From positions 1 through 64,000 of the forward strand of contig CAMYMH010000002.1 of assembly GCA_947259275.1 (NCBI GenBank): a DNA stretch of 64,000 nt, written 5' to 3'. Made by a program: the position numbers and the translations under genes. Shown one piece after another: positions 1-64,000 of the stretch (positions are counted from its first letter, which is position 1; the number at the start of each line of letters is the position of its first letter). The stretch comes from an uncultured Acidimicrobiaceae bacterium (GTDB lineage Bacteria > Actinomycetota > Acidimicrobiia > Spongiisociales > SHLN01). The notes below the pieces were generated by a model. That model saw only the letters and a program-made list of their open reading frames with translations, did no database searches and was not told where the DNA came from.

Positions 1-330
1 GGCCCACGGCTCCCCTGCGGGGAGCTTGGGAGTTGCTTCACAACTCCATTCGTGGCGTGTTCCACGCGATTTCGAGTTCACACCTGGGTGGTGATCGGTG
101 CTGCTGAGGTGTGTCCCAGAACGGTGAAGGTGGGAAGCGGCACCACCCAGGAGCTCGGGTGAGTTGTGGGGCGACACCGTCAACGCCCCTTGTCGCATGG
201 AATCCGAGAACGTCCCGGGAGCCGTCCGGGTCAGCCCGGCGACACACCACCTACCAGCAGGCACCGGATACAGACCCGTGACCGCCCCGTCGAGAGCAGG
301 CCGCGATCATCACGGACGGTGATCAAGCGC

Positions 331-1146
331 TTAGTCGTCGTCCTCCTCGTGGTCGTCGTCTGAGTCATCCTCGTCGTCTGAGTCATCCTCGTCATCGCGG
401 TCGTCGTCTGAGTCATCCTCGTCGTGGTCGTCCTCGTCCTCGTCTTCGGTCTCGCGTTCGATCTCCACCTCGAGCTCACCGTCTTCTAGCTCGATCTCGA
501 CCTCGACTTCGAAGCCTTCCCCTTCGAGCTCGACTTCGATCTCCGTCGGCGAGACCTCGACTTCGCTCTCGGTCCAGCCGGGCTTCGGATCGATGGAGAC
601 CAGCGTCAGACCCGCGTCCGTCACCTCGATGGTGATGGATCCGGCTGCCCCGAGATCGATAACCTGGGTGCCGGTCTCCAAGGGCGACGTTGCCGCCTCG
701 CCAAGCATGGTGCTGGTCGTCGACGTCGGAGGCTCTCCAGTCAGAATCCTGGTCCGAACGCGCACCCGCACTTCGCCATCCTCGAGTTCGGCATTGAAAT
801 CGATCCGGACATCACTCGCCAGGAACTTGACTTCCACCTCCCGGCCGAAGGCCTGCTCGATCTCGAACTCCCAGCCATCGCGGGCGTTTACCGCCTCGAC
901 CGTGAGGACAGCGCCGCTGCGGGCAACGGTGACGGAGCCGGCATCGCCGGCCTCGAACACGGTGACGGTCGTCTCACTGCCCGGCGTCGAAGTCGGGGTG
1001 GTCCCCGGCGCCGATGTCGCCGTCGCCACCGATGTGCTGGTGGTGCTCGGACTGTCGCGGTCCGATCCAACGGCGGCAATTGCTCCGCCGGTGATCGCCA
1101 GCAGCCCCGCCACAACTGATGCGGCAGCAATACTGCGCTTCCACAT
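331..1146 (-). CDS. secreted acidic protein with duplicated ~70 aa domain and Asp/Glu/Ser-rich C-terminal tail
   Basis: ORF with N-terminal signal-like MWKRSIAAASVVAGLLAITGGAIA, Thr/Ser linker, two similar AGS(V/I)T...GW segments, tail EDEDEDDHDEDDSDDDRDDEDDSDDEDDSDDDHEEDDD. Confidence 0.8.
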   Translation of the reverse strand: MWKRSIAAASVVAGLLAITGGAIAAVGSDRDSPSTTSTSVATATSAPGTTPTSTPGSETTVTVFEAGDAGSVTVARSGAVLTVEAVNARDGWEFEIEQAFGREVEVKFLASDVRIDFNAELEDGEVRVRVRTRILTGEPPTSTTSTMLGEAATSPLETGTQVIDLGAAGSITIEVTDAGLTLVSIDPKPGWTESEVEVSPTEIEVELEGEGFEVEVEIELEDGELEVEIERETEDEDEDDHDEDDSDDDRDDEDDSDDEDDSDDDHEEDDD

Positions 1147-1270
1147 GGTTCTTTCTCTCCTTGGTTGCGTTGGACAACCGTGCCATCCTGCCGGTTATGG
1201 TGTCCTCCGGGGCGGGTTAAACCCGGGTTAAGAATCCGGCGCGCCAAGAACGCGTGGGAGCGCGACGCCT

Positions 1271-1560
1271 TCACACCGCCGAGGCCACGACCCGGTGGGT
1301 GCTCTGAGGTGTGCCGCCCACAGCCACCCGGATCGGAAGCGGGCGCTCGGGCCGGGGTAGATACCCTGACCTTGGATGGGCGGCCGGAACTTGCCCGTCC
1401 AGGTGACGCGCTCGTTGTCGCCGATCTCGAGGAGAAGGTCGAGCTTCTCCGCAAAGAGCTCGTCGTAATCCTCGAGCGCGTACCCGAACAGCGGGAACGA
1501 CTCGATGTGGGAGCCGCCCCCGACGTGAAGTTCAGCTCGACCGGACGACAGAGTCGGTCG
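1271..1560 (-). pseudogene. internal fragment of LLM-class (luciferase-like) flavin-dependent oxidoreductase, frameshifted
   Basis: minus-strand translation SSGRAELHVGGGSHIESFPLFGYALEDYDELFAEKLDLLLEIGDNERVTWTGKFRPPIQGQGIYPGP, continuing in another frame as LPIRVAVGGTPQST; no start codon and no N-terminus. Confidence 0.7.
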
Positions 1561-1820
1561 TGACCGGGCGTCCCTTCGCTGTTCGGTCCGAGGGCCTTGC
1601 TGCGATCAGAGCTGTGCAAGCCGACGACCCCGCCTCAGCAGCGACCGACAATCCCTACACGTTCCCGACAGTGGAGACCAGCAACGATACGGTGACCTGG
1701 GATTCCGAGTGGATCGGTGACGATGGCGGCCGGTTCTGCCAAGTTGGACACAGAGCGGTCATCGGGGACGGCAAGATTCTGACATGGACCTGGCCAACCG
1801 GCGGAGCCGACTGCCCATGA
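1560..1820 (+). CDS. short hypothetical protein, possibly a SnoaL/NTF2-like remnant
   Basis: ORF of 86 aa; ...NDTVTWDSEWIGDDGGRFCQVGHRAVIGDGKILTWTWP resembles the C-terminal half of a SnoaL-like fold. Confidence 0.35.
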   Translation: MTGRPFAVRSEGLAAIRAVQADDPASAATDNPYTFPTVETSNDTVTWDSEWIGDDGGRFCQVGHRAVIGDGKILTWTWPTGGADCP

Positions 1821-2002
1821 GGTAGCCGCTACCGACCTAGGGCACCGACCTTCCCAACTAGGCCGCGACGACCTAGCTGCGACGACAGAGGACTGTTCTC
1901 CTTGGCCCGCACATATCGAAGCCTCTTTGTGTCAAGTGGTTACCTGTGGAACGGCTCGTGCGCAGAGTTGAAAACCGCCCTCACAGATGACACCATCAGC
2001 AC

Positions 2003-2860
2003 ATGAACCACGGCCTGTATCTGCCGAACTTTGGAGCGTTCGGAGACCCCGCCACCATGGTATCTCTGGCGGAGGACGCCGAGGCGAACGGCTGGGACGG
2101 TTTCTTCATCTGGGACCACATCGCCGGGTTCGACAACACGATGTGCGATCCGTGGGTGGCGCTCGGCGCGATCGCACAAGCCACGCAGCGTATCCGTATC
2201 GGCACCACCGTCACGCCGGTGCCACGGCGCCGCCCGCACAAGCTCGCGCGCGAGACGGTCACGATCGACCGCCTGTCCGGCGGGCGTCTCGTACTGGGTG
2301 TTGGCAGCGGCGAGGGTCCACCGGAGTACGGTCGGCTGGGCGAGCCCGCCGATCATCGCGTCCGAGGCGAGATGCTGGACGAGGCGCTCGAGGTGATCAC
2401 GCAGCTGTGGAGTGGTGAGCCCGTCGACCACGTCGGGACCCACTACCGCGTCGAGGGGGCGAGATTCAGGCCGACCCCGCTCCAGCAGCCGCGTATTCCC
2501 GTCTGGGTCGGCGGCGTCTGGCCCCATCGCAGACCCATGCGCCGCGCGGCCAAGTGGGACGGGGTCATTCCGCTCTTCGAGATCCCGGAGAACGCGAGCG
2601 ACCTCGAGCCCCTCAAGGCCTGCCTCGCCTACATCCAGGCGCACCGGTCGAGCGATGCGCCGTTCGACGTCGTCTACACCGGCACCACCCCGGGCAACGA
2701 TCAGGAGCGCACCCGGGAGATCGTGGAGCGCTACCGGGACGCCGGAGTGACGTGGTGGCTCGAATCCATCGCGCCCTATCGCTACGGCCAGGGCTTCGAC
2801 GAGCCTTGGGACCTGGAACGCCTGCGCGAGCGCGTCCTGCAGGGACCTCCGCGAGCCTGA
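2003..2860 (+). CDS. LLM-class flavin-dependent oxidoreductase
   Basis: MNHGLYLPNFGAFGDPATMVSLAEDAEANGWDGFFIWDHI...; luciferase-like monooxygenase motifs throughout. Confidence 0.9.
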   Translation: MNHGLYLPNFGAFGDPATMVSLAEDAEANGWDGFFIWDHIAGFDNTMCDPWVALGAIAQATQRIRIGTTVTPVPRRRPHKLARETVTIDRLSGGRLVLGVGSGEGPPEYGRLGEPADHRVRGEMLDEALEVITQLWSGEPVDHVGTHYRVEGARFRPTPLQQPRIPVWVGGVWPHRRPMRRAAKWDGVIPLFEIPENASDLEPLKACLAYIQAHRSSDAPFDVVYTGTTPGNDQERTREIVERYRDAGVTWWLESIAPYRYGQGFDEPWDLERLRERVLQGPPRA

Positions 2861-2967
2861 GCCGGCCTGCTGACGCCGGCTCGTGCTCGCTTGGTGATGG
2901 ACGGCCCGAGCTCGTCGAGACCTCATCGCTATTGCAGGATGTTCTGTGTGTCGGTGAGCAGCCCGGC

Positions 2968-3465
2968 CTATCGGGTCCAGTAGACGAGGAGTCGGATTAT
3001 GCGGTCCAAGAGAAGACGTAAGTACCCGATAGTGGGCGGAGTCGGATCGACCGCCGGTCCGTAGTCGTCGGCAGCCTGGCGAAGCTCGTCGGGGGTGAAC
3101 CATGGCCCGCATATGTGCATTTGACCGTCGGTGATGACACCGTTTTCGACGACGATGGCGATTTCCTGGCCGACCTCGTAGTTGGGACCCCACGGATCAA
3201 AATACGGGACGCGGTACTCGAGGACGGAAGTGGTGCGTCCACTCAGGTGCTCAGTAACCCGTACCTGGAGAAGCAGTCCAGGTGCGTATTCATCACCCTC
3301 GACCTCCTTGACCGACTCGAGGAAGCCGATCATGGACGCGTCGGCGGCAGGCAGGCGGGTCGACCAGTCCACGGGCTCCGGCTCGGCGCAGCTGAGGCCA
3401 GCGGCCGGTGGTGCTGTGAGCCCAACCAGTCCTAAGGTCGCGATAATCATCACTAACCGCTTCAT
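2968..3465 (-). CDS. secreted hypothetical protein
   Basis: start at MKRLVMIIATLGLVGLTAPPAAGLSCAEPEP (signal peptide). Confidence 0.6.
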   Translation of the reverse strand: MKRLVMIIATLGLVGLTAPPAAGLSCAEPEPVDWSTRLPAADASMIGFLESVKEVEGDEYAPGLLLQVRVTEHLSGRTTSVLEYRVPYFDPWGPNYEVGQEIAIVVENGVITDGQMHICGPWFTPDELRQAADDYGPAVDPTPPTIGYLRLLLDRIIRLLVYWTR

Positions 3466-3771
3466 GAATCTCTGACGGTTTAAGAGCCTCCCAGGTTCCC
3501 CGGTCGCCTCAAGTCTTGGCCGGCTCGAACTCAAGCCGATGAACCATCCAGACTCTGCTCCGACGAGAGGTCCCTCCCCTTTCACCCGCACATCGCGGCA
3601 CCCATATAGCGGTCTTCTCGAGGCGCAGGTCGAGCCTCATCGGCTATTCCCGCCGGAAGACGAGCTCCTTCGATGGGTCGGCATCCATTTCACGCGCAAG
3701 CCGGTGTCCGGCGTACACCGCCCTCGCCATCATGGCCGGGGCATCGCAGTCGCCGATTCGTTGAATGCCGC

Positions 3772-4155
3772 CTAAGTGTGCGACCAGTGGGCGTGGACCA
3801 TCTTCCAGCCGCGCTTGGTGCGCCGGTGGATCTCGGTTGTGTTCCAGCGGCTGGTGACCGTGTTGTCCGATTGGTCGTACGTTTCCAGGTTGAGCGTGAA
3901 AACGGCCGTCTTCCCGTAGACGTCGACGTCGGGGTTGAGGATCTCGTAGCGAAACGGGGGGATCTGACCGGCGAATGCTGCGAAGTGCTTCTGGATGGCG
4001 TCGTCCTCGATCTTGCCTGCCGAGTTGGGATCGAAGTAGGTGGCGTCGTCCGCAAACAACTCCGCGTATCGCGTCGGGTTGCTTTCGCCGAAATACGTAT
4101 CCATCGCGGTCCGCTCGCGGGTCAACAACTCCTCGAGGACCAATGAGTCTTTCAT
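3772..4155 (-). CDS. SnoaL-like/NTF2-family protein
   Basis: 127 aa; YAELFADDATYFDP...WNTTEIHRRTKRGWKMVHAHWSHT. Confidence 0.75.
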   Translation of the reverse strand: MKDSLVLEELLTRERTAMDTYFGESNPTRYAELFADDATYFDPNSAGKIEDDAIQKHFAAFAGQIPPFRYEILNPDVDVYGKTAVFTLNLETYDQSDNTVTSRWNTTEIHRRTKRGWKMVHAHWSHT

Positions 4156-4272
4156 GTCGTTCGCCTCCTCGCTTGGGCTCGAGTCAAGTCAAACGGTTTG
4201 GGGCGCATTCAGGCAGGGCCATGTGGCCCTTGTGGGATCTCCAACCCTGATCTGAGTTCTAGGGTGGTGCCG

Positions 4273-4929
4273 ATGCTTTCCCAGCGCGTGCTCGTGATCG
4301 GAGCCAGTCGCGGAATCGGAGCCGAACTGGTTCGTCAATATCTGGCCGCCGGCAGCCAGGTGCACGCAACCGTGCGAGATGTATCCGAGCCGGGGGAACT
4401 ATCCGGTCTCTACGGCGATCTGACGCGGCACCGGCTCGACGTGCGGGATCTACACCAAACCGCCGAGCTGGCGGCCGAGCTGGCCGGCTGCGACATCGGT
4501 GTCGCCATCCACAACGCCGGCATCTACCGCGGCTTCCCGAGGGATGAGATCATGGAAGTCAACGCGGCGGCGCCGATTCGGGTGGTCGAGGCCCTGCTCG
4601 ATGCCGGTGCGCTCTCATCCGGCGCGGCCGTGGCCATCATGACCTCCCAGATGGGAGCCCGCCGGGGCCGTACCGACACCCTCGGCGACTATGGGGACTC
4701 GAAGGCGGCGCTCAACGACGAATTCCGCCGCCGCGCCGTGGACTGGGGACGGCGCGGGGTCATTGCCGTCGTGGTACATCCCGGCTGGGTGCGGACCGAT
4801 ATGGGCGGCACATCCGCGACCCTCAGCGTTGAGGAGAGCGCAACCGGGATCCGTCGGGTTGTCGACAGCCTGACCCAGGAGCAACACGGCCGTTTCTTGA
4901 CCTGGGATGGGCGTGAACACCCGTGGTGA
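4273..4929 (+). CDS. SDR family oxidoreductase
   Basis: VLVIGASRGIGAELVRQYL nucleotide-binding motif, HNAGIY, YGDSKAALN active-site motif. Confidence 0.9.
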   Translation: MLSQRVLVIGASRGIGAELVRQYLAAGSQVHATVRDVSEPGELSGLYGDLTRHRLDVRDLHQTAELAAELAGCDIGVAIHNAGIYRGFPRDEIMEVNAAAPIRVVEALLDAGALSSGAAVAIMTSQMGARRGRTDTLGDYGDSKAALNDEFRRRAVDWGRRGVIAVVVHPGWVRTDMGGTSATLSVEESATGIRRVVDSLTQEQHGRFLTWDGREHPW

Positions 4930-5548
4930 AGTGCCACCATCAGGCGATGGAGACGTGTTGAGCAGGGCTGAACAGGCCGCGTGGGACGCTCGCTATGAAA
5001 GTGGCGAGTATCGGCCCCGGCCCGCCGCCGGGCCGTTCCTGGAGGCCTGGATCAATCGTCTGCCGGCCGGGCGGGCGCTTGACGTCGCCTGCGGGGCCGG
5101 GCGCCATGCCTTCCGACTTGCCGAGGCCGGCCATCGGGTGGACGCCATCGACGTCTCCCGGGTGGCGATTGGGATGGCACAGGTGGAAGCGGAGCGCCGT
5201 CGCCTCGATATCAACTGGCGGGTCGCCGACCTCGACGACCATGAGCTCCCGGACGCTGCCTATGCGGTGATCACCGTGATCCGATACGTGAACCGCCGGT
5301 TGTGGCCCCGCCTGGTCGAGGCGCTGGCCCCGGAGGGTTGGCTGCTGGTGGAGCATCATCTGAAGACCAGCGCCGATGTCGATGGGCCGTCATCGCCGGA
5401 ATTCCGACTCGATCCCCAGGAGCTCCTGAAGGCGTTCGCGTCCCTGCGGATCATCTTCTATGAAGAGGCCTTGATCCCCGCAGACGACCAGGGCCGCCGC
5501 TACGCGGTGGCTCGCCTGGTGGCTTCGAAAGGCGCCGTCGGCTGGTAG
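4907..5548 (+). CDS. class I SAM-dependent methyltransferase
   Basis: ALDVACGAGRHAFRLAEAGHRVDAIDVS SAM-binding motif; exact start uncertain. Confidence 0.85.
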   Translation: MGVNTRGEVPPSGDGDVLSRAEQAAWDARYESGEYRPRPAAGPFLEAWINRLPAGRALDVACGAGRHAFRLAEAGHRVDAIDVSRVAIGMAQVEAERRRLDINWRVADLDDHELPDAAYAVITVIRYVNRRLWPRLVEALAPEGWLLVEHHLKTSADVDGPSSPEFRLDPQELLKAFASLRIIFYEEALIPADDQGRRYAVARLVASKGAVGW

Positions 5549-6430
5549 CTAGTGGTTGGCGGCAGCGGTCGCTTCGACCGACGACCGGCGGAGGCGCTCG
5601 AGCGCCGACTGGGCCGTCAGCACCAGGAAGAACAAGACGATCGGCACCACCGCCATGGTGGCCGAGCCCGATGTGTCGGCATGAAAGCTGATGACCAGCC
5701 CCGCCACCACCGAGAACACGCCGATGAGGGCGGCGGTGGCCATCATCCACGGAACCCGGCGTACCAGGAGGGCAGCCGTCGCCGGTGGGCCAACCAGCAT
5801 TCCGAAGACGAGCAAGGTACCGACGGTCTGGAAGGATCCAACGATGGTCAACGTGATCAGGCCCAGCATGACCCCGTGGGCGAGTCGCGGGCGCAGCCCG
5901 AGCATCTGCGCCTTCTGCTCGTTGAAAGAGAGCACGAGGAACGGACGGTACAGCAGGATGGACACCACCAGGGTGACGGCGGCCACCACCGCCAGAACCG
6001 TCACGTCGCCCGACGTGACACCGAGGGCGTCTCCGAAGAGAATCCCGGTCAGGCTCCCGCTGTAGGACGCGGTCCGAGAGATGAGAATCACTCCCAGGCC
6101 AAGCATTCCCACGAACAACAGGCCGATGCCGGTGTCCTCGGAGAAGGTGGTTTGCCGGTGCACGAGGTTGATGCCGAGAATCATCACCGCGGCGGCGATG
6201 CCCGCCCCGAGCAGCACGTTGAAATCGAGCAGGACCGCCAGGGCAATGCCGGGAATGACGCCGTGGACCAGGGCATCGCCCAGGAAGGTCATCCCGCGTA
6301 TGACTACCCAGGTGCCGACGAGGGCAAGGGCGATGGCGGCGAGCGAGCCACCAACCAGGGCGCGTTGCTGGAAGGCCAGCTCGAAGGGTGCGGTCAACCA
6401 GTCCATGACACCACGACGGTAGCCGGGCAT
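5549..6430 (-). CDS. zinc/manganese ABC transporter permease (ZnuB family)
   Basis: polytopic protein; LVGTWVVIRGMTFLGDALVHGVIPGIALA motif of metal ABC permeases; adjacent to SBP, ATPase and Fur-family gene. Confidence 0.9.
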   Translation of the reverse strand: MPGYRRGVMDWLTAPFELAFQQRALVGGSLAAIALALVGTWVVIRGMTFLGDALVHGVIPGIALAVLLDFNVLLGAGIAAAVMILGINLVHRQTTFSEDTGIGLLFVGMLGLGVILISRTASYSGSLTGILFGDALGVTSGDVTVLAVVAAVTLVVSILLYRPFLVLSFNEQKAQMLGLRPRLAHGVMLGLITLTIVGSFQTVGTLLVFGMLVGPPATAALLVRRVPWMMATAALIGVFSVVAGLVISFHADTSGSATMAVVPIVLFFLVLTAQSALERLRRSSVEATAAANH

Positions 6431-6437
6431 GGGGCGC

Positions 6438-7364
6438 TCATGTGAGGGCCTTCACGATGCGCTCGGCGTTCGTCAAGAGCATGCTGATGAGGGTGTCGGC
6501 GCCCGATCCGGGCTCACTGAGCGATCCGGTGTAGAGATCGACGACTTCGACTTCTGTTCCCAGCTCCTCGGCCACGGCCTCGGCCAGCGCCGACGGATTA
6601 GTAGTCTCGGCGAATATGGCCGGTACGCCCTCCCTTTCGATAACACCGACCAGGGCGGCCAACTCGGAGGAGCTGGGCTCGGCGAGGGTCGAGCCTCCCG
6701 GGATTACGGTTCCGGCAATCTCGAACCCGTAGCGGGCGGCGAAGTACCCGAGCGAGTCGTGATTGGTCACGAGTTTGCGCCGCGGAGCCGGGACGACCGA
6801 GAGCATGGCTTCGATCTGTCGGTCGGTGGAGACCAGTTCGACCGAATACGACTCGGCCCTGGCCAGCCACTCCGATCCACCGCTGATGGCAGTCAGCTCG
6901 GTGGCAATGATCCGGGCGGCCTGGGCCATTCGGAGTGGATCGAGCCAGACGTGCGGGTCGCCCTCGCGCCGCTCATCCTCCGGCTGGCCGGACAAGGGGA
7001 GCGGGTCGAGTAGCGGGGCGAGTTCGAGGATGTTGGCGCCGTCGCCGGTCAGGCTGTCGAGGACGTCTTGCAGCCCTTCTTCGAGCATCAGGCCGTTGGC
7101 GATGACGAGATCGGCCTGCTGGATGGCGGCAACTTGCTGGGAGGAGGCCTGATAGTCGTGGGGGTCGGCTCCGAGGGGGATCAGTACCTCGACGGTGGCT
7201 CCATCGCCAACCACGTTGCGAGCTACATCGCCGAGGATCGTGGTCGTCGCCACCACTTCCAAGCCGTTGGCACTCGACCGGGAGGTGCCGCAGCCGGCCA
7301 TCCCGGTGGCCAGGACAGACAGAACCAGCCACACGGGCAGCCGGCGGCGGAGGCGCGACCTCAC
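6438..7364 (-). CDS. metal ABC transporter substrate-binding protein (ZnuA family)
   Basis: lipobox-like MAGCG; VEVLIPLGADPHDYQASSQQ, DPHVWLDPLRMAQ, TNHDSLGYFAARYGFEIAG. Confidence 0.92.
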   Translation of the reverse strand: MRSRLRRRLPVWLVLSVLATGMAGCGTSRSSANGLEVVATTTILGDVARNVVGDGATVEVLIPLGADPHDYQASSQQVAAIQQADLVIANGLMLEEGLQDVLDSLTGDGANILELAPLLDPLPLSGQPEDERREGDPHVWLDPLRMAQAARIIATELTAISGGSEWLARAESYSVELVSTDRQIEAMLSVVPAPRRKLVTNHDSLGYFAARYGFEIAGTVIPGGSTLAEPSSSELAALVGVIEREGVPAIFAETTNPSALAEAVAEELGTEVEVVDLYTGSLSEPGSGADTLISMLLTNAERIVKALT

Positions 7365-7388
7365 TGTCTGCTCCTCTCAGTAGCTATC

Positions 7389-7409
7389 GATAATGAGAAT
7401 CGTTATTAT
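7389..7409. promoter_or_regulatory. candidate Zur/Fur box
   Basis: GATAATGAGAATCGTTATTAT between divergent znuA-like and fur-family genes; close to the classical GATAATGATAATCATTATC box. Confidence 0.8.
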
Positions 7410-7432
7410 AATCCTCATAAGGACCAGGAGCC

Positions 7433-7873
7433 ATGACAACGTCGAGCGTCGACCGCGAAGTGCAGAAACGGCTGGGTGAGCATGCGATCCGCTATACCAC
7501 CGGCCGTCGCGCCGTGGTCGCCGCCCTGGCAGGCTCGGATGGTCCGAAGTCGGCTTCCGAGCTCCATGGGGAGATCGGGTCCCGGGTGCCGCTCTCTTCG
7601 CTGTACCGATCGCTCACCATCCTGGAGGAGGCCGGAGTGGTGATTCCGCACTATGGAGCCAAGGGCCTGACTCGCTACGAGCTGGCCGAGTGGCTGACCG
7701 GGCATCACCACCACCTGGTGTGTCTCGACTGCGGAGCAGTGGAAGATGTCGAGATCCCCGGAGCTCAGGAGACGCAGGTGCGCGACCTCGTCGACTCCAT
7801 CTCGGCGATTGCCTCCTTCACGCCCATCAACCATGACCTCGAGGTGGAGGGTCGATGCGCGAGGTGCGCATGA
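7433..7873 (+). CDS. Fur family transcriptional regulator (probably Zur)
   Basis: YTTGRRAVVAALAG, HHHHLVCLDCGAVEDVEI, CARCA C-terminus. Confidence 0.9.
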   Translation: MTTSSVDREVQKRLGEHAIRYTTGRRAVVAALAGSDGPKSASELHGEIGSRVPLSSLYRSLTILEEAGVVIPHYGAKGLTRYELAEWLTGHHHHLVCLDCGAVEDVEIPGAQETQVRDLVDSISAIASFTPINHDLEVEGRCARCA

Positions 7874-8697
7874 CCGGATACGCGGTCGAGGCCAGGAACC
7901 TGGTGCTGGGCTACGGATCTACGGTGGCGCTCGAGCGCTCGTCGTTCACCATCCCGGCGGGTCTGGTGACGGCAATCATTGGACCGAACGGGTCCGGCAA
8001 ATCGACGGTGCTCAATGCGATTGCGGGGCTGCTGGCGCCCACCGGGGGCAGCATTGAGGTGCCGGCGGGGACGGCCGGATCGCACCGCATCTCCTACGTT
8101 CTCCAGACCACCAAGGTGAACGACGCGCTGCCGATCTCGGTTCGCGAGGTGGTCACGATGGGCCGGTATGCAGCCGCCGGTGGGTATCGCCGGCTAACCG
8201 GCGATGATCGCCAAGCGATCGCGACCGCGATGACACGTACCGGCATCAATCGTTTGGCGGCGAGGCGTCTCCAGGGTCTCTCCGGTGGCCAGCGTCAGCG
8301 GGTGTTTGTCGCCCAGGGGCTGGCACAGGATCACGATCTCCTGCTCCTCGATGAGCCGCTGACCGGGATCGACCTGCCGACCGCTCAGGCGATCGATGCC
8401 GTTATCCATGAGGAGCTCACGCGCGGCTGCACCGTCATCATGACTACCCACGACCTCTCAGAAGCACGGGTGGCGGACCATGTTCTGCTGCTTTCCGGCC
8501 GGGCGGTGGCATCGGGGCCGCCCGATGAGGTCCTGACCGCCGACCACCTGGTGAAGGCCTACGGGCCCTCCCTCCTGCACGTCGACGAGGGCCGGGTGTT
8601 CGTCGACGATCCCGCCCACCAGCCGGTCCCCGGCCGTCACATCCACCTCGAGCGGATTATTCACCCGGAAGCGTCGTCATCTGATCATCCCGAATAG
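7870..8697 (+). CDS. metal ABC transporter ATP-binding protein (ZnuC family)
   Basis: Walker A GPNGSGKST, signature LSGGQRQR, Walker B LLLLDEPL. Confidence 0.92.
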   Translation: MTGYAVEARNLVLGYGSTVALERSSFTIPAGLVTAIIGPNGSGKSTVLNAIAGLLAPTGGSIEVPAGTAGSHRISYVLQTTKVNDALPISVREVVTMGRYAAAGGYRRLTGDDRQAIATAMTRTGINRLAARRLQGLSGGQRQRVFVAQGLAQDHDLLLLDEPLTGIDLPTAQAIDAVIHEELTRGCTVIMTTHDLSEARVADHVLLLSGRAVASGPPDEVLTADHLVKAYGPSLLHVDEGRVFVDDPAHQPVPGRHIHLERIIHPEASSSDHPE

Positions 8698-8714
8698 CCG
8701 GCCGCGGCCGGGCG

Positions 8715-9380
8715 TTACGGCAGGAACGAGACCAGCCCGAAGGACTCCACTACCCGGGCGATCTCCTGCACGGTGAGGCAGGCGCCGAGGGTCTCAACGA
8801 TCGGCACCATATTGCTCGCCAGCGCCTGGTCGGGGCCGGAGGCGACTGCGGCCCGAATCACGTCTTCGACGATGCCGGTGCGCTCGGCTTCGGCCTGGAG
8901 GCATGCGACGGATTCCGGGGAGATGGGGACGCCGACTACGTCCGGGTCCATCAGCAGGGAGCCGCCATCGCCGCAGGCGATGACCTCGGCGATGAGTGCG
9001 CTCTGGCCGGCCTCATCGAGCAGGGTCCCGTCGAAGGTGCCGGGGGCAGGGGCACCGGCCGCAATCAGCTGCTCGGCGCCGACCGCCGCCACGGCGGCTT
9101 CGGCCACACACCGGAGTTGCTCGTCCGATCGCGGAATCCTGGCCTGAGCCGCCAGCGCTTCGACTATGTCGTCGACGAGGTCCGACTCGGCGTTTGGCAT
9201 GGTGGTGGTGGCCAGAAAATCGGTTACCGGGTCCGAGAAGGTCTCGGTGTTGCCGTCGTCCCCACCACATCCGGAGGTCAGGAGGGCGATGGTGGCGATG
9301 GTCACGATCAAGCGGTACCGCGGGGAGGCGCCTCCGGATGAGCGGCGTCCCTGCGCCGTCGGTTTCTCGAGCATCGTCAT
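8715..9380 (-). CDS. lipoprotein, hypothetical
   Basis: signal with lipobox LLTSGC; 221 aa ORF. Confidence 0.65.
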   Translation of the reverse strand: MTMLEKPTAQGRRSSGGASPRYRLIVTIATIALLTSGCGGDDGNTETFSDPVTDFLATTTMPNAESDLVDDIVEALAAQARIPRSDEQLRCVAEAAVAAVGAEQLIAAGAPAPGTFDGTLLDEAGQSALIAEVIACGDGGSLLMDPDVVGVPISPESVACLQAEAERTGIVEDVIRAAVASGPDQALASNMVPIVETLGACLTVQEIARVVESFGLVSFLP

Positions 9381-9434
9381 CAGCCCCTCCCGAACACCGG
9401 TGTCACACCATTGTGGCGGTCAATCGCCAGACGA

Positions 9435-9785
9435 CTAGAGGCGTCCGGCCTCCACGATACGCTGCAGGAACTGACGCGTGCGTGGCTGGGAGGGGTTGGT
9501 GAAGAGGTCGCGGGGTGGGCCCTGTTCGAGGATGACTCCGCCGTCGAGGAAACCCACCCGGTCGGCGACGTCGCGGGCAAAACCCATTTCGTGGGTGGCG
9601 ATGAGCATCGTCATACCGGACTCCTTGAGGCCACGGATGACGTTGAGGACCTCGGCGACCAGCTCGGGATCGAGGGCAGAGGTGATCTCGTCGAACAGCA
9701 TGAGCTCGGGCTCAGAAGCGAGGGCCCGAATGACCGCGACCCGCTGCTGCTGGCCGCCCGAGAGGCGGTCCGGGAAGTCGTGCAT
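9435..9785 (-). pseudogene. C-terminal half of polar amino-acid ABC transporter ATPase (GlnQ family)
   Basis: begins just before the signature motif DRLSGGQQQRV; contains Walker B LMLFDEITSALDPEL; Walker A half absent. Confidence 0.75.
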
Positions 9786-9810
9786 CTTGATCCCACCCCG
9801 AAAAAGGCGG

Positions 9811-9842
9811 GGGCCCGGGTGTATGGCGGTACACCCGGGCCC
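9811..9842 (-). terminator. perfect 13-bp hairpin, possible intrinsic terminator read on minus strand
   Basis: GGGCCCGGGTGTA-tggcgg-TACACCCGGGCCC; minus-strand continuation ccgccTTTTTc. Confidence 0.6.
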
Positions 9843-10032
9843 TTGCGGCTCGGCGGTAGTGAGGCAGTTGCCTTACTACCCGTTGACGCTGTGCCGACCA
9901 CGGTACCCGAGATTGCATCGATTAGAAAGGATTTCGCGCTCTTGAGGCGGTGGTTGTGAGGCCCGTTACCCTCCTCGCCGGCCCGGTAGGCTTCGCTCAG
10001 CCGTCATCGGAAGGAAGGGAGGCGAGCCGGCC

Positions 10033-10779
10033 ATGGCGACGATCCGTTCTTATCATCGCCCGCAGAGCATCCAGGATGCACTCGAGCTCATGGCGCGTAC
10101 CGATGTGGATGCCACCATCCTGGCCGGTGGAACGGTCGTCAACGGGCGCCCGGAACAGGATCCGATCGACGTTGTCGATTTGCAGGAGCTTGGTCTCGAT
10201 GGCATCGAGCCGGCCGGAGATCACCTCGAGATTGGCGCAATGGTTCGACTCAGCGATCTGGCTGAGAGCTATTTCATTCCTGCATTGCTCGGTGAGCTGG
10301 CGATTCGCGAGGCTCCGAACACACTTCGGAACGCGGCCACAGTTGGAGGCACCGTGGCCGCGGCCGATCCCGAGAGCGAGCTGCTGGCGGGCCTGCTGGC
10401 TTTCGAGGCGACCGTCTCGGTGGCGCAGTCCATCGGCACGCAGATCGTTCCCCTGCATAGCTTGCTGGCCGATCGCTCCCAACTGGGCCTCGGAATCATC
10501 ACCAGCGTCACGATCGCGGTCGGCGGTGATGCTACCGCCGAGCGAACCGGTCGAACGCCGGCTGATCGTCCCATCGTGATGGCCGTCGGGCGCCGAGCCG
10601 AAGACGGTTCTTTCTTGGTGGCACTTACCGGCGTGGATACGACGCCGGTCTTGTTGGGGACCGGTGACCTGGGCGGTCTTCGCCCGGTAGCCGACTTCCG
10701 CGGGTCGGCCCAATACCGGATGGAACTGGCCCGGATTCTGACCAGCCGGGTGAAGGCACGCCTGGGGGAGGATGCATGA
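10033..10779 (+). CDS. ygfM: FAD-binding subunit of molybdenum hydroxylase (YgfM/XdhB-like)
   Basis: ATILAGGTVVNGRPEQDPIDVVDLQEL...TLRNAATVGGTVAAADPESELLAGLLA; adjacent to XdhD-like gene. Confidence 0.8.
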   Translation: MATIRSYHRPQSIQDALELMARTDVDATILAGGTVVNGRPEQDPIDVVDLQELGLDGIEPAGDHLEIGAMVRLSDLAESYFIPALLGELAIREAPNTLRNAATVGGTVAAADPESELLAGLLAFEATVSVAQSIGTQIVPLHSLLADRSQLGLGIITSVTIAVGGDATAERTGRTPADRPIVMAVGRRAEDGSFLVALTGVDTTPVLLGTGDLGGLRPVADFRGSAQYRMELARILTSRVKARLGEDA

Positions 10780-13688
10780 AGCTCACCGTCACGGTCAATG
10801 GCATCGAGCGCAACTTCGCCTACCAGCCTCACGAGTCCCTCAAGGCGGTGTTGCGCAGAGAGGGCTACTACAGCGTTCGCTTCGGCTCGGAAACCGGCGA
10901 GACCGGCGCCGCCGCCGTTCTCCTCGACGGCCGGCTGGTATCGGCCGAGATCCTGCTGGCGGCGCAAGCCGATGGGCACGCGGTAGACACCGTGGAAGCC
11001 CTCGCCCCCGGGCGGGGCTTCGACCCGATTCAGGAGGCCTTCATCGTCACCGGGGCCATCCAATCCGGATATTCAACCCCCGCCATGATTCTCGCCGCCA
11101 AGGCTCTACTCGCCCGCAACCCGGATCCGACCGAGGAGGAAGTCCGCGACGTGCTGACCGGTATTCTCGACCGCGAAACCGGCTATCTGCGGCCGGTCCA
11201 GGCCATCCTGCGGGCCGCCGCAGTATTACGCGGGGATGAGGTCGAGCCGGTCGAGGCCTGGCTGGTGTCGGCCCTCACCGGGCCCGAGGTGGAGGGCCCG
11301 ACCGATCTCACCAGGCCGCTGTCGGACATTCCGATGGGTGCTCCACTTGTGATCCCGAGCCCCGAGGTTCCCGAGACCAACGTGGTGGGAAAGCCCGAGC
11401 GCAAGGTCGATGCCATCAAGCTGGCCAAAGGACGGCCCGCCTTCACCGACGACATCGAGATGCGGGGAATGCTCTACGCCAAGATGCTGTACAGCCCCCA
11501 CGCCCACGCCCACATCGTCGGCATTGACGACTCCCGGGCCCGTGAGCTTCCCGGGGTCCACGCCGTGCTCCACCATGAGAACACGGAGCGGGTGCGATAC
11601 GCCTCCGGCGGGCAGAGTTACCCCAACCCGCTCCCATACGACCAGGTGAGCTTCGATAACAAGGTCCGGTTCGTGGGCGACCGGGTGGCGGTGGTGGCGG
11701 CCGACAGCATCGAAATCGCCGAGGAGGCGGTCGGCCTCATCGACGTCACCTATGAGGTGCTCCCCGCCGTGTTCGATGAGCTCGAGGCAATCACGGGTGA
11801 CGCGCCGGTGATCCACGATGAAGATGACATGGACGGTGCTCATGACGCCGCCCGCAACATCGTGCACCACATGGAAGCCGAGGTGGGCGATGTGGCGGCC
11901 GGCTTCAAGAAGGCCCACCGGGTATTCGAGAACACCTATCGGGTTCACCAGGTGCAGCAGTGCCCGATCGAGCCCCACATCGCCATCGCCTACCTCGATA
12001 GCGACGAGCGGCTTGTGATCAGGACCTCCACGCAGGTTCCCTTCCATGTCAGGCGGATGGTGGCACCGCTGCTCGGGCTCCCGGTCAAGCAGATCCGTGT
12101 CATCAAGCCGCGCATCGGGGGCGGCTTTGGAGCCAAGCAGGAGATGCTCATCGAGGACGTTGTCGGCCATCTGGCGCTTGCTACCGGGCGCCCGGTCCGG
12201 CTCGAGCTGACCCGTGAGGAAGAGTTCATGTCGAGCCGGACCCGCCACCCCCAAACCATCACCTACCAGACCGGCGTCAGCAAAGATGGCCTGCTTGTCA
12301 GTCAGTCGATGCGGATCGTTGGGAACACCGGGGCGTATGGCACCCATGCCCTGACGGTTCAACAGGTGAGCGGCCTGCGGGGCTTGAGCTCTTACAACTC
12401 GCCGAACAAGCGTTTTGACTGCGACGTGGCCTACACGAATATCCCGGTGCCGGGCGCATATCGGGGCTATGGGGCCCCGCAGGCTCTGTTCGCCCTCGAA
12501 TCGCATATGGAGGACATCGCCGTCGAGCTGGGCATGGATCCGCTCGAGTTCCGCCGCCAGAACTGGACCAAGGTGGGAGATCCACTCGATATCGCCACCC
12601 GCCTCGGCGAAGGCGCCTCCGATATGGAGGTGGTGCCGGTCATCACCTCGAGCGGCCTCGAGGAGTGCGTGGCGCAGGGGGAACGAGCCATTGGGTGGCA
12701 CCGCCGTTCTGACCCGGAGTGGATCGCTCCACCCGACCGACCCCACATCCGGCGAGGGATCGGATTCGCCATGTGCATGCACGGCACCGCCATTCCCGGG
12801 CTCGACATGGGGGCAGCCAGCATCAAGATCAATGATGACGGCTCTTTCAATCTTCTGATTGGTGCCACCGACCTCGGGACCGGGGCGGACACCGTCCTCG
12901 CCCAGATGGCTGCTGAGGTGCTGGGCGTGCCACTGGAGGACATCGTCGTGTACGCCGCCGACACCGATATGACGCCATTCGACGTTGGCGCATACGCGTC
13001 GAGCACCACCTACGTATCGGGCATGGCGGTGAAGAAGGCAGCCGATGAGGTTCGGCGCCAAATCACCGAGCGGGCCGCCCTCATGCTCGACCTCGACTCG
13101 GCCGGCGAGGTGGACCTCGCCGACCGGCGGGCATTTGCCGCCGACGGGAAGGCAGTCGGCCTCGACGAGATCGCCCTCCACTCGCTCCACCAGGATCAGC
13201 AGCATCAGATCATGGCGACCGCATCGTACGTCTCGCCGGAGTCACCCCCGCCATACGCCGCCCAGTTCGCCGAGGTCGAGGTCGATATCGAGACCGGCCA
13301 GGTGACGGTCAAAGCTCTTGTCATGGCCGTGGACTGCGGGGTGCCAATCAATCCCATTACCTCGGCCGGCCAGGTGGAGGGAGGCATGATTCAGGCACTC
13401 GGCTACGGGCACTGCGAGGAGATGGCCTACGACCAGGCCGGCCGCATGGTCAACCCTCGCTTCGGGCCCTACAAGATCTACCGGGCGGATGAGATTCCCC
13501 GCATCGAGGCCTATCTGGTGCAAACGATGGAGAAGAGCGGACCGTTCGGGGCCAAGGCCATCGCCGAGATCCCAAAGGACGGCGTCGCCCCGGCCATCCG
13601 CAACGCCATCGGCAACGCCGCCGGCACCTGGATCGATCAGCTCCCGTTCACCCCCGAACGGGTGTTCAACGCATTACAGAGCACCTAG
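10776..13688 (+). CDS. xdhD: XdhD-like molybdopterin-binding subunit with Cys-less ferredoxin-like N-terminal domain
   Basis: 970 aa; GRPAFTDDIEMRGMLYAKMLYSPHAHA, IGGGFGAKQE, GAYRGYGAPQ, KSGPFGAKAIAEIP; N-terminal domain aligns with [2Fe-2S] domains but lacks the Cys ligands. Confidence 0.85.
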   Translation: MKLTVTVNGIERNFAYQPHESLKAVLRREGYYSVRFGSETGETGAAAVLLDGRLVSAEILLAAQADGHAVDTVEALAPGRGFDPIQEAFIVTGAIQSGYSTPAMILAAKALLARNPDPTEEEVRDVLTGILDRETGYLRPVQAILRAAAVLRGDEVEPVEAWLVSALTGPEVEGPTDLTRPLSDIPMGAPLVIPSPEVPETNVVGKPERKVDAIKLAKGRPAFTDDIEMRGMLYAKMLYSPHAHAHIVGIDDSRARELPGVHAVLHHENTERVRYASGGQSYPNPLPYDQVSFDNKVRFVGDRVAVVAADSIEIAEEAVGLIDVTYEVLPAVFDELEAITGDAPVIHDEDDMDGAHDAARNIVHHMEAEVGDVAAGFKKAHRVFENTYRVHQVQQCPIEPHIAIAYLDSDERLVIRTSTQVPFHVRRMVAPLLGLPVKQIRVIKPRIGGGFGAKQEMLIEDVVGHLALATGRPVRLELTREEEFMSSRTRHPQTITYQTGVSKDGLLVSQSMRIVGNTGAYGTHALTVQQVSGLRGLSSYNSPNKRFDCDVAYTNIPVPGAYRGYGAPQALFALESHMEDIAVELGMDPLEFRRQNWTKVGDPLDIATRLGEGASDMEVVPVITSSGLEECVAQGERAIGWHRRSDPEWIAPPDRPHIRRGIGFAMCMHGTAIPGLDMGAASIKINDDGSFNLLIGATDLGTGADTVLAQMAAEVLGVPLEDIVVYAADTDMTPFDVGAYASSTTYVSGMAVKKAADEVRRQITERAALMLDLDSAGEVDLADRRAFAADGKAVGLDEIALHSLHQDQQHQIMATASYVSPESPPPYAAQFAEVEVDIETGQVTVKALVMAVDCGVPINPITSAGQVEGGMIQALGYGHCEEMAYDQAGRMVNPRFGPYKIYRADEIPRIEAYLVQTMEKSGPFGAKAIAEIPKDGVAPAIRNAIGNAAGTWIDQLPFTPERVFNALQST

Positions 13689-13696
13689 CGCCGCCG

Positions 13697-14491
13697 ATGA
13701 ATACGGGTCACGATCTAAGAGTGCTTCGTCAGTTGACCGAAGCCGTCGAGTCCGGATCTCCGGTCGTGCTCGCCACGGTGGTTGCCACCCAGCGGTCGGT
13801 GCCGCGCCATGCCGGCACCAAGATGCTCGTTTATCAGGACGGCCGGCTGGCCGGGACCATCGGCGGCGGCGAGATGGAATCCCGGGTCATCGAAGAAGCC
13901 CGCGCCGCACTCGTTACTCGCCGCCCGCAACTGCTGGACTATTCCCTACTGGAACCCGCCCGCGGCGACCCCGGTGTGTGCGGCGGCGAAGTGAAGATCT
14001 ATTTGGAGCCCTATATGCCATCGCACACCATCCTCATCATCGGCGCCGGTCATGTTGGCCGGGCCGTCGTCGACCTGGCCGACTGGCTCGGATATCGCAC
14101 GATCGTCATCGATGATCGACCTGAGCGCCTCACCCAAGCCGAGCTGCCGAAGGCCGGTCAGCGGCTGGCGGGCTCGATCGGTGAGGCTCTGGATGGGTTG
14201 GAAATCACCGAAGGCACTTCGGTAGCGGTAGTCACCCGCAGCGTCGACCAGGACGTCGAAGCGATCCCGCGCCTGCTGGCGAGCCCCGCCGGATATATCG
14301 GCGTCATGGGAAGCGACCGGCGGTGGCGAGAAGTCAAAAACCGGCTGGAAGAGATGGGTATCGGTGAGGCCGAGCTCGAGCGGGTGCATGCCCCGATTGG
14401 ACTGGAAATCAATGCCGAAACTCTCGAGGAAATCGCCGTCTCCATCCTCTCGGAGATCATTCGAGTCCGTGGGGCGGGCGACCAGGCGTGA
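13697..14491 (+). CDS. xdhC: XdhC family molybdenum hydroxylase maturation protein
   Basis: VLATVVATQRSVPRHAGTKMLV, CGGEVKIYLEP, ILIIGAGHVGRAVVDLA, GYIGVMGSDRR. Confidence 0.85.
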   Translation: MNTGHDLRVLRQLTEAVESGSPVVLATVVATQRSVPRHAGTKMLVYQDGRLAGTIGGGEMESRVIEEARAALVTRRPQLLDYSLLEPARGDPGVCGGEVKIYLEPYMPSHTILIIGAGHVGRAVVDLADWLGYRTIVIDDRPERLTQAELPKAGQRLAGSIGEALDGLEITEGTSVAVVTRSVDQDVEAIPRLLASPAGYIGVMGSDRRWREVKNRLEEMGIGEAELERVHAPIGLEINAETLEEIAVSILSEIIRVRGAGDQA

Positions 14492-15294
14492 TGTTGTTCG
14501 GCGGTCACCTCATCGTCATCCGCGGCGGAGGTGACCTGGGCACCGGAGCCGCCTTCCGGCTCAGCCGGGCTGGTTTCCCCGTCGTAGCGCTCGAGCTGGC
14601 CGCCCCCCTCGCCATCCGGCGGGCGGTGGCTGTTTCCTCGGCGGTTGCCGCCGGGCGAGTGGTTGTCGAGGGCATGGCGGCCGAGCGGGTCGAGTCGGCG
14701 AAGTCGGCGGTCGAGATCGCCCGGACCGGCTCGGTGGCCGTGCTGGTTTCGCCTCGGGTTCCCGATGAGATCGATGGCCTCTTCGGGGTCATCGACGCCC
14801 GGCTCGCCAAGCGCAATCTGGACACTCGGATCGATCAGGCGGCGGTGGTGGTTGGGCTGGGACCGGGGTTCACCGCCGGGGTCGACTGTCATGCCGTGGT
14901 CGAGACCATGCGCGGCCATCACCTGGGAAGGGTTTTGTGGGAGGGATCGGCAGCCGCCGACACCGGGAGCCCGGGTGTCGTCGGGGGAGCGTCGGCACGG
15001 CGGGTGATCCGAGCCCCCCGAGACGGGCGGGTGACCTGGTCGGTGGAGATCGGTGACATCGTGGCCGAGGCGCAGCCGATTGGCCGGGTCGGGGAAACAC
15101 CGGTCGAGGCCACCATCGCCGGCGTGGTCCGGGGGCTCATCGCCGAGGGTCACACCGTGGCCGCGGACATGAAGGTGGGCGATATCGATCCCCGGGCAGA
15201 TCCCAGTGCCTGCTTCCAGATATCCGACAAGGCATTGGCCGTCGGCGGGGGAGTGGTGGAAGCCGTCCTGACCCGTATCAACCGGCTGTCGTGA
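14488..15294 (+). CDS. yqeB: YqeB/EF2563-type selenium-dependent molybdenum hydroxylase accessory protein
   Basis: IVIRGGGDLGTGAAFRLSRAGFPVVALELAAPLAIRRAVAVSSAV; context with YqeC. Confidence 0.85.
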   Translation: MMLFGGHLIVIRGGGDLGTGAAFRLSRAGFPVVALELAAPLAIRRAVAVSSAVAAGRVVVEGMAAERVESAKSAVEIARTGSVAVLVSPRVPDEIDGLFGVIDARLAKRNLDTRIDQAAVVVGLGPGFTAGVDCHAVVETMRGHHLGRVLWEGSAAADTGSPGVVGGASARRVIRAPRDGRVTWSVEIGDIVAEAQPIGRVGETPVEATIAGVVRGLIAEGHTVAADMKVGDIDPRADPSACFQISDKALAVGGGVVEAVLTRINRLS

Positions 15295-16010
15295 CCGTCG
15301 ATCTGATCGAACTCTTTGGCCTTCGGTCTCGTGAGCTGGTGGCTTTCACCGGCGGCGGAGGCAAGACGACGCTGTTGCTCGAGCTGAGCCGCCAGTTGGC
15401 GAATCGGGGTGACGGGGTGGTGGTCACTACCACCACCAAACTCGGGCTCGACCAGACCGACGGGGTCGAGATCGTGTGGTCACTCGACCTCTTCCAGGTT
15501 GAATCTGCCCTCGACGGCGCCGGAACGGTGTTCGTGCTCAGCGAGGGAGACGATTACAAGGTCCGCGGCTACGAGCCAGAGCTGGTCGACGAACTATTTG
15601 TCGACAGCAGCGCCGGATTTGTCCTGGTTGAGGCCGATGGATCGAGAGGTCGACCCCTCAAGGCTCCTGCCGACCACGAACCGGTCATACCTGCGGCCGC
15701 TACAGTCGTCGTCGTCGTCATGGGAGTTGACGCCGTGGGTCGCACGATCTTCGAGGCAGCTCACCGGCCCGGGACGGCCGCGGCACTCACGGGACTCGGC
15801 GAGCAGGAGCCGATCACCCCGAAGGCGGCGGCCGCAATCCTGACTCACCCGCAAGGGGGCCTGAAGGGCATTCCGGCCGAGGCCCGGGTCGTGATCGCCC
15901 TCACCAAGGTCGCGGTCGGCAACCGGGCAGCCGCCGCCCAGATCCATGATCTGGTGGCTCAGCACCGGCGGGTGCAGCGGGTCGTGACCATCCCACTCCT
16001 GGACGCTTGA
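15291..16010 (+). CDS. yqeC: YqeC-type selenium-dependent hydroxylase accessory protein
   Basis: VAFTGGGGKTTLLLELSRQLANRGDGVVVTTTTKLGL P-loop; EADGSRGRPLKAPADHEPVIP. Confidence 0.85.
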   Translation: MTVDLIELFGLRSRELVAFTGGGGKTTLLLELSRQLANRGDGVVVTTTTKLGLDQTDGVEIVWSLDLFQVESALDGAGTVFVLSEGDDYKVRGYEPELVDELFVDSSAGFVLVEADGSRGRPLKAPADHEPVIPAAATVVVVVMGVDAVGRTIFEAAHRPGTAAALTGLGEQEPITPKAAAAILTHPQGGLKGIPAEARVVIALTKVAVGNRAAAAQIHDLVAQHRRVQRVVTIPLLDA

Positions 16011-16053
16011 GTGCCCCAGCCGGCTAACCCACGGCCGTCCGTAGCATCCAGCC

Positions 16054-17004
16054 ATGCCACAGCAGGATGATGACGTGCTCGACGCCTACTCGGCGGTAGT
16101 GACGTCGGTAGCCGAACGCCTCACGCCTTCGGTCATGAACGTCGAGCTACGGAATACCGTTGGTCGCCGGACCGGTACCGGATCAGCCTTTGCGTTCTCT
16201 TCTGATGGCCTGGCGGTTACCTCTGCCCACGTAGTCGACGAGGCCGGCGGCGGGGTCGCCACCCTCGCCGATGGCAGGGCCTTCGACTTCGATGTTGTCG
16301 GGAGTGACCCGCTCTCCGACTTGGCGGCGCTCCGCCTGGCGGCCGACGACCTGTTACCGGTTGCGCTCGGCAACGCCGACCAGCTGCGGGTGGGGCAACT
16401 GGTGGTCGCCATCGGTAGCCCGCTCGGCTTCGCCGGGACGGTAACCGCCGGGGTAGTGAGCGCCCTCGGAAGGTCGCTTCCCACCCGACAGGGCAAGAAT
16501 GTTCGCCTGGTCGAAAACGTGATCCAGACCGATGCCGCCCTGCACCCCGGGAATTCCGGCGGTGCACTTGCCGACAGCGGCGGCCGGGTGGTGGGAGTCA
16601 ACACCGCGGTGGTCGGTGCCCCGATCGGCCAGGGTCTCGGCCTGGCGGTCCCCATCAATCGGATCACCCGGCAGATCATCTCTTCCCTCATTACCGAGGG
16701 ACGGAATCGGCGGGCATACCTCGGAGTTGCCGGCGGGATCCGCCCGCTGCCGCCCCGGATGGCCGAGAAGCTCGGCCGATCGGAAGGAGTCGAGGTGATC
16801 GAGGTGGTCCCGGGAAGCCCGGCCGAACTGGCGGGCCTGGTACCCGAGGACATTGTGGTATCGGTAGACGGAGACATCATTCACAGTGCCGGCGATCTCC
16901 AGGCCTCCATGACGTCGAGTCGTATCCGGCACCAGGTCGAGCTGGAGATCATTCGCAATGGGGCCCTTCAGCGGGTGACCGTGGTCCCCTCGGAGCTCAA
17001 CTAG
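16054..17004 (+). CDS. HtrA/DegP-like trypsin-family serine protease with PDZ domain
   Basis: His TSAHVVDEAG, Asp DPLSDLAALRL, Ser HPGNSGGAL; C-terminal PDZ. Confidence 0.9.
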   Translation: MPQQDDDVLDAYSAVVTSVAERLTPSVMNVELRNTVGRRTGTGSAFAFSSDGLAVTSAHVVDEAGGGVATLADGRAFDFDVVGSDPLSDLAALRLAADDLLPVALGNADQLRVGQLVVAIGSPLGFAGTVTAGVVSALGRSLPTRQGKNVRLVENVIQTDAALHPGNSGGALADSGGRVVGVNTAVVGAPIGQGLGLAVPINRITRQIISSLITEGRNRRAYLGVAGGIRPLPPRMAEKLGRSEGVEVIEVVPGSPAELAGLVPEDIVVSVDGDIIHSAGDLQASMTSSRIRHQVELEIIRNGALQRVTVVPSELN

Positions 17005-17660
17005 ACCGCCGGCGGGTTGAGATACTGCAGGTACTCCTCACACAACCGCATATGGGCCTCGCCCGCCGCCGCGTCGATGATCATGTACTGCTCGACCTCG
17101 CTCCCAACTGTTGGCGAGCGCCACAAGAGCTCGCTCATTTCCGGATGGACCTGCAGCACCCAACGTCGGAATGAATCCTCAACTGCCGGCAGCCCGGCCG
17201 GCAGTGGCCATTGGGCCACCCGCACACGGTGGTCCGTGATTTCGACGGTCAGGCTGGTGACGAGGGATCCGAGGCGAGCCACCTCGGCCGGTGCGGCCTG
17301 ATTGAAGAACCAGCCGTCTCCGAAACGCACCTGGCAAGTGACGAGCCCGGCGGTGCCGGTGGTGCATCCGTTGAGCGCAAGCGTCGCATTGGTTGCGATC
17401 AGCCATTCGCTGTGAGCCTGCCACGCCGGGTCGCCTTCCACCAGCAGCTCGCCGACCGCGGCGCGGTCGCTCTGGTTGATGGCGGCAACCAAGGCGGGCA
17501 GCGGCTGGGTGGTGGCGAGACTCCCGACGACCGCAAAGAGCGCCCACGTGGCTAGGACCGCCAATGCCACGCAGGCCACAGATTGTGCTATCCAATGGTC
17601 GCCTCGGCCCAAGCTCGGCGGTGGGATTGGCGACATCGGTCGGTGTTGCCGCGTCGGCAT
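17001..17660 (-). CDS. membrane-anchored hypothetical protein
   Basis: single N-terminal TM (VACVALAVLATWALFAVVGSLA); start uncertain. Confidence 0.6.
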   Translation of the reverse strand: MPTRQHRPMSPIPPPSLGRGDHWIAQSVACVALAVLATWALFAVVGSLATTQPLPALVAAINQSDRAAVGELLVEGDPAWQAHSEWLIATNATLALNGCTTGTAGLVTCQVRFGDGWFFNQAAPAEVARLGSLVTSLTVEITDHRVRVAQWPLPAGLPAVEDSFRRWVLQVHPEMSELLWRSPTVGSEVEQYMIIDAAAGEAHMRLCEEYLQYLNPPAV

Positions 17661-17798
17661 TTCTTACGAGCCTTTGCCCTCAAGCGCCTCCTGGCTAGGG
17701 CCGAAGTTCACGTTGTGAAAGGCCTACAACTCGGTGGGAATGGCTCTCGAAACTAGCCTTTCGCCTTCGGGGAGCGATACTTTGAGAGGCAGGACACC

Positions 17799-19430
17799 AT
17801 GCTGAGAGACGCAGCCGAAATCAAGGACGGGGCGACCGTCGATGCCGACCTCTGCATCGTCGGTGGCGGGCTGGCCGGAATCGCGCTCGCTTCCACTTTC
17901 CTTGACACCGAGACCCGGGTAGTTCTTCTCGAGAGCGGTCCGGTTGGGGAGTCCGCCGAGGCAGACGACCTGTCGAACGGTGAATCGACCGCGCACCCCT
18001 ACTTCCCACTCAGCGATGGCGCTCCCCGCCGCCTCGGCGGCGCCGCCGACCTGTGGGGTGCGTGGTGCCGTCCCTTCGACCCAATCGACTTTGAGGAGCG
18101 TGACTGGCCCTGGAGTGGATGGCCACTGACTGCCGAGGAGATGGCGCCCTATTACGAGAAGGCACGCCAGTTCCTGAGAATGTCTGAGCGCGGCTTCGCC
18201 GGCGAGGCGTGGGCGGATGGCCTCCCCCCGCTGTACCGCCACATCCAGGACACCACATCCCTCGAGGTCGGCGTCTGGCAAGAGAGCCCGCTGGCTCCTA
18301 TCTCGGAGGCGTACACCGGGCCGCTGGAGGCTTCCGAGAACCTCACCGTGTATGTGGGAGCCACGGTGCTCGAGGTCGTCCAGTCGGCCGACCTCGGAGC
18401 CATCGACGGTCTCGACGTCGCAACCTCAAACGGAAAGCGATTCACGGTCCGAGCCGACCAGTACGTTCTTGCCGGCGGAGCGCTCGGCACGGCCCGGTTG
18501 CTGCTCGCATCGAACAGCCGGGGAGGAGCGGGGGTCGGGAACGGCCATGGCATGGTGGGCCGATACTTCGCCGAGCATCCGCACATCGTCGCCGGCCGAA
18601 TTCCGCTGTCTCCTCCAGCTGCAACCGGCCGCCCGCGCTTTGCGGCCATCGACAGTGGCCTGCCCGGCACCTTCGCCCGCATCGAGATGGAGCGCCCCAA
18701 GGCGGGCATCCGGGCGGGGATCTTGCTCCCCGAAGACGTCAGAAGGCGAGAGAACCTCCTCAATGTGATCGCCCACTTGAGGCCGCCGAGCGTCGAACCT
18801 CCCCGGGTCGCCCTGGAGTTCTTCCGCGAGGTTCGCCACCAGAACATCAAGAAGGTGTTGAAAGGGATCCCCCAACTGCTTCGCCACATTCCGGAGGTCA
18901 TCAACGTCGTCTACCGGCGCCTGCTCAAACGACCCCGCGAGCTGGAGCTGTACGTACAGGCAGAGACCGCACCGAACCCGGACAGCCGGGTAGTGCTCTC
19001 CGCCGAGAAAGATACCTACGGGATGCCGCGCGCCGAGCTGCAATGGCGCATCGGCAGCCTCGACAAAGAGCTGCTGGCCCGCACCGTCACCCAGATGGGC
19101 TCCGAGCTCGAAGCCATGGGCCTGGGGCCACTCAGGATGGAACCGTGGGTGACCGATCCCGGTGACGTGTGGAGCACCGAGCCGTTCGGCGGGCTTCACT
19201 TGATGGGAACCACCCGGATGAGTGTCTCGCCCGAGGATGGGGTTGTCGATCCCGACGGGCGGGTACATGGCGTGGGCAATTTGTGGATCGTCGGCTCCTC
19301 GGTGTTCCCCTCCTACGGGTCCTCCAACCCGGGGATGACAATTGCCGCCACCACATTCCGGACTGGCGAGCGCCTTGCTCTTGAGCTGGGCGGCGAATCA
19401 CGCTCGAACGGCGACGACACGGTCGGCTAG
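17799..19430 (+). CDS. GMC family oxidoreductase
   Basis: N-terminal LCIVGGGLAGIALASTFL FAD motif, C-terminal GLHLMGTTRMS...NLWIVGSSVFPSYGSSNPGMTIAATTFRTG. Confidence 0.9.
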   Translation: MLRDAAEIKDGATVDADLCIVGGGLAGIALASTFLDTETRVVLLESGPVGESAEADDLSNGESTAHPYFPLSDGAPRRLGGAADLWGAWCRPFDPIDFEERDWPWSGWPLTAEEMAPYYEKARQFLRMSERGFAGEAWADGLPPLYRHIQDTTSLEVGVWQESPLAPISEAYTGPLEASENLTVYVGATVLEVVQSADLGAIDGLDVATSNGKRFTVRADQYVLAGGALGTARLLLASNSRGGAGVGNGHGMVGRYFAEHPHIVAGRIPLSPPAATGRPRFAAIDSGLPGTFARIEMERPKAGIRAGILLPEDVRRRENLLNVIAHLRPPSVEPPRVALEFFREVRHQNIKKVLKGIPQLLRHIPEVINVVYRRLLKRPRELELYVQAETAPNPDSRVVLSAEKDTYGMPRAELQWRIGSLDKELLARTVTQMGSELEAMGLGPLRMEPWVTDPGDVWSTEPFGGLHLMGTTRMSVSPEDGVVDPDGRVHGVGNLWIVGSSVFPSYGSSNPGMTIAATTFRTGERLALELGGESRSNGDDTVG

Positions 19431-19502
19431 ACGGACCTGCTGCCGCACCGGGCGTCATCCCGCATCGGATGAAGGCAACGCCCGACGAGACCTCACTCCT
19501 AG

Positions 19503-20021
19503 GTGTCCTTCGCTACGAGGGCACCAGTCAGGGGGACCGATGGGCTCGACCGGCGATCCGCGCATCTTGCACCCGGGCCACGCACCCACCCCTTCACCGC
19601 CGATGAGATTCGAGCCGGCTGCCCGGCCGGGCGGACCATCCGCCTCTCCGTGGTGGCCGACGGGAGCTCGCATGTGCGGACCATCCGGTTCGTTTCCGTC
19701 GACGATGAGGGGGCGGATCGGGAGTCGCGGGCGTTTGCGCCCGACGGTGAATCCTTCGGTGAGCCGACCTCCGTTTGGACCAGCTGGCTCCAGTCTCAGG
19801 AGCACGCCTCGTTCCCACGTGAGGTAACGGTCATCGATCCCGAGGCGGTGAGCACACCGCTCGGGAGGCAGGAATGCCGGGTTTACACCGTCGCCGATGG
19901 CGAGTCGGTCAGCCGGTACTGGTTGGCGGTAGCGCGACCCGGGATGCCGGCGAAAGTCGAGACCCGGGTCCAGGGCGAGCTCACCTATACGATGACCATG
20001 ATTGAAGATACGATCAGCTAG
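19503..20021 (+). CDS. conserved hypothetical protein, N-terminus uncertain
   Basis: HPFTADEIRAGCPAGRTIRLSVVADG... ; upstream residues look out of frame. Confidence 0.5.
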   Translation: MSFATRAPVRGTDGLDRRSAHLAPGPRTHPFTADEIRAGCPAGRTIRLSVVADGSSHVRTIRFVSVDDEGADRESRAFAPDGESFGEPTSVWTSWLQSQEHASFPREVTVIDPEAVSTPLGRQECRVYTVADGESVSRYWLAVARPGMPAKVETRVQGELTYTMTMIEDTIS

Positions 20022-20310
20022 AAGCGGTCCGTTCTCCACAGGCCGGGCAGCGAAAGTCGGGACCGACCAGGATCGAGACCTCCCGCTCGGGGCACCAGCG
20101 ATAGGGGTGAATCTGGCGGAGCCCTCGAAGTCCCCGCACACGACCGTTGGCGAATGTTTCTCTTTGGCGCGTTCCGTTCCGGGAGCGCCGGCTGCGGGAC
20201 GATCCCCTCGTGTCGTACGCCATGAATACCCTCCTCGGGTTATCACACCGCCCTACATCTGCCAGCGCCGTGAGTTTTCCACAACCGGTGGACAAAGCGC
20301 AAACCGTCGA

Positions 20311-20378
20311 CCGCCCACCGCGAACCGTCAACCGCGGTGGGCGGTGGGCGGTAGGCCGGCGACGCCGGAGGCGTCGCC
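20311..20378. repeat. two adjacent palindromic modules at ygfK 3' end
   Basis: CCGCCCACCGCG...CGCGGTGGGCGG (20311-20344) and GGCGACGCC-gga-GGCGTCGCC (20358-20378). Confidence 0.7.
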
Positions 20379-23300
20379 CTACTCCTCGTACCCGGGATGG
20401 GGAACGAAGCTCCCGCGCGAGCCGTCGGCGGCCATGACCGGGAGGTGGCTCATCGAGCCCTGCAGCCCCTTGAGAAGGATGAACATGTCGGCGGCCGGCT
20501 CCAGGGAGAGCGCTTCGCCGTCGGAGGCCGCGGTTGGGGTTGCCTCCAGCAGCTTGAAGGTGTCCTTGTCCAACGCGGCAGAGAACCGAGGCGAGGTGTA
20601 CTCCACCGCCCCGTTTAGAACCAGCCGGTGGGTCTCGCCGTCCACCCGTGACTCGATGGCGCCATCATCGAACACCATGAAGGCGTTGTTCTTCTCCGCT
20701 TCGAAGTCGGCGCGGTCCAGATAGATCCGGGGCTTGTCGACGTAGGGAGTTCCGGAGGTTGGACACGCCGTCTCGCAGTTCCCGCACTCGTTGCAGAAAT
20801 CGGTGAGCACCGCGATCTGCAGCATCTGATCAGCTCCGTAGGAGAGCGACTCACCCTCAGCCACCCCGCCGGCGCGTGCCGTCAAAGCCGGCAGCGCCAC
20901 CCGGAAAGGCTCCATCTCGTAGGTCATGAGTGCCATGTTGGGGCAGACGCCCACGCACAAGCTGCAGATCTCGTGGCAATCGAGGCAGCGAGCTGCCTCG
21001 GCCATGGCCTGCTCGGGCGTGAAGGTGAGCTGGGTTTCGTTGAAGTTGTTGCGATCATCCAAGGGTGTGTGCTCGGCCTGCACGCGGTACTCCCGGCGGG
21101 AGCGGCGCACCATCATCTGCTGGAGGTTGACCTTCTCCATCGTCTCAGGCGGGCGGGCGGTGCTTACCCCATGCTTGGCGGCGATGGCGGCGGCCAGTTG
21201 CTTGCCGTCGTTGGCGGCCACCACGATCGACGATGGACCGTGGGCGGCCACATCTCCACCGGCGTAGACCTGCGGGATCGAAGTCTCGAACGTGACCGGG
21301 TCGGTCTGCAGATAACCGCTTCCCGTCAGCTCGGGGGTCTCGTCGCCGAAGAAGTCGAGGATTGAGTGTTGGCTGATGGCGAGGATCAGCGTGTCGAGCG
21401 GGATCTCGAAGTCGGAGTCGGCTACGTCGTGGGGAATCTTGCGACCCGAATCGTCACGATCGCCCCGGTACTCGGTGCGGGACACCACCAGCCCGGCCAG
21501 CTTGCCGTCCTGGATATTCAGAGCGCTCGGCTTGACCAGCTCCATGATCTTGATGCCTTCTTCAATTGAGGCATGGATCTCTTCACGATCGGCCGGCATC
21601 TGGTCGATGGTGCGGCGGTAGATGAGGGAAATGTCCTCCCCGCCCACCCGCAAGGCCGACCGCACGCAGTCCATGGCGGTGTCGCCGGCTCCGATCACCC
21701 CCACCCGGGCGCCGATGGCCGGCGGGTTCCCTTCCCGTACATTGCGGAGGAAATACAGCGCGTCCATGATCCCCTCAGAGTCCTCGCCGGGCAGATTGAG
21801 CCGCTTGGCCAGCTGGGCGCCCACCGCCACCACAATCGATCCATAGCCGTCGGCCCGCAGGTCGTCGAGAGTGAAATCGACTCCGGCGGACTGGTTGTAC
21901 CTGATCTCGACGCCCAACTCTTCGAGGATGGCCATGTCCTGATCGATGTCCTTCTGCGGCACCCGATACTCGGGGATGGCGCCCCCCACCATGCCGGCCG
22001 GGTAGGGATGGTGTTCAAAAACGGTTACCCCGAACCCGGCATAGGCCAGCTCCTGGGCGGCGGCGATGCCGGCCGGGCCCGCCCCGATGATCGCCACCCG
22101 CTTGCCGACCTCGGGTTTGCGAGTGAACGTCACCGGCGTGGTCTCCTGCTCCATGATGAAGCGCTTGATCTGGCGGATGGCGAGCGGCTCGTCGTAATGA
22201 GTGCGAATACAGGTGTTCTCGCACAGGTGGTCACACACCTTGCCGAGCATGGCCGGCATCGGGTTGTCCTCTCGAGTCAGTCGAACTGCCTCAACCAAGT
22301 CGCCTTCCCGGACCGCGTTCATGTACTGAGGCACCTTCTGATCGACCGGGCACTCGTCCAGGCAGGGTGCCTCGATGCAGTCGTAGTAGTCGAGGGTGCG
22401 GGGAGTCTTGGACCGATCCATGCGGAAGGTGGCCTTCAGGTAGCGGCGGTCGGTCAGCACCCGGTCCGCGTACGCTCGCAGGTTGATTCGTTCCAGGACG
22501 TTCATGACCACCATCACCAACTCGTGGCTACGTGCCTCGTCCAGGCCTTTGGTGCTCGCCCACGTGCGCACGGTGTCCATGAGGGGGTCGCCCCCGATGG
22601 AGGAAGCAAGCGCGGCTCCCAGGCCGGCGCAATCGGCCCGCGACAAGGCGAGCCCGCTGTCGGATAGTGCGGCCAGCCGCAGCATGGGAGCGAATTCGAT
22701 GAAGCCGTCCTCGGCCACCGCGGTCCGGGCGATGAAATCTTGGATGTCGGAGGCCCCGGCTTCCTCGATGGCGCGCTCCAGGTTCTCCACGTACTGCAGC
22801 ATCCGCAGATACCCACCCGACTTGAGAATGTCGCTGCAGGTGGTGACGGTACGCATCCCCGAGCGCACCAGGTCGGCGACGTTGAAGCAATCGGCCCCGC
22901 CGGCAAAGGACATGAGGAGGTCACCGTGGAACTGCTCGGAAATCCTCAGCCCCAGATTGCTGGTAACCGGGTGGAGGGCCCGGCCCGACAGGTACATCAT
23001 GTCGTCGCGGTCGAACACCGTCTTCCAATTGGTCACTTCGAGGGTGTTGGTGAGCTTGACGCCAAAAGTGCGATCCCGGGCGCGGGCCACCCGGCGCAGG
23101 CTATGCAGCATGGGAACCGCGTCCACGTACATCAAATCGTGGCCGAAGGCTTCATCGGGGATTGGCACATCATCGAAGCCGAGCTGGTCGTTGACGATCG
23201 AACGCACCCGGTCGGCCCCCAACAAGGTCGGGTTGAGCTTGACCGACGCATGCAGGCCCCGCTCCTCCAGCAGGTAGACCATGATCCTCTCGATCTCATC

Positions 23301-23948
23301 GGGCGGGCACCCGTGCATGGTGGATAGGGTGATGGTGTCCGACAGCCGAGATGGGATGTCGATGGTGCGGACGTCCGGGTAGCGCTCGGCCACGATGTCG
23401 ACGTAGGCCGGGAGGTAGGCCGAAGCGTCGTTCATGGTATCGAAGAACCACTGGACGTTTGGCTTGAGCATCCCCTCGAGGTTGTAGCCGACGCTCATGT
23501 TGAACACCATGCCCGGCTGATCACCCGGGAAGCCGAATTTGTGATGGAGGGCGTGGATCAGCACCCAGGCCCGCAGGTACTCGTCGAACGATTCGAAGAT
23601 CTTCAGCTCCTGGGACCATTCGACGTTGTAGCCCTCATCCTGAATGTCGATGCATGGCTTGTTGACGTCGAGCTCATCCAGGGTCTGGACCGTCTTCAGC
23701 TCGATGAAGCGGGCACCCACTAGCCAGGAGACGACGATGTTCTGGGCCATCTGTGAGTGCGGACCTGCGGCCACACCGAACGGAGTCTCCAGCTCTACCC
23801 CGTACTTCTCGATTCGGAACTTGTCTTCCGGCTTGGGAACGAACCAGGCCGATTCGGGAACCCCGAACAGCGCGTTCTTGGTCTCGAGCTCGTCGAACAC
23901 CCAGTCGGTGAGCTGTTCCATCGAGATGAGGTGAAACCGGTCGGACAT
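20379..23948 (-). CDS. ygfK: YgfK family protein (TIM-barrel + GltD-like FAD/NAD(P) module + [4Fe-4S] domains; putative selenate reductase annotation family)
   Basis: start MSDRFHLISMEQL; GPHSQMAQNIVVSWLVGARFIELKTVQTLDELD; CLDECPVDQKVPQYM; GKRVAIIGAGPAGIAAAQELA; CLDCHEICSLCVGVCP; CNECGNCETACP. Confidence 0.88.
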   Translation of the reverse strand: MSDRFHLISMEQLTDWVFDELETKNALFGVPESAWFVPKPEDKFRIEKYGVELETPFGVAAGPHSQMAQNIVVSWLVGARFIELKTVQTLDELDVNKPCIDIQDEGYNVEWSQELKIFESFDEYLRAWVLIHALHHKFGFPGDQPGMVFNMSVGYNLEGMLKPNVQWFFDTMNDASAYLPAYVDIVAERYPDVRTIDIPSRLSDTITLSTMHGCPPDEIERIMVYLLEERGLHASVKLNPTLLGADRVRSIVNDQLGFDDVPIPDEAFGHDLMYVDAVPMLHSLRRVARARDRTFGVKLTNTLEVTNWKTVFDRDDMMYLSGRALHPVTSNLGLRISEQFHGDLLMSFAGGADCFNVADLVRSGMRTVTTCSDILKSGGYLRMLQYVENLERAIEEAGASDIQDFIARTAVAEDGFIEFAPMLRLAALSDSGLALSRADCAGLGAALASSIGGDPLMDTVRTWASTKGLDEARSHELVMVVMNVLERINLRAYADRVLTDRRYLKATFRMDRSKTPRTLDYYDCIEAPCLDECPVDQKVPQYMNAVREGDLVEAVRLTREDNPMPAMLGKVCDHLCENTCIRTHYDEPLAIRQIKRFIMEQETTPVTFTRKPEVGKRVAIIGAGPAGIAAAQELAYAGFGVTVFEHHPYPAGMVGGAIPEYRVPQKDIDQDMAILEELGVEIRYNQSAGVDFTLDDLRADGYGSIVVAVGAQLAKRLNLPGEDSEGIMDALYFLRNVREGNPPAIGARVGVIGAGDTAMDCVRSALRVGGEDISLIYRRTIDQMPADREEIHASIEEGIKIMELVKPSALNIQDGKLAGLVVSRTEYRGDRDDSGRKIPHDVADSDFEIPLDTLILAISQHSILDFFGDETPELTGSGYLQTDPVTFETSIPQVYAGGDVAAHGPSSIVVAANDGKQLAAAIAAKHGVSTARPPETMEKVNLQQMMVRRSRREYRVQAEHTPLDDRNNFNETQLTFTPEQAMAEAARCLDCHEICSLCVGVCPNMALMTYEMEPFRVALPALTARAGGVAEGESLSYGADQMLQIAVLTDFCNECGNCETACPTSGTPYVDKPRIYLDRADFEAEKNNAFMVFDDGAIESRVDGETHRLVLNGAVEYTSPRFSAALDKDTFKLLEATPTAASDGEALSLEPAADMFILLKGLQGSMSHLPVMAADGSRGSFVPHPGYEE

Positions 23949-23959
23949 CAGTTTCCTTT

Positions 23960-24982
23960 CTACAGACGGGCGTGGAGACGCGAGGCCTGTTCCCGCGCCT
24001 TGGCTCTCACTTCGGCTGCGTCTACCCGGGTGGTCTTCCCATCCTTGAACACGACCTCGTCGTTCACCTTCACTTCGAGCGGCCGGATCGAGGGGGTGAA
24101 TGCGATATGCCACGGGTCCATCGGCTCGTAGGACCATGTCACCTCGTCGCCCCGTGCCTCCGGCATGATGTTCCACCCGTTTTCGAGCCATGACCAGGCC
24201 GGATCGGGCCCGGCGGTGACGTCGACCGAGCGCTGCATGACGTAGGCGAGCCGGAACGATTCGATCATGTTGGCGCCGATGCCGTCGGTGCCGAGTGCTA
24301 CCGGGTTGGTGAAGCGGGCCGGGTTGGCGTACCCGACGCCGTTGTTGAGATTGGAGCGAGGATTATGGAGGATGATCCCGGAAAGTCCATGATCGTCGGG
24401 CAGGTGTACGCAGTGGCTGAGCAGCCAATTGTCGGCGGTGAGGCCGGCCAGCCGCGTCGGAGCTTCGACGTCGCCAATACCTTCTGCGACATGGATATGG
24501 ACCCCCACCCCGAGGTCGTGGGCCAGGCCGGCTGCCTCACGCAACGACTTGTCGCTGCAAGTGAAGGCGGCGTGGATGCCGACATACCCCGGGCCGCCGG
24601 CCTTGATGAACCGCTCGTTCTCCTCCAGGCCGCGTTTGGCGCCGTCGGGGCCGTGGCGGTCGGTGATCCCATAGGCAGTGAGCACCCGCACCCCGACTTC
24701 GGCGCAAGCCTCGGCGATGACGTCGAGGCTGCCTTCGATGGCATTTGGTGACTCATGATGATCGACGATGGCGGTAGTACCCGACTCGAGGGCTTCGACG
24801 GCTCCCAGCATGGCCGACCAGCGGATCATCTCGAGGTCGAGAGCGACGTCGAGCCGCCACCAGACCTGCTCGAGGATCTCTTGGAAGTTGGTGGCCACCT
24901 TGGGGGGAGGGGGCATGCCCCGAGCCAATTCCGAGTAGAGGTGGTGATGGGCGCACACCAGGCCCGGAGTAACTGCGCTCAT
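23960..24982 (-). CDS. ssnA: SsnA-like aminohydrolase, N-terminally short
   Basis: VTPGLVCAHHHLYSELARGMPPPP, HIHVAEG, LLSHCVHLPDD, ALGTDGIGANM metal-dependent hydrolase motifs; next to ygfK. Confidence 0.8.
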   Translation of the reverse strand: MSAVTPGLVCAHHHLYSELARGMPPPPKVATNFQEILEQVWWRLDVALDLEMIRWSAMLGAVEALESGTTAIVDHHESPNAIEGSLDVIAEACAEVGVRVLTAYGITDRHGPDGAKRGLEENERFIKAGGPGYVGIHAAFTCSDKSLREAAGLAHDLGVGVHIHVAEGIGDVEAPTRLAGLTADNWLLSHCVHLPDDHGLSGIILHNPRSNLNNGVGYANPARFTNPVALGTDGIGANMIESFRLAYVMQRSVDVTAGPDPAWSWLENGWNIMPEARGDEVTWSYEPMDPWHIAFTPSIRPLEVKVNDEVVFKDGKTTRVDAAEVRAKAREQASRLHARL

Positions 24983-25143
24983 CGGTCCCTCCCCAGTTAG
25001 CTACCACCCCAAGCTACTCGACTGCGACCCCGCTGCCACGGTAACCCGCAGGGTCGGGGTATCACCCCTCCTGCGGAGCCAGCCAGAGTGGGAAAGGCCG
25101 GATACAGGTGAGAGCGCGATCCTGTGCTCTCACCGAATAGGAG

Positions 25144-26541
25144 TCAGCCGGAATCGGGCGCCCAGCGCAGGATGAGCGCTTCGCCTCCGATTTCGGCCCG
25201 GTGTTGCCCAACGGCCACGAAGACGAAATCGCGATAGGCGATGTCATAGAGGTCTCCGCCTCCGAGGTAACTGCCTGCGAGTGGGACTGAAAGCCACTCG
25301 CTCCCGTCATTGGACGCCCACATGGCCGGGCCGAGGTCATCGGCTCCCACCGCCACCACCCAGCCTTGCCCGGACGCGATCGCGCGGACAGTGTCGTGGG
25401 CAGCCAGTTCGAAGGTTGGCGTGAAGGTCTTCCCATCCTCGGATATCCACAACGCCGGCCGCTTCTCCGAGTCGACCCCGGCAGCGATCAAACCGTACTG
25501 AGTCGGTCTTACCGTCCACACCTCGGCCGATCGTTGCCCCAGCTCGATCGAGTTGTCCGGTCCATGCCGTTGCCAGGATCGGCCATCGTCGTTCGAGATC
25601 CACGTGGTCGGCTCGCTGGCGCGCCGCTGTGCGGCGAGCAAGTTTCCGCTCTCAGTCTGCACTATTGCAGTGAAGGTGACCGGTGTTGTGACCAGTTCCC
25701 AGGTGGATCCATCTGACGACACGAGAATCCGCGGCAGGTCTGGCCGACTACAAGTGCCCGACTCGACCGAGCAATTGGCGGGTGTCCCGTACAACAGATA
25801 GCCACCGGAGGCGAGAGGGAGTCCTTCGGTGAAGTAATCGCTCTCGAGCGGAGTCTCTTTGACGCTGATGAGACTCCAGTCGGTCCCGCCATCCGAGTGC
25901 CACATCGTCGTGCCGCCCTGACGGTTGTTGCTGCCCCACACAATGAGTCCGGTGTCCGAGTCGAGAATTCCCTCCGGCCAATGGCCCTCGTTGAACAAGG
26001 TGTGGTCCTCGTCGGCCACCCATGTCCACGACAATCCGTCGGTTGAGGTCCATATTTGGCCCCGACTCCAGACATCCCCCGAACTTTGCCGCCACGTGAG
26101 GCCGACGGCCACGAACCCCGGCCCCCCCGGTACGACAGAGGAAACCACGAGATCGTCTCCGATGACGTTGTTGCCGAGGAGTTCGTATGTCGTCCACGGT
26201 CCGGTAGCGGGGGTCACGAGGAGTGGGGGCACGGGAATCGTTGTCGGCGAAGGCAGTGAAGTCGTGGGGGCCGGAGTCGTCTCGTCCGGGGTAGTGATCA
26301 CCGGAGGCTCGGCCGGATCGAGTAGGAGGCCGGCGCCTCCGATCAAGATGAGCACCACGATCGCTCCAGCCAGGATGGCGGCCCATCTACGGTGCCTCCA
26401 CGACAGGGGGAGCGCTCGCTTTGGCTGCAGCCACCGGCTGGGTTCTTCGTTCTCACTGAGCTGCTCAGCCAGCAGGTCGATGTCGAGTGGTGGCACCGTC
26501 GTGTCGACGTACTCGGTGATACGGGTCTGAAGGTCATTCAT
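25144..26541 (-). CDS. single-TM protein with BNR/sialidase-like extracytoplasmic repeats, likely anti-sigma partner
   Basis: cytoplasmic N-terminus, TM AAILAGAIVVLILIGGAGLLL, Thr/Pro linker, repeated SxDGxxW motifs; overlaps sigma factor gene. Confidence 0.65.
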   Translation of the reverse strand: MNDLQTRITEYVDTTVPPLDIDLLAEQLSENEEPSRWLQPKRALPLSWRHRRWAAILAGAIVVLILIGGAGLLLDPAEPPVITTPDETTPAPTTSLPSPTTIPVPPLLVTPATGPWTTYELLGNNVIGDDLVVSSVVPGGPGFVAVGLTWRQSSGDVWSRGQIWTSTDGLSWTWVADEDHTLFNEGHWPEGILDSDTGLIVWGSNNRQGGTTMWHSDGGTDWSLISVKETPLESDYFTEGLPLASGGYLLYGTPANCSVESGTCSRPDLPRILVSSDGSTWELVTTPVTFTAIVQTESGNLLAAQRRASEPTTWISNDDGRSWQRHGPDNSIELGQRSAEVWTVRPTQYGLIAAGVDSEKRPALWISEDGKTFTPTFELAAHDTVRAIASGQGWVVAVGADDLGPAMWASNDGSEWLSVPLAGSYLGGGDLYDIAYRDFVFVAVGQHRAEIGGEALILRWAPDSG

Positions 26542-27025
26542 CGATGGTTACCCCTAACTCCTTACGGAGGTGGTTGAGCGCTCGCTCGAGGTGGGTTTGC
26601 ACAGTTGTCCGACTTACGCCCAGCAGGTCGGCAACCTCCTGCTGTGTCATGCCGAGGCCCTCCACCAGGTAGACGGCCTGGCGCTGCATCGTGGACAGGC
26701 GACCAAGCGCCTGGGGCAGGCCCGGCTCGACCGGCGGTGGGTCCTCTATCCCGAATTCGTGGAGCGGCATCGAACGCTTTCTCTGTCTCCAACCCCAGCG
26801 CTTGGCGAGGGTGTACAGGTAGCCGCCCGGGTTGGCGAGTCCCTCGACCTTGTCCCAGTGCTTCCACGCGTAGACGAGAGCTTCTTGAGTTGCGTCTCTC
26901 GCCTGGTCATTGTTGAAGCATCCCGCCAGGGCGTACCGCAGGCGAGGCTCGACTCGTCGGGCGAAATCCACAAATGCGGCTGGCTCTGGCGGTCTGGCCA
27001 CACGATCCTCCATTGCGGCTCTCAA
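26534..27025 (-). CDS. ECF-like RNA polymerase sigma factor
   Basis: DQARDATQEALVYAWKHWDKVEG region 2; LSTMQRQAVYLVEGLGMTQQEVADLLGVSRTTVQTHLERAL region 4. Confidence 0.9.
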   Translation of the reverse strand: MRAAMEDRVARPPEPAAFVDFARRVEPRLRYALAGCFNNDQARDATQEALVYAWKHWDKVEGLANPGGYLYTLAKRWGWRQRKRSMPLHEFGIEDPPPVEPGLPQALGRLSTMQRQAVYLVEGLGMTQQEVADLLGVSRTTVQTHLERALNHLRKELGVTIDE

Positions 27026-27133
27026 TCTGTAGAGCCTTCGAGAAGCCTCTTTGACGACACTCGATGGTGAAAATCGTGTCTATACGGTGACTGTTCGCTC
27101 GGCGGGGGAGAAGTGGCGAAATACTCCAAACTC

Positions 27134-27262
27134 GGGAACGGAGTGCCTCCGGGTAGCGTTACGCCGGCCAGGAGGGCATCAATACTGTTTGGATAGAAGA
27201 AGCAGGGGATGATCGCGCTCGGGGACGCGTTGCCGGGTCGGGATGAAGCGATCGAAAGCCAC
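27134..27262 (+). pseudogene. diverged duplicate of msrA upstream region plus N-terminal codons
   Basis: nucleotide similarity to 29858-29984; KKQGMIALGDALPGRDEAIES vs [21 protein letters not shown]. Confidence 0.75.
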
Positions 27263-27269
27263 GGCGGGC

Positions 27270-27359
27270 TTATTCTTCAAGGGTGAACGCGTGGATGCCG
27301 GCCTTGTCCGGCGATGCGCAACTCCCGACGAATAGTCCGTGCTCACGGCGAGCATTCAT
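27270..27359 (-). pseudogene. short remnant resembling N-terminus of a lactonase-type beta-propeller
   Basis: MNARREHGLFVGSCASPDKAGIHAFTLEE*. Confidence 0.35.
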
Positions 27360-27441
27360 GGCAGGTACATCGCGCACCAGGCAACTGCGCGGGAACATCC
27401 CGATGGCCGTGGGAGAACCGAACCTGGCGCAGCCAGCAAAC

Positions 27442-28083
27442 TCATCCGCTCGCTCTGACCGCCCGCACGATGTCAACGGCCGCCGCCGTCAACTGCTCGA
27501 TCTGGCGAAATTCTCCGTTGGCAATCAGCTCGCGACGCGCCAGCCAGCTCCCGCCGCAGGCAACCACGGTCGGTACCCGCAGGTAGTCGACGAGATTGCC
27601 GGCGTCGATGCCTCCGGTCGGGATGAACCGGACGTCCGGGTACGCCGCGCCAATGGCGTTCAGCGTGCTGGCGCCGCCTGCGGCCTCTGCGGGGAAGAAC
27701 TTCAACACATTGAGCCCCTTGCCCAGTGCCATGTTGATCTCTGTCGGGGTCATGACCCCCGGTACGACCGGCACGTCATGCGCCAAGCACCAATCCACGA
27801 CGGGCTCATCGAAGCCGGGAGAGACGACGAACCGGCTGCCGGCCGCCACGGCAGCCTGTGCCTGTTCCACCGTCATGACCGTTCCGGCACCCACCAGCAT
27901 CTCCGGAAAGGCGCTTGTCAGCACCTCGATTGCCGCTTGGGCGGCGCGGGTGCGAAAGGTGATCTCCGCGCACGGCAAACCCCCCGTCACCAGCGCCTTC
28001 CCCAACCGCTCGGCATGATCCGCGTCATCGATTACGACCACGGGAACGACGCCGTGACCACCGATCTGCTCGAGCACGGTCAT
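27442..28083 (-). CDS. eda: KDPG/KHG aldolase
   Basis: ITFRTRAAQAAI, VGAGTVMTVEQAQAAVAAGSRFVVSPGFD, LKFFPAEAAGG, FIPTGGI. Confidence 0.9.
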   Translation of the reverse strand: MTVLEQIGGHGVVPVVVIDDADHAERLGKALVTGGLPCAEITFRTRAAQAAIEVLTSAFPEMLVGAGTVMTVEQAQAAVAAGSRFVVSPGFDEPVVDWCLAHDVPVVPGVMTPTEINMALGKGLNVLKFFPAEAAGGASTLNAIGAAYPDVRFIPTGGIDAGNLVDYLRVPTVVACGGSWLARRELIANGEFRQIEQLTAAAVDIVRAVRASG

Positions 28084-28239
28084 TGGGTTCCTCCCGTCGA
28101 GAACTGCCTCATCGATCGCTGCCTTCCTCTGGGGAGCGGGGGCCGAACGGTAGGCGCGGGTTGCCTGGCCATCCAGCCGATTGCGCGCCCCAAGCGCTTT
28201 GCGCAAGCATGCTATTCGTGATTACGCACGGAGCCTGAA

Positions 28240-29232
28240 ATGACACGAGCCGAAGAGTTGAGAGGGACCGAGCCTCTGGATGCGGTCTGCATCGGCGAGA
28301 CGATGGTCGCCTTCGTCTCCCGGGACGAACTGCGGCACTACCTGGCCGTGACCGCCGGCGCCGAATCGAACGTGGCGATCGGCATGGCGCGGCTCGGGTG
28401 CCGGACCCGCTGGGTGTCTCGCCTCGGCGACGATCCGCTCGGACTGCTGGTCGAGCAGTCGATCGCCGCCACCGGGGTGGAGGTAGCCGCCATTCGCGAC
28501 GGTGCCCGGCCGACCGGCGTGATGACGAAGCACGTGACCGAATCTGGGACGCAAGCCCAGTACTACCGAAGTGAGAGCGCAGCCCGGTCGCTCTCGGTGG
28601 ACGACCTCCAGCGGGCGGGCCGGGCCAAATGGATGCACGTGACCGGCATCACCCCGGCGCTGTCGACGTCGGCAGCAGACCTCGTCACGGCCGTGGTCGA
28701 ACGCCAAACCGGGCACGAGGGTCGCGTGGCCTTCGACGTCAATCTGCGTCCGGCCTTGTGGCCCGACCTGGCAACGGCGGCCGGCGTCTTGTTGGAGCTG
28801 TCCCGTCGAGCCGACATCGTATTCATCGGCGACGACGAGGCCGAAGCCCTGTTTGGCACGACGAAGACTGGCGCACTCGCCGAGTTGATCCTCCGACGCG
28901 ACGACCAGGAGCTCGTGGTGAAACGAGGCCCCGACCACGCCTCAGCGGTCGGCCCCGACAGTGAGGTCTCCGAGTCGGCGTTGGCGGCCGACGTCGTCGA
29001 CGCCACCGGTGCCGGCGACGCCTTCGCCGCCGGCTACTTGGCGGCGACCTGCTTCGGCTGGCCGGTGCGGGCGCGGCTTCGGCTCGGCCACCTCATGGGG
29101 TCACGGGTGGTCGGTGTCCTCGAGGACGTGCCCCCCGCGTTCACGGCAGCCGAGCTTGACGGACTGTCGCCCGCCGCGCTCGCCGCCCGCTGGGCCGCCG
29201 CCGCCAACATCGACCAGCAGGGCCCGAGCTGA
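28240..29232 (+). CDS. PfkB-family sugar kinase (2-keto-3-deoxygluconate kinase-like)
   Basis: VCIGETMVAF, AGAESNVAIGMARLG, VDATGAGDAFAAGYL PfkB signature. Confidence 0.88.
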   Translation: MTRAEELRGTEPLDAVCIGETMVAFVSRDELRHYLAVTAGAESNVAIGMARLGCRTRWVSRLGDDPLGLLVEQSIAATGVEVAAIRDGARPTGVMTKHVTESGTQAQYYRSESAARSLSVDDLQRAGRAKWMHVTGITPALSTSAADLVTAVVERQTGHEGRVAFDVNLRPALWPDLATAAGVLLELSRRADIVFIGDDEAEALFGTTKTGALAELILRRDDQELVVKRGPDHASAVGPDSEVSESALAADVVDATGAGDAFAAGYLAATCFGWPVRARLRLGHLMGSRVVGVLEDVPPAFTAAELDGLSPAALAARWAAAANIDQQGPS

Positions 29233-29289
29233 ACCCTGCGGAGGACTGAGGCGCCGGCCGGGAAGCCATGCGGTCGCACCCCTGCCCTG

Positions 29290-29785
29290 GGAGACTGGGC
29301 CGCAGGCGATCGCGCCGACCCCCTTTTCGCCGTTGCCGCCATCGACCGCAAGGCCGGCTATCTCGAGGCGCTCGAGCAGGTGGGTATCAAGGCCGACCCC
29401 AACCTCGTGTACGAGAGCGACTTCTCGGCTTCAAGCGCCGTTGCCGGTCCCCGCCGGCTCATGCAACACAATCCCGATGCCATCATCGCTGCCAACGACC
29501 TCATGGCGATCGCTGCCATGTCCGAGCTGGCGGCACGGGGCGTGCAGGTGCCTGGGGACGTTGCCGTCGTGGGGTGCGACGACCTGGCAGCCGCCAGCGT
29601 CGCAATTCCCCCCTCACCACCGTTCGACGGTCCATCCGCCTCCTGGCTCTGGAGGCCATCCGGGCGTTGAGTGAGCTCATCGCGGACCCGTCCATCCCGC
29701 CTCGACAAGTAGTAATCCCCACCGAATTGATCATCCGCGCCTCATGCGGGGCGCACCTAGCAACACAAGAGAACGGCAAACCATG
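29290..29785 (+). pseudogene. LacI-family regulator remnant (no HTH, frameshifted)
   Basis: RKAGYLEALEQVGIKADPNLVYESDFSASSAVAGPRRLMQHNPDAIIAANDLMAIAAMSELAARGVQVPGDVAVVGCDDLAAASVAIPP, then in another frame LTTVRRSIRLLALEAIRALSELIADPSIPPRQVVIPTELIIRASC. Confidence 0.8.
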
Positions 29786-29787
29786 AA

Positions 29788-29847
29788 GAGGTGGACAACA
29801 ACAAGCTCCACTTCTTCGATCCGGCCACCAACCTCCGCATCTACTAG
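29788..29847 (+). pseudogene. C-terminal tail of sugar ABC ATPase (UgpC/MsmK type)
   Basis: EVDNNKLHFFDPATNLRIY* matches the usual C-terminus of these ATPases. Confidence 0.6.
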
Positions 29848-29907
29848 GAGACAGTCGCGGGAACGAGTCGGGGGCGGGTGGCGTTACACCTGCCAGGAGG
29901 TCACGCC

Positions 29908-30540
29908 ATGTTTAGAGCGAAGAAGAACGAGATGATCGCGCCCGAGGATGCGCTGCCGGGTCGAGATCAAGCGATCGAAAGGTCCAACCTTCATTTCGTA
30001 AATGGCAGGTCCATTTATCCGCCATTCCCTGAAGGCATGGAGCAAGCCGTCTTCGGCATGGGGTGTTTCTGGGGCGCCGAGCGGATCTTTTGGCAGATTC
30101 CCGGGGTGTACACGACTGCGGCCGGTTACGCCGGCGGGTATACGCCCAATCCGACTTACGAAGAAACATGCACCGGCCGTACCGGGCACACCGAGGCCGT
30201 GCTGGTGGTCTACGACCCCGAGCAGGTCAGCTACGAGCGGCTGTTGAAGGACTTCTGGGAGCAGCACGATCCCACCCAGTACATGGGCCAGGGCAATGAT
30301 CGAGGCAGCCAGTACCGGTCGGCCCTCTACACCTTCACCGACCAGCAGGCCGACGTGGCCAAGCGGTCACGTGATCGTTATCAGGCCCTGCTCGACGAGA
30401 AGGGCTTTGGTCAGATCACCACTGAGCTAGCCGAGGCAGGCGAGTTCTACTACGCCGAGGAGTATCACCAGCAGTACCTGGCCAAGAACCCGGGCGGCTA
30501 TTGCAACCACGGCTTCTGCCAGGTGTCGTACCCGGGTTGA
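29908..30540 (+). CDS. msrA: peptide methionine sulfoxide reductase MsrA
   Basis: [44 protein letters not shown]. Confidence 0.95.
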
Positions 30541-30603
30541 CCTCCCCCGCTTGCGAGAGGGGTAACGGGGGCCTCAACCAGGATTGCCTCGATGTCGGGA
30601 CGG

Positions 30604-31188
30604 TCATTTCCCGAGTTCGGCTTCGGCCGCCATCCGCGCTTCCCAGATCTGCCCACGGTGCTCGGCCTCGTGTTGGCTGAGGTGCTCGATCACCCACTCA
30701 GGCGTCACCGGGCCCGCCTGGGTTGGTCGAGGGGCGCGGAAGTCATCCAGATCCATGCCGGTCAACACTCGGACGAACGCCTGACGGCTCGCCGCGAGCC
30801 GATCGATGTGAGTCTGAAGCGACTCGCCCACCACCGGCGTATATGACCGGTCGGGCAACAGGATCGGGTGCGGGAAATAGGGCAGGAGTTCAGTGTCCAT
30901 TCCCGGCAGCATGCGCGCTTCGTCCTCGGGGCGGCCGAGTATGTCGGTATAGAGCCAGTCCATTTCGAACACCGCGATGTGATAGAGCAGCGTGGCCACG
31001 CTGTGGCGGTGGCCATCCGGCAGCATGTCGAGCGCCTCGGTGGAGATCTCGTCGACTTGCCCGCTGGATGGGTCCGTCCAGGTGACGTAGGTCAGGGTGC
31101 GTCGTCGGGTCTCTTCGAGCGTCCATAAGGAGTAGCCGATCTCCGGCGGCGGTCCTTTGGCCGGCTCGACCGCAGCGGTTTTAGACAC
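30604..31188 (-). CDS. DinB family protein
   Basis: SVATLLYHIAVFEMDWLY...VIEHLSQHEAEHRGQI. Confidence 0.8.
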   Translation of the reverse strand: MSKTAAVEPAKGPPPEIGYSLWTLEETRRRTLTYVTWTDPSSGQVDEISTEALDMLPDGHRHSVATLLYHIAVFEMDWLYTDILGRPEDEARMLPGMDTELLPYFPHPILLPDRSYTPVVGESLQTHIDRLAASRQAFVRVLTGMDLDDFRAPRPTQAGPVTPEWVIEHLSQHEAEHRGQIWEARMAAEAELGK

Positions 31189-31203
31189 TTGCCACCCGAG
31201 CGT

Positions 31204-33789
31204 CTAGTCGCCGTTGACCGGCTGGTGCACGTTCATCGGCAGCCGGTTGCGCCATTGGCCGTCCACCTGCTGGAAGGCAGCGGCCACCGCGCCGGCGGTC
31301 GGCACCAGGCCGATCTCGCCAACGCCCTTGATTCCGTAAGGGGCTCCCGGCTGGGGGGCCTCGACCAGGATGGTTTCGATATCGGGGATGTCCTTGGGCC
31401 GGAGGATGTCGAGGCTCCGCAGGGTCATGTGGGTCGGTCGGGCTTCGTCGTCGGTCGGGAATTCCTCGGTGAGGGCGTACCCGAGGCCCATGTGGACGGA
31501 GCCCTCGATCTGGCCTTCGCAAAGGGTCGGGTTGACCACCCGCCCGACGTCGTGCACCGCCACCACTTTTTCGATGTCGCCGCTCTCAGGATCGGCGATC
31601 ACGAGCTGAGCGGCGTAGGCGAAGGTTGAGTGGATGACGGGGTTGTCGACGCCTTCTTCGAGTGAGTTGGTCCAGTCCACCCGATATTCGCCGTAGTAGT
31701 CGACGCCGATCTTGCGGCCGTCCTGGTTGGCAACTCGACAGGCATCCTTAACCGACCCTGCTCCCATCAAGGTGCCGCGCGAGCCGGTTGTCTGACCTGC
31801 CCCCAGCTCCCGGCTGGTGTCGACCACGACTCGCACCTTGGCCGGGTCGACCCCCAGCTCCTCGACCGCTACCTGCAAAGCCACGGTATGAACGCCCTGA
31901 CCCATCTCGGTCCAGCAATGGCGGACTTCCACCCAACCGTCCTCCTCAAAACGAACCACCGCGCCGGCAATCTCTTTGAACCCGTTGCCGAGCCCTGAGT
32001 TCTTGATGCCCATCCCCAGGCCCACGGCCTTGCCGGCGGCCCTGGCCTCCTCATACAGCGGCTTGGCGGTGTCGAGGCATAGCCGAGCACCCCGGCAGCC
32101 GTCGTCCATGATTTGTCCGGGCCCCCACACGTCACCGGGAGACACGATGTTGCGGTGGCGGATCTCCCATCCGCTGATGCCGACCATCTCGGCGAGGCGA
32201 TCCATCACGCCCTCGGTGGCGAACTGGGCCTGGTTGGCGCCGAACCCCCGGAAGGCGCCGCACACCGGGTTGTTGGTGCGGACTGCCACCGCTTCGACGT
32301 CGATGTTGGGGAACACATAGGGTCCGCTGGTGTGCCCGGCTGCTCGCTCGAGCACTTTCATGCCCACCGAGGCGTACGGCCCGCTGTCACCTATCAACCG
32401 GGAGCGGAAGGCCAGCATCTTGCCGTCTTCGTCGCATCCTGCCGACACTTCGAGCCGGATCGGGTGGCGCTTCGGGTGCATGATCAATGACTGCTCGCGG
32501 GTAAGGGTGCACTTGACCGGTTGGCCCAGCAGGTGGGCGGCCAGGGCGGTCTGGGCCTGGTTGGACATGTCCTCTTTGCCACCGAAGGCACCGCCGTTCG
32601 AAACCAGCTCGACGATGACCTGGTCCTTCTCGATGGCGAGCACCTCGGCGATCTGGTTGCGGTCGTCCCACACGCCTTGTCCGCCCGAGTACACCATCAG
32701 AGGTCCGTCCTCCCCGGGGACCGCCAGGGTCGACTCGGGCTCGAGGAAGGCATGTTCAACCCGCTGGGTGTGGAACGTCTCGTGGACGACGTGGGCGGCG
32801 CTCGCCAAGGCCTCCTCGACATCGCCCCGGCTGTAGACCGACCGGGACAACACGTTGCCGTCGAGTCCCCACACCGCATCCTCATCGGACGTGAGGGCGG
32901 CGTCGGGGTCGGCGAACGGTTTGAGGATGTGGTACTCGACCTCAACCGCGTCGGCGGCCCGGCGAGCGATCTGGACCGACTCGGCCACAACGATGGCGAG
33001 AACGTCTCCGAGATACGAGGTGCGTCCGCCCTCAGGGATGAACACCGGCCAGTCCTCATGGATGATGCCGACCCGCAGGGCCCCGGGCACGTCGGCGGCG
33101 GTGTAGACGGCGATGACGCCTTCGATGGCCAGGGCGGGGCCGGTGTCGATCCGGAGCACATCGGCCCGGGCATGGTCGCTCAGCTTGAGGGCAGCATGGA
33201 GCAGGCCCTCGGGTCGCAGGTCGTCGATGTATCCCCGGTCGCCGAGGGCCAGCTCGGCCGCCTCGTACCTGGCGCCGCGGGTTCCCACGCCGCCCGGGAG
33301 GACGACCTCCGGGATGGCGTCGTCACGCAGCATCTCGATGGCCTCGAAGATCTTGGTGTACCCGGTGCACCGGCACAGGTGGCCGCCCAGCCGTCCGGCC
33401 GCCGTTTCCCGGGTAAGGTCCTTGCCTTTCTGGTCGAGCAGCGCCTTGGCCCGTACCAGGATGCCGGGCGTGCAAAAACCGCATTGGAGAGCCCCGGCGG
33501 CGGCGAAGGCGCCGGCCAGGCTGGCCCGCTCTTCCCCGGGGAGGCCTTCCAGGGTGGTGACCTCTTTGCCCTCGGCCTTTTCCATTCCGACCAGGCAGCT
33601 CTGGATGGCTTTGCCGTCGAGGAGCACGGTGCAGGCCCCGCAGTGGCCGGTCGGAGAGCAGCCGTCCTTGGGCGAGGTGATGTCCAGCTCTTCTCGCAGG
33701 GCGGCCAGAAGGTGCGGATGATCCGACCGCACGGCGGCGGCCTCGCCGTTGACCACGAAGCTCGTCTGCTCACGCGGCGTGGTCGTCAT
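31204..33789 (-). CDS. xanthine dehydrogenase-like protein, fused [2Fe-2S] and molybdopterin-binding domains (selenium-dependent XDH-like)
   Basis: DGCSPTGHCGACTVLLDGKAIQSC, QCGFCTPGI, HLCRCTGY; GGAFGGKEDMSNQ, GAFRGFGANQ, GAPYGIKGVGEIG. Confidence 0.85.
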   Translation of the reverse strand: MTTTPREQTSFVVNGEAAAVRSDHPHLLAALREELDITSPKDGCSPTGHCGACTVLLDGKAIQSCLVGMEKAEGKEVTTLEGLPGEERASLAGAFAAAGALQCGFCTPGILVRAKALLDQKGKDLTRETAAGRLGGHLCRCTGYTKIFEAIEMLRDDAIPEVVLPGGVGTRGARYEAAELALGDRGYIDDLRPEGLLHAALKLSDHARADVLRIDTGPALAIEGVIAVYTAADVPGALRVGIIHEDWPVFIPEGGRTSYLGDVLAIVVAESVQIARRAADAVEVEYHILKPFADPDAALTSDEDAVWGLDGNVLSRSVYSRGDVEEALASAAHVVHETFHTQRVEHAFLEPESTLAVPGEDGPLMVYSGGQGVWDDRNQIAEVLAIEKDQVIVELVSNGGAFGGKEDMSNQAQTALAAHLLGQPVKCTLTREQSLIMHPKRHPIRLEVSAGCDEDGKMLAFRSRLIGDSGPYASVGMKVLERAAGHTSGPYVFPNIDVEAVAVRTNNPVCGAFRGFGANQAQFATEGVMDRLAEMVGISGWEIRHRNIVSPGDVWGPGQIMDDGCRGARLCLDTAKPLYEEARAAGKAVGLGMGIKNSGLGNGFKEIAGAVVRFEEDGWVEVRHCWTEMGQGVHTVALQVAVEELGVDPAKVRVVVDTSRELGAGQTTGSRGTLMGAGSVKDACRVANQDGRKIGVDYYGEYRVDWTNSLEEGVDNPVIHSTFAYAAQLVIADPESGDIEKVVAVHDVGRVVNPTLCEGQIEGSVHMGLGYALTEEFPTDDEARPTHMTLRSLDILRPKDIPDIETILVEAPQPGAPYGIKGVGEIGLVPTAGAVAAAFQQVDGQWRNRLPMNVHQPVNGD

Positions 33790-33945
33790 CGGTGCTCCTC
33801 CCCGTGGCTGGTGACGCAATCATATCGGAAGGGGGATTGGGGGCCACTGGGGGCCACGAGCCTTGGTTAGAGCGGCACCAGGGCGTCGTAGGGTCTCGCT
33901 GGTTAGTCTGGCGACCACGATGGCCGACCAGAGGAGGGTTGCGGT

Positions 33946-35112
33946 TTGACCCAGGCAGGCGCAAGCCTCCGGGTGAGCTCGAAGTACCTCGCCTACCTCG
34001 TGCCTCTGGGGGCCGTCGGCTTCGCTCTTCTCATCGGCGCCATCATGTTGCTGGCGTTCGATGCCAGTCCCATCGAGGGCTTCCGGGCGCTCTTCCGGGG
34101 CGCATTCGGAAGCACGGATGCGCTCATCGAAACGGCTATCAAGGCGACGCCGCTGCTTTTTGTGGGTGTCGGCATCACGATTGCGTTCCGCGCCAACGTC
34201 ATCAACATCGGCGGTGAGGGGCAGATCGTGGCCGGTGGACTGCTCTCAACGATGACGGCGCTGTGGCTGCCCGATCTGTCTGCCTGGATCATGCTTCCCG
34301 CCATCCTCATCATGGGTTTTGTCGGTGGTGCGATTTGGGGGTTCATCCCGGGGTATCTGAAGGCCTATTTCGGCGTGAACGAGATCCTCAGCACGATCAT
34401 GCTCAACGTGGTCGCCGTGCAGTTGATGAACTACCTGCTCCGCCAGCCGCTCATCGACCCTGCCGAGATCGAGCGCGGAACCCGGATTCCCCAGACCGAG
34501 CGGCTCCAGGAGGGGGCGGATCTTCCGCTGCTGTTCGGCAGCGACCGCCTCCACATCGGGCCGCTGCTGGCCGTGCTGGCTGCCATCGCCGCCTACATCT
34601 TGCTGTGGCGTACGCCGCTGGGATACCGGCTCCGGGCCGTTGGGCAAAACCCGGATGCCGCCCGCTACGCCGGCATCCCCGTCAAGCGCACCATCACGCT
34701 GGCGTTGACGCTGAGCGGAGCGCTGTGCGGGCTGGCCGGAGCCGTCCTCGTGTTCGGGAGCGAGGGGCACCGGATGGTCACCGACGGCTCGACGGCCGGC
34801 TTCACCGGGAGTGCCGGGTTCAACGGAATCGTGGCCGCCCTGTTTGGCGGGCTGCACCCGATCTTCACCATCCCGGCGTCGTTCCTGTTCGGTGGACTCC
34901 TCGTCGGCGGTATCTCGCTGCAGCGGGCCGTACAGGTGCCATCGGCCTTGATCCTCGCCCTCAACGGCCTCGTCGTGATCTTCGTCGTGTCCACCGATCG
35001 ATACCGGCAGCGGCTGCGTGATCAGGACGCCCGCCGTGACGCCCTCGCCAGCGCCGGTGCCTCATCTGTGCCTCTGGCGGCCGACCGTGGGGGAGGGGGA
35101 GAAGAACCGTGA
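33946..35112 (+). CDS. ABC transporter permease, BMP/nucleoside family
   Basis: IAFRANVINIGGEGQIVAGGL; YFGVNEILSTIMLNVVAVQLMNYLL. Confidence 0.88.
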   Translation: MTQAGASLRVSSKYLAYLVPLGAVGFALLIGAIMLLAFDASPIEGFRALFRGAFGSTDALIETAIKATPLLFVGVGITIAFRANVINIGGEGQIVAGGLLSTMTALWLPDLSAWIMLPAILIMGFVGGAIWGFIPGYLKAYFGVNEILSTIMLNVVAVQLMNYLLRQPLIDPAEIERGTRIPQTERLQEGADLPLLFGSDRLHIGPLLAVLAAIAAYILLWRTPLGYRLRAVGQNPDAARYAGIPVKRTITLALTLSGALCGLAGAVLVFGSEGHRMVTDGSTAGFTGSAGFNGIVAALFGGLHPIFTIPASFLFGGLLVGGISLQRAVQVPSALILALNGLVVIFVVSTDRYRQRLRDQDARRDALASAGASSVPLAADRGGGGEEP

Positions 35113-36041
35113 GTGAGTTCTTCACCGAGGCCGTTCTGATCGCGACCATCGCATCGGGCATCCGGTTTGGCGTGCCACTTTTGCTTGCCGGACTCGGCGA
35201 AGCCTATGGACAACGCAGCGGCGTGCTCAACCTCGGGGTCGACGGTGTCATGCTGCTCGGCGCCTTCGGCGGCTACTACACGGTTCTGAAGTCGGACAAT
35301 GTTTGGCTGGGGATCGCCGTCGGCTTGGCCATCGGCCTCGTGCTCGGCGTCATCTCGGCGTTCATCACTGTCACCCTCAAAGCCGAGCAAGGCATTTCCG
35401 GCATCGGCATATTCCTGTTCGGCTTGGGGATGAGCGACTTGCTGTTTCAGCGACTCGTTGGCACGCCCCGCCCAATCGATACCTTCCCGCGGCTGGAGAT
35501 CCCGCTCCTGCGCGACATCCCCTGGATCGGGGAGATGCTGTTCCGGCAGAACGTCGTCGTGTACTTGGCGTTTCTGGCGATCCCGCTCAGCATGTTCGTC
35601 GTCAACCGCACCACCTTCGGCATGAAGATCCGCGCCGTCGGCGAGAACCCGGAAGCAGCCGACAGCCTCGGCGTGTCGGTCGCCAAGGTACGGTACGGCA
35701 CCATGCTCATCGGTGGCACCTTGGCCGGTGTGGCCGGGGCCGCCCTCGCCATCGACCTCGGGATCTTCCAGCAGAACATCACGAACGCGCAGGGGTTCAT
35801 CGCCATCGCCCTCGTGTACTTCGGGGCGTGGCGGCCGTTCGGCGTCATGCTGGGGGCGTTGCTGTATGGCTTCGTAAATGCGACCGTCATCCAGTGGAAG
35901 ACGCTGGGGATCATCCCCGACAGCTGGTCCGACATCGCCGCGATGGCCCCGGCAGTCATCACCATTCTCGCCCTCGTCGTCGTTGCCACCCGGTTCCGGG
36001 CGCCGTCGGCGCTCACCAAACCGTTTGAGCGGGGGGAATGA
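35109..36041 (+). CDS. ABC transporter permease, BMP/nucleoside family
   Basis: GEAYGQRSGVLNLGVDGVMLLGAFGGY; overlaps upstream permease by ATGA-type junction. Confidence 0.88.
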   Translation: MSEFFTEAVLIATIASGIRFGVPLLLAGLGEAYGQRSGVLNLGVDGVMLLGAFGGYYTVLKSDNVWLGIAVGLAIGLVLGVISAFITVTLKAEQGISGIGIFLFGLGMSDLLFQRLVGTPRPIDTFPRLEIPLLRDIPWIGEMLFRQNVVVYLAFLAIPLSMFVVNRTTFGMKIRAVGENPEAADSLGVSVAKVRYGTMLIGGTLAGVAGAALAIDLGIFQQNITNAQGFIAIALVYFGAWRPFGVMLGALLYGFVNATVIQWKTLGIIPDSWSDIAAMAPAVITILALVVVATRFRAPSALTKPFERGE

Positions 36042-36171
36042 TGCTGCTGGGATTACCGACCAATGACGAGTCCGCAGTGACCATCGGCACCGGTACAACG
36101 CCGGAAGGAATGGGCACAGTCAATACGAGTGTGCGGCGGCCGACCGTCGCCGAATAGAGGAGGAAGAGACA

Positions 36172-37128
36172 ATGAGATTGAGATCATGGCTGGCTTTGCT
36201 GGCGGCGATGGCCCTCGTGGCGGGGGCATGTGGCGATGATTCGGTGAGCGCCCCTGAGGGGTTCCAGATCGGCATCGTCGCTCCGTCGGCCACCAACGAC
36301 CTGGCATTTACCCAATCCATCGTCGACGCGGCCAACGTGCTGGCCGGCGATCCGGAGATTCTGATATCGGACGGCCTGTTCAACATCGACGATGCCGGAA
36401 GTGCCATTCGCGGCTACGCCGCCGACGGCGTCGACCTGGTCATCGCCCACGGCTCACAGTACGGCGGGCCGCTCCAGGAGATCGCCCAGGATTTTCCCGA
36501 CACCGCGTTTGCGTGGGGCACCACCAACGACACGTTCGGGCTCTCTAACGTCTACGCCTATGAGGCGGCCTCGGACGAGGGGGGCTACGTCATGGGTGTC
36601 ATGGCCGCAGCCCTGACCGAGACCAACAACATTGGGATCGTTGGTCCGATCGAGACCGGCGACGCCAAGCTGTATGTGGACGGCTTCGAGGCCGGCGCTC
36701 TGTCGGGCGGCGCCAATGTCAGCAAGGTATACACCGGGTCCTTCAGCGACGTGGCGCTGGCTAAGCAGGCGGCTGAGGCGTTTGCTTCCCAGGACGTCGA
36801 CGTGATGAGCGGTACTGCCCAGATGGTCGTCGGTGCCGTCGGAGTGGCGGACACCGAGGGGATCCTGTGGTTTGGCACTCAGTCCAACCAAGCTGAGCTC
36901 GGCGACATCGTCGTTGCCTCCCAGGTGTACAAGTGGGAGGTGGTGCTCGAGGACATCCTCAGCAACATCCAAGACGGTGTGCTTGGAGGCCAGTCGTACG
37001 AGATCAACTTCGAGAACGATGGCATCGTGCTGGAGTACAACGACGCCTATGACTTGCCGGGCGATGTCGAGAGCCTTGCCGAAGAAACGATCGACGGCAT
37101 CAAGGATGGGTCGATCTCGACCGGTTAG
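36172..37128 (+). CDS. BMP family ABC transporter substrate-binding lipoprotein
   Basis: lipobox LVAGACGDD; YAADGVDLVIAHGSQYGGPLQEIAQDFPDTAFAW. Confidence 0.88.
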   Translation: MRLRSWLALLAAMALVAGACGDDSVSAPEGFQIGIVAPSATNDLAFTQSIVDAANVLAGDPEILISDGLFNIDDAGSAIRGYAADGVDLVIAHGSQYGGPLQEIAQDFPDTAFAWGTTNDTFGLSNVYAYEAASDEGGYVMGVMAAALTETNNIGIVGPIETGDAKLYVDGFEAGALSGGANVSKVYTGSFSDVALAKQAAEAFASQDVDVMSGTAQMVVGAVGVADTEGILWFGTQSNQAELGDIVVASQVYKWEVVLEDILSNIQDGVLGGQSYEINFENDGIVLEYNDAYDLPGDVESLAEETIDGIKDGSISTG

Positions 37129-37141
37129 CAGATACCGATGA

Positions 37142-37173
37142 GTGATCGGGGGCACGGCTCGGCCCCCGATCAC
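37142..37173. other. intercistronic stem-loop between SBP and ATPase
   Basis: GTGATCGGGGGC-acggctcg-GCCCCCGATCAC, perfect 12-bp stem. Confidence 0.75.
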
Positions 37174-37201
37174 CAGAATTGAGGAGCAAGCCATAGCGAA
37201 T

Positions 37202-38710
37202 ATGCCCATGATGGAGATGCGGGGGATCACGAAGCGGTTCCCCGGTGTCCTCGCCAACGACAACGTCGATTTCGACGTGCAGGCGGGCGAGGTCCACACC
37301 CTGCTCGGAGAGAACGGCGCCGGCAAGAGCACGCTCATGAAGATCCTCTACGGCCTCTACCAGGCCGACGAGGGTGAGATTCTTCTGAATGGCGACCCGA
37401 CCGTCATCGACAGCCCGACCACGGCGATCAGTCACAACATCGGGATGATCCATCAGCACTTCATGCTGGTGGAAACCCTCACCGTGGCCGAGAACGTGGC
37501 CCTCGGGCTGCCGTCAAGCCGGGGAGCCCTCACCGACCTGGATGTCGTCTCGGACCATATCGTCGAGCTCGGGTCCCAGTACGGCCTCGAGTTGGACCCA
37601 GCCGCGCTCGTATGGCAACTGGCAGTCGGTCAGAAGCAGCGGGTCGAGATCATCAAGGCGCTCTACCGGGAGGCTCGGCTGCTCATCCTCGATGAGCCGA
37701 CCGCCGTGCTCACCCCGCAGGAGGTCGACCAGCTGTTCGAAACCCTTCGTCAACTGACGACCGATGGGCGGGGGCTCATCTTCATCTCGCACAAGCTCCA
37801 TGAAGTCCTAGCGCTCAGCAACCGGATCACGGTTCTGCGGCAGGGCCGGGTGACCGGCCAAGCCACGCCGGCTGAAGCCACCAGAGAATCGCTCGCCGAG
37901 ATGATGGTGGGGCGGGAAGTGAAGCTGGCCCCAGATAAGCCCGCGGTCCAGGTGGCGGAGCCGGCGTTGGAGATTCGTGATCTCGAGGTGTACGGGGATC
38001 GCGGGATCGTGGCAGTCGAGCACTTCGACCTCGAGGTGCGAGCCGGCGAGATTCTCGGGATCGCCGGCGTGTCCGGCAACGGACAGCGAGAGCTCGCTGA
38101 ATCGATTGCCGGCCTCCGGGAAGTTACCAAAGGCAGCATCTCGATCGCCGGTACCGACGTGACCAATCATCGCCCGATCGAGATCCGCGACGTCGGCCTG
38201 GCGTACGTGCCCGAAGGCCGCTTGAAGGATGGGAGCATCGCCGACTTCACCGTTTCGGAGAACATCCTGCTGGTGGATCACCGGGACGATCGGTTCCTCA
38301 ATCGGGGCCTGTTCGACTTCGGTGCGATTCGCGAGCATTGCCAGGGGCTGGTCGACGATTTCGCCGTCAAGACCCCAACGCTGGAGACCCCGGTGCGGAG
38401 CTTGTCGGGGGGCAATATCCAGAAGCTGATCCTGGCGCGCGAACTGGAGGGGACTCCCACCGTGCTGCTTGCCTCCCAGCCAACCCGCGGCGTCGACATC
38501 GGAGCCGCCGAGTACATTCACGAGCGACTCGTGGCTCAGCGTGAGCGGGGGACTGCCATCCTGGTCATCTCCGAGGACCTCGACGAGGTGTTTGGCCTTT
38601 CCGACCGGATCGCCGTCATGTATGAGGGGCGGGTGATGGGAATTGTCGACCCTGCCACCGCCACCCGCGAGGAGGTCGGTCTGATGATGGCTGGGGTGAG
38701 TCCGGATTAG
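37202..38710 (+). CDS. ABC transporter ATPase with two nucleotide-binding domains (BMP/nucleoside family)
   Basis: [25 protein letters not shown]; second half [37 protein letters not shown]. Confidence 0.9.
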
Positions 38711-38718
38711 AACCGCAA

Positions 38719-39219
38719 CTAGTCGGCCGGCCGATACGGTTGCACGATCTCGGTGCGCCAGGTGGCGGGATCCGGCTCCTCATTTGGGTCGGTGTAGTAC
38801 ACCTCCCAGGCCGGGCCACCAGGATCAACGTCCTGCTCGTGAATCCAGGCGTTGATCGCCTGGTAGGCAGGTTCCATGCGCTCGTAGGGTCCGGTGTGGA
38901 TGGTGACGACAGCCGGTCCCCCGGGGAGGTGTGATGCCTGGACCTCGCCGTGGCCGGCGACCGCCATCACGACCGGCAGCCCAGCCTCGATGTCGAATTC
39001 GCGGTACTCAGTGTCGAGGGGCCGGTAGCGGGCAAAGGGTTGGCCAACCACGTGGGCGCCGGCTCGACGGATCTGGCTTTCAACGGTGTGATAGACCCGG
39101 CCCAGGAAGCCGGGGATGTCCTCCAGCTTCACTTTCCCCCGCATGACCATTGTCGGCTGTTCGACCATGATCCGTTCCTCGATCTCATACACTCCACCCT
39201 CCTTCCTCTGCACCGACAA
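38719..39219 (-). CDS. GyrI-like/AraC effector-binding domain protein
   Basis: HLPGGPAVVTIHTGPYERMEPAYQAINAWIHEQ. Confidence 0.75.
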   Translation of the reverse strand: MSVQRKEGGVYEIEERIMVEQPTMVMRGKVKLEDIPGFLGRVYHTVESQIRRAGAHVVGQPFARYRPLDTEYREFDIEAGLPVVMAVAGHGEVQASHLPGGPAVVTIHTGPYERMEPAYQAINAWIHEQDVDPGGPAWEVYYTDPNEEPDPATWRTEIVQPYRPAD

Positions 39220-39341
39220 TCATCCGGCACCGGTGGTGGGGGATCTAGAGCCGAAGGTCAAGATCTGTTCGCCGGCCGGACTGGAGAGAACGCGAAACAT
39301 TCTTGGCGAGGGTTATCGGCTTTTGAGGAGCGCCGACTACT

Positions 39342-39407
39342 GTTGCCTCCCGAGATGAACGAAGCAACCGTCGACTGTGGGCACGACCGCCCCGGAGGCG
39401 GTTTTTT
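39342..39407 (+). promoter_or_regulatory. candidate transcription attenuator in the leader of the ATCase-like gene
   Basis: terminator ACCGCC-ccgga-GGCGGT+T6 (39386-39407); GCCTCC (39345-39350) can pair with GGAGGC (39394-39399), and GTTGC/GCAAC (39342-39346/39364-39368) could sequester it. Confidence 0.55.
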
Positions 39408-39475
39408 CTTGGCCCGATGCGGCTTGGACGTTGTCCAAGTAATTGGGCCGAGGGACTGACCAAGGAGAACGGCCA

Positions 39476-40453
39476 ATGGCAACCAGGGCGGCGACCGAGC
39501 ACCTTCCCTTCGGCGAGAAGCGGGATCCTCGTTTCTTCGGCAAGGACATCCTGTCGGTGTCCCAATTCGAACGCGGCGACCTCGAGATTCTGTTCGAGGT
39601 GGCGCACGAGATGGCCGAGATGGTGCATCGGATCGGCACCTTTGACCTTCTCAAGGGCAAGGTGCTGACCAATCTGTTCTATGAGCCTTCCACCCGCACG
39701 TCATCGTCGTTTGTGGCGGCGATCGAGCGTCTCGGCGGCAGCGTGATCCAGATCAACAACGTAACGTTCTCCTCGGTCTCCAAAGGGGAGTCGCTGGTAG
39801 ACACCGTGCGCACCATGGAGCAGTACACAGACGCCATCGTGCTGCGCCATCCCGAACAAGGCTCGGCCGCCGAGGCGGCAGCCGCCACCGAAAAGCCGAT
39901 CATCAACGCCGGTGACGGCGCCGGCGAGCATCCAACCCAGGCGCTACTCGACGCCCACACGATTCGGGAGGAGATGGGCGGCATCGACGGCCTCACCATC
40001 ACGATGGTGGGCGACCTCAAGTACGGGCGGACCGTGCATTCGCTCGCCAAGCTGCTCACCCTGTACGACGTGAGAATCAACTATGTATCACCGGAGATCC
40101 TGCGGATGCCCGAGCTCCTGGTGAAGGAGGTCGACGCGGCCGGGATCGATCAGATCGAGACCGCTGAGCTCGGGTCGGTGCTGCCCGAGACCGATGTGCT
40201 TTACGTCACGCGGATTCAAAAGGAGCGGTTCTCTGATACGTCCGAGTACGAGCAGGTGAAGGATTCCTACGTCATCACCCCCGAGACCATGTTGGGCGCC
40301 AGGCAGAGGATGGCCCTCATGCACCCACTGCCCCGGGTGGGCGAGATCACCACCGCGGTCGATGCCGACCCCCGCGCCGCTTACTTTCGCCAGATGGAGT
40401 ACGGCATGTATACCCGCATGGCGCTGCTGGCGTTGGTGCTGGGAAAGGCGTAG
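39476..40453 (+). CDS. pyrB: aspartate carbamoyltransferase catalytic chain
   Basis: [73 protein letters not shown]. Confidence 0.85.
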
Positions 40454-40647
40454 TTTCCCTCGGCTCGCGCGGGTGGGTCCGCGCCGTCGAGTATGGATCG
40501 TTACCCGTTACCCGAACCGAAGCCTTCGGTGCGGTTGGCGGTCGCTGGTGGGCGTTGGTGCTCGGCAATGCCTGATCAGTCGCCATTCTCTCCCCCCGGA
40601 CCTCAATCCACGGTCTTCCCCTCCAGAGGTGTCTTTTAGTTCTTCTT

Positions 40648-40800
40648 CCCCGCCCTTGAGGGCGGGGTGGCTCCGACGAAGGAGGAGGCGGGGTGGGGGA
40701 GGCAGTGAACCCTGTTGGTTGCCGCGGTTGCTTGCCTGGGGCCTCCCCCCATCCGTCCTCGTCGCTGCGCTCCTCGGCCACCTTCCCCTCGAGGGGAAGG
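40648..40800. repeat. intergenic palindromic repeat region
   Basis: CCCCGCCC-ttga-GGGCGGGG (40648-40667) and perfect palindrome CCTTCCCCTCGAGGGGAAGG (40781-40800). Confidence 0.6.
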
Positions 40801-40981
40801 AAGAAGGGGTGGCTCACTTTTTTGGTGATGTGCGCATGGCGCCGGTTTCTCAGGTGGGGTATGGACGAGAGAGCGATCCTTGTTTCCGCACCCGTGGATC
40901 CAGACCGGAGGAGCGAGTTCAGCGGAGCCGGGAGGGGGGGTCGGCGGTCGTTAGTTGGTGGTGGGCGGTGGGCTCGCGAGA

Positions 40982-41236
40982 TCACCGGATCTTCACCGCG
41001 ATGCATCCGCCTCCAAGCGAAGAGCAGACCTTGTGGAGGCCTTCGCTCCCGATGGGAAGACGAATGGTGCCTTCGATGATCTCTACGGCCTGGCAGAACC
41101 TGTCGCCGGGTTGCGGCGGACCCCACTGCCGGTCAAAACCGGCAGATGCGATGTGTTCCCAGTCGAAGATGCTCCATCTGTAGAGGTCAAGGCAGGCGCG
41201 GTAATTCTGCCACTCGAACTGAGGCCCCGCGATCAC
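40982..41236 (-). CDS. small orphan ORF, possible gene remnant
   Basis: non-random composition GPQFEWQNYRACLDLYRWSIFDWEHIASAGFDRQWGPPQPGDRF; in-frame similarity-like extension upstream. Confidence 0.3.
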   Translation of the reverse strand: MIAGPQFEWQNYRACLDLYRWSIFDWEHIASAGFDRQWGPPQPGDRFCQAVEIIEGTIRLPIGSEGLHKVCSSLGGGCIAVKIR

Positions 41237-41317
41237 CAGGTCAGGGCCCGGTGGCGTGATCCGCCAACGCGCTGAGCAACTCTTCGGGTCGCCGGCGGGC
41301 GGTGGGCGGTTGGCCCC

Positions 41318-44050
41318 CTAGATGTGCCCGGCCACCGGGAGCCAGTGGGGCTCGCCGAACTCGAGGGTGACGTCGCCCGGCCCGGTTGTGTTGGAGTTGC
41401 GGAGGAACACCAGGCCGTCGGAGGGTCGGAACACTCCAACCGTGTCCACCTTGTCGGCATCCCAGTCGCCGACCATGAAACGGTCGCTCGGCAGACCGAA
41501 GAAGAGGGTCCCGCTTGTCTCGGCCACGCCGGACGGGTCGGTCGGAGTCTCGCTGGTGTAGTACACGAACCCGCTCGAAGGACGGTAGAGGAACACGCGG
41601 TCGCTCCCGTCGCCGTCGGCATCCCCACCGAAGGCGATATCACCCGGTACCCCGAAGAAGAATTCCCTATCTGCGACGCTGGTGGCGTTGACGTTGGTGA
41701 GGAACATCTTGCCTCCCCGGCGGATGCCGAGGGTGTCGGTGCCGTCGCCGTCCCAGTCGCCGACCAAAACCTGGTCTCCTGGCATCCCGAAGTAGAACGT
41801 GAGTGCCGGGTCGCCGACCCCAACTCCCCCGTCTGACGGGGTCTCGTTGGTCAGATAGGCGAAACCGTCGGAGGGCCGGAACATCCCCGGGGAGTCAACC
41901 CCGTCGCCGTCCCAGTCGCCGAGCAGCGGCACATCACCAGGCACCCCGTAGAAGAAGCTGGTGACCGAGCCATCCTCGTGGCGTAGATGCCAGCGGCCGC
42001 TGGTGGGGTCGAACATGGCGGCCCGGTCTCCCGGCGGGACGGCGGGCGGTTCGCCCGCAGTCTGGATGGAAAGCTGGGGTCCGGCCATGGCATTGCCGGC
42101 GGCATCCACCGCCTCGATGGTGAACAGATAAGTGGTTCCCGGGCTGAGGCCCTCGATGGTCACACTCTGGCCGGGAACTCTCGCCGCCACGCTGTAACCG
42201 GGCTCGTTGATCCGGTAGAGGGCTACCGACGAGTTGTCGCTGGCGCCGCCCCAGGTGAGCGTGACAGTGGTATCGGTTGCCGAGCCGTTGAGGGTCGATC
42301 CGCCGGCCCAGGTCGGGGGAGTGGTGTCGCCGCCGAGCACTCCATCCTGAGCGATATCGAGGGCGGCGTATTCGCCCGGCTGTCCCAGCGTGCCGAGGCC
42401 GTTGCCCCAGTTCCAGCGGGTGTCGTGGCCGTACACGTAGGCGATCGAGCCGGCGTTGTAGGTGGCCAAGGCATCGGCGGCTATTTCGGGCTCCCCGATG
42501 TAGCCGACCGCCTCACCTTCCGGGTAGCACCAGGTGGAAACGCCTCGCGCCTGCATGGGCTCGTCTTCATACCGCATCTCGGATGACACCACGTCCTTGC
42601 CAAACGTAGCCTTGAGCATTTTGAGGATCCCCTCAGCCTCTTCGGCGACGATGCAGTGGCTGGTCTCGGGGGAGAGGAAGTCGACCCATTCGCGATCGGA
42701 GAAGAGGAGCCAGCTCGACATGAACCCGCCGGTGTGATACGTCATGAGCTTGCTAGAACCGGTCGAGCGAATGCCGTCGACGATGGCCTCCCAGGTGGGC
42801 TCGGTGGCCGCTTCGGTCTCGGGTGTCCACCAGTCCCCGCCCATTACCCAGGCCTCGAGGGCCGGGTGGTCCTTCCAGCGGTTGGCCAAGGTTTGACCAT
42901 AGGCAAAACCGTTGGTTTCGTCGATCGGGGCCGGGTCGAGGAACCCGTGCCACTTGGCGCTGGGGCGGTCGCCAACCCAATCGGCCGCCCACGCCACCAC
43001 CATGTTGATCTTGAGGTTGTGAGCGGCGGCAGCGTCGAAAATGTGGTCCATGTGCTCGAGATAAGCCGGGTTGGGGTTATCGAAGCTCTCAAAGGCATGG
43101 CCGTGCGGGTTCTGGGCCTCGAGCCCGCACGCCGTGGCCGGGTTGCACTGCCACACAGTGGGAACCAGGTTCACCCACAGGCCCTCGTACCCGCTGTCCT
43201 CGAGATAGGTGAAGTAGGCCGCGATCTCGGCGTCGCTTGCCTTGAGCGGAATCGCCCACGCCGAGTCGTATACCTTCATCGGTGCCCGCACCGTGATGAC
43301 CACTTGTCCGCGCCGCACCACCGAACCATCGAAGACTTCGTATTCGAACACGTAGTCGCCGGGGGTGAGCCCGCCGGTATCGAAGAGCCCCGAGGAGCAG
43401 GTGGGATCGACCCAGGCCCGGCCACGGACCGCCGGACTGCCGGCGATCGGTGATATCGAGCACTGGAACGAGGCGAGGTCGTCGATCACGGGTTCCCAAC
43501 TAGGGACCGAGCCGACCACAGCCTGGAGGCTGACGTCCCGGAAACGACCCATGACGTTGAACTCGGCGATCGTGGTCCAGCCGCCCCGGCCGGCAGCCTC
43601 GCTGAGGGCTACGAACGTGAGATAGCGGCCGTAGGTAGCGGGGAAGGTGATCGCGTGCTCGAGGTCATCGTCGGGGAAGGTGCCGGTGATGACCGGGCTC
43701 AGTGTCGACCAGTGAACTGGCTCTTCGCTGACGTAGAACGCCCAGTCGCCCACCCGTCCGTTTGGGACTCCGACGCCGTCGGGCCGGCCCTGGTACCGGA
43801 AGCCTTCTACCTCGGCATTGGCAAGCAGGTCGATCTCCATGAAGTGCGGATGCGGTGACTGAGTGAAAGTGGTGTGCCAGAACGTGTCCGGGTCACCGTC
43901 AATGGCAGACCGGCCTGAGTGGAAGGTCTGATTCTCGGCCGAATCGACGGTCACGGACCAGAATTGCCGATCGAGGTCGGGGGCGTTCGAGGAGGCAGTG
44001 GCCGGGGCTGCGACCAGGAGGGCGGCCAATACGCTGAGCGCGATACTCAT
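41318..44050 (-). CDS. large secreted protein: F5/8C-like domain, glycoside-hydrolase-like barrel, Fn3-like domain, C-terminal FG-GAP-like repeats
   Basis: signal MSIALSVLAALLVAAPATAS; RSAIDGDPDTFWHTTFTQSPHPHFMEIDL; repeated VLLGDWDGDG(V/T)D units at C-terminus. Confidence 0.75.
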   Translation of the reverse strand: MSIALSVLAALLVAAPATASSNAPDLDRQFWSVTVDSAENQTFHSGRSAIDGDPDTFWHTTFTQSPHPHFMEIDLLANAEVEGFRYQGRPDGVGVPNGRVGDWAFYVSEEPVHWSTLSPVITGTFPDDDLEHAITFPATYGRYLTFVALSEAAGRGGWTTIAEFNVMGRFRDVSLQAVVGSVPSWEPVIDDLASFQCSISPIAGSPAVRGRAWVDPTCSSGLFDTGGLTPGDYVFEYEVFDGSVVRRGQVVITVRAPMKVYDSAWAIPLKASDAEIAAYFTYLEDSGYEGLWVNLVPTVWQCNPATACGLEAQNPHGHAFESFDNPNPAYLEHMDHIFDAAAAHNLKINMVVAWAADWVGDRPSAKWHGFLDPAPIDETNGFAYGQTLANRWKDHPALEAWVMGGDWWTPETEAATEPTWEAIVDGIRSTGSSKLMTYHTGGFMSSWLLFSDREWVDFLSPETSHCIVAEEAEGILKMLKATFGKDVVSSEMRYEDEPMQARGVSTWCYPEGEAVGYIGEPEIAADALATYNAGSIAYVYGHDTRWNWGNGLGTLGQPGEYAALDIAQDGVLGGDTTPPTWAGGSTLNGSATDTTVTLTWGGASDNSSVALYRINEPGYSVAARVPGQSVTIEGLSPGTTYLFTIEAVDAAGNAMAGPQLSIQTAGEPPAVPPGDRAAMFDPTSGRWHLRHEDGSVTSFFYGVPGDVPLLGDWDGDGVDSPGMFRPSDGFAYLTNETPSDGGVGVGDPALTFYFGMPGDQVLVGDWDGDGTDTLGIRRGGKMFLTNVNATSVADREFFFGVPGDIAFGGDADGDGSDRVFLYRPSSGFVYYTSETPTDPSGVAETSGTLFFGLPSDRFMVGDWDADKVDTVGVFRPSDGLVFLRNSNTTGPGDVTLEFGEPHWLPVAGHI

Positions 44051-44281
44051 TCGGATCGGGCGTGCCCCTGGGGTGCCCGTCGTCCAGTGAATCCCAATTC
44101 CCACGTAGCCAGCCCTCAGAGTCTCGCTGGTTTCTTTCTGCCAATCAACATACTCGCTTTTCGTACGAATCTCACGGAGAGTGGTCAACTGGAGGGATTG
44201 TCATCGCAAGGGCCAGCTTCCGGGGGACCCTGGAACCTGTCCACGGGACGAACGCCTCCCGGCTATCTAAAGTCCCCCTCG

Positions 44282-45562
44282 ATGCGCGCACGATGGGCAA
44301 TGGCACTCGTTCTGGTTGGCTTGGTGCTCATGCAGGCCGGGCCCGTCTTCGCGCAGGATGAGGGCCCGTCCATTGTGGGGGTTCTCGAGTCGGTGGAGAA
44401 TGAGCTCCGCGAGCCCGTCCCGGGGGTGACCATTATCGCCAGCCTCGACGGCACCGTGGCGGGATCAGCCGTATCGGCCGAGGACGGCAGTTGGGTGATC
44501 TCGGTGCCGGGACCCGGCACGTACGAGGTGGAGCTCGACGTCGGGACCCTCCCAGGCGGCGTGGCCCTCACCGACCCCGACCGACCCGTGCTCGACAATG
44601 TTCGCGTGCGGGAGGGCCAAGCGAAGACAGTCCGCTTTCAGCTCGGACCGGGAATCTCGGCCCAGGTGGGAGATCTAGACCGGTTCCTGGACCTGTTGGT
44701 GATCGGCCTGAAATTCGGCGCCATCATCGCCCTCGCTTCGATCGGATTGTCACTCGTGTTCGGAGTCACTCAACTCGTCAACTTCGCCCACGGGGAGCTG
44801 ATCACGCTGGGGGCGGTACTGGCATTCTTCTTCAATGCCTCACCTCTCGGGCCGCAATGGCCGCTGGTGTTCGCCGCTATCCCCGCGTTGGCGCTGGCCG
44901 CCGCCTTCGGGTGGGCACAAGAGAGAGGGCTGTGGCGGCCACTACGCCGACGGGGCACCGGGCTCATTGCCATGCTGGTCATCTCGATCGGCCTCTCCCT
45001 CTTCCTCCGCCACGTCATCCTGTGGCTCTACGACGGTCTTCCTCGGTCCTACTCCGACTACGCGATTCAACGGGAGTGGAGCGTCGGACCCCTCGACATC
45101 GTGCCAAAGAACCTGGTCATCATCTTGTCCGCCCTCGTGATCCTGGGGGCGGTTGGCCTCTTCCTGCAGCGGACCAAGACGGGAACCGCGATGCGAGCGG
45201 TTTCCGACAACGTCGACCTTGCCGAGTCTTCCGGGATCGATGTCGAACACATCATCCTGATCACGTGGATTGTTGGAACTGTTTTGGCCGCCCTCGGCGG
45301 CATCTTCTTTGGAGTGACCGAGGGCGTGCAGTGGGACATGGGGTTTCGGCTGCTGCTCTTCGTCTTTGCGGCGGTTGTGCTGGGCGGGCTGGGAACGGCC
45401 TACGGTGCGATGTTGGGGGCTTTCATCATCGGGCTTGCCTCCGAGGTCAGTACCTTCTGGTTCGACGTCCAATACAAGAACGTCATCGCCTACGGCCTCC
45501 TCGTCGTCATGCTCCTGTTGCGCCCCCAGGGCCTCTTGGGCCAGAGGGAGCGCATCGGATGA
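44282..45562 (+). CDS. LIV-type ABC permease (LivH family) with N-terminal signal and carboxypeptidase-regulatory-like beta domain
   Basis: MRARWAMALVLVGLVLMQAGPVFAQDEG..., then FGAIIALASIGLSLVFGVTQLVNFAHGELITLGA. Confidence 0.85.
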   Translation: MRARWAMALVLVGLVLMQAGPVFAQDEGPSIVGVLESVENELREPVPGVTIIASLDGTVAGSAVSAEDGSWVISVPGPGTYEVELDVGTLPGGVALTDPDRPVLDNVRVREGQAKTVRFQLGPGISAQVGDLDRFLDLLVIGLKFGAIIALASIGLSLVFGVTQLVNFAHGELITLGAVLAFFFNASPLGPQWPLVFAAIPALALAAAFGWAQERGLWRPLRRRGTGLIAMLVISIGLSLFLRHVILWLYDGLPRSYSDYAIQREWSVGPLDIVPKNLVIILSALVILGAVGLFLQRTKTGTAMRAVSDNVDLAESSGIDVEHIILITWIVGTVLAALGGIFFGVTEGVQWDMGFRLLLFVFAAVVLGGLGTAYGAMLGAFIIGLASEVSTFWFDVQYKNVIAYGLLVVMLLLRPQGLLGQRERIG

Positions 45563-46545
45563 TTCAGTGGGACAACATCCTCATCGATGCCGGGCGGGCG
45601 GCCATCGGAATCCCCGCCGCCGCCTATGCGATGAGTGCGCTCGGCCTCAACCTGCAATTCGGCTATACCGGACTTCTCAATTTCGGCCATGTGGCTTTCA
45701 TGCTGGTCGGCGCCTACGGAACCGCTATCACCGTCGACCTGGGTGGATCGCTGTGGCTGGGTATCCCCGTCGGGATCGCTCTGGCTGCCCTTCTCGGGCT
45801 CCTGCTCGGATTCCCGACCTTGCGGCTCCGTACCGATTACCTGGCGATCGTCACCATTGCCGCCGGCGAGATTCTTCGCCTGATCGTTCGCTCGAGCGGG
45901 GCCGAGCCCCTCACGAACGGGGTGTTCGGCATTCAAGCCTTCGCCGACGAATTCTTCGACCTCAACCCGATCGTCGACGGCCGCTATGGAATCGGCCGGT
46001 TTCGCTTTGACGAGCGGACGTTGTGGGTGCTCATCGCCGCCTGGGCACTGGTGGCGCTCGGCACATGGATCATCTGGAAACTCACCCGCAGCCCATGGGG
46101 CCGGGTGATCAGATCGATTCGCGAGGATGAGGACGCCGCCCGGTCACTCGGCAAGAACGTCTTCTGGTACAAACTGCAGAGTCTGATGATCGGAGGGGCG
46201 TACGGGGCGCTGGCCGGCATTATCCTCGCCGTCGACCAGCAAAACGTCAGCGCCGACTTCTTCATCCCCCTCCTGACGTTCTACGCCTACACCATCGTGA
46301 TCCTGGGCGGGCCCGGAACGGTGTTCGGGCCCATATTGGGCTCGATCCTGTTTTGGTTCCTGTTTGAGCTGTTCGATGAGTTCCTGTTCGATGCTGTGGC
46401 GGCCGGCTGGTTTGGCGACGTCATCGAGACGACCGATGTTGGGGCCATTCGTTTCGCCGCGGTCGGCGTGGGCCTGATGCTGCTGATGGCATTTCGGCCG
46501 CAAGGCATCTTCGGGAAGCGGGAGGAAGTGTTGCTCGATGTATGA
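45559..46545 (+). CDS. LIV-type ABC permease (LivM family)
   Basis: MIQWDNILIDAGRAAIGIPAAAYAMSALGLNLQFGYTGLLNFGHVAFMLVGAYG; ATGA overlap with previous gene. Confidence 0.9.
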   Translation: MIQWDNILIDAGRAAIGIPAAAYAMSALGLNLQFGYTGLLNFGHVAFMLVGAYGTAITVDLGGSLWLGIPVGIALAALLGLLLGFPTLRLRTDYLAIVTIAAGEILRLIVRSSGAEPLTNGVFGIQAFADEFFDLNPIVDGRYGIGRFRFDERTLWVLIAAWALVALGTWIIWKLTRSPWGRVIRSIREDEDAARSLGKNVFWYKLQSLMIGGAYGALAGIILAVDQQNVSADFFIPLLTFYAYTIVILGGPGTVFGPILGSILFWFLFELFDEFLFDAVAAGWFGDVIETTDVGAIRFAAVGVGLMLLMAFRPQGIFGKREEVLLDV

Positions 46546-47356
46546 CGCATTGGCCTCGACCGCGCACGAGCCCGGTGTCCCCAAACCGGACCCCATCATG
46601 GTGGCATCGGGCCTGCAGCGATCGTTCGGAGGGCTGCACGCGGTCGATCTCGAGAGTCTGGAAATCCAGCGTCACACGATCACGTCACTCATCGGTCCAA
46701 ACGGCGCCGGCAAGACCACCCTTTTCAACCTCCTCTCCGGATTCGACAAGCCCGATGCCGGTGAGTGGCATCTGAATGGCGGTCCGCTCGTGGGTATACC
46801 GGCCTTCCAGGTGGCTCGCCAGGGCATGATCCGGACCTTTCAGCTGACCCGGTCGCTCGCCCGGCTGACCGTACGAGAAAACGTGATGCTGGCAGCGACC
46901 AACCAGCCTGGTGAACGTTTCTGGCACGCCTTGTTCGGTAAGTGGCGGGACATCGAGGAAGCCAACCGGGAGAAGGCCAGACCGCTCATCGAGAGGTTTG
47001 GGCTCGACCACATGGCCGACGAATACGCCGGGACGCTGTCGGGAGGCCAACGCAAGCTCCTGGAGATGGCTCGCGCTCTCATGGTGGAACCCGAGCTCAT
47101 TCTGTTGGATGAGCCCACCGCCGGAGTCAACCCGGCCCTGACCCAGGAACTGCTCGAGCACATCATCGCCCTTCGTGATATCGGCATGACGGTGATCTTC
47201 ATCGAGCACGACATGGACGCGGTCCAAAATATCAGTGACTGGGTCGTCTGCATGGCCCAGGGCCGGATCATCGCCGAAGGTCCTCCGGCCGACGTTGCTG
47301 CCAACCCGGCTGTGATCGACGCCTACCTGGGGCACCACCATGGAGAGGTACCGTGA
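46538..47356 (+). CDS. LIV-type ABC ATPase (LivG family)
   Basis: GPNGAGKTTLFNLLSGF; LSGGQRKLLEMARALM; LLDEPTAGVNP. Confidence 0.92.
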   Translation: MYDALASTAHEPGVPKPDPIMVASGLQRSFGGLHAVDLESLEIQRHTITSLIGPNGAGKTTLFNLLSGFDKPDAGEWHLNGGPLVGIPAFQVARQGMIRTFQLTRSLARLTVRENVMLAATNQPGERFWHALFGKWRDIEEANREKARPLIERFGLDHMADEYAGTLSGGQRKLLEMARALMVEPELILLDEPTAGVNPALTQELLEHIIALRDIGMTVIFIEHDMDAVQNISDWVVCMAQGRIIAEGPPADVAANPAVIDAYLGHHHGEVP

Positions 47357-48078
47357 GCGCGCTTCTTGTCGCCGACGCCGTGATAGCGGGCTATCTGCCG
47401 GGTGTCGACATCCTCACCGGTGTTTCCCTGGAATTGAACGAAGGGGAGCTGGTCGGGATTATTGGACCGAACGGAGCCGGCAAATCGACGCTCGTCAAGG
47501 CAATCTTCGGGCTCGTGCAAATCCGCTCGGGAGACGTCATCCTCCGAGACGAGCCAATCACAGGTCTGCCTGCGCATGTGCTCGTCGAAAAAGGCGTCGG
47601 ATATGTGCCACAACGGGACAACGTATTCCCCAGCTTGACGGTTGAGGAGAATCTCGAGATGGGTTTGTTCCTGGCTCCCAAGCGGTGGGATGAGCGGTTC
47701 GAACGAGTGACCGGGCTATTTCCCCTGCTGGGTGAACGCGCTGATCAGCGAGCTGGTTTGCTGTCCGGGGGTGAACGTCAGATGCTCGGCATGGGTCGGG
47801 CATTGATGATGGACCCGACGGTGCTGCTGCTCGATGAGCCCTCTGCCGGCCTCTCCCCGGCCAATCAAGACGTAGTTTTCGACCGGGTTCGTCTGATCGC
47901 CGATTCAGGAGTGTCGATCGTGATGGTGGAACAGAACGCCCGCCGCTGCCTTCAGATTTGTGATCGCGGGTACGTTCTCGACCAGGGCCGCAACGCCCAT
48001 GACGGTCCTGGCAATGAGCTCCTACACGACCCCCGCGTGATAGAGCTCTACCTGGGAACGCTGGGCCGCGCCAAATAG
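47353..48078 (+). CDS. LIV-type ABC ATPase (LivF family)
   Basis: [55 protein letters not shown]. Confidence 0.92.
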   Translation: MSALLVADAVIAGYLPGVDILTGVSLELNEGELVGIIGPNGAGKSTLVKAIFGLVQIRSGDVILRDEPITGLPAHVLVEKGVGYVPQRDNVFPSLTVEENLEMGLFLAPKRWDERFERVTGLFPLLGERADQRAGLLSGGERQMLGMGRALMMDPTVLLLDEPSAGLSPANQDVVFDRVRLIADSGVSIVMVEQNARRCLQICDRGYVLDQGRNAHDGPGNELLHDPRVIELYLGTLGRAK

Positions 48079-48136
48079 CCACCGCCATCGAGCGAGCGAG
48101 CACCGTCGTCGGGTGCGCGGTCAAGAGCGGCCAAAT

Positions 48137-48166
48137 GAGTACGGGGCCCCTCGGGGCCCCGTACTC
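48137..48166. terminator. bidirectional terminator-like hairpin between convergent genes
   Basis: GAGTACGGGGCCCC-tc-GGGGCCCCGTACTC, perfect 14-bp stem. Confidence 0.75.
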
Positions 48167-48182
48167 GGAGAAGGCGGCTCGC

Positions 48183-49496
48183 CTAGCCGATGATCTTCTC
48201 GTCGATGTTGGTCGATTCACCGGACTCGTCGAATAAGAACACGTTGTAAACGCCGACCGCCGGCTCGCCGGCATCGACAAAGTCGAGCGCACCGGAGGCG
48301 CCGTCGTAGTCGATGTCATCGCCGGCTGCAACGAGGGCGGTGCATTCGGCGTATGTGAAGCACTTCGTGCCGCCCCGGGTCACGTCGTTGAGAACGGCCT
48401 GAATGGCCACCGGGTCATCGGTGCCGGCTACCTCCGAGGCCAGCACGAGCGCCACGAGACAATCGAACGTATGGGCCGAGAACACGGTGGGCGCATCGGG
48501 AGCGAATGTCGCGAAGCGCTCGCCAAAGGTGGGCTCCCCTCCAGGAGGCGCCACCGACGGAGCCATGACCTTGACGCCATCCATGACCGCCGGGTCGTCC
48601 GGGTCGACGAGTTCGGGGGTGACGTTGTCCCGGTAGCCGTCGGCGCCGTAGATGGCGATGTCGGCCGGGCCAACCCCCGCCTCGATCATCGCCTGGGTCA
48701 ACTGGACGCCTTCGCCGAATGTGATGAGCACCGCGGCATCGACGCCGGCCGCGACAACGCCGGCCACTTCGGCGTCGAAGCTGGTGGCATCGATCGCATA
48801 GGCGATCTCGGCCGCCACCGTAACGCCGCTGTCACCTAGGAACTTCGCCAGGGCATTCTTGAGCCCGACCCCATACTCCTCGTTACGGTAGACGATGGCC
48901 ACGCTGCTGCGGCCGTCCTCGGTGATGACCTCCGCCAGCGCCTCTCCCTGCAGGTTGTCGGGCGGGGCAGTGCGGAAGTAATACCCACCGTCGTCATAAG
49001 TGGTGAAGATTGCACCCGTGTTGGACGGTGAGCACATGGGAACCTGGCTGCCGGTGATCTTGTCGATGACCGACAGCGCCACATTGCTTGAGGCCGGGCC
49101 GATGATGGCATCGACGTCGGCGTTGAGGTGCTGGTCGACCGTTACACCGGCGACCGCTGGATCGGTTCCGGAGTCGCCCGGGAGCAGCTCGACCTGCCCA
49201 CCGGCGGCCGTGATTTCCTCAACGCCCATCTCGAGAGGCTTGATGAGGGCATCGACGATCACCGCCAGCGCACCGGTTTGGGGTAACACGTAGCCAATCT
49301 TCAAGACGCCGTCGGTGGTCGGGGGCGGTTCCGTCGTCGTGGTGGCCGGGGCCGCCGTCGTGGTGGTCGCCGCAACCGTCGTCGTCGTGGTGGCCGCCGG
49401 CCCGGCGGTTGTGTCGCTGGAATCGTCGTCGCCACAGGCGGTTGCGACCAGGGCAAACGCGAGCAGCACGGCGAATAGCTTCAATCTTTTATTCAT
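48183..49496 (-). CDS. LIV-type ABC transporter substrate-binding lipoprotein
   Basis: MNKRLKLFAVLLAFALVATACGDDD, Thr-rich linker, GVLKIGYVLPQTGALA periplasmic binding domain. Confidence 0.9.
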   Translation of the reverse strand: MNKRLKLFAVLLAFALVATACGDDDSSDTTAGPAATTTTTVAATTTTAAPATTTTEPPPTTDGVLKIGYVLPQTGALAVIVDALIKPLEMGVEEITAAGGQVELLPGDSGTDPAVAGVTVDQHLNADVDAIIGPASSNVALSVIDKITGSQVPMCSPSNTGAIFTTYDDGGYYFRTAPPDNLQGEALAEVITEDGRSSVAIVYRNEEYGVGLKNALAKFLGDSGVTVAAEIAYAIDATSFDAEVAGVVAAGVDAAVLITFGEGVQLTQAMIEAGVGPADIAIYGADGYRDNVTPELVDPDDPAVMDGVKVMAPSVAPPGGEPTFGERFATFAPDAPTVFSAHTFDCLVALVLASEVAGTDDPVAIQAVLNDVTRGGTKCFTYAECTALVAAGDDIDYDGASGALDFVDAGEPAVGVYNVFLFDESGESTNIDEKIIG

Positions 49497-49682
49497 GAGG
49501 GGTCTCCTGTGTTGTTCCGGTGCTCCGGAGGGGCGGCATACTAGAAGGGTCGAGGTCTTTTCGCATCTGAAGACCTCCAAATCTCGGCGGGTCGCATCCG
49601 CCGTCCCAGACGTTCGAGAGCTTGGCACTGTCCGGTCGCCCGACCCGCCGGCGCCCACATCGGTAGTCTGCGGCGCACTGCC

Positions 49683-51467
49683 ATGGACAATGCCCCGGCC
49701 CTCACCCCGTTTCCACTCGACGTACTGCTGGGGCGGGTTGCCCACGAGTGGGAGACTCGTCAGCGCATCTTCGACCTACCAACCGCCCGGTTCTGGAAGC
49801 GATCCGCCGCCGTTGACCTCTCGATGGAGTTCATGGGAAGGCCGGCTGCCACCCCGGTCGGTCCGGCGGCCGGGCCCCACAGCCAGATGGCGCAGAACAT
49901 CGTGCTCGGCTGGCTGGCCGGTGCCCGGGTGTTCGAGCTGAAGACGGTGCAGGTGCTCGACGAGCTCGAGATTGGCCGGCCATGCATCGACATGGAGACG
50001 ATCGGCTTCAACATCGAATGGAGCCAGGAGCTTCTGGTCTCAGAGTCCCTCGAGGAATATGTCAAGGCGTGGATGATGATCGAGATCCTGCGTCGCTGGG
50101 AGCCGCTGCATCCGTTCCTCGGGGAGGACCCGGGGCCATACGTTTTCGATATGTCGGTCGGATACGACCTGGCGGGGATCCAGACCGACAAGGTTGCCGG
50201 GTTCATCGACTCGATGCGCGACGCCGGCGACGTGATCGATCGGCTGCGGCCCACGATCCCTGAACCGTTCGCCGCCTTCCGCGACCACGACTTCCCAGCC
50301 GCCATCTCCGACACCCTCACCCTGTCGACGTTTCACGGTTGCCCGCCAGACGAGATCGAGGCCATGGTCAAGCACCTGATGGACCGCCACGGGCTCGATG
50401 TCATCGTCAAGCTCAATCCGACCCTGCTCGGTTTTCCCCGGGTGGCGGAGATTCTCCAGAAGGATCTCGCCTACGAGCACATCCGGCTCAATCGCCTGTC
50501 GTTTGTCGACGATCTCGAGATCGGCCGGGCGGTTGACCTGATCACCGATCTCCAGAAGTACGCCGCCAGGCTGGAACGCCGCTTCGGGGTCAAACTCACC
50601 AACACGATGGTGGTGAACAACGATCGCGACTTCCTTCCCGAAGACCCGATGTACATGTCGGGCCCCCCGTTACACGTGTTGGCGACCAGCCTGCTCGACG
50701 ACCTGCTGAGCACGATGCCGGGAACCTTCATGGTGGCCGGCCACGACGGTCCGGTCCAGGTGAGCTTCTCGGCCGGCGTGGCCAAAGGAAACATCGGCGC
50801 CACGATTGGGATGGGCGTTGCGCCGGCGACGCTGAGCTCCGATTTATTGCGACCCGGAGGCTACGGGCGCCTCGAGCCGATGATCCGTCAGCTCGAGAAG
50901 GACATGGAAGCGGCCGGGACCCGCACGCTGGGGGAGTGGCACCAGCACAGCTGGAATGCCGCCCGGGCCGGGGGGTTCCGTGGCCCGGCCGAGGCCCACA
51001 TGACGGACATCGTCAAGGGGCACGGCAAGTCGCAGTACGACCTGTACGCCCACGAGGATCCGCCCCGCCACGTCGATCACGACCTGGAAATGTGGGGATG
51101 CGTGGCGTGCAACTTCTGCGTCACCGTCTGTCCGAACGACGCCTTCTTCCGGCTGCCGACCCCGGAGGGTGCCGGCATCAGCGGCCGTCAGCAGTACTTC
51201 GTGTTGGCGGAGCTGTGCAACGAGTGCGGCAACTGCATGGTGTTCTGTCCCGAGAACGGCGACCCCGCCAAGAGGAAGCCCAAGCTGTATCTGGATCCGC
51301 GCAGGTTCGCCCTGGGAGAGGGCCAGGGTTTCCTACTCACGGCCGACAATGGGGGCGTGGGGATCACGGCCCGAGAGGGGTTCGACACCGAGCTCCCGCG
51401 ACTCGACTTGCTATTGAACGACGCCCGCGAGGGAATCCCGATCCGGACGGGCGATCTCCAGGGATGA
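49683..51467 (+). CDS. compact YgfK-like protein (TIM-barrel + two [4Fe-4S] motifs, no GltD-like module)
   Basis: GPAAGPHSQMAQNIVLGWLAGARVFELKTVQVLDELEIGRPCIDMETIGFNIEWSQELLVSESLEEYVKAW collinear with YgfK; CVACNFCVTVCP and CNECGNCMVFCP; no dinucleotide-binding motif. Confidence 0.85.
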   Translation: MDNAPALTPFPLDVLLGRVAHEWETRQRIFDLPTARFWKRSAAVDLSMEFMGRPAATPVGPAAGPHSQMAQNIVLGWLAGARVFELKTVQVLDELEIGRPCIDMETIGFNIEWSQELLVSESLEEYVKAWMMIEILRRWEPLHPFLGEDPGPYVFDMSVGYDLAGIQTDKVAGFIDSMRDAGDVIDRLRPTIPEPFAAFRDHDFPAAISDTLTLSTFHGCPPDEIEAMVKHLMDRHGLDVIVKLNPTLLGFPRVAEILQKDLAYEHIRLNRLSFVDDLEIGRAVDLITDLQKYAARLERRFGVKLTNTMVVNNDRDFLPEDPMYMSGPPLHVLATSLLDDLLSTMPGTFMVAGHDGPVQVSFSAGVAKGNIGATIGMGVAPATLSSDLLRPGGYGRLEPMIRQLEKDMEAAGTRTLGEWHQHSWNAARAGGFRGPAEAHMTDIVKGHGKSQYDLYAHEDPPRHVDHDLEMWGCVACNFCVTVCPNDAFFRLPTPEGAGISGRQQYFVLAELCNECGNCMVFCPENGDPAKRKPKLYLDPRRFALGEGQGFLLTADNGGVGITAREGFDTELPRLDLLLNDAREGIPIRTGDLQG

Positions 51468-51684
51468 GCCCCGAAACCGTCGCGCCAAGAGCACGGGAAC
51501 GCTCCCCGCAACCGGGGGTGGCCGGGTGGGATCGTGTCACCGACTATGGCCCCATCAGGTCGACTGACCAAGAGCTCCTCCCCTTGCGACCAGCTCAGGG
51601 CTATCGGAACGCATCGCGACCGGCTGGCCGCCTCCCCCGGCTGACCTGGGAGGTCTGAGGCAATCCGGCCGGAGAGAAGATGGG

Positions 51685-52773
51685 CTACAACTGGGGCGGT
51701 TCGTCGCGACCGCCGGTCCCGAGCTCGATCAGCTGGCCGACCGTGCGCACCGGGGCGAGGGCTACGAAGGCGAGCCCCTTGCCCACCACGCCGGTCATTT
51801 TGCGCAGGCTGGGCCCACCAATGAACCCGCGTCGCGAGAAGTAGATCCATTGCCCGATGGCTACCGTCGCCATGACTCCCAGCAGGGCGAAGTACCCCCA
51901 TCGCCATTGCAGTTCAGGGATGTTGACGAAGTTCATGCCGTACAGCCCGGCCAGCAGGGAAAGCGGCAGCAGGATGGCCGCGTAAACAGTCAGCACCTTC
52001 ATGACCTCGTTCATGCGCTCGGAGACGGCGCTCCGGTACGTGTCCAGCACCGCGGACAAGAGGCTGCGCGAGGCGTCGAGTGACTCAACGAGTCGGTAGT
52101 GATGGTCGTAAACGCTCTGGAATTGTCGCCGGGCCCGATCACTGAGCAACTCCGAGAATTCCCCGCCCAGCCGCAGAAGCACCTCGCGTTGCGGGCCGAT
52201 CGCCCGTCGAAGCACCACGGCATCGCGCCGGAGGGCCTGGACGTCGAGGATGACCCGAGGATCCGACTGGAGCGAGCGTTCTTCGAGCTCTTCGATCTGC
52301 TCGTCGAGCTCGTCGAGGAGTGGCAAGTAGCGCTGACCCTGCGTCTCGGCGATCCGGCCAAACATCTGGTCGGGACCTCCCCGGCAAAAGGCTGGTGCGC
52401 GCAAGGCGTTCTCGAGGACAAAGGCGACAGCAGGCGACCGGTCACGGTGGAGCGTGATCAGGAAGTCCTCCCCGAGGATGAAGTCCAATTCAGAGGTTGC
52501 CAGCTTGTCCTCGCGGCCACCGGCGCCGTGCAGCACCGCAAACACGTATCCACCCCAGTCGTCGACTTTGGGGAAGATGCTGTAGTTGTGGATTTCCAGC
52601 AAGGTGAGCGGATCGATGGCGAAGCGCTCTCCGAGATCACGGAGCTCTTCCTCGGATGGATCGAGAACGTCCATCCAGATCCAGCCGTGATCATGTCGGG
52701 CGGTCGTGAGCTCCTCGAAGGGGCGTTCAGTGAGCGTTCCGCCGTGCTCGAGCTTGTGGAAGAGCCGAATCAT
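51685..52773 (-). CDS. CorA family divalent cation transporter
   Basis: C-terminal LYGMNFVNIPELQWRWGYFALLG (GMN motif), two TM helices. Confidence 0.92.
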   Translation of the reverse strand: MIRLFHKLEHGGTLTERPFEELTTARHDHGWIWMDVLDPSEEELRDLGERFAIDPLTLLEIHNYSIFPKVDDWGGYVFAVLHGAGGREDKLATSELDFILGEDFLITLHRDRSPAVAFVLENALRAPAFCRGGPDQMFGRIAETQGQRYLPLLDELDEQIEELEERSLQSDPRVILDVQALRRDAVVLRRAIGPQREVLLRLGGEFSELLSDRARRQFQSVYDHHYRLVESLDASRSLLSAVLDTYRSAVSERMNEVMKVLTVYAAILLPLSLLAGLYGMNFVNIPELQWRWGYFALLGVMATVAIGQWIYFSRRGFIGGPSLRKMTGVVGKGLAFVALAPVRTVGQLIELGTGGRDEPPQL

Positions 52774-52975
52774 GGGGCCGATTATGGGTGGGCGGGCCGT
52801 CAGTATGGCGGATCTCGGGGAGGGTTTGTCTACTCACGCCCGACGGCGGCCACCTTGCCGAGCGATCAGCGTGCCCTTTCACGAATCGTGGGTCGGCGTT
52901 GCCGGTCGCGCCTTGCGTGGTTGCCCGGCCGTTGTCGGCGTTCTCGTCGCTGCGCCGTTGGTGGGAACGGCCCAC

Positions 52976-53057
52976 CGGGCTGCCCCTGCGGGGCAGCCCG
53001 ACTCCCGCCAAGCGGGAGTAGAAACGATGTCGACCGGGCGAAGCCCGGTCTACATCG
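52976..53057. repeat. three tandem perfect/near-perfect hairpins overlapping ygeW-like 3' end
   Basis: CGGGCTGCCCC-tgc-GGGGCAGCCCG; ACTCCCGC-caa-GCGGGAGT; CGATGT..ACCGGGC-gaa-GCCCGGT..ACATCG. Confidence 0.85.
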
Positions 53058-54024
53058 TTAGCGCCATGACCGCCTTTTGGGCGTGGAGGCGGTTCTCGGC
53101 CTGGTCGAAGACGGCGCTCCAGCGGCCGTCGATGACGCCGTCGGTCACCTCGACGTTGCGGTCGGCGGGGAGTGGATGCATGTAGATGGCGTCTTGGTCG
53201 GCCAGCTCCATCCGCCGCTCGTCGGTGATCCAATCTGTGTACTGCTTGGATATCTCGGCGGACTCGTCGAGGTCGTCGGTGGTGAGCATGGATCCCCAGC
53301 TCTTGGCGTACACGACGTCGGCCCCGGCCATGCCCTCGTCGAAGTCCTCAACGATCTCGAAGCTGCCGTGGGCCTTCTTGGCGTTCTCCTCGGCCTGGGC
53401 GACCACCTCGGGCATGAGCTTGAACTCGGGCGGCCGGGTGAGCCGCACGTTCGCCCCGTAGCGGGTCATGAGCAGGATGAGGCTCTGGGGCACGCTGAGC
53501 GGCTTCTGGTAGCTGGCCGCATAGGCATAGCTGACGTTGATGGTGAGATTCTTCGGATCGCCCTTGTGCTCGAGGATGGTCTGGAGGTCGGCCAGCGCCT
53601 GGAAGGGGTGATACCAGTCGCACTGCATGTTGAGCACCGGGGTACGGCTTGCCTCGGCGACGGCCCGGATGTAGTCGTTGCCGATGCCCCAGTCGACCTG
53701 GCGGATGGCGATGCCGTCGTTGTAGCGCCCGAGGATGTCTCCGATCTCCTTCCAGGTGTCGCCGTGGCCGATCTGGGTGCTGGTGCTGTCGAGGAACATT
53801 GCGTGCCCGCCCAATTGGGCCATTCCGGCCTCGAAGCTGGCCCGCGTCCGGGTGCTGGAGAAGAAGAACAGCATCGCCAGGACCTTGTTGTCCAGGTACG
53901 GGTGCGGCTCGCCGAGCGCACGCTTGCGCTTCAAGTCGAAGGCGACATCCAGCACCGTGTCCAGCTCGTGCTTGGTCCACTCCTGAGTAGTGATCATGTC
54001 CCGTCCACGCAGGTATGTCTGCAT
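53050..54024 (-). CDS. ygeW: YgeW-like knotted carbamoyltransferase
   Basis: FFFSSTRTRASFEAGMAQLGGHAMFLDSTSTQIGHGDTWKEIGDILGRYNDGIAIRQVDWG; MQCDWYHPFQALADLQTI; YQKPLSVPQSLILLMTRYGANV. Confidence 0.8.
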   Translation of the reverse strand: MQTYLRGRDMITTQEWTKHELDTVLDVAFDLKRKRALGEPHPYLDNKVLAMLFFFSSTRTRASFEAGMAQLGGHAMFLDSTSTQIGHGDTWKEIGDILGRYNDGIAIRQVDWGIGNDYIRAVAEASRTPVLNMQCDWYHPFQALADLQTILEHKGDPKNLTINVSYAYAASYQKPLSVPQSLILLMTRYGANVRLTRPPEFKLMPEVVAQAEENAKKAHGSFEIVEDFDEGMAGADVVYAKSWGSMLTTDDLDESAEISKQYTDWITDERRMELADQDAIYMHPLPADRNVEVTDGVIDGRWSAVFDQAENRLHAQKAVMALTM

Positions 54025-54039
54025 TAACTCTCCTTGTGT

Positions 54040-54768
54040 CTAAGCCCCGGATCTCCGCCTGATGAGACGGAAACGGAGCAAGTCGTCGCGAAAGAATGAG
54101 GTGGCTTGCACCACCGGAGTGTTGTCCTGGTCGAACCCGATCTCGTCGAACGAAATGGCGGGTGTGCCCTGCTTGACCCCGAGCTGCTTGGCCTCGTGAG
54201 CAGACAGCACCACCGGAACGATCTCCGACAAGTAATAGGAGAGGTTCCGGTCGGCGTTGGCCTCCAGCAGCGACGGCAGCGGCTGGGCGCCGTCGACCGC
54301 CCCCTCATCGTCGATGAGCTGAGCCGGGATCCGATTGATGGTCAGGACTACCGGCTTCCGGTTCTCCAGAAAGAGCTTCTCGATCACCACCAGCGGATCC
54401 CCCGGCTCGATAGCCAGCTCGGCTGCGGTTGCTGCGCCCGCCGTCTCCCGGTCTATCCGCAGAACCTTGACCGAGGGGGTGTAGCCGTGGTCCTCGAGCA
54501 CGTCTTCATAGGCCCAGATCTCCTCGAGCCGGGACTTGATCTGGAGGCCGGGTTCATTGACGAACGTGCCGGCGCCCTGCTTGCGGTAGATGGCTCCCTC
54601 CTGTTCCAGGCGCGAGAGGGCGTCGCGAACCGTGGTGCGGCTGACTCCAAGCTCGGCAGCCAGCTCGGTTTCGGACGGGATGCGGCCTCCCTCGAAGTCG
54701 CCATCGACGATCCGCTCTTTGAGATTGGTCTTCACCTGGTCGGTGAGGGAAGGGCTGCGGTCAATCAT
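54040..54768 (-). CDS. GntR family (HutC/UTRA-type) transcriptional regulator
   Basis: N-terminal wHTH GRIPSETELAAELGVSRTTVRDALSRLEQEGAIYRKQGAGTFV, UTRA-like C-terminal domain. Confidence 0.9.
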   Translation of the reverse strand: MIDRSPSLTDQVKTNLKERIVDGDFEGGRIPSETELAAELGVSRTTVRDALSRLEQEGAIYRKQGAGTFVNEPGLQIKSRLEEIWAYEDVLEDHGYTPSVKVLRIDRETAGAATAAELAIEPGDPLVVIEKLFLENRKPVVLTINRIPAQLIDDEGAVDGAQPLPSLLEANADRNLSYYLSEIVPVVLSAHEAKQLGVKQGTPAISFDEIGFDQDNTPVVQATSFFRDDLLRFRLIRRRSGA

Positions 54769-54800
54769 TTCAGTTTCGGTTGTGTCGTCGGGTGATCATG

Positions 54801-54816
54801 TTGTATGATTGTATGA
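54801..54816. promoter_or_regulatory. candidate GntR operator, tandem TTGTATGA repeat
   Basis: TTGTATGATTGTATGA in the divergent gntR / carbamoyltransferase intergenic region. Confidence 0.5.
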
Positions 54817-54878
54817 CAAATAGTACCGACGTTGAACCCGGTTGTCCAACTCCGAGGTCTTCCCCTCCCTTGAGGGCG

Positions 54879-54917
54879 GCCGGGCTTCGCCCGGCTCAGG
54901 AATTGCTTCGCAACTCC
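54879..54917. repeat. two hairpin modules in the leader of the divergent carbamoyltransferase
   Basis: GCCGGGC-ttc-GCCCGGC and GGAATTGC-ttc-GCAACTCC. Confidence 0.65.
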
Positions 54918-54973
54918 ACAGGCGGGATAGGAACCGGCACTCAACAAACCAGCCTCTGCACAAAGGAGTGAAC

Positions 54974-55924
54974 ATGCGCAGCTTTGCGGGACGCGACATC
55001 CTGTCGCTGAAGGAATTCGAGCGTAACGAGTTCGAGCACCTCTTCGGTATCGCCGACCGGCTCGAGCCCATCGCCCGCGAGCGGCGCAACACCGACCTGC
55101 TGTCGCACAAGACCCTCGTAACGGCGTTCTACCAGCCTTCCACCCGCACCCGCCTCGCCCATGAGGCTGCCATGCACCGCCTGGGCGGCCACGTGACAGG
55201 TTTCTCTGATGCCAAGATGACCCGGGCCGGCGACTTCTACCAGGAGTCCATCAAAGACACCGTTCACATGCTCGAGTACTACGGCGACGCTCTCGTCATG
55301 CGCCATTTCCAGCAGGGTGCCCCGCACGAAGCGGCCAAGTGGGCATCGATCCCGGTCATCAACGCCGGTGACGGCTGGGGTGAGCACCCCACCCAGGTAT
55401 TGACCGACCTGTACACGGTTGACCGGGAGATGGGCAGTGTCGACGGCAAGACGTTCGTCTGCATCGGCGACCACCGGATGCGCACGATGCACTCCATTGG
55501 ATATGCCCTCTCGCAGTTCGATGCCGAGATGGTGATCCTGGCCCCGGAAGAAATGTCGCCCACCAAGGAGTTCCTGGCCGAGCTCGACGAGAAGGGAACC
55601 ACCTGGCGCATTGCCGACCACATTGATGAGGTCATCGCCGACGCCGACGTCATCTACATGGAGCCGGTGGTGCAGCCCGACTACACCGCCAGTCGCCAAG
55701 AGAAGCAAGCTGAGTACGGGCTCACGCCTTCCAACTATCAGATCACTCGCCAGGTGATGAAGAAAGCGAAGTCGGACTCGATCGTGCTGCACTCGCTACC
55801 GCGGATGGACGAGCTCTTGCCGGAGGTCGACAACACCCGCCACGCCCGCTACTGGCAGGAGGCCTACAACGGCGTGGTCATGCGGATGGCGTTGCTCGCC
55901 AGCGTGCTGGGCGCAGTGGAGTAG
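54974..55924 (+). CDS. divergent ATCase/OTCase-family carbamoyltransferase, second substrate unknown
   Basis: FYQPSTRTRLAHEAAMHRLGGHVTGFSDAKMTRAG; INAGDGWGEHPTQVLTDLYT; VLHSLPRMDEL; non-canonical MEPVVQPDYT at the usual TRVQ position. Confidence 0.85.
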   Translation: MRSFAGRDILSLKEFERNEFEHLFGIADRLEPIARERRNTDLLSHKTLVTAFYQPSTRTRLAHEAAMHRLGGHVTGFSDAKMTRAGDFYQESIKDTVHMLEYYGDALVMRHFQQGAPHEAAKWASIPVINAGDGWGEHPTQVLTDLYTVDREMGSVDGKTFVCIGDHRMRTMHSIGYALSQFDAEMVILAPEEMSPTKEFLAELDEKGTTWRIADHIDEVIADADVIYMEPVVQPDYTASRQEKQAEYGLTPSNYQITRQVMKKAKSDSIVLHSLPRMDELLPEVDNTRHARYWQEAYNGVVMRMALLASVLGAVE

Positions 55925-55927
55925 GCG

Positions 55928-56869
55928 ATGCCGCGAGCAGTCATAGCCATCGGCGGCAACTCGCTGATCAAAGACAAAGAACACCAGTCGATCGAGGACC
56001 AGTATGAGGCCGCCGGCGAGACCGATCAGCACATCGCCGATCTGGTCGCTACCGGATGGGACGTGGCCATTTCCCACGGCAACGGTCCCCAGGTCGGGTT
56101 CATCATGCGGCGCTCGGAGCTGTCCCGGTCTGAGTTGCATGAGGTCCCGATGGACGTGGCCGGCGCCGATACTCAGGGTGCGATCGGCTACGCCCTCCAG
56201 CAGAACCTCGTCAACGACTTCCGGGCGATGGGGATCGACAAGCCCGTTGCCACCGTCGTCACCCAGGTAGAGGTCGCCGCCGACGACCCGGCCATGCTCA
56301 ACCCCTCGAAGCCGATCGGCACGTTTCTCGACGAGGCGGAAGCCAGGAAGCGGGCAGCCGAGGAAGGCTGGAATGTGGTTGAGGACGCCGGTCGCGGTTG
56401 GCGCCGGGTGGTCGCCTCACCCCAGCCCACGCGCATCGTCGAGATCGACGTGATCCGCCAGCTCATCGACTCGGGTGTCATCGTCATCTGCGTCGGCGGC
56501 GGCGGGATTCCGGTTGTGGCGGACGAGCAGGGCGATCTGCACGGCGTGGCCGCCGTCATCGACAAGGATCTGGCCTCGGCGCTGCTCGCCAACGAAATCG
56601 ACGCCGACCTGCTCATAATCTCGACCGCGGTGGAGAAGGTGGCACTCCGGTTCGGGACTCCCGAGCAGGAGTGGGTGGACCGGTTCACGCTTGCCGAGGT
56701 CAAGCAATACCTGGACGAAGGCGTCCACTTCGCCGAGGGATCGATGGCCCCCAAGATGCGGGCCGTCGTCCAGTTCCTCGAAGCCGGCGGCAAAGAGGCA
56801 CTCATCACCAATCCCGAGAACATCATGCGAGCCATGGAAGGCGAGACCGGAACCCGAATCGTCCCGTGA
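55928..56869 (+). CDS. arcC: carbamate kinase
   Basis: AVIAIGGNSLIKDKEHQSIEDQYEAAGETDQHIADLVATGWDVAISHGNGPQVGFIMRRSEL; CVGGGGIPVV. Confidence 0.93.
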   Translation: MPRAVIAIGGNSLIKDKEHQSIEDQYEAAGETDQHIADLVATGWDVAISHGNGPQVGFIMRRSELSRSELHEVPMDVAGADTQGAIGYALQQNLVNDFRAMGIDKPVATVVTQVEVAADDPAMLNPSKPIGTFLDEAEARKRAAEEGWNVVEDAGRGWRRVVASPQPTRIVEIDVIRQLIDSGVIVICVGGGGIPVVADEQGDLHGVAAVIDKDLASALLANEIDADLLIISTAVEKVALRFGTPEQEWVDRFTLAEVKQYLDEGVHFAEGSMAPKMRAVVQFLEAGGKEALITNPENIMRAMEGETGTRIVP

Positions 56870-57135
56870 TCGAATTGGCCTTCTGAGGAGGATCGCGCGA
56901 CTGTAGCCGCGTCCTCCAACCCTTACCCCGAACCGAAATTGACGGTTGAGAGTAACCTCTTTCTGTGAGGGGTTGGTGACAGAAAGTGGGCAGGTGATGC
57001 AGACCCCTGATGCCCGATGAGGTTCCTGCAGCTGGGGCGCGGGCCCGATCCGTTCCCAGACAGCCATACGCGGTCGAAACACTGAGGAAGTTGAGGGTCA
57101 AGAACCACCGACGTTCGCATGGGCATATTGCACCG

Positions 57136-58385
57136 GTGAAGGCAGCTCAGATCCACGCCCCTCGAATTGTATGCGTGCTGGGACCCGCCCGTGGCGGTAC
57201 GTCGCTCGCTACAAGGTTGCTCGCCCTCCTAGGTGTCTATCTCGGGCCGGATGAACGTATCCATCAAGCGTGGGACTTCAACGAGAAAGGGTCGTGGGAG
57301 TATCGCCCCTTCTGGGAGATCGATAGGGAGATCCTCACGCGTCTGTTCGGACCGGATTGGATGTTGAGCTTGCCTCCGCTGCCGACCGGTTGGGCCGATC
57401 CGCCGGCTTTCGAGGACTTGAAGCAACGGGCGAGAGCCGCGATTAGCCAAGACTTTTTCGCCGCACCGGTTTGGGGTTGGAAGCATCCTCAGACCTGTCT
57501 GACCTTGCCGTTTTGGCAATCGATCTTGCCCTCAATGACGTATGTCGTTTGCGTGAGGGAACCTGCGGAAGTAGCGGCGTCTGCTAATGAGAAATTGGGG
57601 TGCACCTTCGAGCAAGGTCTTTACCTCTGGCTCCGTTTCCTCCTCTCAGTTCTGGAACACACCGAACCAGACGAAAGACTCCTCATCTCTACGACGATTG
57701 GTTTCGCGATCCCTCAGAGCAGTTGGACGCCATGGCGCGACTGCTAGGAAGGCTGGAGCGGGCCGAATCTACTGAGTTGAGGCGTGCGATTGAGGGGTTA
57801 ATCGATCAGAATCCATGGAAGCATCGGATGCCCATAACGATTAAGGATCGCGGTGTTGAAGGGTGCCCTCGGGCCGATCTGCTCCGCGTGGTCCAGCCCC
57901 TATATGACTGCTTACGTAGCCAGGGGCATCTCGACGTTGACTTGGCCGATCGATTCCGGAGCGCCTGCGATCTCGTTGGCAGGGAGGCTGCTGTATCTAA
58001 CCAGGCCGCAAGGCAGGCTGAGCATGAAGCATGGATGAGCGAGCTTCGAATATCACATGTAGAACTCAGGCGCGTGATCCCTGCCGGTGAGTCCCTCGCT
58101 CTAATTGACGACGGCACCTTTCCTCCCGAGTCGTTCCCGGATTGGCGCGTTATCCCTTTCCTGGGGCGGCACGGGACATACTGGGGATCGCCGGGGAACA
58201 GCGAGGAGGCGAGTCGCGAATTCGAACGGATACGTCAGGTTGGGATTGGCTTTGTGGTGTTCGGGTGGCCCGCCTTCTGGTGGCTCGAGCACTACTCGGA
58301 TTTCCACGGCCACCTTCGCTCAACATCCAATCGCATTCTGGCAAGCCGTCGTTTGGTCGTGTTCGACCTTCGGCGGGCATCCTGA
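57136..58385 (+). pseudogene. sulfotransferase-like gene split by one frameshift
   Basis: RIVCVLGPARGGTSLATRLLALLG ... LLSVLEHTEPDERLLI in one frame, then LYDDWFRDPSEQLDAMARLLG...FVVFGWPAFWWLEHYSDFHGHL in another; junction near 57690. Confidence 0.7.
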
Positions 58386-58694
58386 CCTGCCGCTACGGGT
58401 GCCGGAGGCGTCCACGTGCCAGTGAGCCTTGCAACGCCTTCCGATTGGACGTCATCAAGAAGCGCCGCAACGAGGAAGGGTGGGAAGCGATTGAGAACGC
58501 CAAGTCGTTGCCCGGCGGCCTCAGGCCAGACGAACTGTGGAGACCGACGCGATCCGCCAACTGAGGGTTGGGGGTCATCGACCTTGCCGGTGTCGTGGTC
58601 GCCGTAACACGGCTGAGTGGGTCTACGTTTCAGAAGCCGACCCTACACCCTCGCTCATGTGCCGCACCCCAGGGGGTGCAGGTCGCGTGTTCGG

Positions 58695-59870
58695 CTAGGA
58701 GACGCCGACATCATCGAGCATCTTCTTCAACACGACACGTGCGTCGAGATACTCTTCAGCGATTCGGCGTGCGCTAGCGGCGTGTTTTTGGTAGTCGTGT
58801 TCGATAACTCGAACGGCCTCCGCAGCTTCTTGGGCGCTCTCGACGGCAAAAAGTCCAGATCCGGTTGGGAGATGGTCGGAGAATCCGCTCTCCTGGAGGA
58901 TGGCAGGGCGCCCAGTCGCCAGGCTGTAGCCCGCGATGTCGCTGAACCAACCGGCGTTGGTGGCCACCCGCACGTTCTTGGCAACGCTGAAATAGCCACG
59001 CGAGCTGTGCAGGAAACGCTGGAGGGTGACTGTCGTCCTTGTTACTTCGTGCGGGTCGGCGAGTACCCAGCCGTAGCCTCGCAACTGGTCGCGTGGCGCC
59101 GATCCGGCAACGGCCAATGTGAATGGGGAGTCGATCAGCTGGGGCAACTCCATGAACTTTGCGAACTCGATGTCCTTTTGACCGTAAGTCACTCCGTTGT
59201 ACTCGACCTCCTTGTGCGATGTCCAATTCATGATCGTGACATACGGTCCGTTGCGAGGAGGCTTCGACACGGGGAACTCGTCGATGAGCAGAGGAGACTG
59301 GGTCCCGCGCCAGTCGATGCCAGCGGTCGGCGCTGAGGACCGGCTCGTACCTATGTTCAGTCCTACGGTGTAGTAGGCGTCGTAGACAGGGGGATCGTGC
59401 GGAGGCTCGTTCGCCAGCTTGATCTGGAACCACCCGGGCTCTCCGTCAACGAAAACTCTCAGTTGAGCGTTTTGTGCTTCGTCGCGCCATTCACCCCACT
59501 CGAGGTCGAGGAAGAGATCTGCGGATGAGAACGCGAGCTCGACCTCCTTCTCGGACATCCCGTGGTACTGTCCAGAATGGTCGACATAACACCATTGTTG
59601 GCCGAGCCGGTACCGGTTCAATGCCGTCGCGACGGATTGAAGCCCATAGGTGCAATCGTCGCCCATGGTGCCCTTTGTCGGGTCGAAGCAAGATTCTGGC
59701 CAACCCGACTTCTCAACGAAGTAGACCGTGTGGCCCAACTGGCTCAATCCAACGATCCAACCGAGAAACCACTGAACCATCCCCGCGAGCGGATAGCGCA
59801 CGATGGTGCCGCTGACAATGATGCGAGCCACCTCGCGAGTCCTCCTGCATTGGCAATCGACCTTGTACAC
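58695..59870 (-). CDS. glycosyltransferase-like protein
   Basis: 391 aa; C-terminal FSVAKNVRVATNAGWFSDIAGYSLATGRPAILQESGFSDHLPTGSGLFAV; paralog of the right-end ORF. Confidence 0.7.
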   Translation of the reverse strand: MYKVDCQCRRTREVARIIVSGTIVRYPLAGMVQWFLGWIVGLSQLGHTVYFVEKSGWPESCFDPTKGTMGDDCTYGLQSVATALNRYRLGQQWCYVDHSGQYHGMSEKEVELAFSSADLFLDLEWGEWRDEAQNAQLRVFVDGEPGWFQIKLANEPPHDPPVYDAYYTVGLNIGTSRSSAPTAGIDWRGTQSPLLIDEFPVSKPPRNGPYVTIMNWTSHKEVEYNGVTYGQKDIEFAKFMELPQLIDSPFTLAVAGSAPRDQLRGYGWVLADPHEVTRTTVTLQRFLHSSRGYFSVAKNVRVATNAGWFSDIAGYSLATGRPAILQESGFSDHLPTGSGLFAVESAQEAAEAVRVIEHDYQKHAASARRIAEEYLDARVVLKKMLDDVGVS

Positions 59871-59897
59871 AAGTCGGGCAGTTCGGTCTGCCGGCAG

Positions 59898-61607
59898 TCA
59901 GGTTATCCGGATCAATCCGGTCCCGTCCGATCTCTTTTCGATCGGGAGGAACACCCGCTGTTGAGCGAGTTCGACGGCGGCAAGTTCCGGCAAGTCTCGT
60001 TGGGATCGAACGCGAATCGAGAAGGGATGGCTTGTATGTCCGGCCGTCGGCGGGCTAACTATCACCCGTAGTTCTGAGGGCGTCTCAATGATGTCGATCG
60101 TTCTACTCAGAGCAGACAGCAGGTCGCGAAAGTCAATAAAGCGACACGCGCCGGCCGATCGCCATTGATCGAGTGCCGCTGTGAGCCAGCTGACTCCGTG
60201 GACAGCGATGTCACGGTCGTGGAAATACCCAATCACCGGCAATTCGGACTCGAACCAGTGGGAAGCAGGCTCGTCCAGATAGGGGGCAGCGACGTGAGTT
60301 GCCCAAAGAAAGCGATCTCGATATCGAATCGCTGTGTAAAAGCTGCTTACCGCTTGGAAGCCGAGGTCGAGAGCGACCTGAATTGCCTCGACGGTCCACT
60401 CGTCGCCGGGGAAGACCAGCGTAGAGGGCTGGATCGAGAGAGACGCCAACTCGGCGAATCCTCTCCGCAGTGGGTGGTCGCTCGGGCTCAACCGCTCAAT
60501 CGCCGCGCGAGCGTGGCTACCGAATTCGCGATACCAGGCGGCGGCCGTATAGCGATCAGGTGCCGTCGCCCATTCGCCACCATCGGGATGCATGTGGGTG
60601 AAGCCATGTTGCTCCACGCTGACAAGGTCTTGTCTCATCAAGGTTCTGATGGCCTCGAATTCCCCGAGGAAGTCGTGAACGGTTCCGGGCATGTGCCCGC
60701 CCGTATCCTCGTAGACAACCGACGGAGCCGGATATATTCCACCAGGTATTCGGTCGAGATCCGGTCCTCCGGCAAGAAATCGACCGCGGCCCGAATCCCC
60801 GTCGTCCATCCACCCTGGGCAGTATCCGACAGTCAGCCGGGCGTCGTTGCGCTCGAGGACGTCGCCGATGGCCTCCCAATCGTCGGGGCCTAACTCCCTA
60901 TGAGCCCACTCAGTACTGTGGACGTTCTGCGCTGAGCCGGGATCGTCGATGCGGAGCACCATCGTACCGGCGAATTCGATCCAGGCGATCGGCCTTCCGA
61001 CACCCCAAACGAGCAAGTTGCGCAGTAATGCCGTGCCAAATCCGGACGCGTCCCTCAACTCGCTCGGATGAAACCCGAGGTTGACTGCCGCGCTTCGTCC
61101 GTGATATGTAGCAGCGACAACCGGTGTCCCTTCGAGAGTCGCCCACACCTCAGCTTGGTCGCTAACGGCGAGCGCGGTCGCCGTCAGGTTCTCCGAGGCG
61201 CGCCATTGCACGGTTGGGCCCGGCCCTGTCCACTCCAGCGTCCTCCCTGTGATCATTCCGGTGTCGGAGGTCGCTGCTGTCAGTCGATTCGCTTCATCCG
61301 GAGAAGCTGCTCTCGAGATGATCAGGACCGGGACCCTTTCCAGGGTCGTGTGGAGCATCCGCCAAAAGGCAGCCGAGGCATCGGCTGCCTCGGTCGTGAT
61401 CACAACCCAGTCCGATTCAATGAGCTGGTTCGGTGTGACGTCCTCGGGCAGAAAGTCGTTCACCCCCCAGCCGGATAATCGTGCGAGGGTTGCCCAGTCG
61501 AGAGCTTCGCGTTCGGTGGGATTGAGCCAGCCTCCCGTACCCCAGACTCTTTCACCGCCATATGACTCGTTGGGCCGGTGAACCACTAGCATCCGCGGTC
61601 TTGACAT
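59898..61607 (-). CDS. polysaccharide deacetylase-like / hypothetical carbohydrate-active protein
   Basis: start MSRPRMLVVHRPNESYGGERVW; WIEFAGTMVLRIDDPGSAQ, SVEQHGFTHMHPDG. Confidence 0.55.
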   Translation of the reverse strand: MSRPRMLVVHRPNESYGGERVWGTGGWLNPTEREALDWATLARLSGWGVNDFLPEDVTPNQLIESDWVVITTEAADASAAFWRMLHTTLERVPVLIISRAASPDEANRLTAATSDTGMITGRTLEWTGPGPTVQWRASENLTATALAVSDQAEVWATLEGTPVVAATYHGRSAAVNLGFHPSELRDASGFGTALLRNLLVWGVGRPIAWIEFAGTMVLRIDDPGSAQNVHSTEWAHRELGPDDWEAIGDVLERNDARLTVGYCPGWMDDGDSGRGRFLAGGPDLDRIPGGIYPAPSVVYEDTGGHMPGTVHDFLGEFEAIRTLMRQDLVSVEQHGFTHMHPDGGEWATAPDRYTAAAWYREFGSHARAAIERLSPSDHPLRRGFAELASLSIQPSTLVFPGDEWTVEAIQVALDLGFQAVSSFYTAIRYRDRFLWATHVAAPYLDEPASHWFESELPVIGYFHDRDIAVHGVSWLTAALDQWRSAGACRFIDFRDLLSALSRTIDIIETPSELRVIVSPPTAGHTSHPFSIRVRSQRDLPELAAVELAQQRVFLPIEKRSDGTGLIRIT

Positions 61608-61611
61608 AGGT

Positions 61612-62856
61612 CTACCCGACGCCGATCCGCTGGAAGACCTCGCGGAGCTGTTTGCCGACTGTGTCATGAGAGAGCCGAGTGATCGCAAGCTCTCGAGCGG
61701 ACCTTCCCATTTGCTCGAGCGAGACCCGGTCCGAAAGGGCGGTATCGATCGCCGCGGCCAGGAGCGCATCGTTGTCAGGCTCGACTAGCCAGCCGGTTAC
61801 GCCGGGTTGGACCAGTTCAGCTGGACCGGCGAGCTCGGACGCCACCACCGGCGTCCCCGACGCCATTGCCTCACCGATAACGGTTGGGAAGCCTTCCCGC
61901 CGTGACGGTAGCACGAGCAGCTCAGCGGCCGCGTACAGGTTGGCTTTCTGCGTGGCTTTTGCGATCCAGCCGGTGAAGTGCACACGTTCAGGCGAGATCA
62001 TCGCGGCAAGGTTTTCGAGAGTCTCCCTGTCGGGTCCGTTCCCGGCTACCACAAGGTCGATGTCGGAGTGGGAGGTTGATAGGTCCGCAAAGATCCTGAT
62101 GAGCCGGCTGATTCCCTTGACGTTGTCGTCGAGGCGACCTATGAACAGTATGTACCGACGGCGGGGATCGAGGCCGGCCTCTCGAGAGGCCTCAGTGCGG
62201 TCTCGCGGCATGTAAGTTTCGGTGTCGATCGGGGTGAGGATCACGGTCGCCCGCTCTGCTCGAACGTTGAACCTTTCGATGAGTTTTTCTTTTTCCGCGG
62301 CACTGGACACGATCAGAGAGTCCGCTCTCCGCAGCGTTCGTTTGCGCACCGGGATGCCAACGAACCCGGGAAGGGTGGATCCGGTGTGCATAGCAATGAC
62401 GGGTATCTGGAGCATGCGCGCCATACCCAGGAGGACGTCGTAGCGACCTGTGGCGTAATCCTGAAGGAGGAATGCGTCGGGCCGGTCCTTGCGCAAGGTC
62501 CGAATCAGCGGGGACGACAGGGGGGCGAGGTAGGAGGCGAACAGTGCGTATGCTCGATATCGGTTTCTCAGTCTCCAAGACCACCTTCTGGTGTAAAACA
62601 TCCGCCACAGGGCGCGGTGGGCGATGGATGAGCGGACGAACTCGACCCGGCAACCAACGACTTCATGTGTGGCGCCTCGTATCTGTGGATCTAAGGACAG
62701 CGAATACCAGGTGACATCGGCAATCGACTCCTGGATGACCGAGACGAAGGCGTGGTTTCCTGTGTGTGCCCACCGGGAAGCGAACTCCCTTTGCGTCACC
62801 CCGTAATGGGGGTAGAAGTCTTCGAAGACGTCACCGTAGTCGAAAAAGGCGATCAT
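61612..62856 (-). CDS. GT4-like glycosyltransferase
   Basis: YILFIGRLDDNVKGISRLIRIFADL; EAMASGTPVVASELAGPAELVQPGVTGWLVEPDN. Confidence 0.88.
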   Translation of the reverse strand: MIAFFDYGDVFEDFYPHYGVTQREFASRWAHTGNHAFVSVIQESIADVTWYSLSLDPQIRGATHEVVGCRVEFVRSSIAHRALWRMFYTRRWSWRLRNRYRAYALFASYLAPLSSPLIRTLRKDRPDAFLLQDYATGRYDVLLGMARMLQIPVIAMHTGSTLPGFVGIPVRKRTLRRADSLIVSSAAEKEKLIERFNVRAERATVILTPIDTETYMPRDRTEASREAGLDPRRRYILFIGRLDDNVKGISRLIRIFADLSTSHSDIDLVVAGNGPDRETLENLAAMISPERVHFTGWIAKATQKANLYAAAELLVLPSRREGFPTVIGEAMASGTPVVASELAGPAELVQPGVTGWLVEPDNDALLAAAIDTALSDRVSLEQMGRSARELAITRLSHDTVGKQLREVFQRIGVG

Positions 62857-62897
62857 TGGCCGGCGTTCCCTTCCGCCATCGGGAGTACGGCCGGCGC

Positions 62898-64000
62898 TCA
62901 TTCTGCCGTAGCGCGGTCGATGAGATCACCGAGGATCTTCCGCGCCTCGAAGTACTCTTCGGCCATTGTTCGAGCGGCTAGGCAGTGCTCTTCGTATCGG
63001 TCGTTTAGGTCGTCGAGCGCCGCCAGTGCTTCATTCGGTGTCGAGAAGGGGATCACCCCGGTCCCGGTTTCCATCCAATCGGTGAAACCGGTGTCTTGCG
63101 CGATAACCGGACGCCCGCTAGCCAGGTAATTCGCGCTGCGCTCGGAGAACCATCCTGAGCGACTGGCGACGTATCCGTGCTTAGCTACGCTCAACTCCGC
63201 CTTTGATGCCTGAATGTAGTCCTGGTACGTCCATGGATGGCGCGTCACCTCGATCGGGTTTTGTAGTCGCCATCCGCCCTCTTGCATCCGGGCGCGGGGT
63301 GCGTCCGGGCTCCCAACTGCCAGCTCGAGCTTCTCCGCGGTTGCTAGCGGGAGATCCAAGTAAGGCTCAAACGACAAAGCCTTCATACCGTACGTGCGTC
63401 CATCCAGCTCGCGTGATGCGTAACTGTCCCACTGCATTACGGTCGTGATCGCCGCGCTCGGCCTTCCAGGCATAGCCGGCCATTGGTCGAGTACCACCGG
63501 TTGGGTGGTCGGCAGCCACTCAATACCGTCGCTCGGCACCGACGAAGCTCCGCGCGTGAGGTTGATCCCGAAGCTGAAGTAGCGATTGTGCTTCGCCATG
63601 GTCTCTGCCCGCCGAGGATCTGTGAGTGCCCGAATCTGACTAAACAGTGGATCTGTGTCAACCAGAACGCGAACCGGCACATCCTCGAGCCCATGCCGAA
63701 TGGCGTTGGCTCCCGACACGTTGAGGGCCAGGTCGGCCTCAACGCTGATATCCTCGGCCCGGTGCGCGAGTGGGCCATGCCACCGCTTTTGATGGGCCTC
63801 GTAGTATGCCCAACAGTCCTGCAGACCCAGGCGATCGAAGACCTGCGCGGCGTACCACAGACCATATGAGGGATCACGGCCGCTCACCCCGGTGCGTGGG
63901 TCATAACAGCTCCACGGGTCATCGCCGCTGTCCTCGAGAAAGGCAACCTCGAGTCCGAGTTGGCGAGCCGCCAGGACGTAATGGAGATAGTGCCATGACA
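62898..64000 (-). CDS. glycosyltransferase-like protein, 5' end outside window
   Basis: frame stays open beyond GTG at 63887: SWHYLHYVLAARQLGLEVAFLEDSGDDPWSCYDPRTGVSGRDPS; C-terminus parallels 58695-59870. Confidence 0.7.
   Translation of the reverse strand, partial: SWHYLHYVLAARQLGLEVAFLEDSGDDPWSCYDPRTGVSGRDPSYGLWYAAQVFDRLGLQDCWAYYEAHQKRWHGPLAHRAEDISVEADLALNVSGANAIRHGLEDVPVRVLVDTDPLFSQIRALTDPRRAETMAKHNRYFSFGINLTRGASSVPSDGIEWLPTTQPVVLDQWPAMPGRPSAAITTVMQWDSYASRELDGRTYGMKALSFEPYLDLPLATAEKLELAVGSPDAPRARMQEGGWRLQNPIEVTRHPWTYQDYIQASKAELSVAKHGYVASRSGWFSERSANYLASGRPVIAQDTGFTDWMETGTGVIPFSTPNEALAALDDLNDRYEEHCLAARTMAEEYFEARKILGDLIDRATAE

Follow-up and report, generated by a model that had tools for sequence, protein, structure and literature searches.

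A reductive pathway of uric acid breakdown was described in 2025 (PMC12507026). In this pathway Escherichia coli YgfK and SsnA, together with NAD(P)H, convert yanthine (2,8-dioxopurine) into ureidomethyl-hydantoin, and the downstream enzymes of the reductive uricolytic cluster are HyuA, YgeW/UacY, YgeY and YgeX (PMC12507026). In Clostridioides difficile YgfK is replaced by UacX, a PydA-type protein without the FAD domain, for which ferredoxin has been proposed as the donor; the reductants named to date are thus NADH (YgfK), ferredoxin (UacX, a member of another protein family) and F420 in Chloroflexota (PMC12507026). PydAc, which has neither the FAD nor the NADPH domain, reduces uracil with ferredoxin (PMC7332683).

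We analysed a stretch of 64,000 nucleotides (the window) from an uncultured Acidimicrobiaceae bacterium that encodes both a long YgfK and a compact homologue; no description of a compact YgfK was found in the literature searched. The compact form shares with the YgfK proteins of E. coli and Enterococcus a homologous FMN/TIM barrel, conserved motifs and the C-terminal 2×[4Fe-4S] domain, but the Fer4_20/FAD/NAD(P)H module is missing in its entirety, and the protein scores far below the family cut-off and belongs to a separate clade. It resembles UacX in combining an FMN barrel with Fe–S clusters, in the absence of the FAD domain and in having SsnA and a FAD-less XDH homologue as neighbours (the FAD-less XDH adjacent to UacX shows low similarity to XdhD; PMC12507026). 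UacX, however, is by its description a PF01180, PydA-type protein, whereas the compact protein has no PF01180 match and lies on the YgfK branch. The FAD/NADPH-less architecture is also that of PydAc, for which the use of ferredoxin is proven, while compact YgfK would use it by analogy; the substrate of PydAc is uracil, and the protein retains a pair of ferredoxin domains with four clusters in all, in contrast to the one 2×[4Fe-4S] domain and the purine context of the compact form. Dihydropyrimidine dehydrogenase (DPD) likewise has two Fe–S domains, of which compact YgfK keeps one. The order of an FMN barrel followed by 2×[4Fe-4S] is found in E. coli PreA as well, but PreA is adjoined by PreT and compact YgfK is not.

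Domain architecture and active-site residues

The compact gene is an intact, stop-free reading frame (Table 1). Residues 7–410 of the protein align to positions 4–398 of the TIGR03315 YgfK profile with 419 bits; the curated equivalog cut-off, which applies to the whole protein, is 835 bits, and we therefore call the protein YgfK-like and not a TIGR03315 equivalog. Fer4-type Pfam models match residues 472–525, which hold the two cysteine motifs CVACNFCVTVCP (residues 473–484) and CNECGNCMVFCP (residues 512–523), and all eight motif cysteines are unchanged in an alignment of 44 homologues. The Pfam search of the protein gave no match to Fer4_20 or Pyr_redox and none to PF01180 (DHO_dh) at E ≤ 0.001; in NCBIfam there was no match to the PreA family, in which true PreA proteins score 683–688 bits.

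Table 1. Features of the window discussed in the text.
Feature	Position	Strand	Remarks
YgfM-like FAD subunit and XdhD-like Mo/Fe–S subunit	10033..13688	+	37% identity to E. coli XdhD
XdhC-family maturase, YqeB, YqeC (selenium-molybdenum cofactor genes)	13697..16010	+	TIGR03309 and TIGR03172 over cut-off
Long YgfK, 1189 aa from ATG	20379..23948	-	TIM barrel, Fer4_20, FAD/NAD(P)H module, 2×[4Fe-4S]
SsnA-type amidohydrolase, short form, 340 aa	23960..24982	-	Only good SsnA in the genome
FAD-less Se-dependent-XDH-type Mo hydroxylase, 871 aa	31204..33819	-	2Fe-2S and Mo domains; TIGR03311 817 bits, cut-off 830
Nucleoside/BMP-type ABC transporter	33946..38710	+	Two permeases, binding protein, ATPase; relatives have the same set in their purine loci
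Compact YgfK homologue, 594 aa	49683..51467	+	FMN-type TIM barrel ~7–418, linker, 2×[4Fe-4S] 473–523
Two [4Fe-4S] motifs CxxCxxCxxxCP	51099..51251	+	Cys473/476/479/483 and Cys512/515/518/522
Ornithine/YgeW-type carbamoyltransferase	53050..54024	-	36.6% identity to E. coli YgeW
Aspartate carbamoyltransferase-type enzyme and carbamate kinase	54842..56869	+	

The long YgfK of the window scores 876 bits against the same cut-off, and its longest ORF has Pfam matches to Fer4_20 (residues 604–684) and Pyr_redox (698–996). The preliminary description was right to place a long YgfK at this position but left out the minus strand; the plus-strand translation is riddled with stops. Comparing the two forms, the barrels share ~41% identity (residues 15–418). 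When both are aligned with the YgfK proteins of E. coli and Enterococcus, it is seen that the part missing from the compact form extends from the barrel end to the C-terminal Fe–S domain, leaving a linker of ~55 residues, and that the motifs conserved with E. coli YgfK are retained. The domain models thus find the FAD/NAD(P)H module in the long form only. The initial proposal of a YgfK-like N-terminal barrel and two cysteine motifs in a 594-residue frame lacking the GltD-like FAD/NAD(P) block agrees with the reading frame, the motifs, the TIGR03315 match, the missing Fer4_20 and Pyr_redox matches and the alignment gap: the compact ORF is confirmed to be intact and to encode a YgfK-type FMN/TIM barrel plus a 2×[4Fe-4S] domain, without the NAD(P)H-oxidizing half.

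An AlphaFold2 model of the compact protein, built with 44 homologues, has a mean pLDDT of 90.6 and a pTM of 0.92. According to Foldseek, the solved structure in the PDB most similar to the model is DPD, followed by DHODH; searching the PDB by sequence with either the protein or the profile matched the Fe–S domain only, and the barrel match comes from the fold search. Comparison of the compact family with E. coli PreA using hhalign gave a probability of 90.7 (E = 1.5e-7) over both the barrel and the Fe–S domain. The DPD equivalents, assigned by sequence motif and not by superposed coordinates, are Lys87 (K574), Asn110 (N609), Glu112 (E611), Ser215 (S670), Lys243 (K709), Asn307 (N736) and Thr308 (T737), and all seven are conserved in compact and long forms alike. 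DPD Asn668 and Cys671 are replaced by Thr213 and Thr216, as they are in E. coli YgfK. The loop after Thr216 is shorter than in DPD; His218 and Cys220 are invariant and are candidates for the proton donor.

These residues bear on whether the oxopurine substrate differs between the long and compact forms (yanthine for one and another dioxopurine, or a pyrimidine, for the other), so that the two forms would represent two substrates and not two electron routes. We consider this a minority possibility, at perhaps one chance in four. The DPD-equivalent substrate residues are identical in the two forms, which argues against it. In its favour, 106 barrel positions are conserved in the long forms and 13 of them are altered in each of two compact lineages (described below), five of these (107, 264, 328, 358 and 364) being altered in both, compared with 1.6 expected (hypergeometric p = 0.009). 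Position 107 is close to the Asn110 substrate loop. Arg328 comes after the SG motif, and Gly364 is part of the GG motif; the two motifs are equivalent to DPD 766–767 and 794–795, in the FMN-phosphate region.

Distribution, phylogeny and selection

Relatives of the compact protein were found at 80 genome loci, with 55–87% identity and nearly all in Acidimicrobiia. In an IQ-TREE tree of the barrel (52 rows) the compact forms of Acidimicrobiia make up one branch with 100/100 support, the separate clade that had been suggested as a check on the first reading. The compact proteins of two further loci (L174 and L175) nest among the long YgfKs of another class (100/99 support), which from relationship and neighbours appears to be Coriobacteriia. 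This nesting implies at least two origins of the compact architecture. A single origin of all compact forms was rejected by the AU test (p = 4.9e-5, to be read with caution given the long branches). For the Acidimicrobiia branch, the tree is compatible with either a lost NAD(P)H module or one that was never joined.

Differences from the nearest relative are distributed over the three codon positions as 57/37/267, indicating strong purifying selection and thus that the compact gene is not a pseudogene. The edge of the deletion falls at a domain boundary, as it might in a recent deletion derivative of long YgfK, but the ~41% identity to the local long form, the clade support, the selection and the 80 related loci together refute this origin, and we give it practically no weight.

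Within a sample of 246 Acidimicrobiia genomes of at least 90% completeness, 47 have the compact form (including one, G208, in which the gene is split into two contig-edge pieces), 24 have the long form and five have both. The compact clade is conserved in this large group of mostly uncultured actinobacteria. The joint presence of long and compact forms, emphasized in the preliminary description, is true of the window but is the exception, as 42 of the 47 compact genomes have no long YgfK. The same count makes it very improbable that a long chain passes electrons to a compact chain in a mixed complex. Such a heteromer would suit the tandem long and compact genes of two relatives (L176 and L177) and the occurrence of both forms in the window; the two genes of the window, however, lie ~26 kb apart on opposite strands.

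The purine cassette

We compared the gene order of 79 loci and took context counts from the 45 with at least 5 kb on each side. The same-strand neighbours of the compact gene are XDH in 41 of these 45 loci, SsnA in 33 and a nitrilase in 31. Two layouts recur, each on one strand: M20 amidohydrolase–compact ygfK–nitrilase–XDH(Mo)–SsnA–PLP lyases, and nitrilase–XDH–SsnA–compact ygfK. By family assignment the cassette XDH is FAD-less and near TIGR03311; the other families are an N-carbamoylputrescine-amidase-like nitrilase, an allantoate-amidohydrolase-like M20 enzyme and an 8-oxoguanine deaminase. Nitrilase/M20 and other PLP lyases are present in most compact loci. SsnA and the XDH homologue are neighbours common to YgfK and the compact form, as is YgeX in some loci: L046, L059 and L068 each have a YgeX homologue next to the compact gene, and the one in L068 scores above a diaminopropionate ammonia-lyase family cut-off. 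A hydantoinase is present but unlinked to the compact gene in 18 of the 19 genomes tested.

SsnA and an XDH homologue are thus found beside the reductase in relatives, while the copies in the window are 16–26 kb away. The FAD-less hydroxylase of the window is of the type that partners compact ygfK in relatives. The window ssnA adjoins the long ygfK (20.4–25 kb), with the compact gene apart from both; that its immediate neighbours include neither ssnA nor xdh counts against the role that we propose for it below. A link between the compact clade and carbamoyltransferase genes, as originally suggested, does not hold up: a carbamoyltransferase is near the compact gene in three of the 45 well-flanked loci, compared with 41 for XDH and 33 for SsnA, and we rejected this linkage as a mark of the clade. 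The window itself has three carbamoyltransferase-type genes (39443–40453, 53050–54024 and 54842–55924), two of the aspartate type and one of the ornithine/YgeW type.

The cassettes also speak on both sides of the two-substrate possibility. In L176 and L177 one apparent operon runs XDH–SsnA–long ygfK–compact ygfK with a single SsnA, and the XDH beside the compact gene belongs to the Se-XDH subfamily, distinct from that of XdhD; both would suit distinct substrates. A purely redundant role is odd where the two forms share an operon, and this also counts against our preferred explanation. In relatives, on the other hand, the position after ssnA is taken by the compact gene instead of the long one, and compact-only genomes hold the whole cassette, which argues for the same substrate.

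The SsnA of Acidimicrobiia is short, at about 340–350 residues compared with 442 in E. coli, and covers only positions ~56–345 of the SsnA profile; this is lineage-wide (43 loci). In Coriobacteriia the compact gene sits beside ssnA, and the SsnA there is full length.

YqeB occurs in two of the 42 compact-only genomes and in 17 of the 24 long-form genomes (Fisher p = 1.8e-8, ignoring phylogeny). Within one family (f2) the figures are 1/9 and 11/13, respectively (p = 0.0015, again ignoring phylogeny); in another (f8) the contrast is not seen. SelD is present in nearly every compact genome and is uninformative about selenium use, YqeB being the informative marker. The YqeB counts suggest that the compact cassette is independent of the selenium-molybdenum cofactor. 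The XdhD/YgfM-like hydroxylase of the window with XdhC, YqeB and YqeC (10033–16010) forms a second purine hydroxylase module, linked to this cofactor; such a module accompanies the long YgfK in two relatives (L178 and L181). In most genomes of the order the SelD match (C3:2458–3387 in the window genome) contains a single in-frame TGA, and SelD itself is probably a selenoprotein there.

Electron supply and proposed role

Gene order and a ferredoxin motif scan showed no GltD-like, PreT or ferredoxin gene beside the compact gene in any of the 79 loci. As both its own NAD(P)H/FAD module and an adjacent GltD-like ORF are absent, the compact protein needs an external electron donor. The preliminary description had argued for a separate partner, with the reservation that an adjacent GltD-like frame might have been missed; none adjoins the gene, and that part of the argument stands. 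The dependence on a PreT-like protein that it drew by analogy is not supported. Using PF14691 (Fer4_20) as the mark of PreT/GltD, a Fer4_20 protein is absent from 12 of the 42 compact-only genomes (at least 90% complete). The fraction lacking one is similar with and without the compact form (12/47 and 44/199 genomes, respectively), so that compact genes do not go with Fer4_20, and the only PreT of the window genome (contig C87) adjoins a true PreA (683 bits). A PreT-like partner is thus not required. PreA is the nearest characterized architecture to compact YgfK, and GltD-like proteins are encoded on contigs C87, C13 and C30 of the window genome; even so, given these counts and the 79 loci, we regard it as unlikely that the compact protein is a catalytic half that docks with a Fer4_20/FAD/NAD(P)H flavoprotein encoded elsewhere. 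The PreT–PreA pair of the window genome (C87; L125 1194–3876) is a dihydropyrimidine dehydrogenase.

With no adjacent partner, no association with Fer4_20 and PreT already paired with PreA, a general ferredoxin is the most economical donor, and compact YgfK is probably fed by a separate carrier of this kind. The window genome also encodes on C13 (L124 1336–4142) a GltA-like and FAD/NAD-binding pair that is NfnAB-like (ferredoxin/NAD(P)H) and is a possible route to reduced ferredoxin.

We therefore favour, with reasonable though not full confidence, the view that compact YgfK is a ferredoxin-fed oxopurine reductase, with yanthine as its likely substrate, stripped to the FMN barrel and the [4Fe-4S]2 domain. 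The FAD-less XDH homologue would convert urate to 2,8-dioxopurine (yanthine). Ferredoxin, as a soluble low-potential carrier, would pass single electrons through the two [4Fe-4S] clusters to FMN, and the FMN barrel would reduce the oxopurine, most likely 2,8-dioxopurine. Hydrolysis of the dihydro product by SsnA would then make the reduction step irreversible. The lack of a dedicated ferredoxin gene beside the compact gene counts against this view, as do the single Fe–S domain of the protein, where PydAc and DPD have two, and the threonines in place of DPD Asn668 and Cys671 together with the shortened loop.

More tentatively, and at somewhat less than even odds, Acidimicrobiia may carry out a complete reductive opening of the urate ring without the Se-Mo cofactor and without NAD(P)H at the dearomatizing step. 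Compact YgfK and the FAD-less XDH homologue would both run on ferredoxin, SsnA would follow, and the ureido group would finally be cleaved hydrolytically (nitrilase/M20) in place of phosphorolytically. The compact clade would be a fourth gene-level solution to the supply of reductant for purine-ring reduction, after NADH, ferredoxin (UacX) and F420, in environmental, mostly uncultured Acidimicrobiia outside the gut setting, and it may uncouple the reductive purine pathway from the associated selenium-cofactor genes.

The UBA5794 genome paper reads YgfKMN as a selenate-reducing complex (PMC12008989). The contexts of ygfK in the loci that we examined point to purine catabolism and not to selenate reduction; the demonstrated role of YgfK is in purine breakdown, and we caution against annotating ygfK as a 'selenate reductase'. 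Beside many of the purine cassettes lies a divergent gene (L104 6698–7183 and relatives, a cluster of 27); its small product is a putative regulator, carries a Fis-like helix–turn–helix at the C terminus and has no NCBIfam match.
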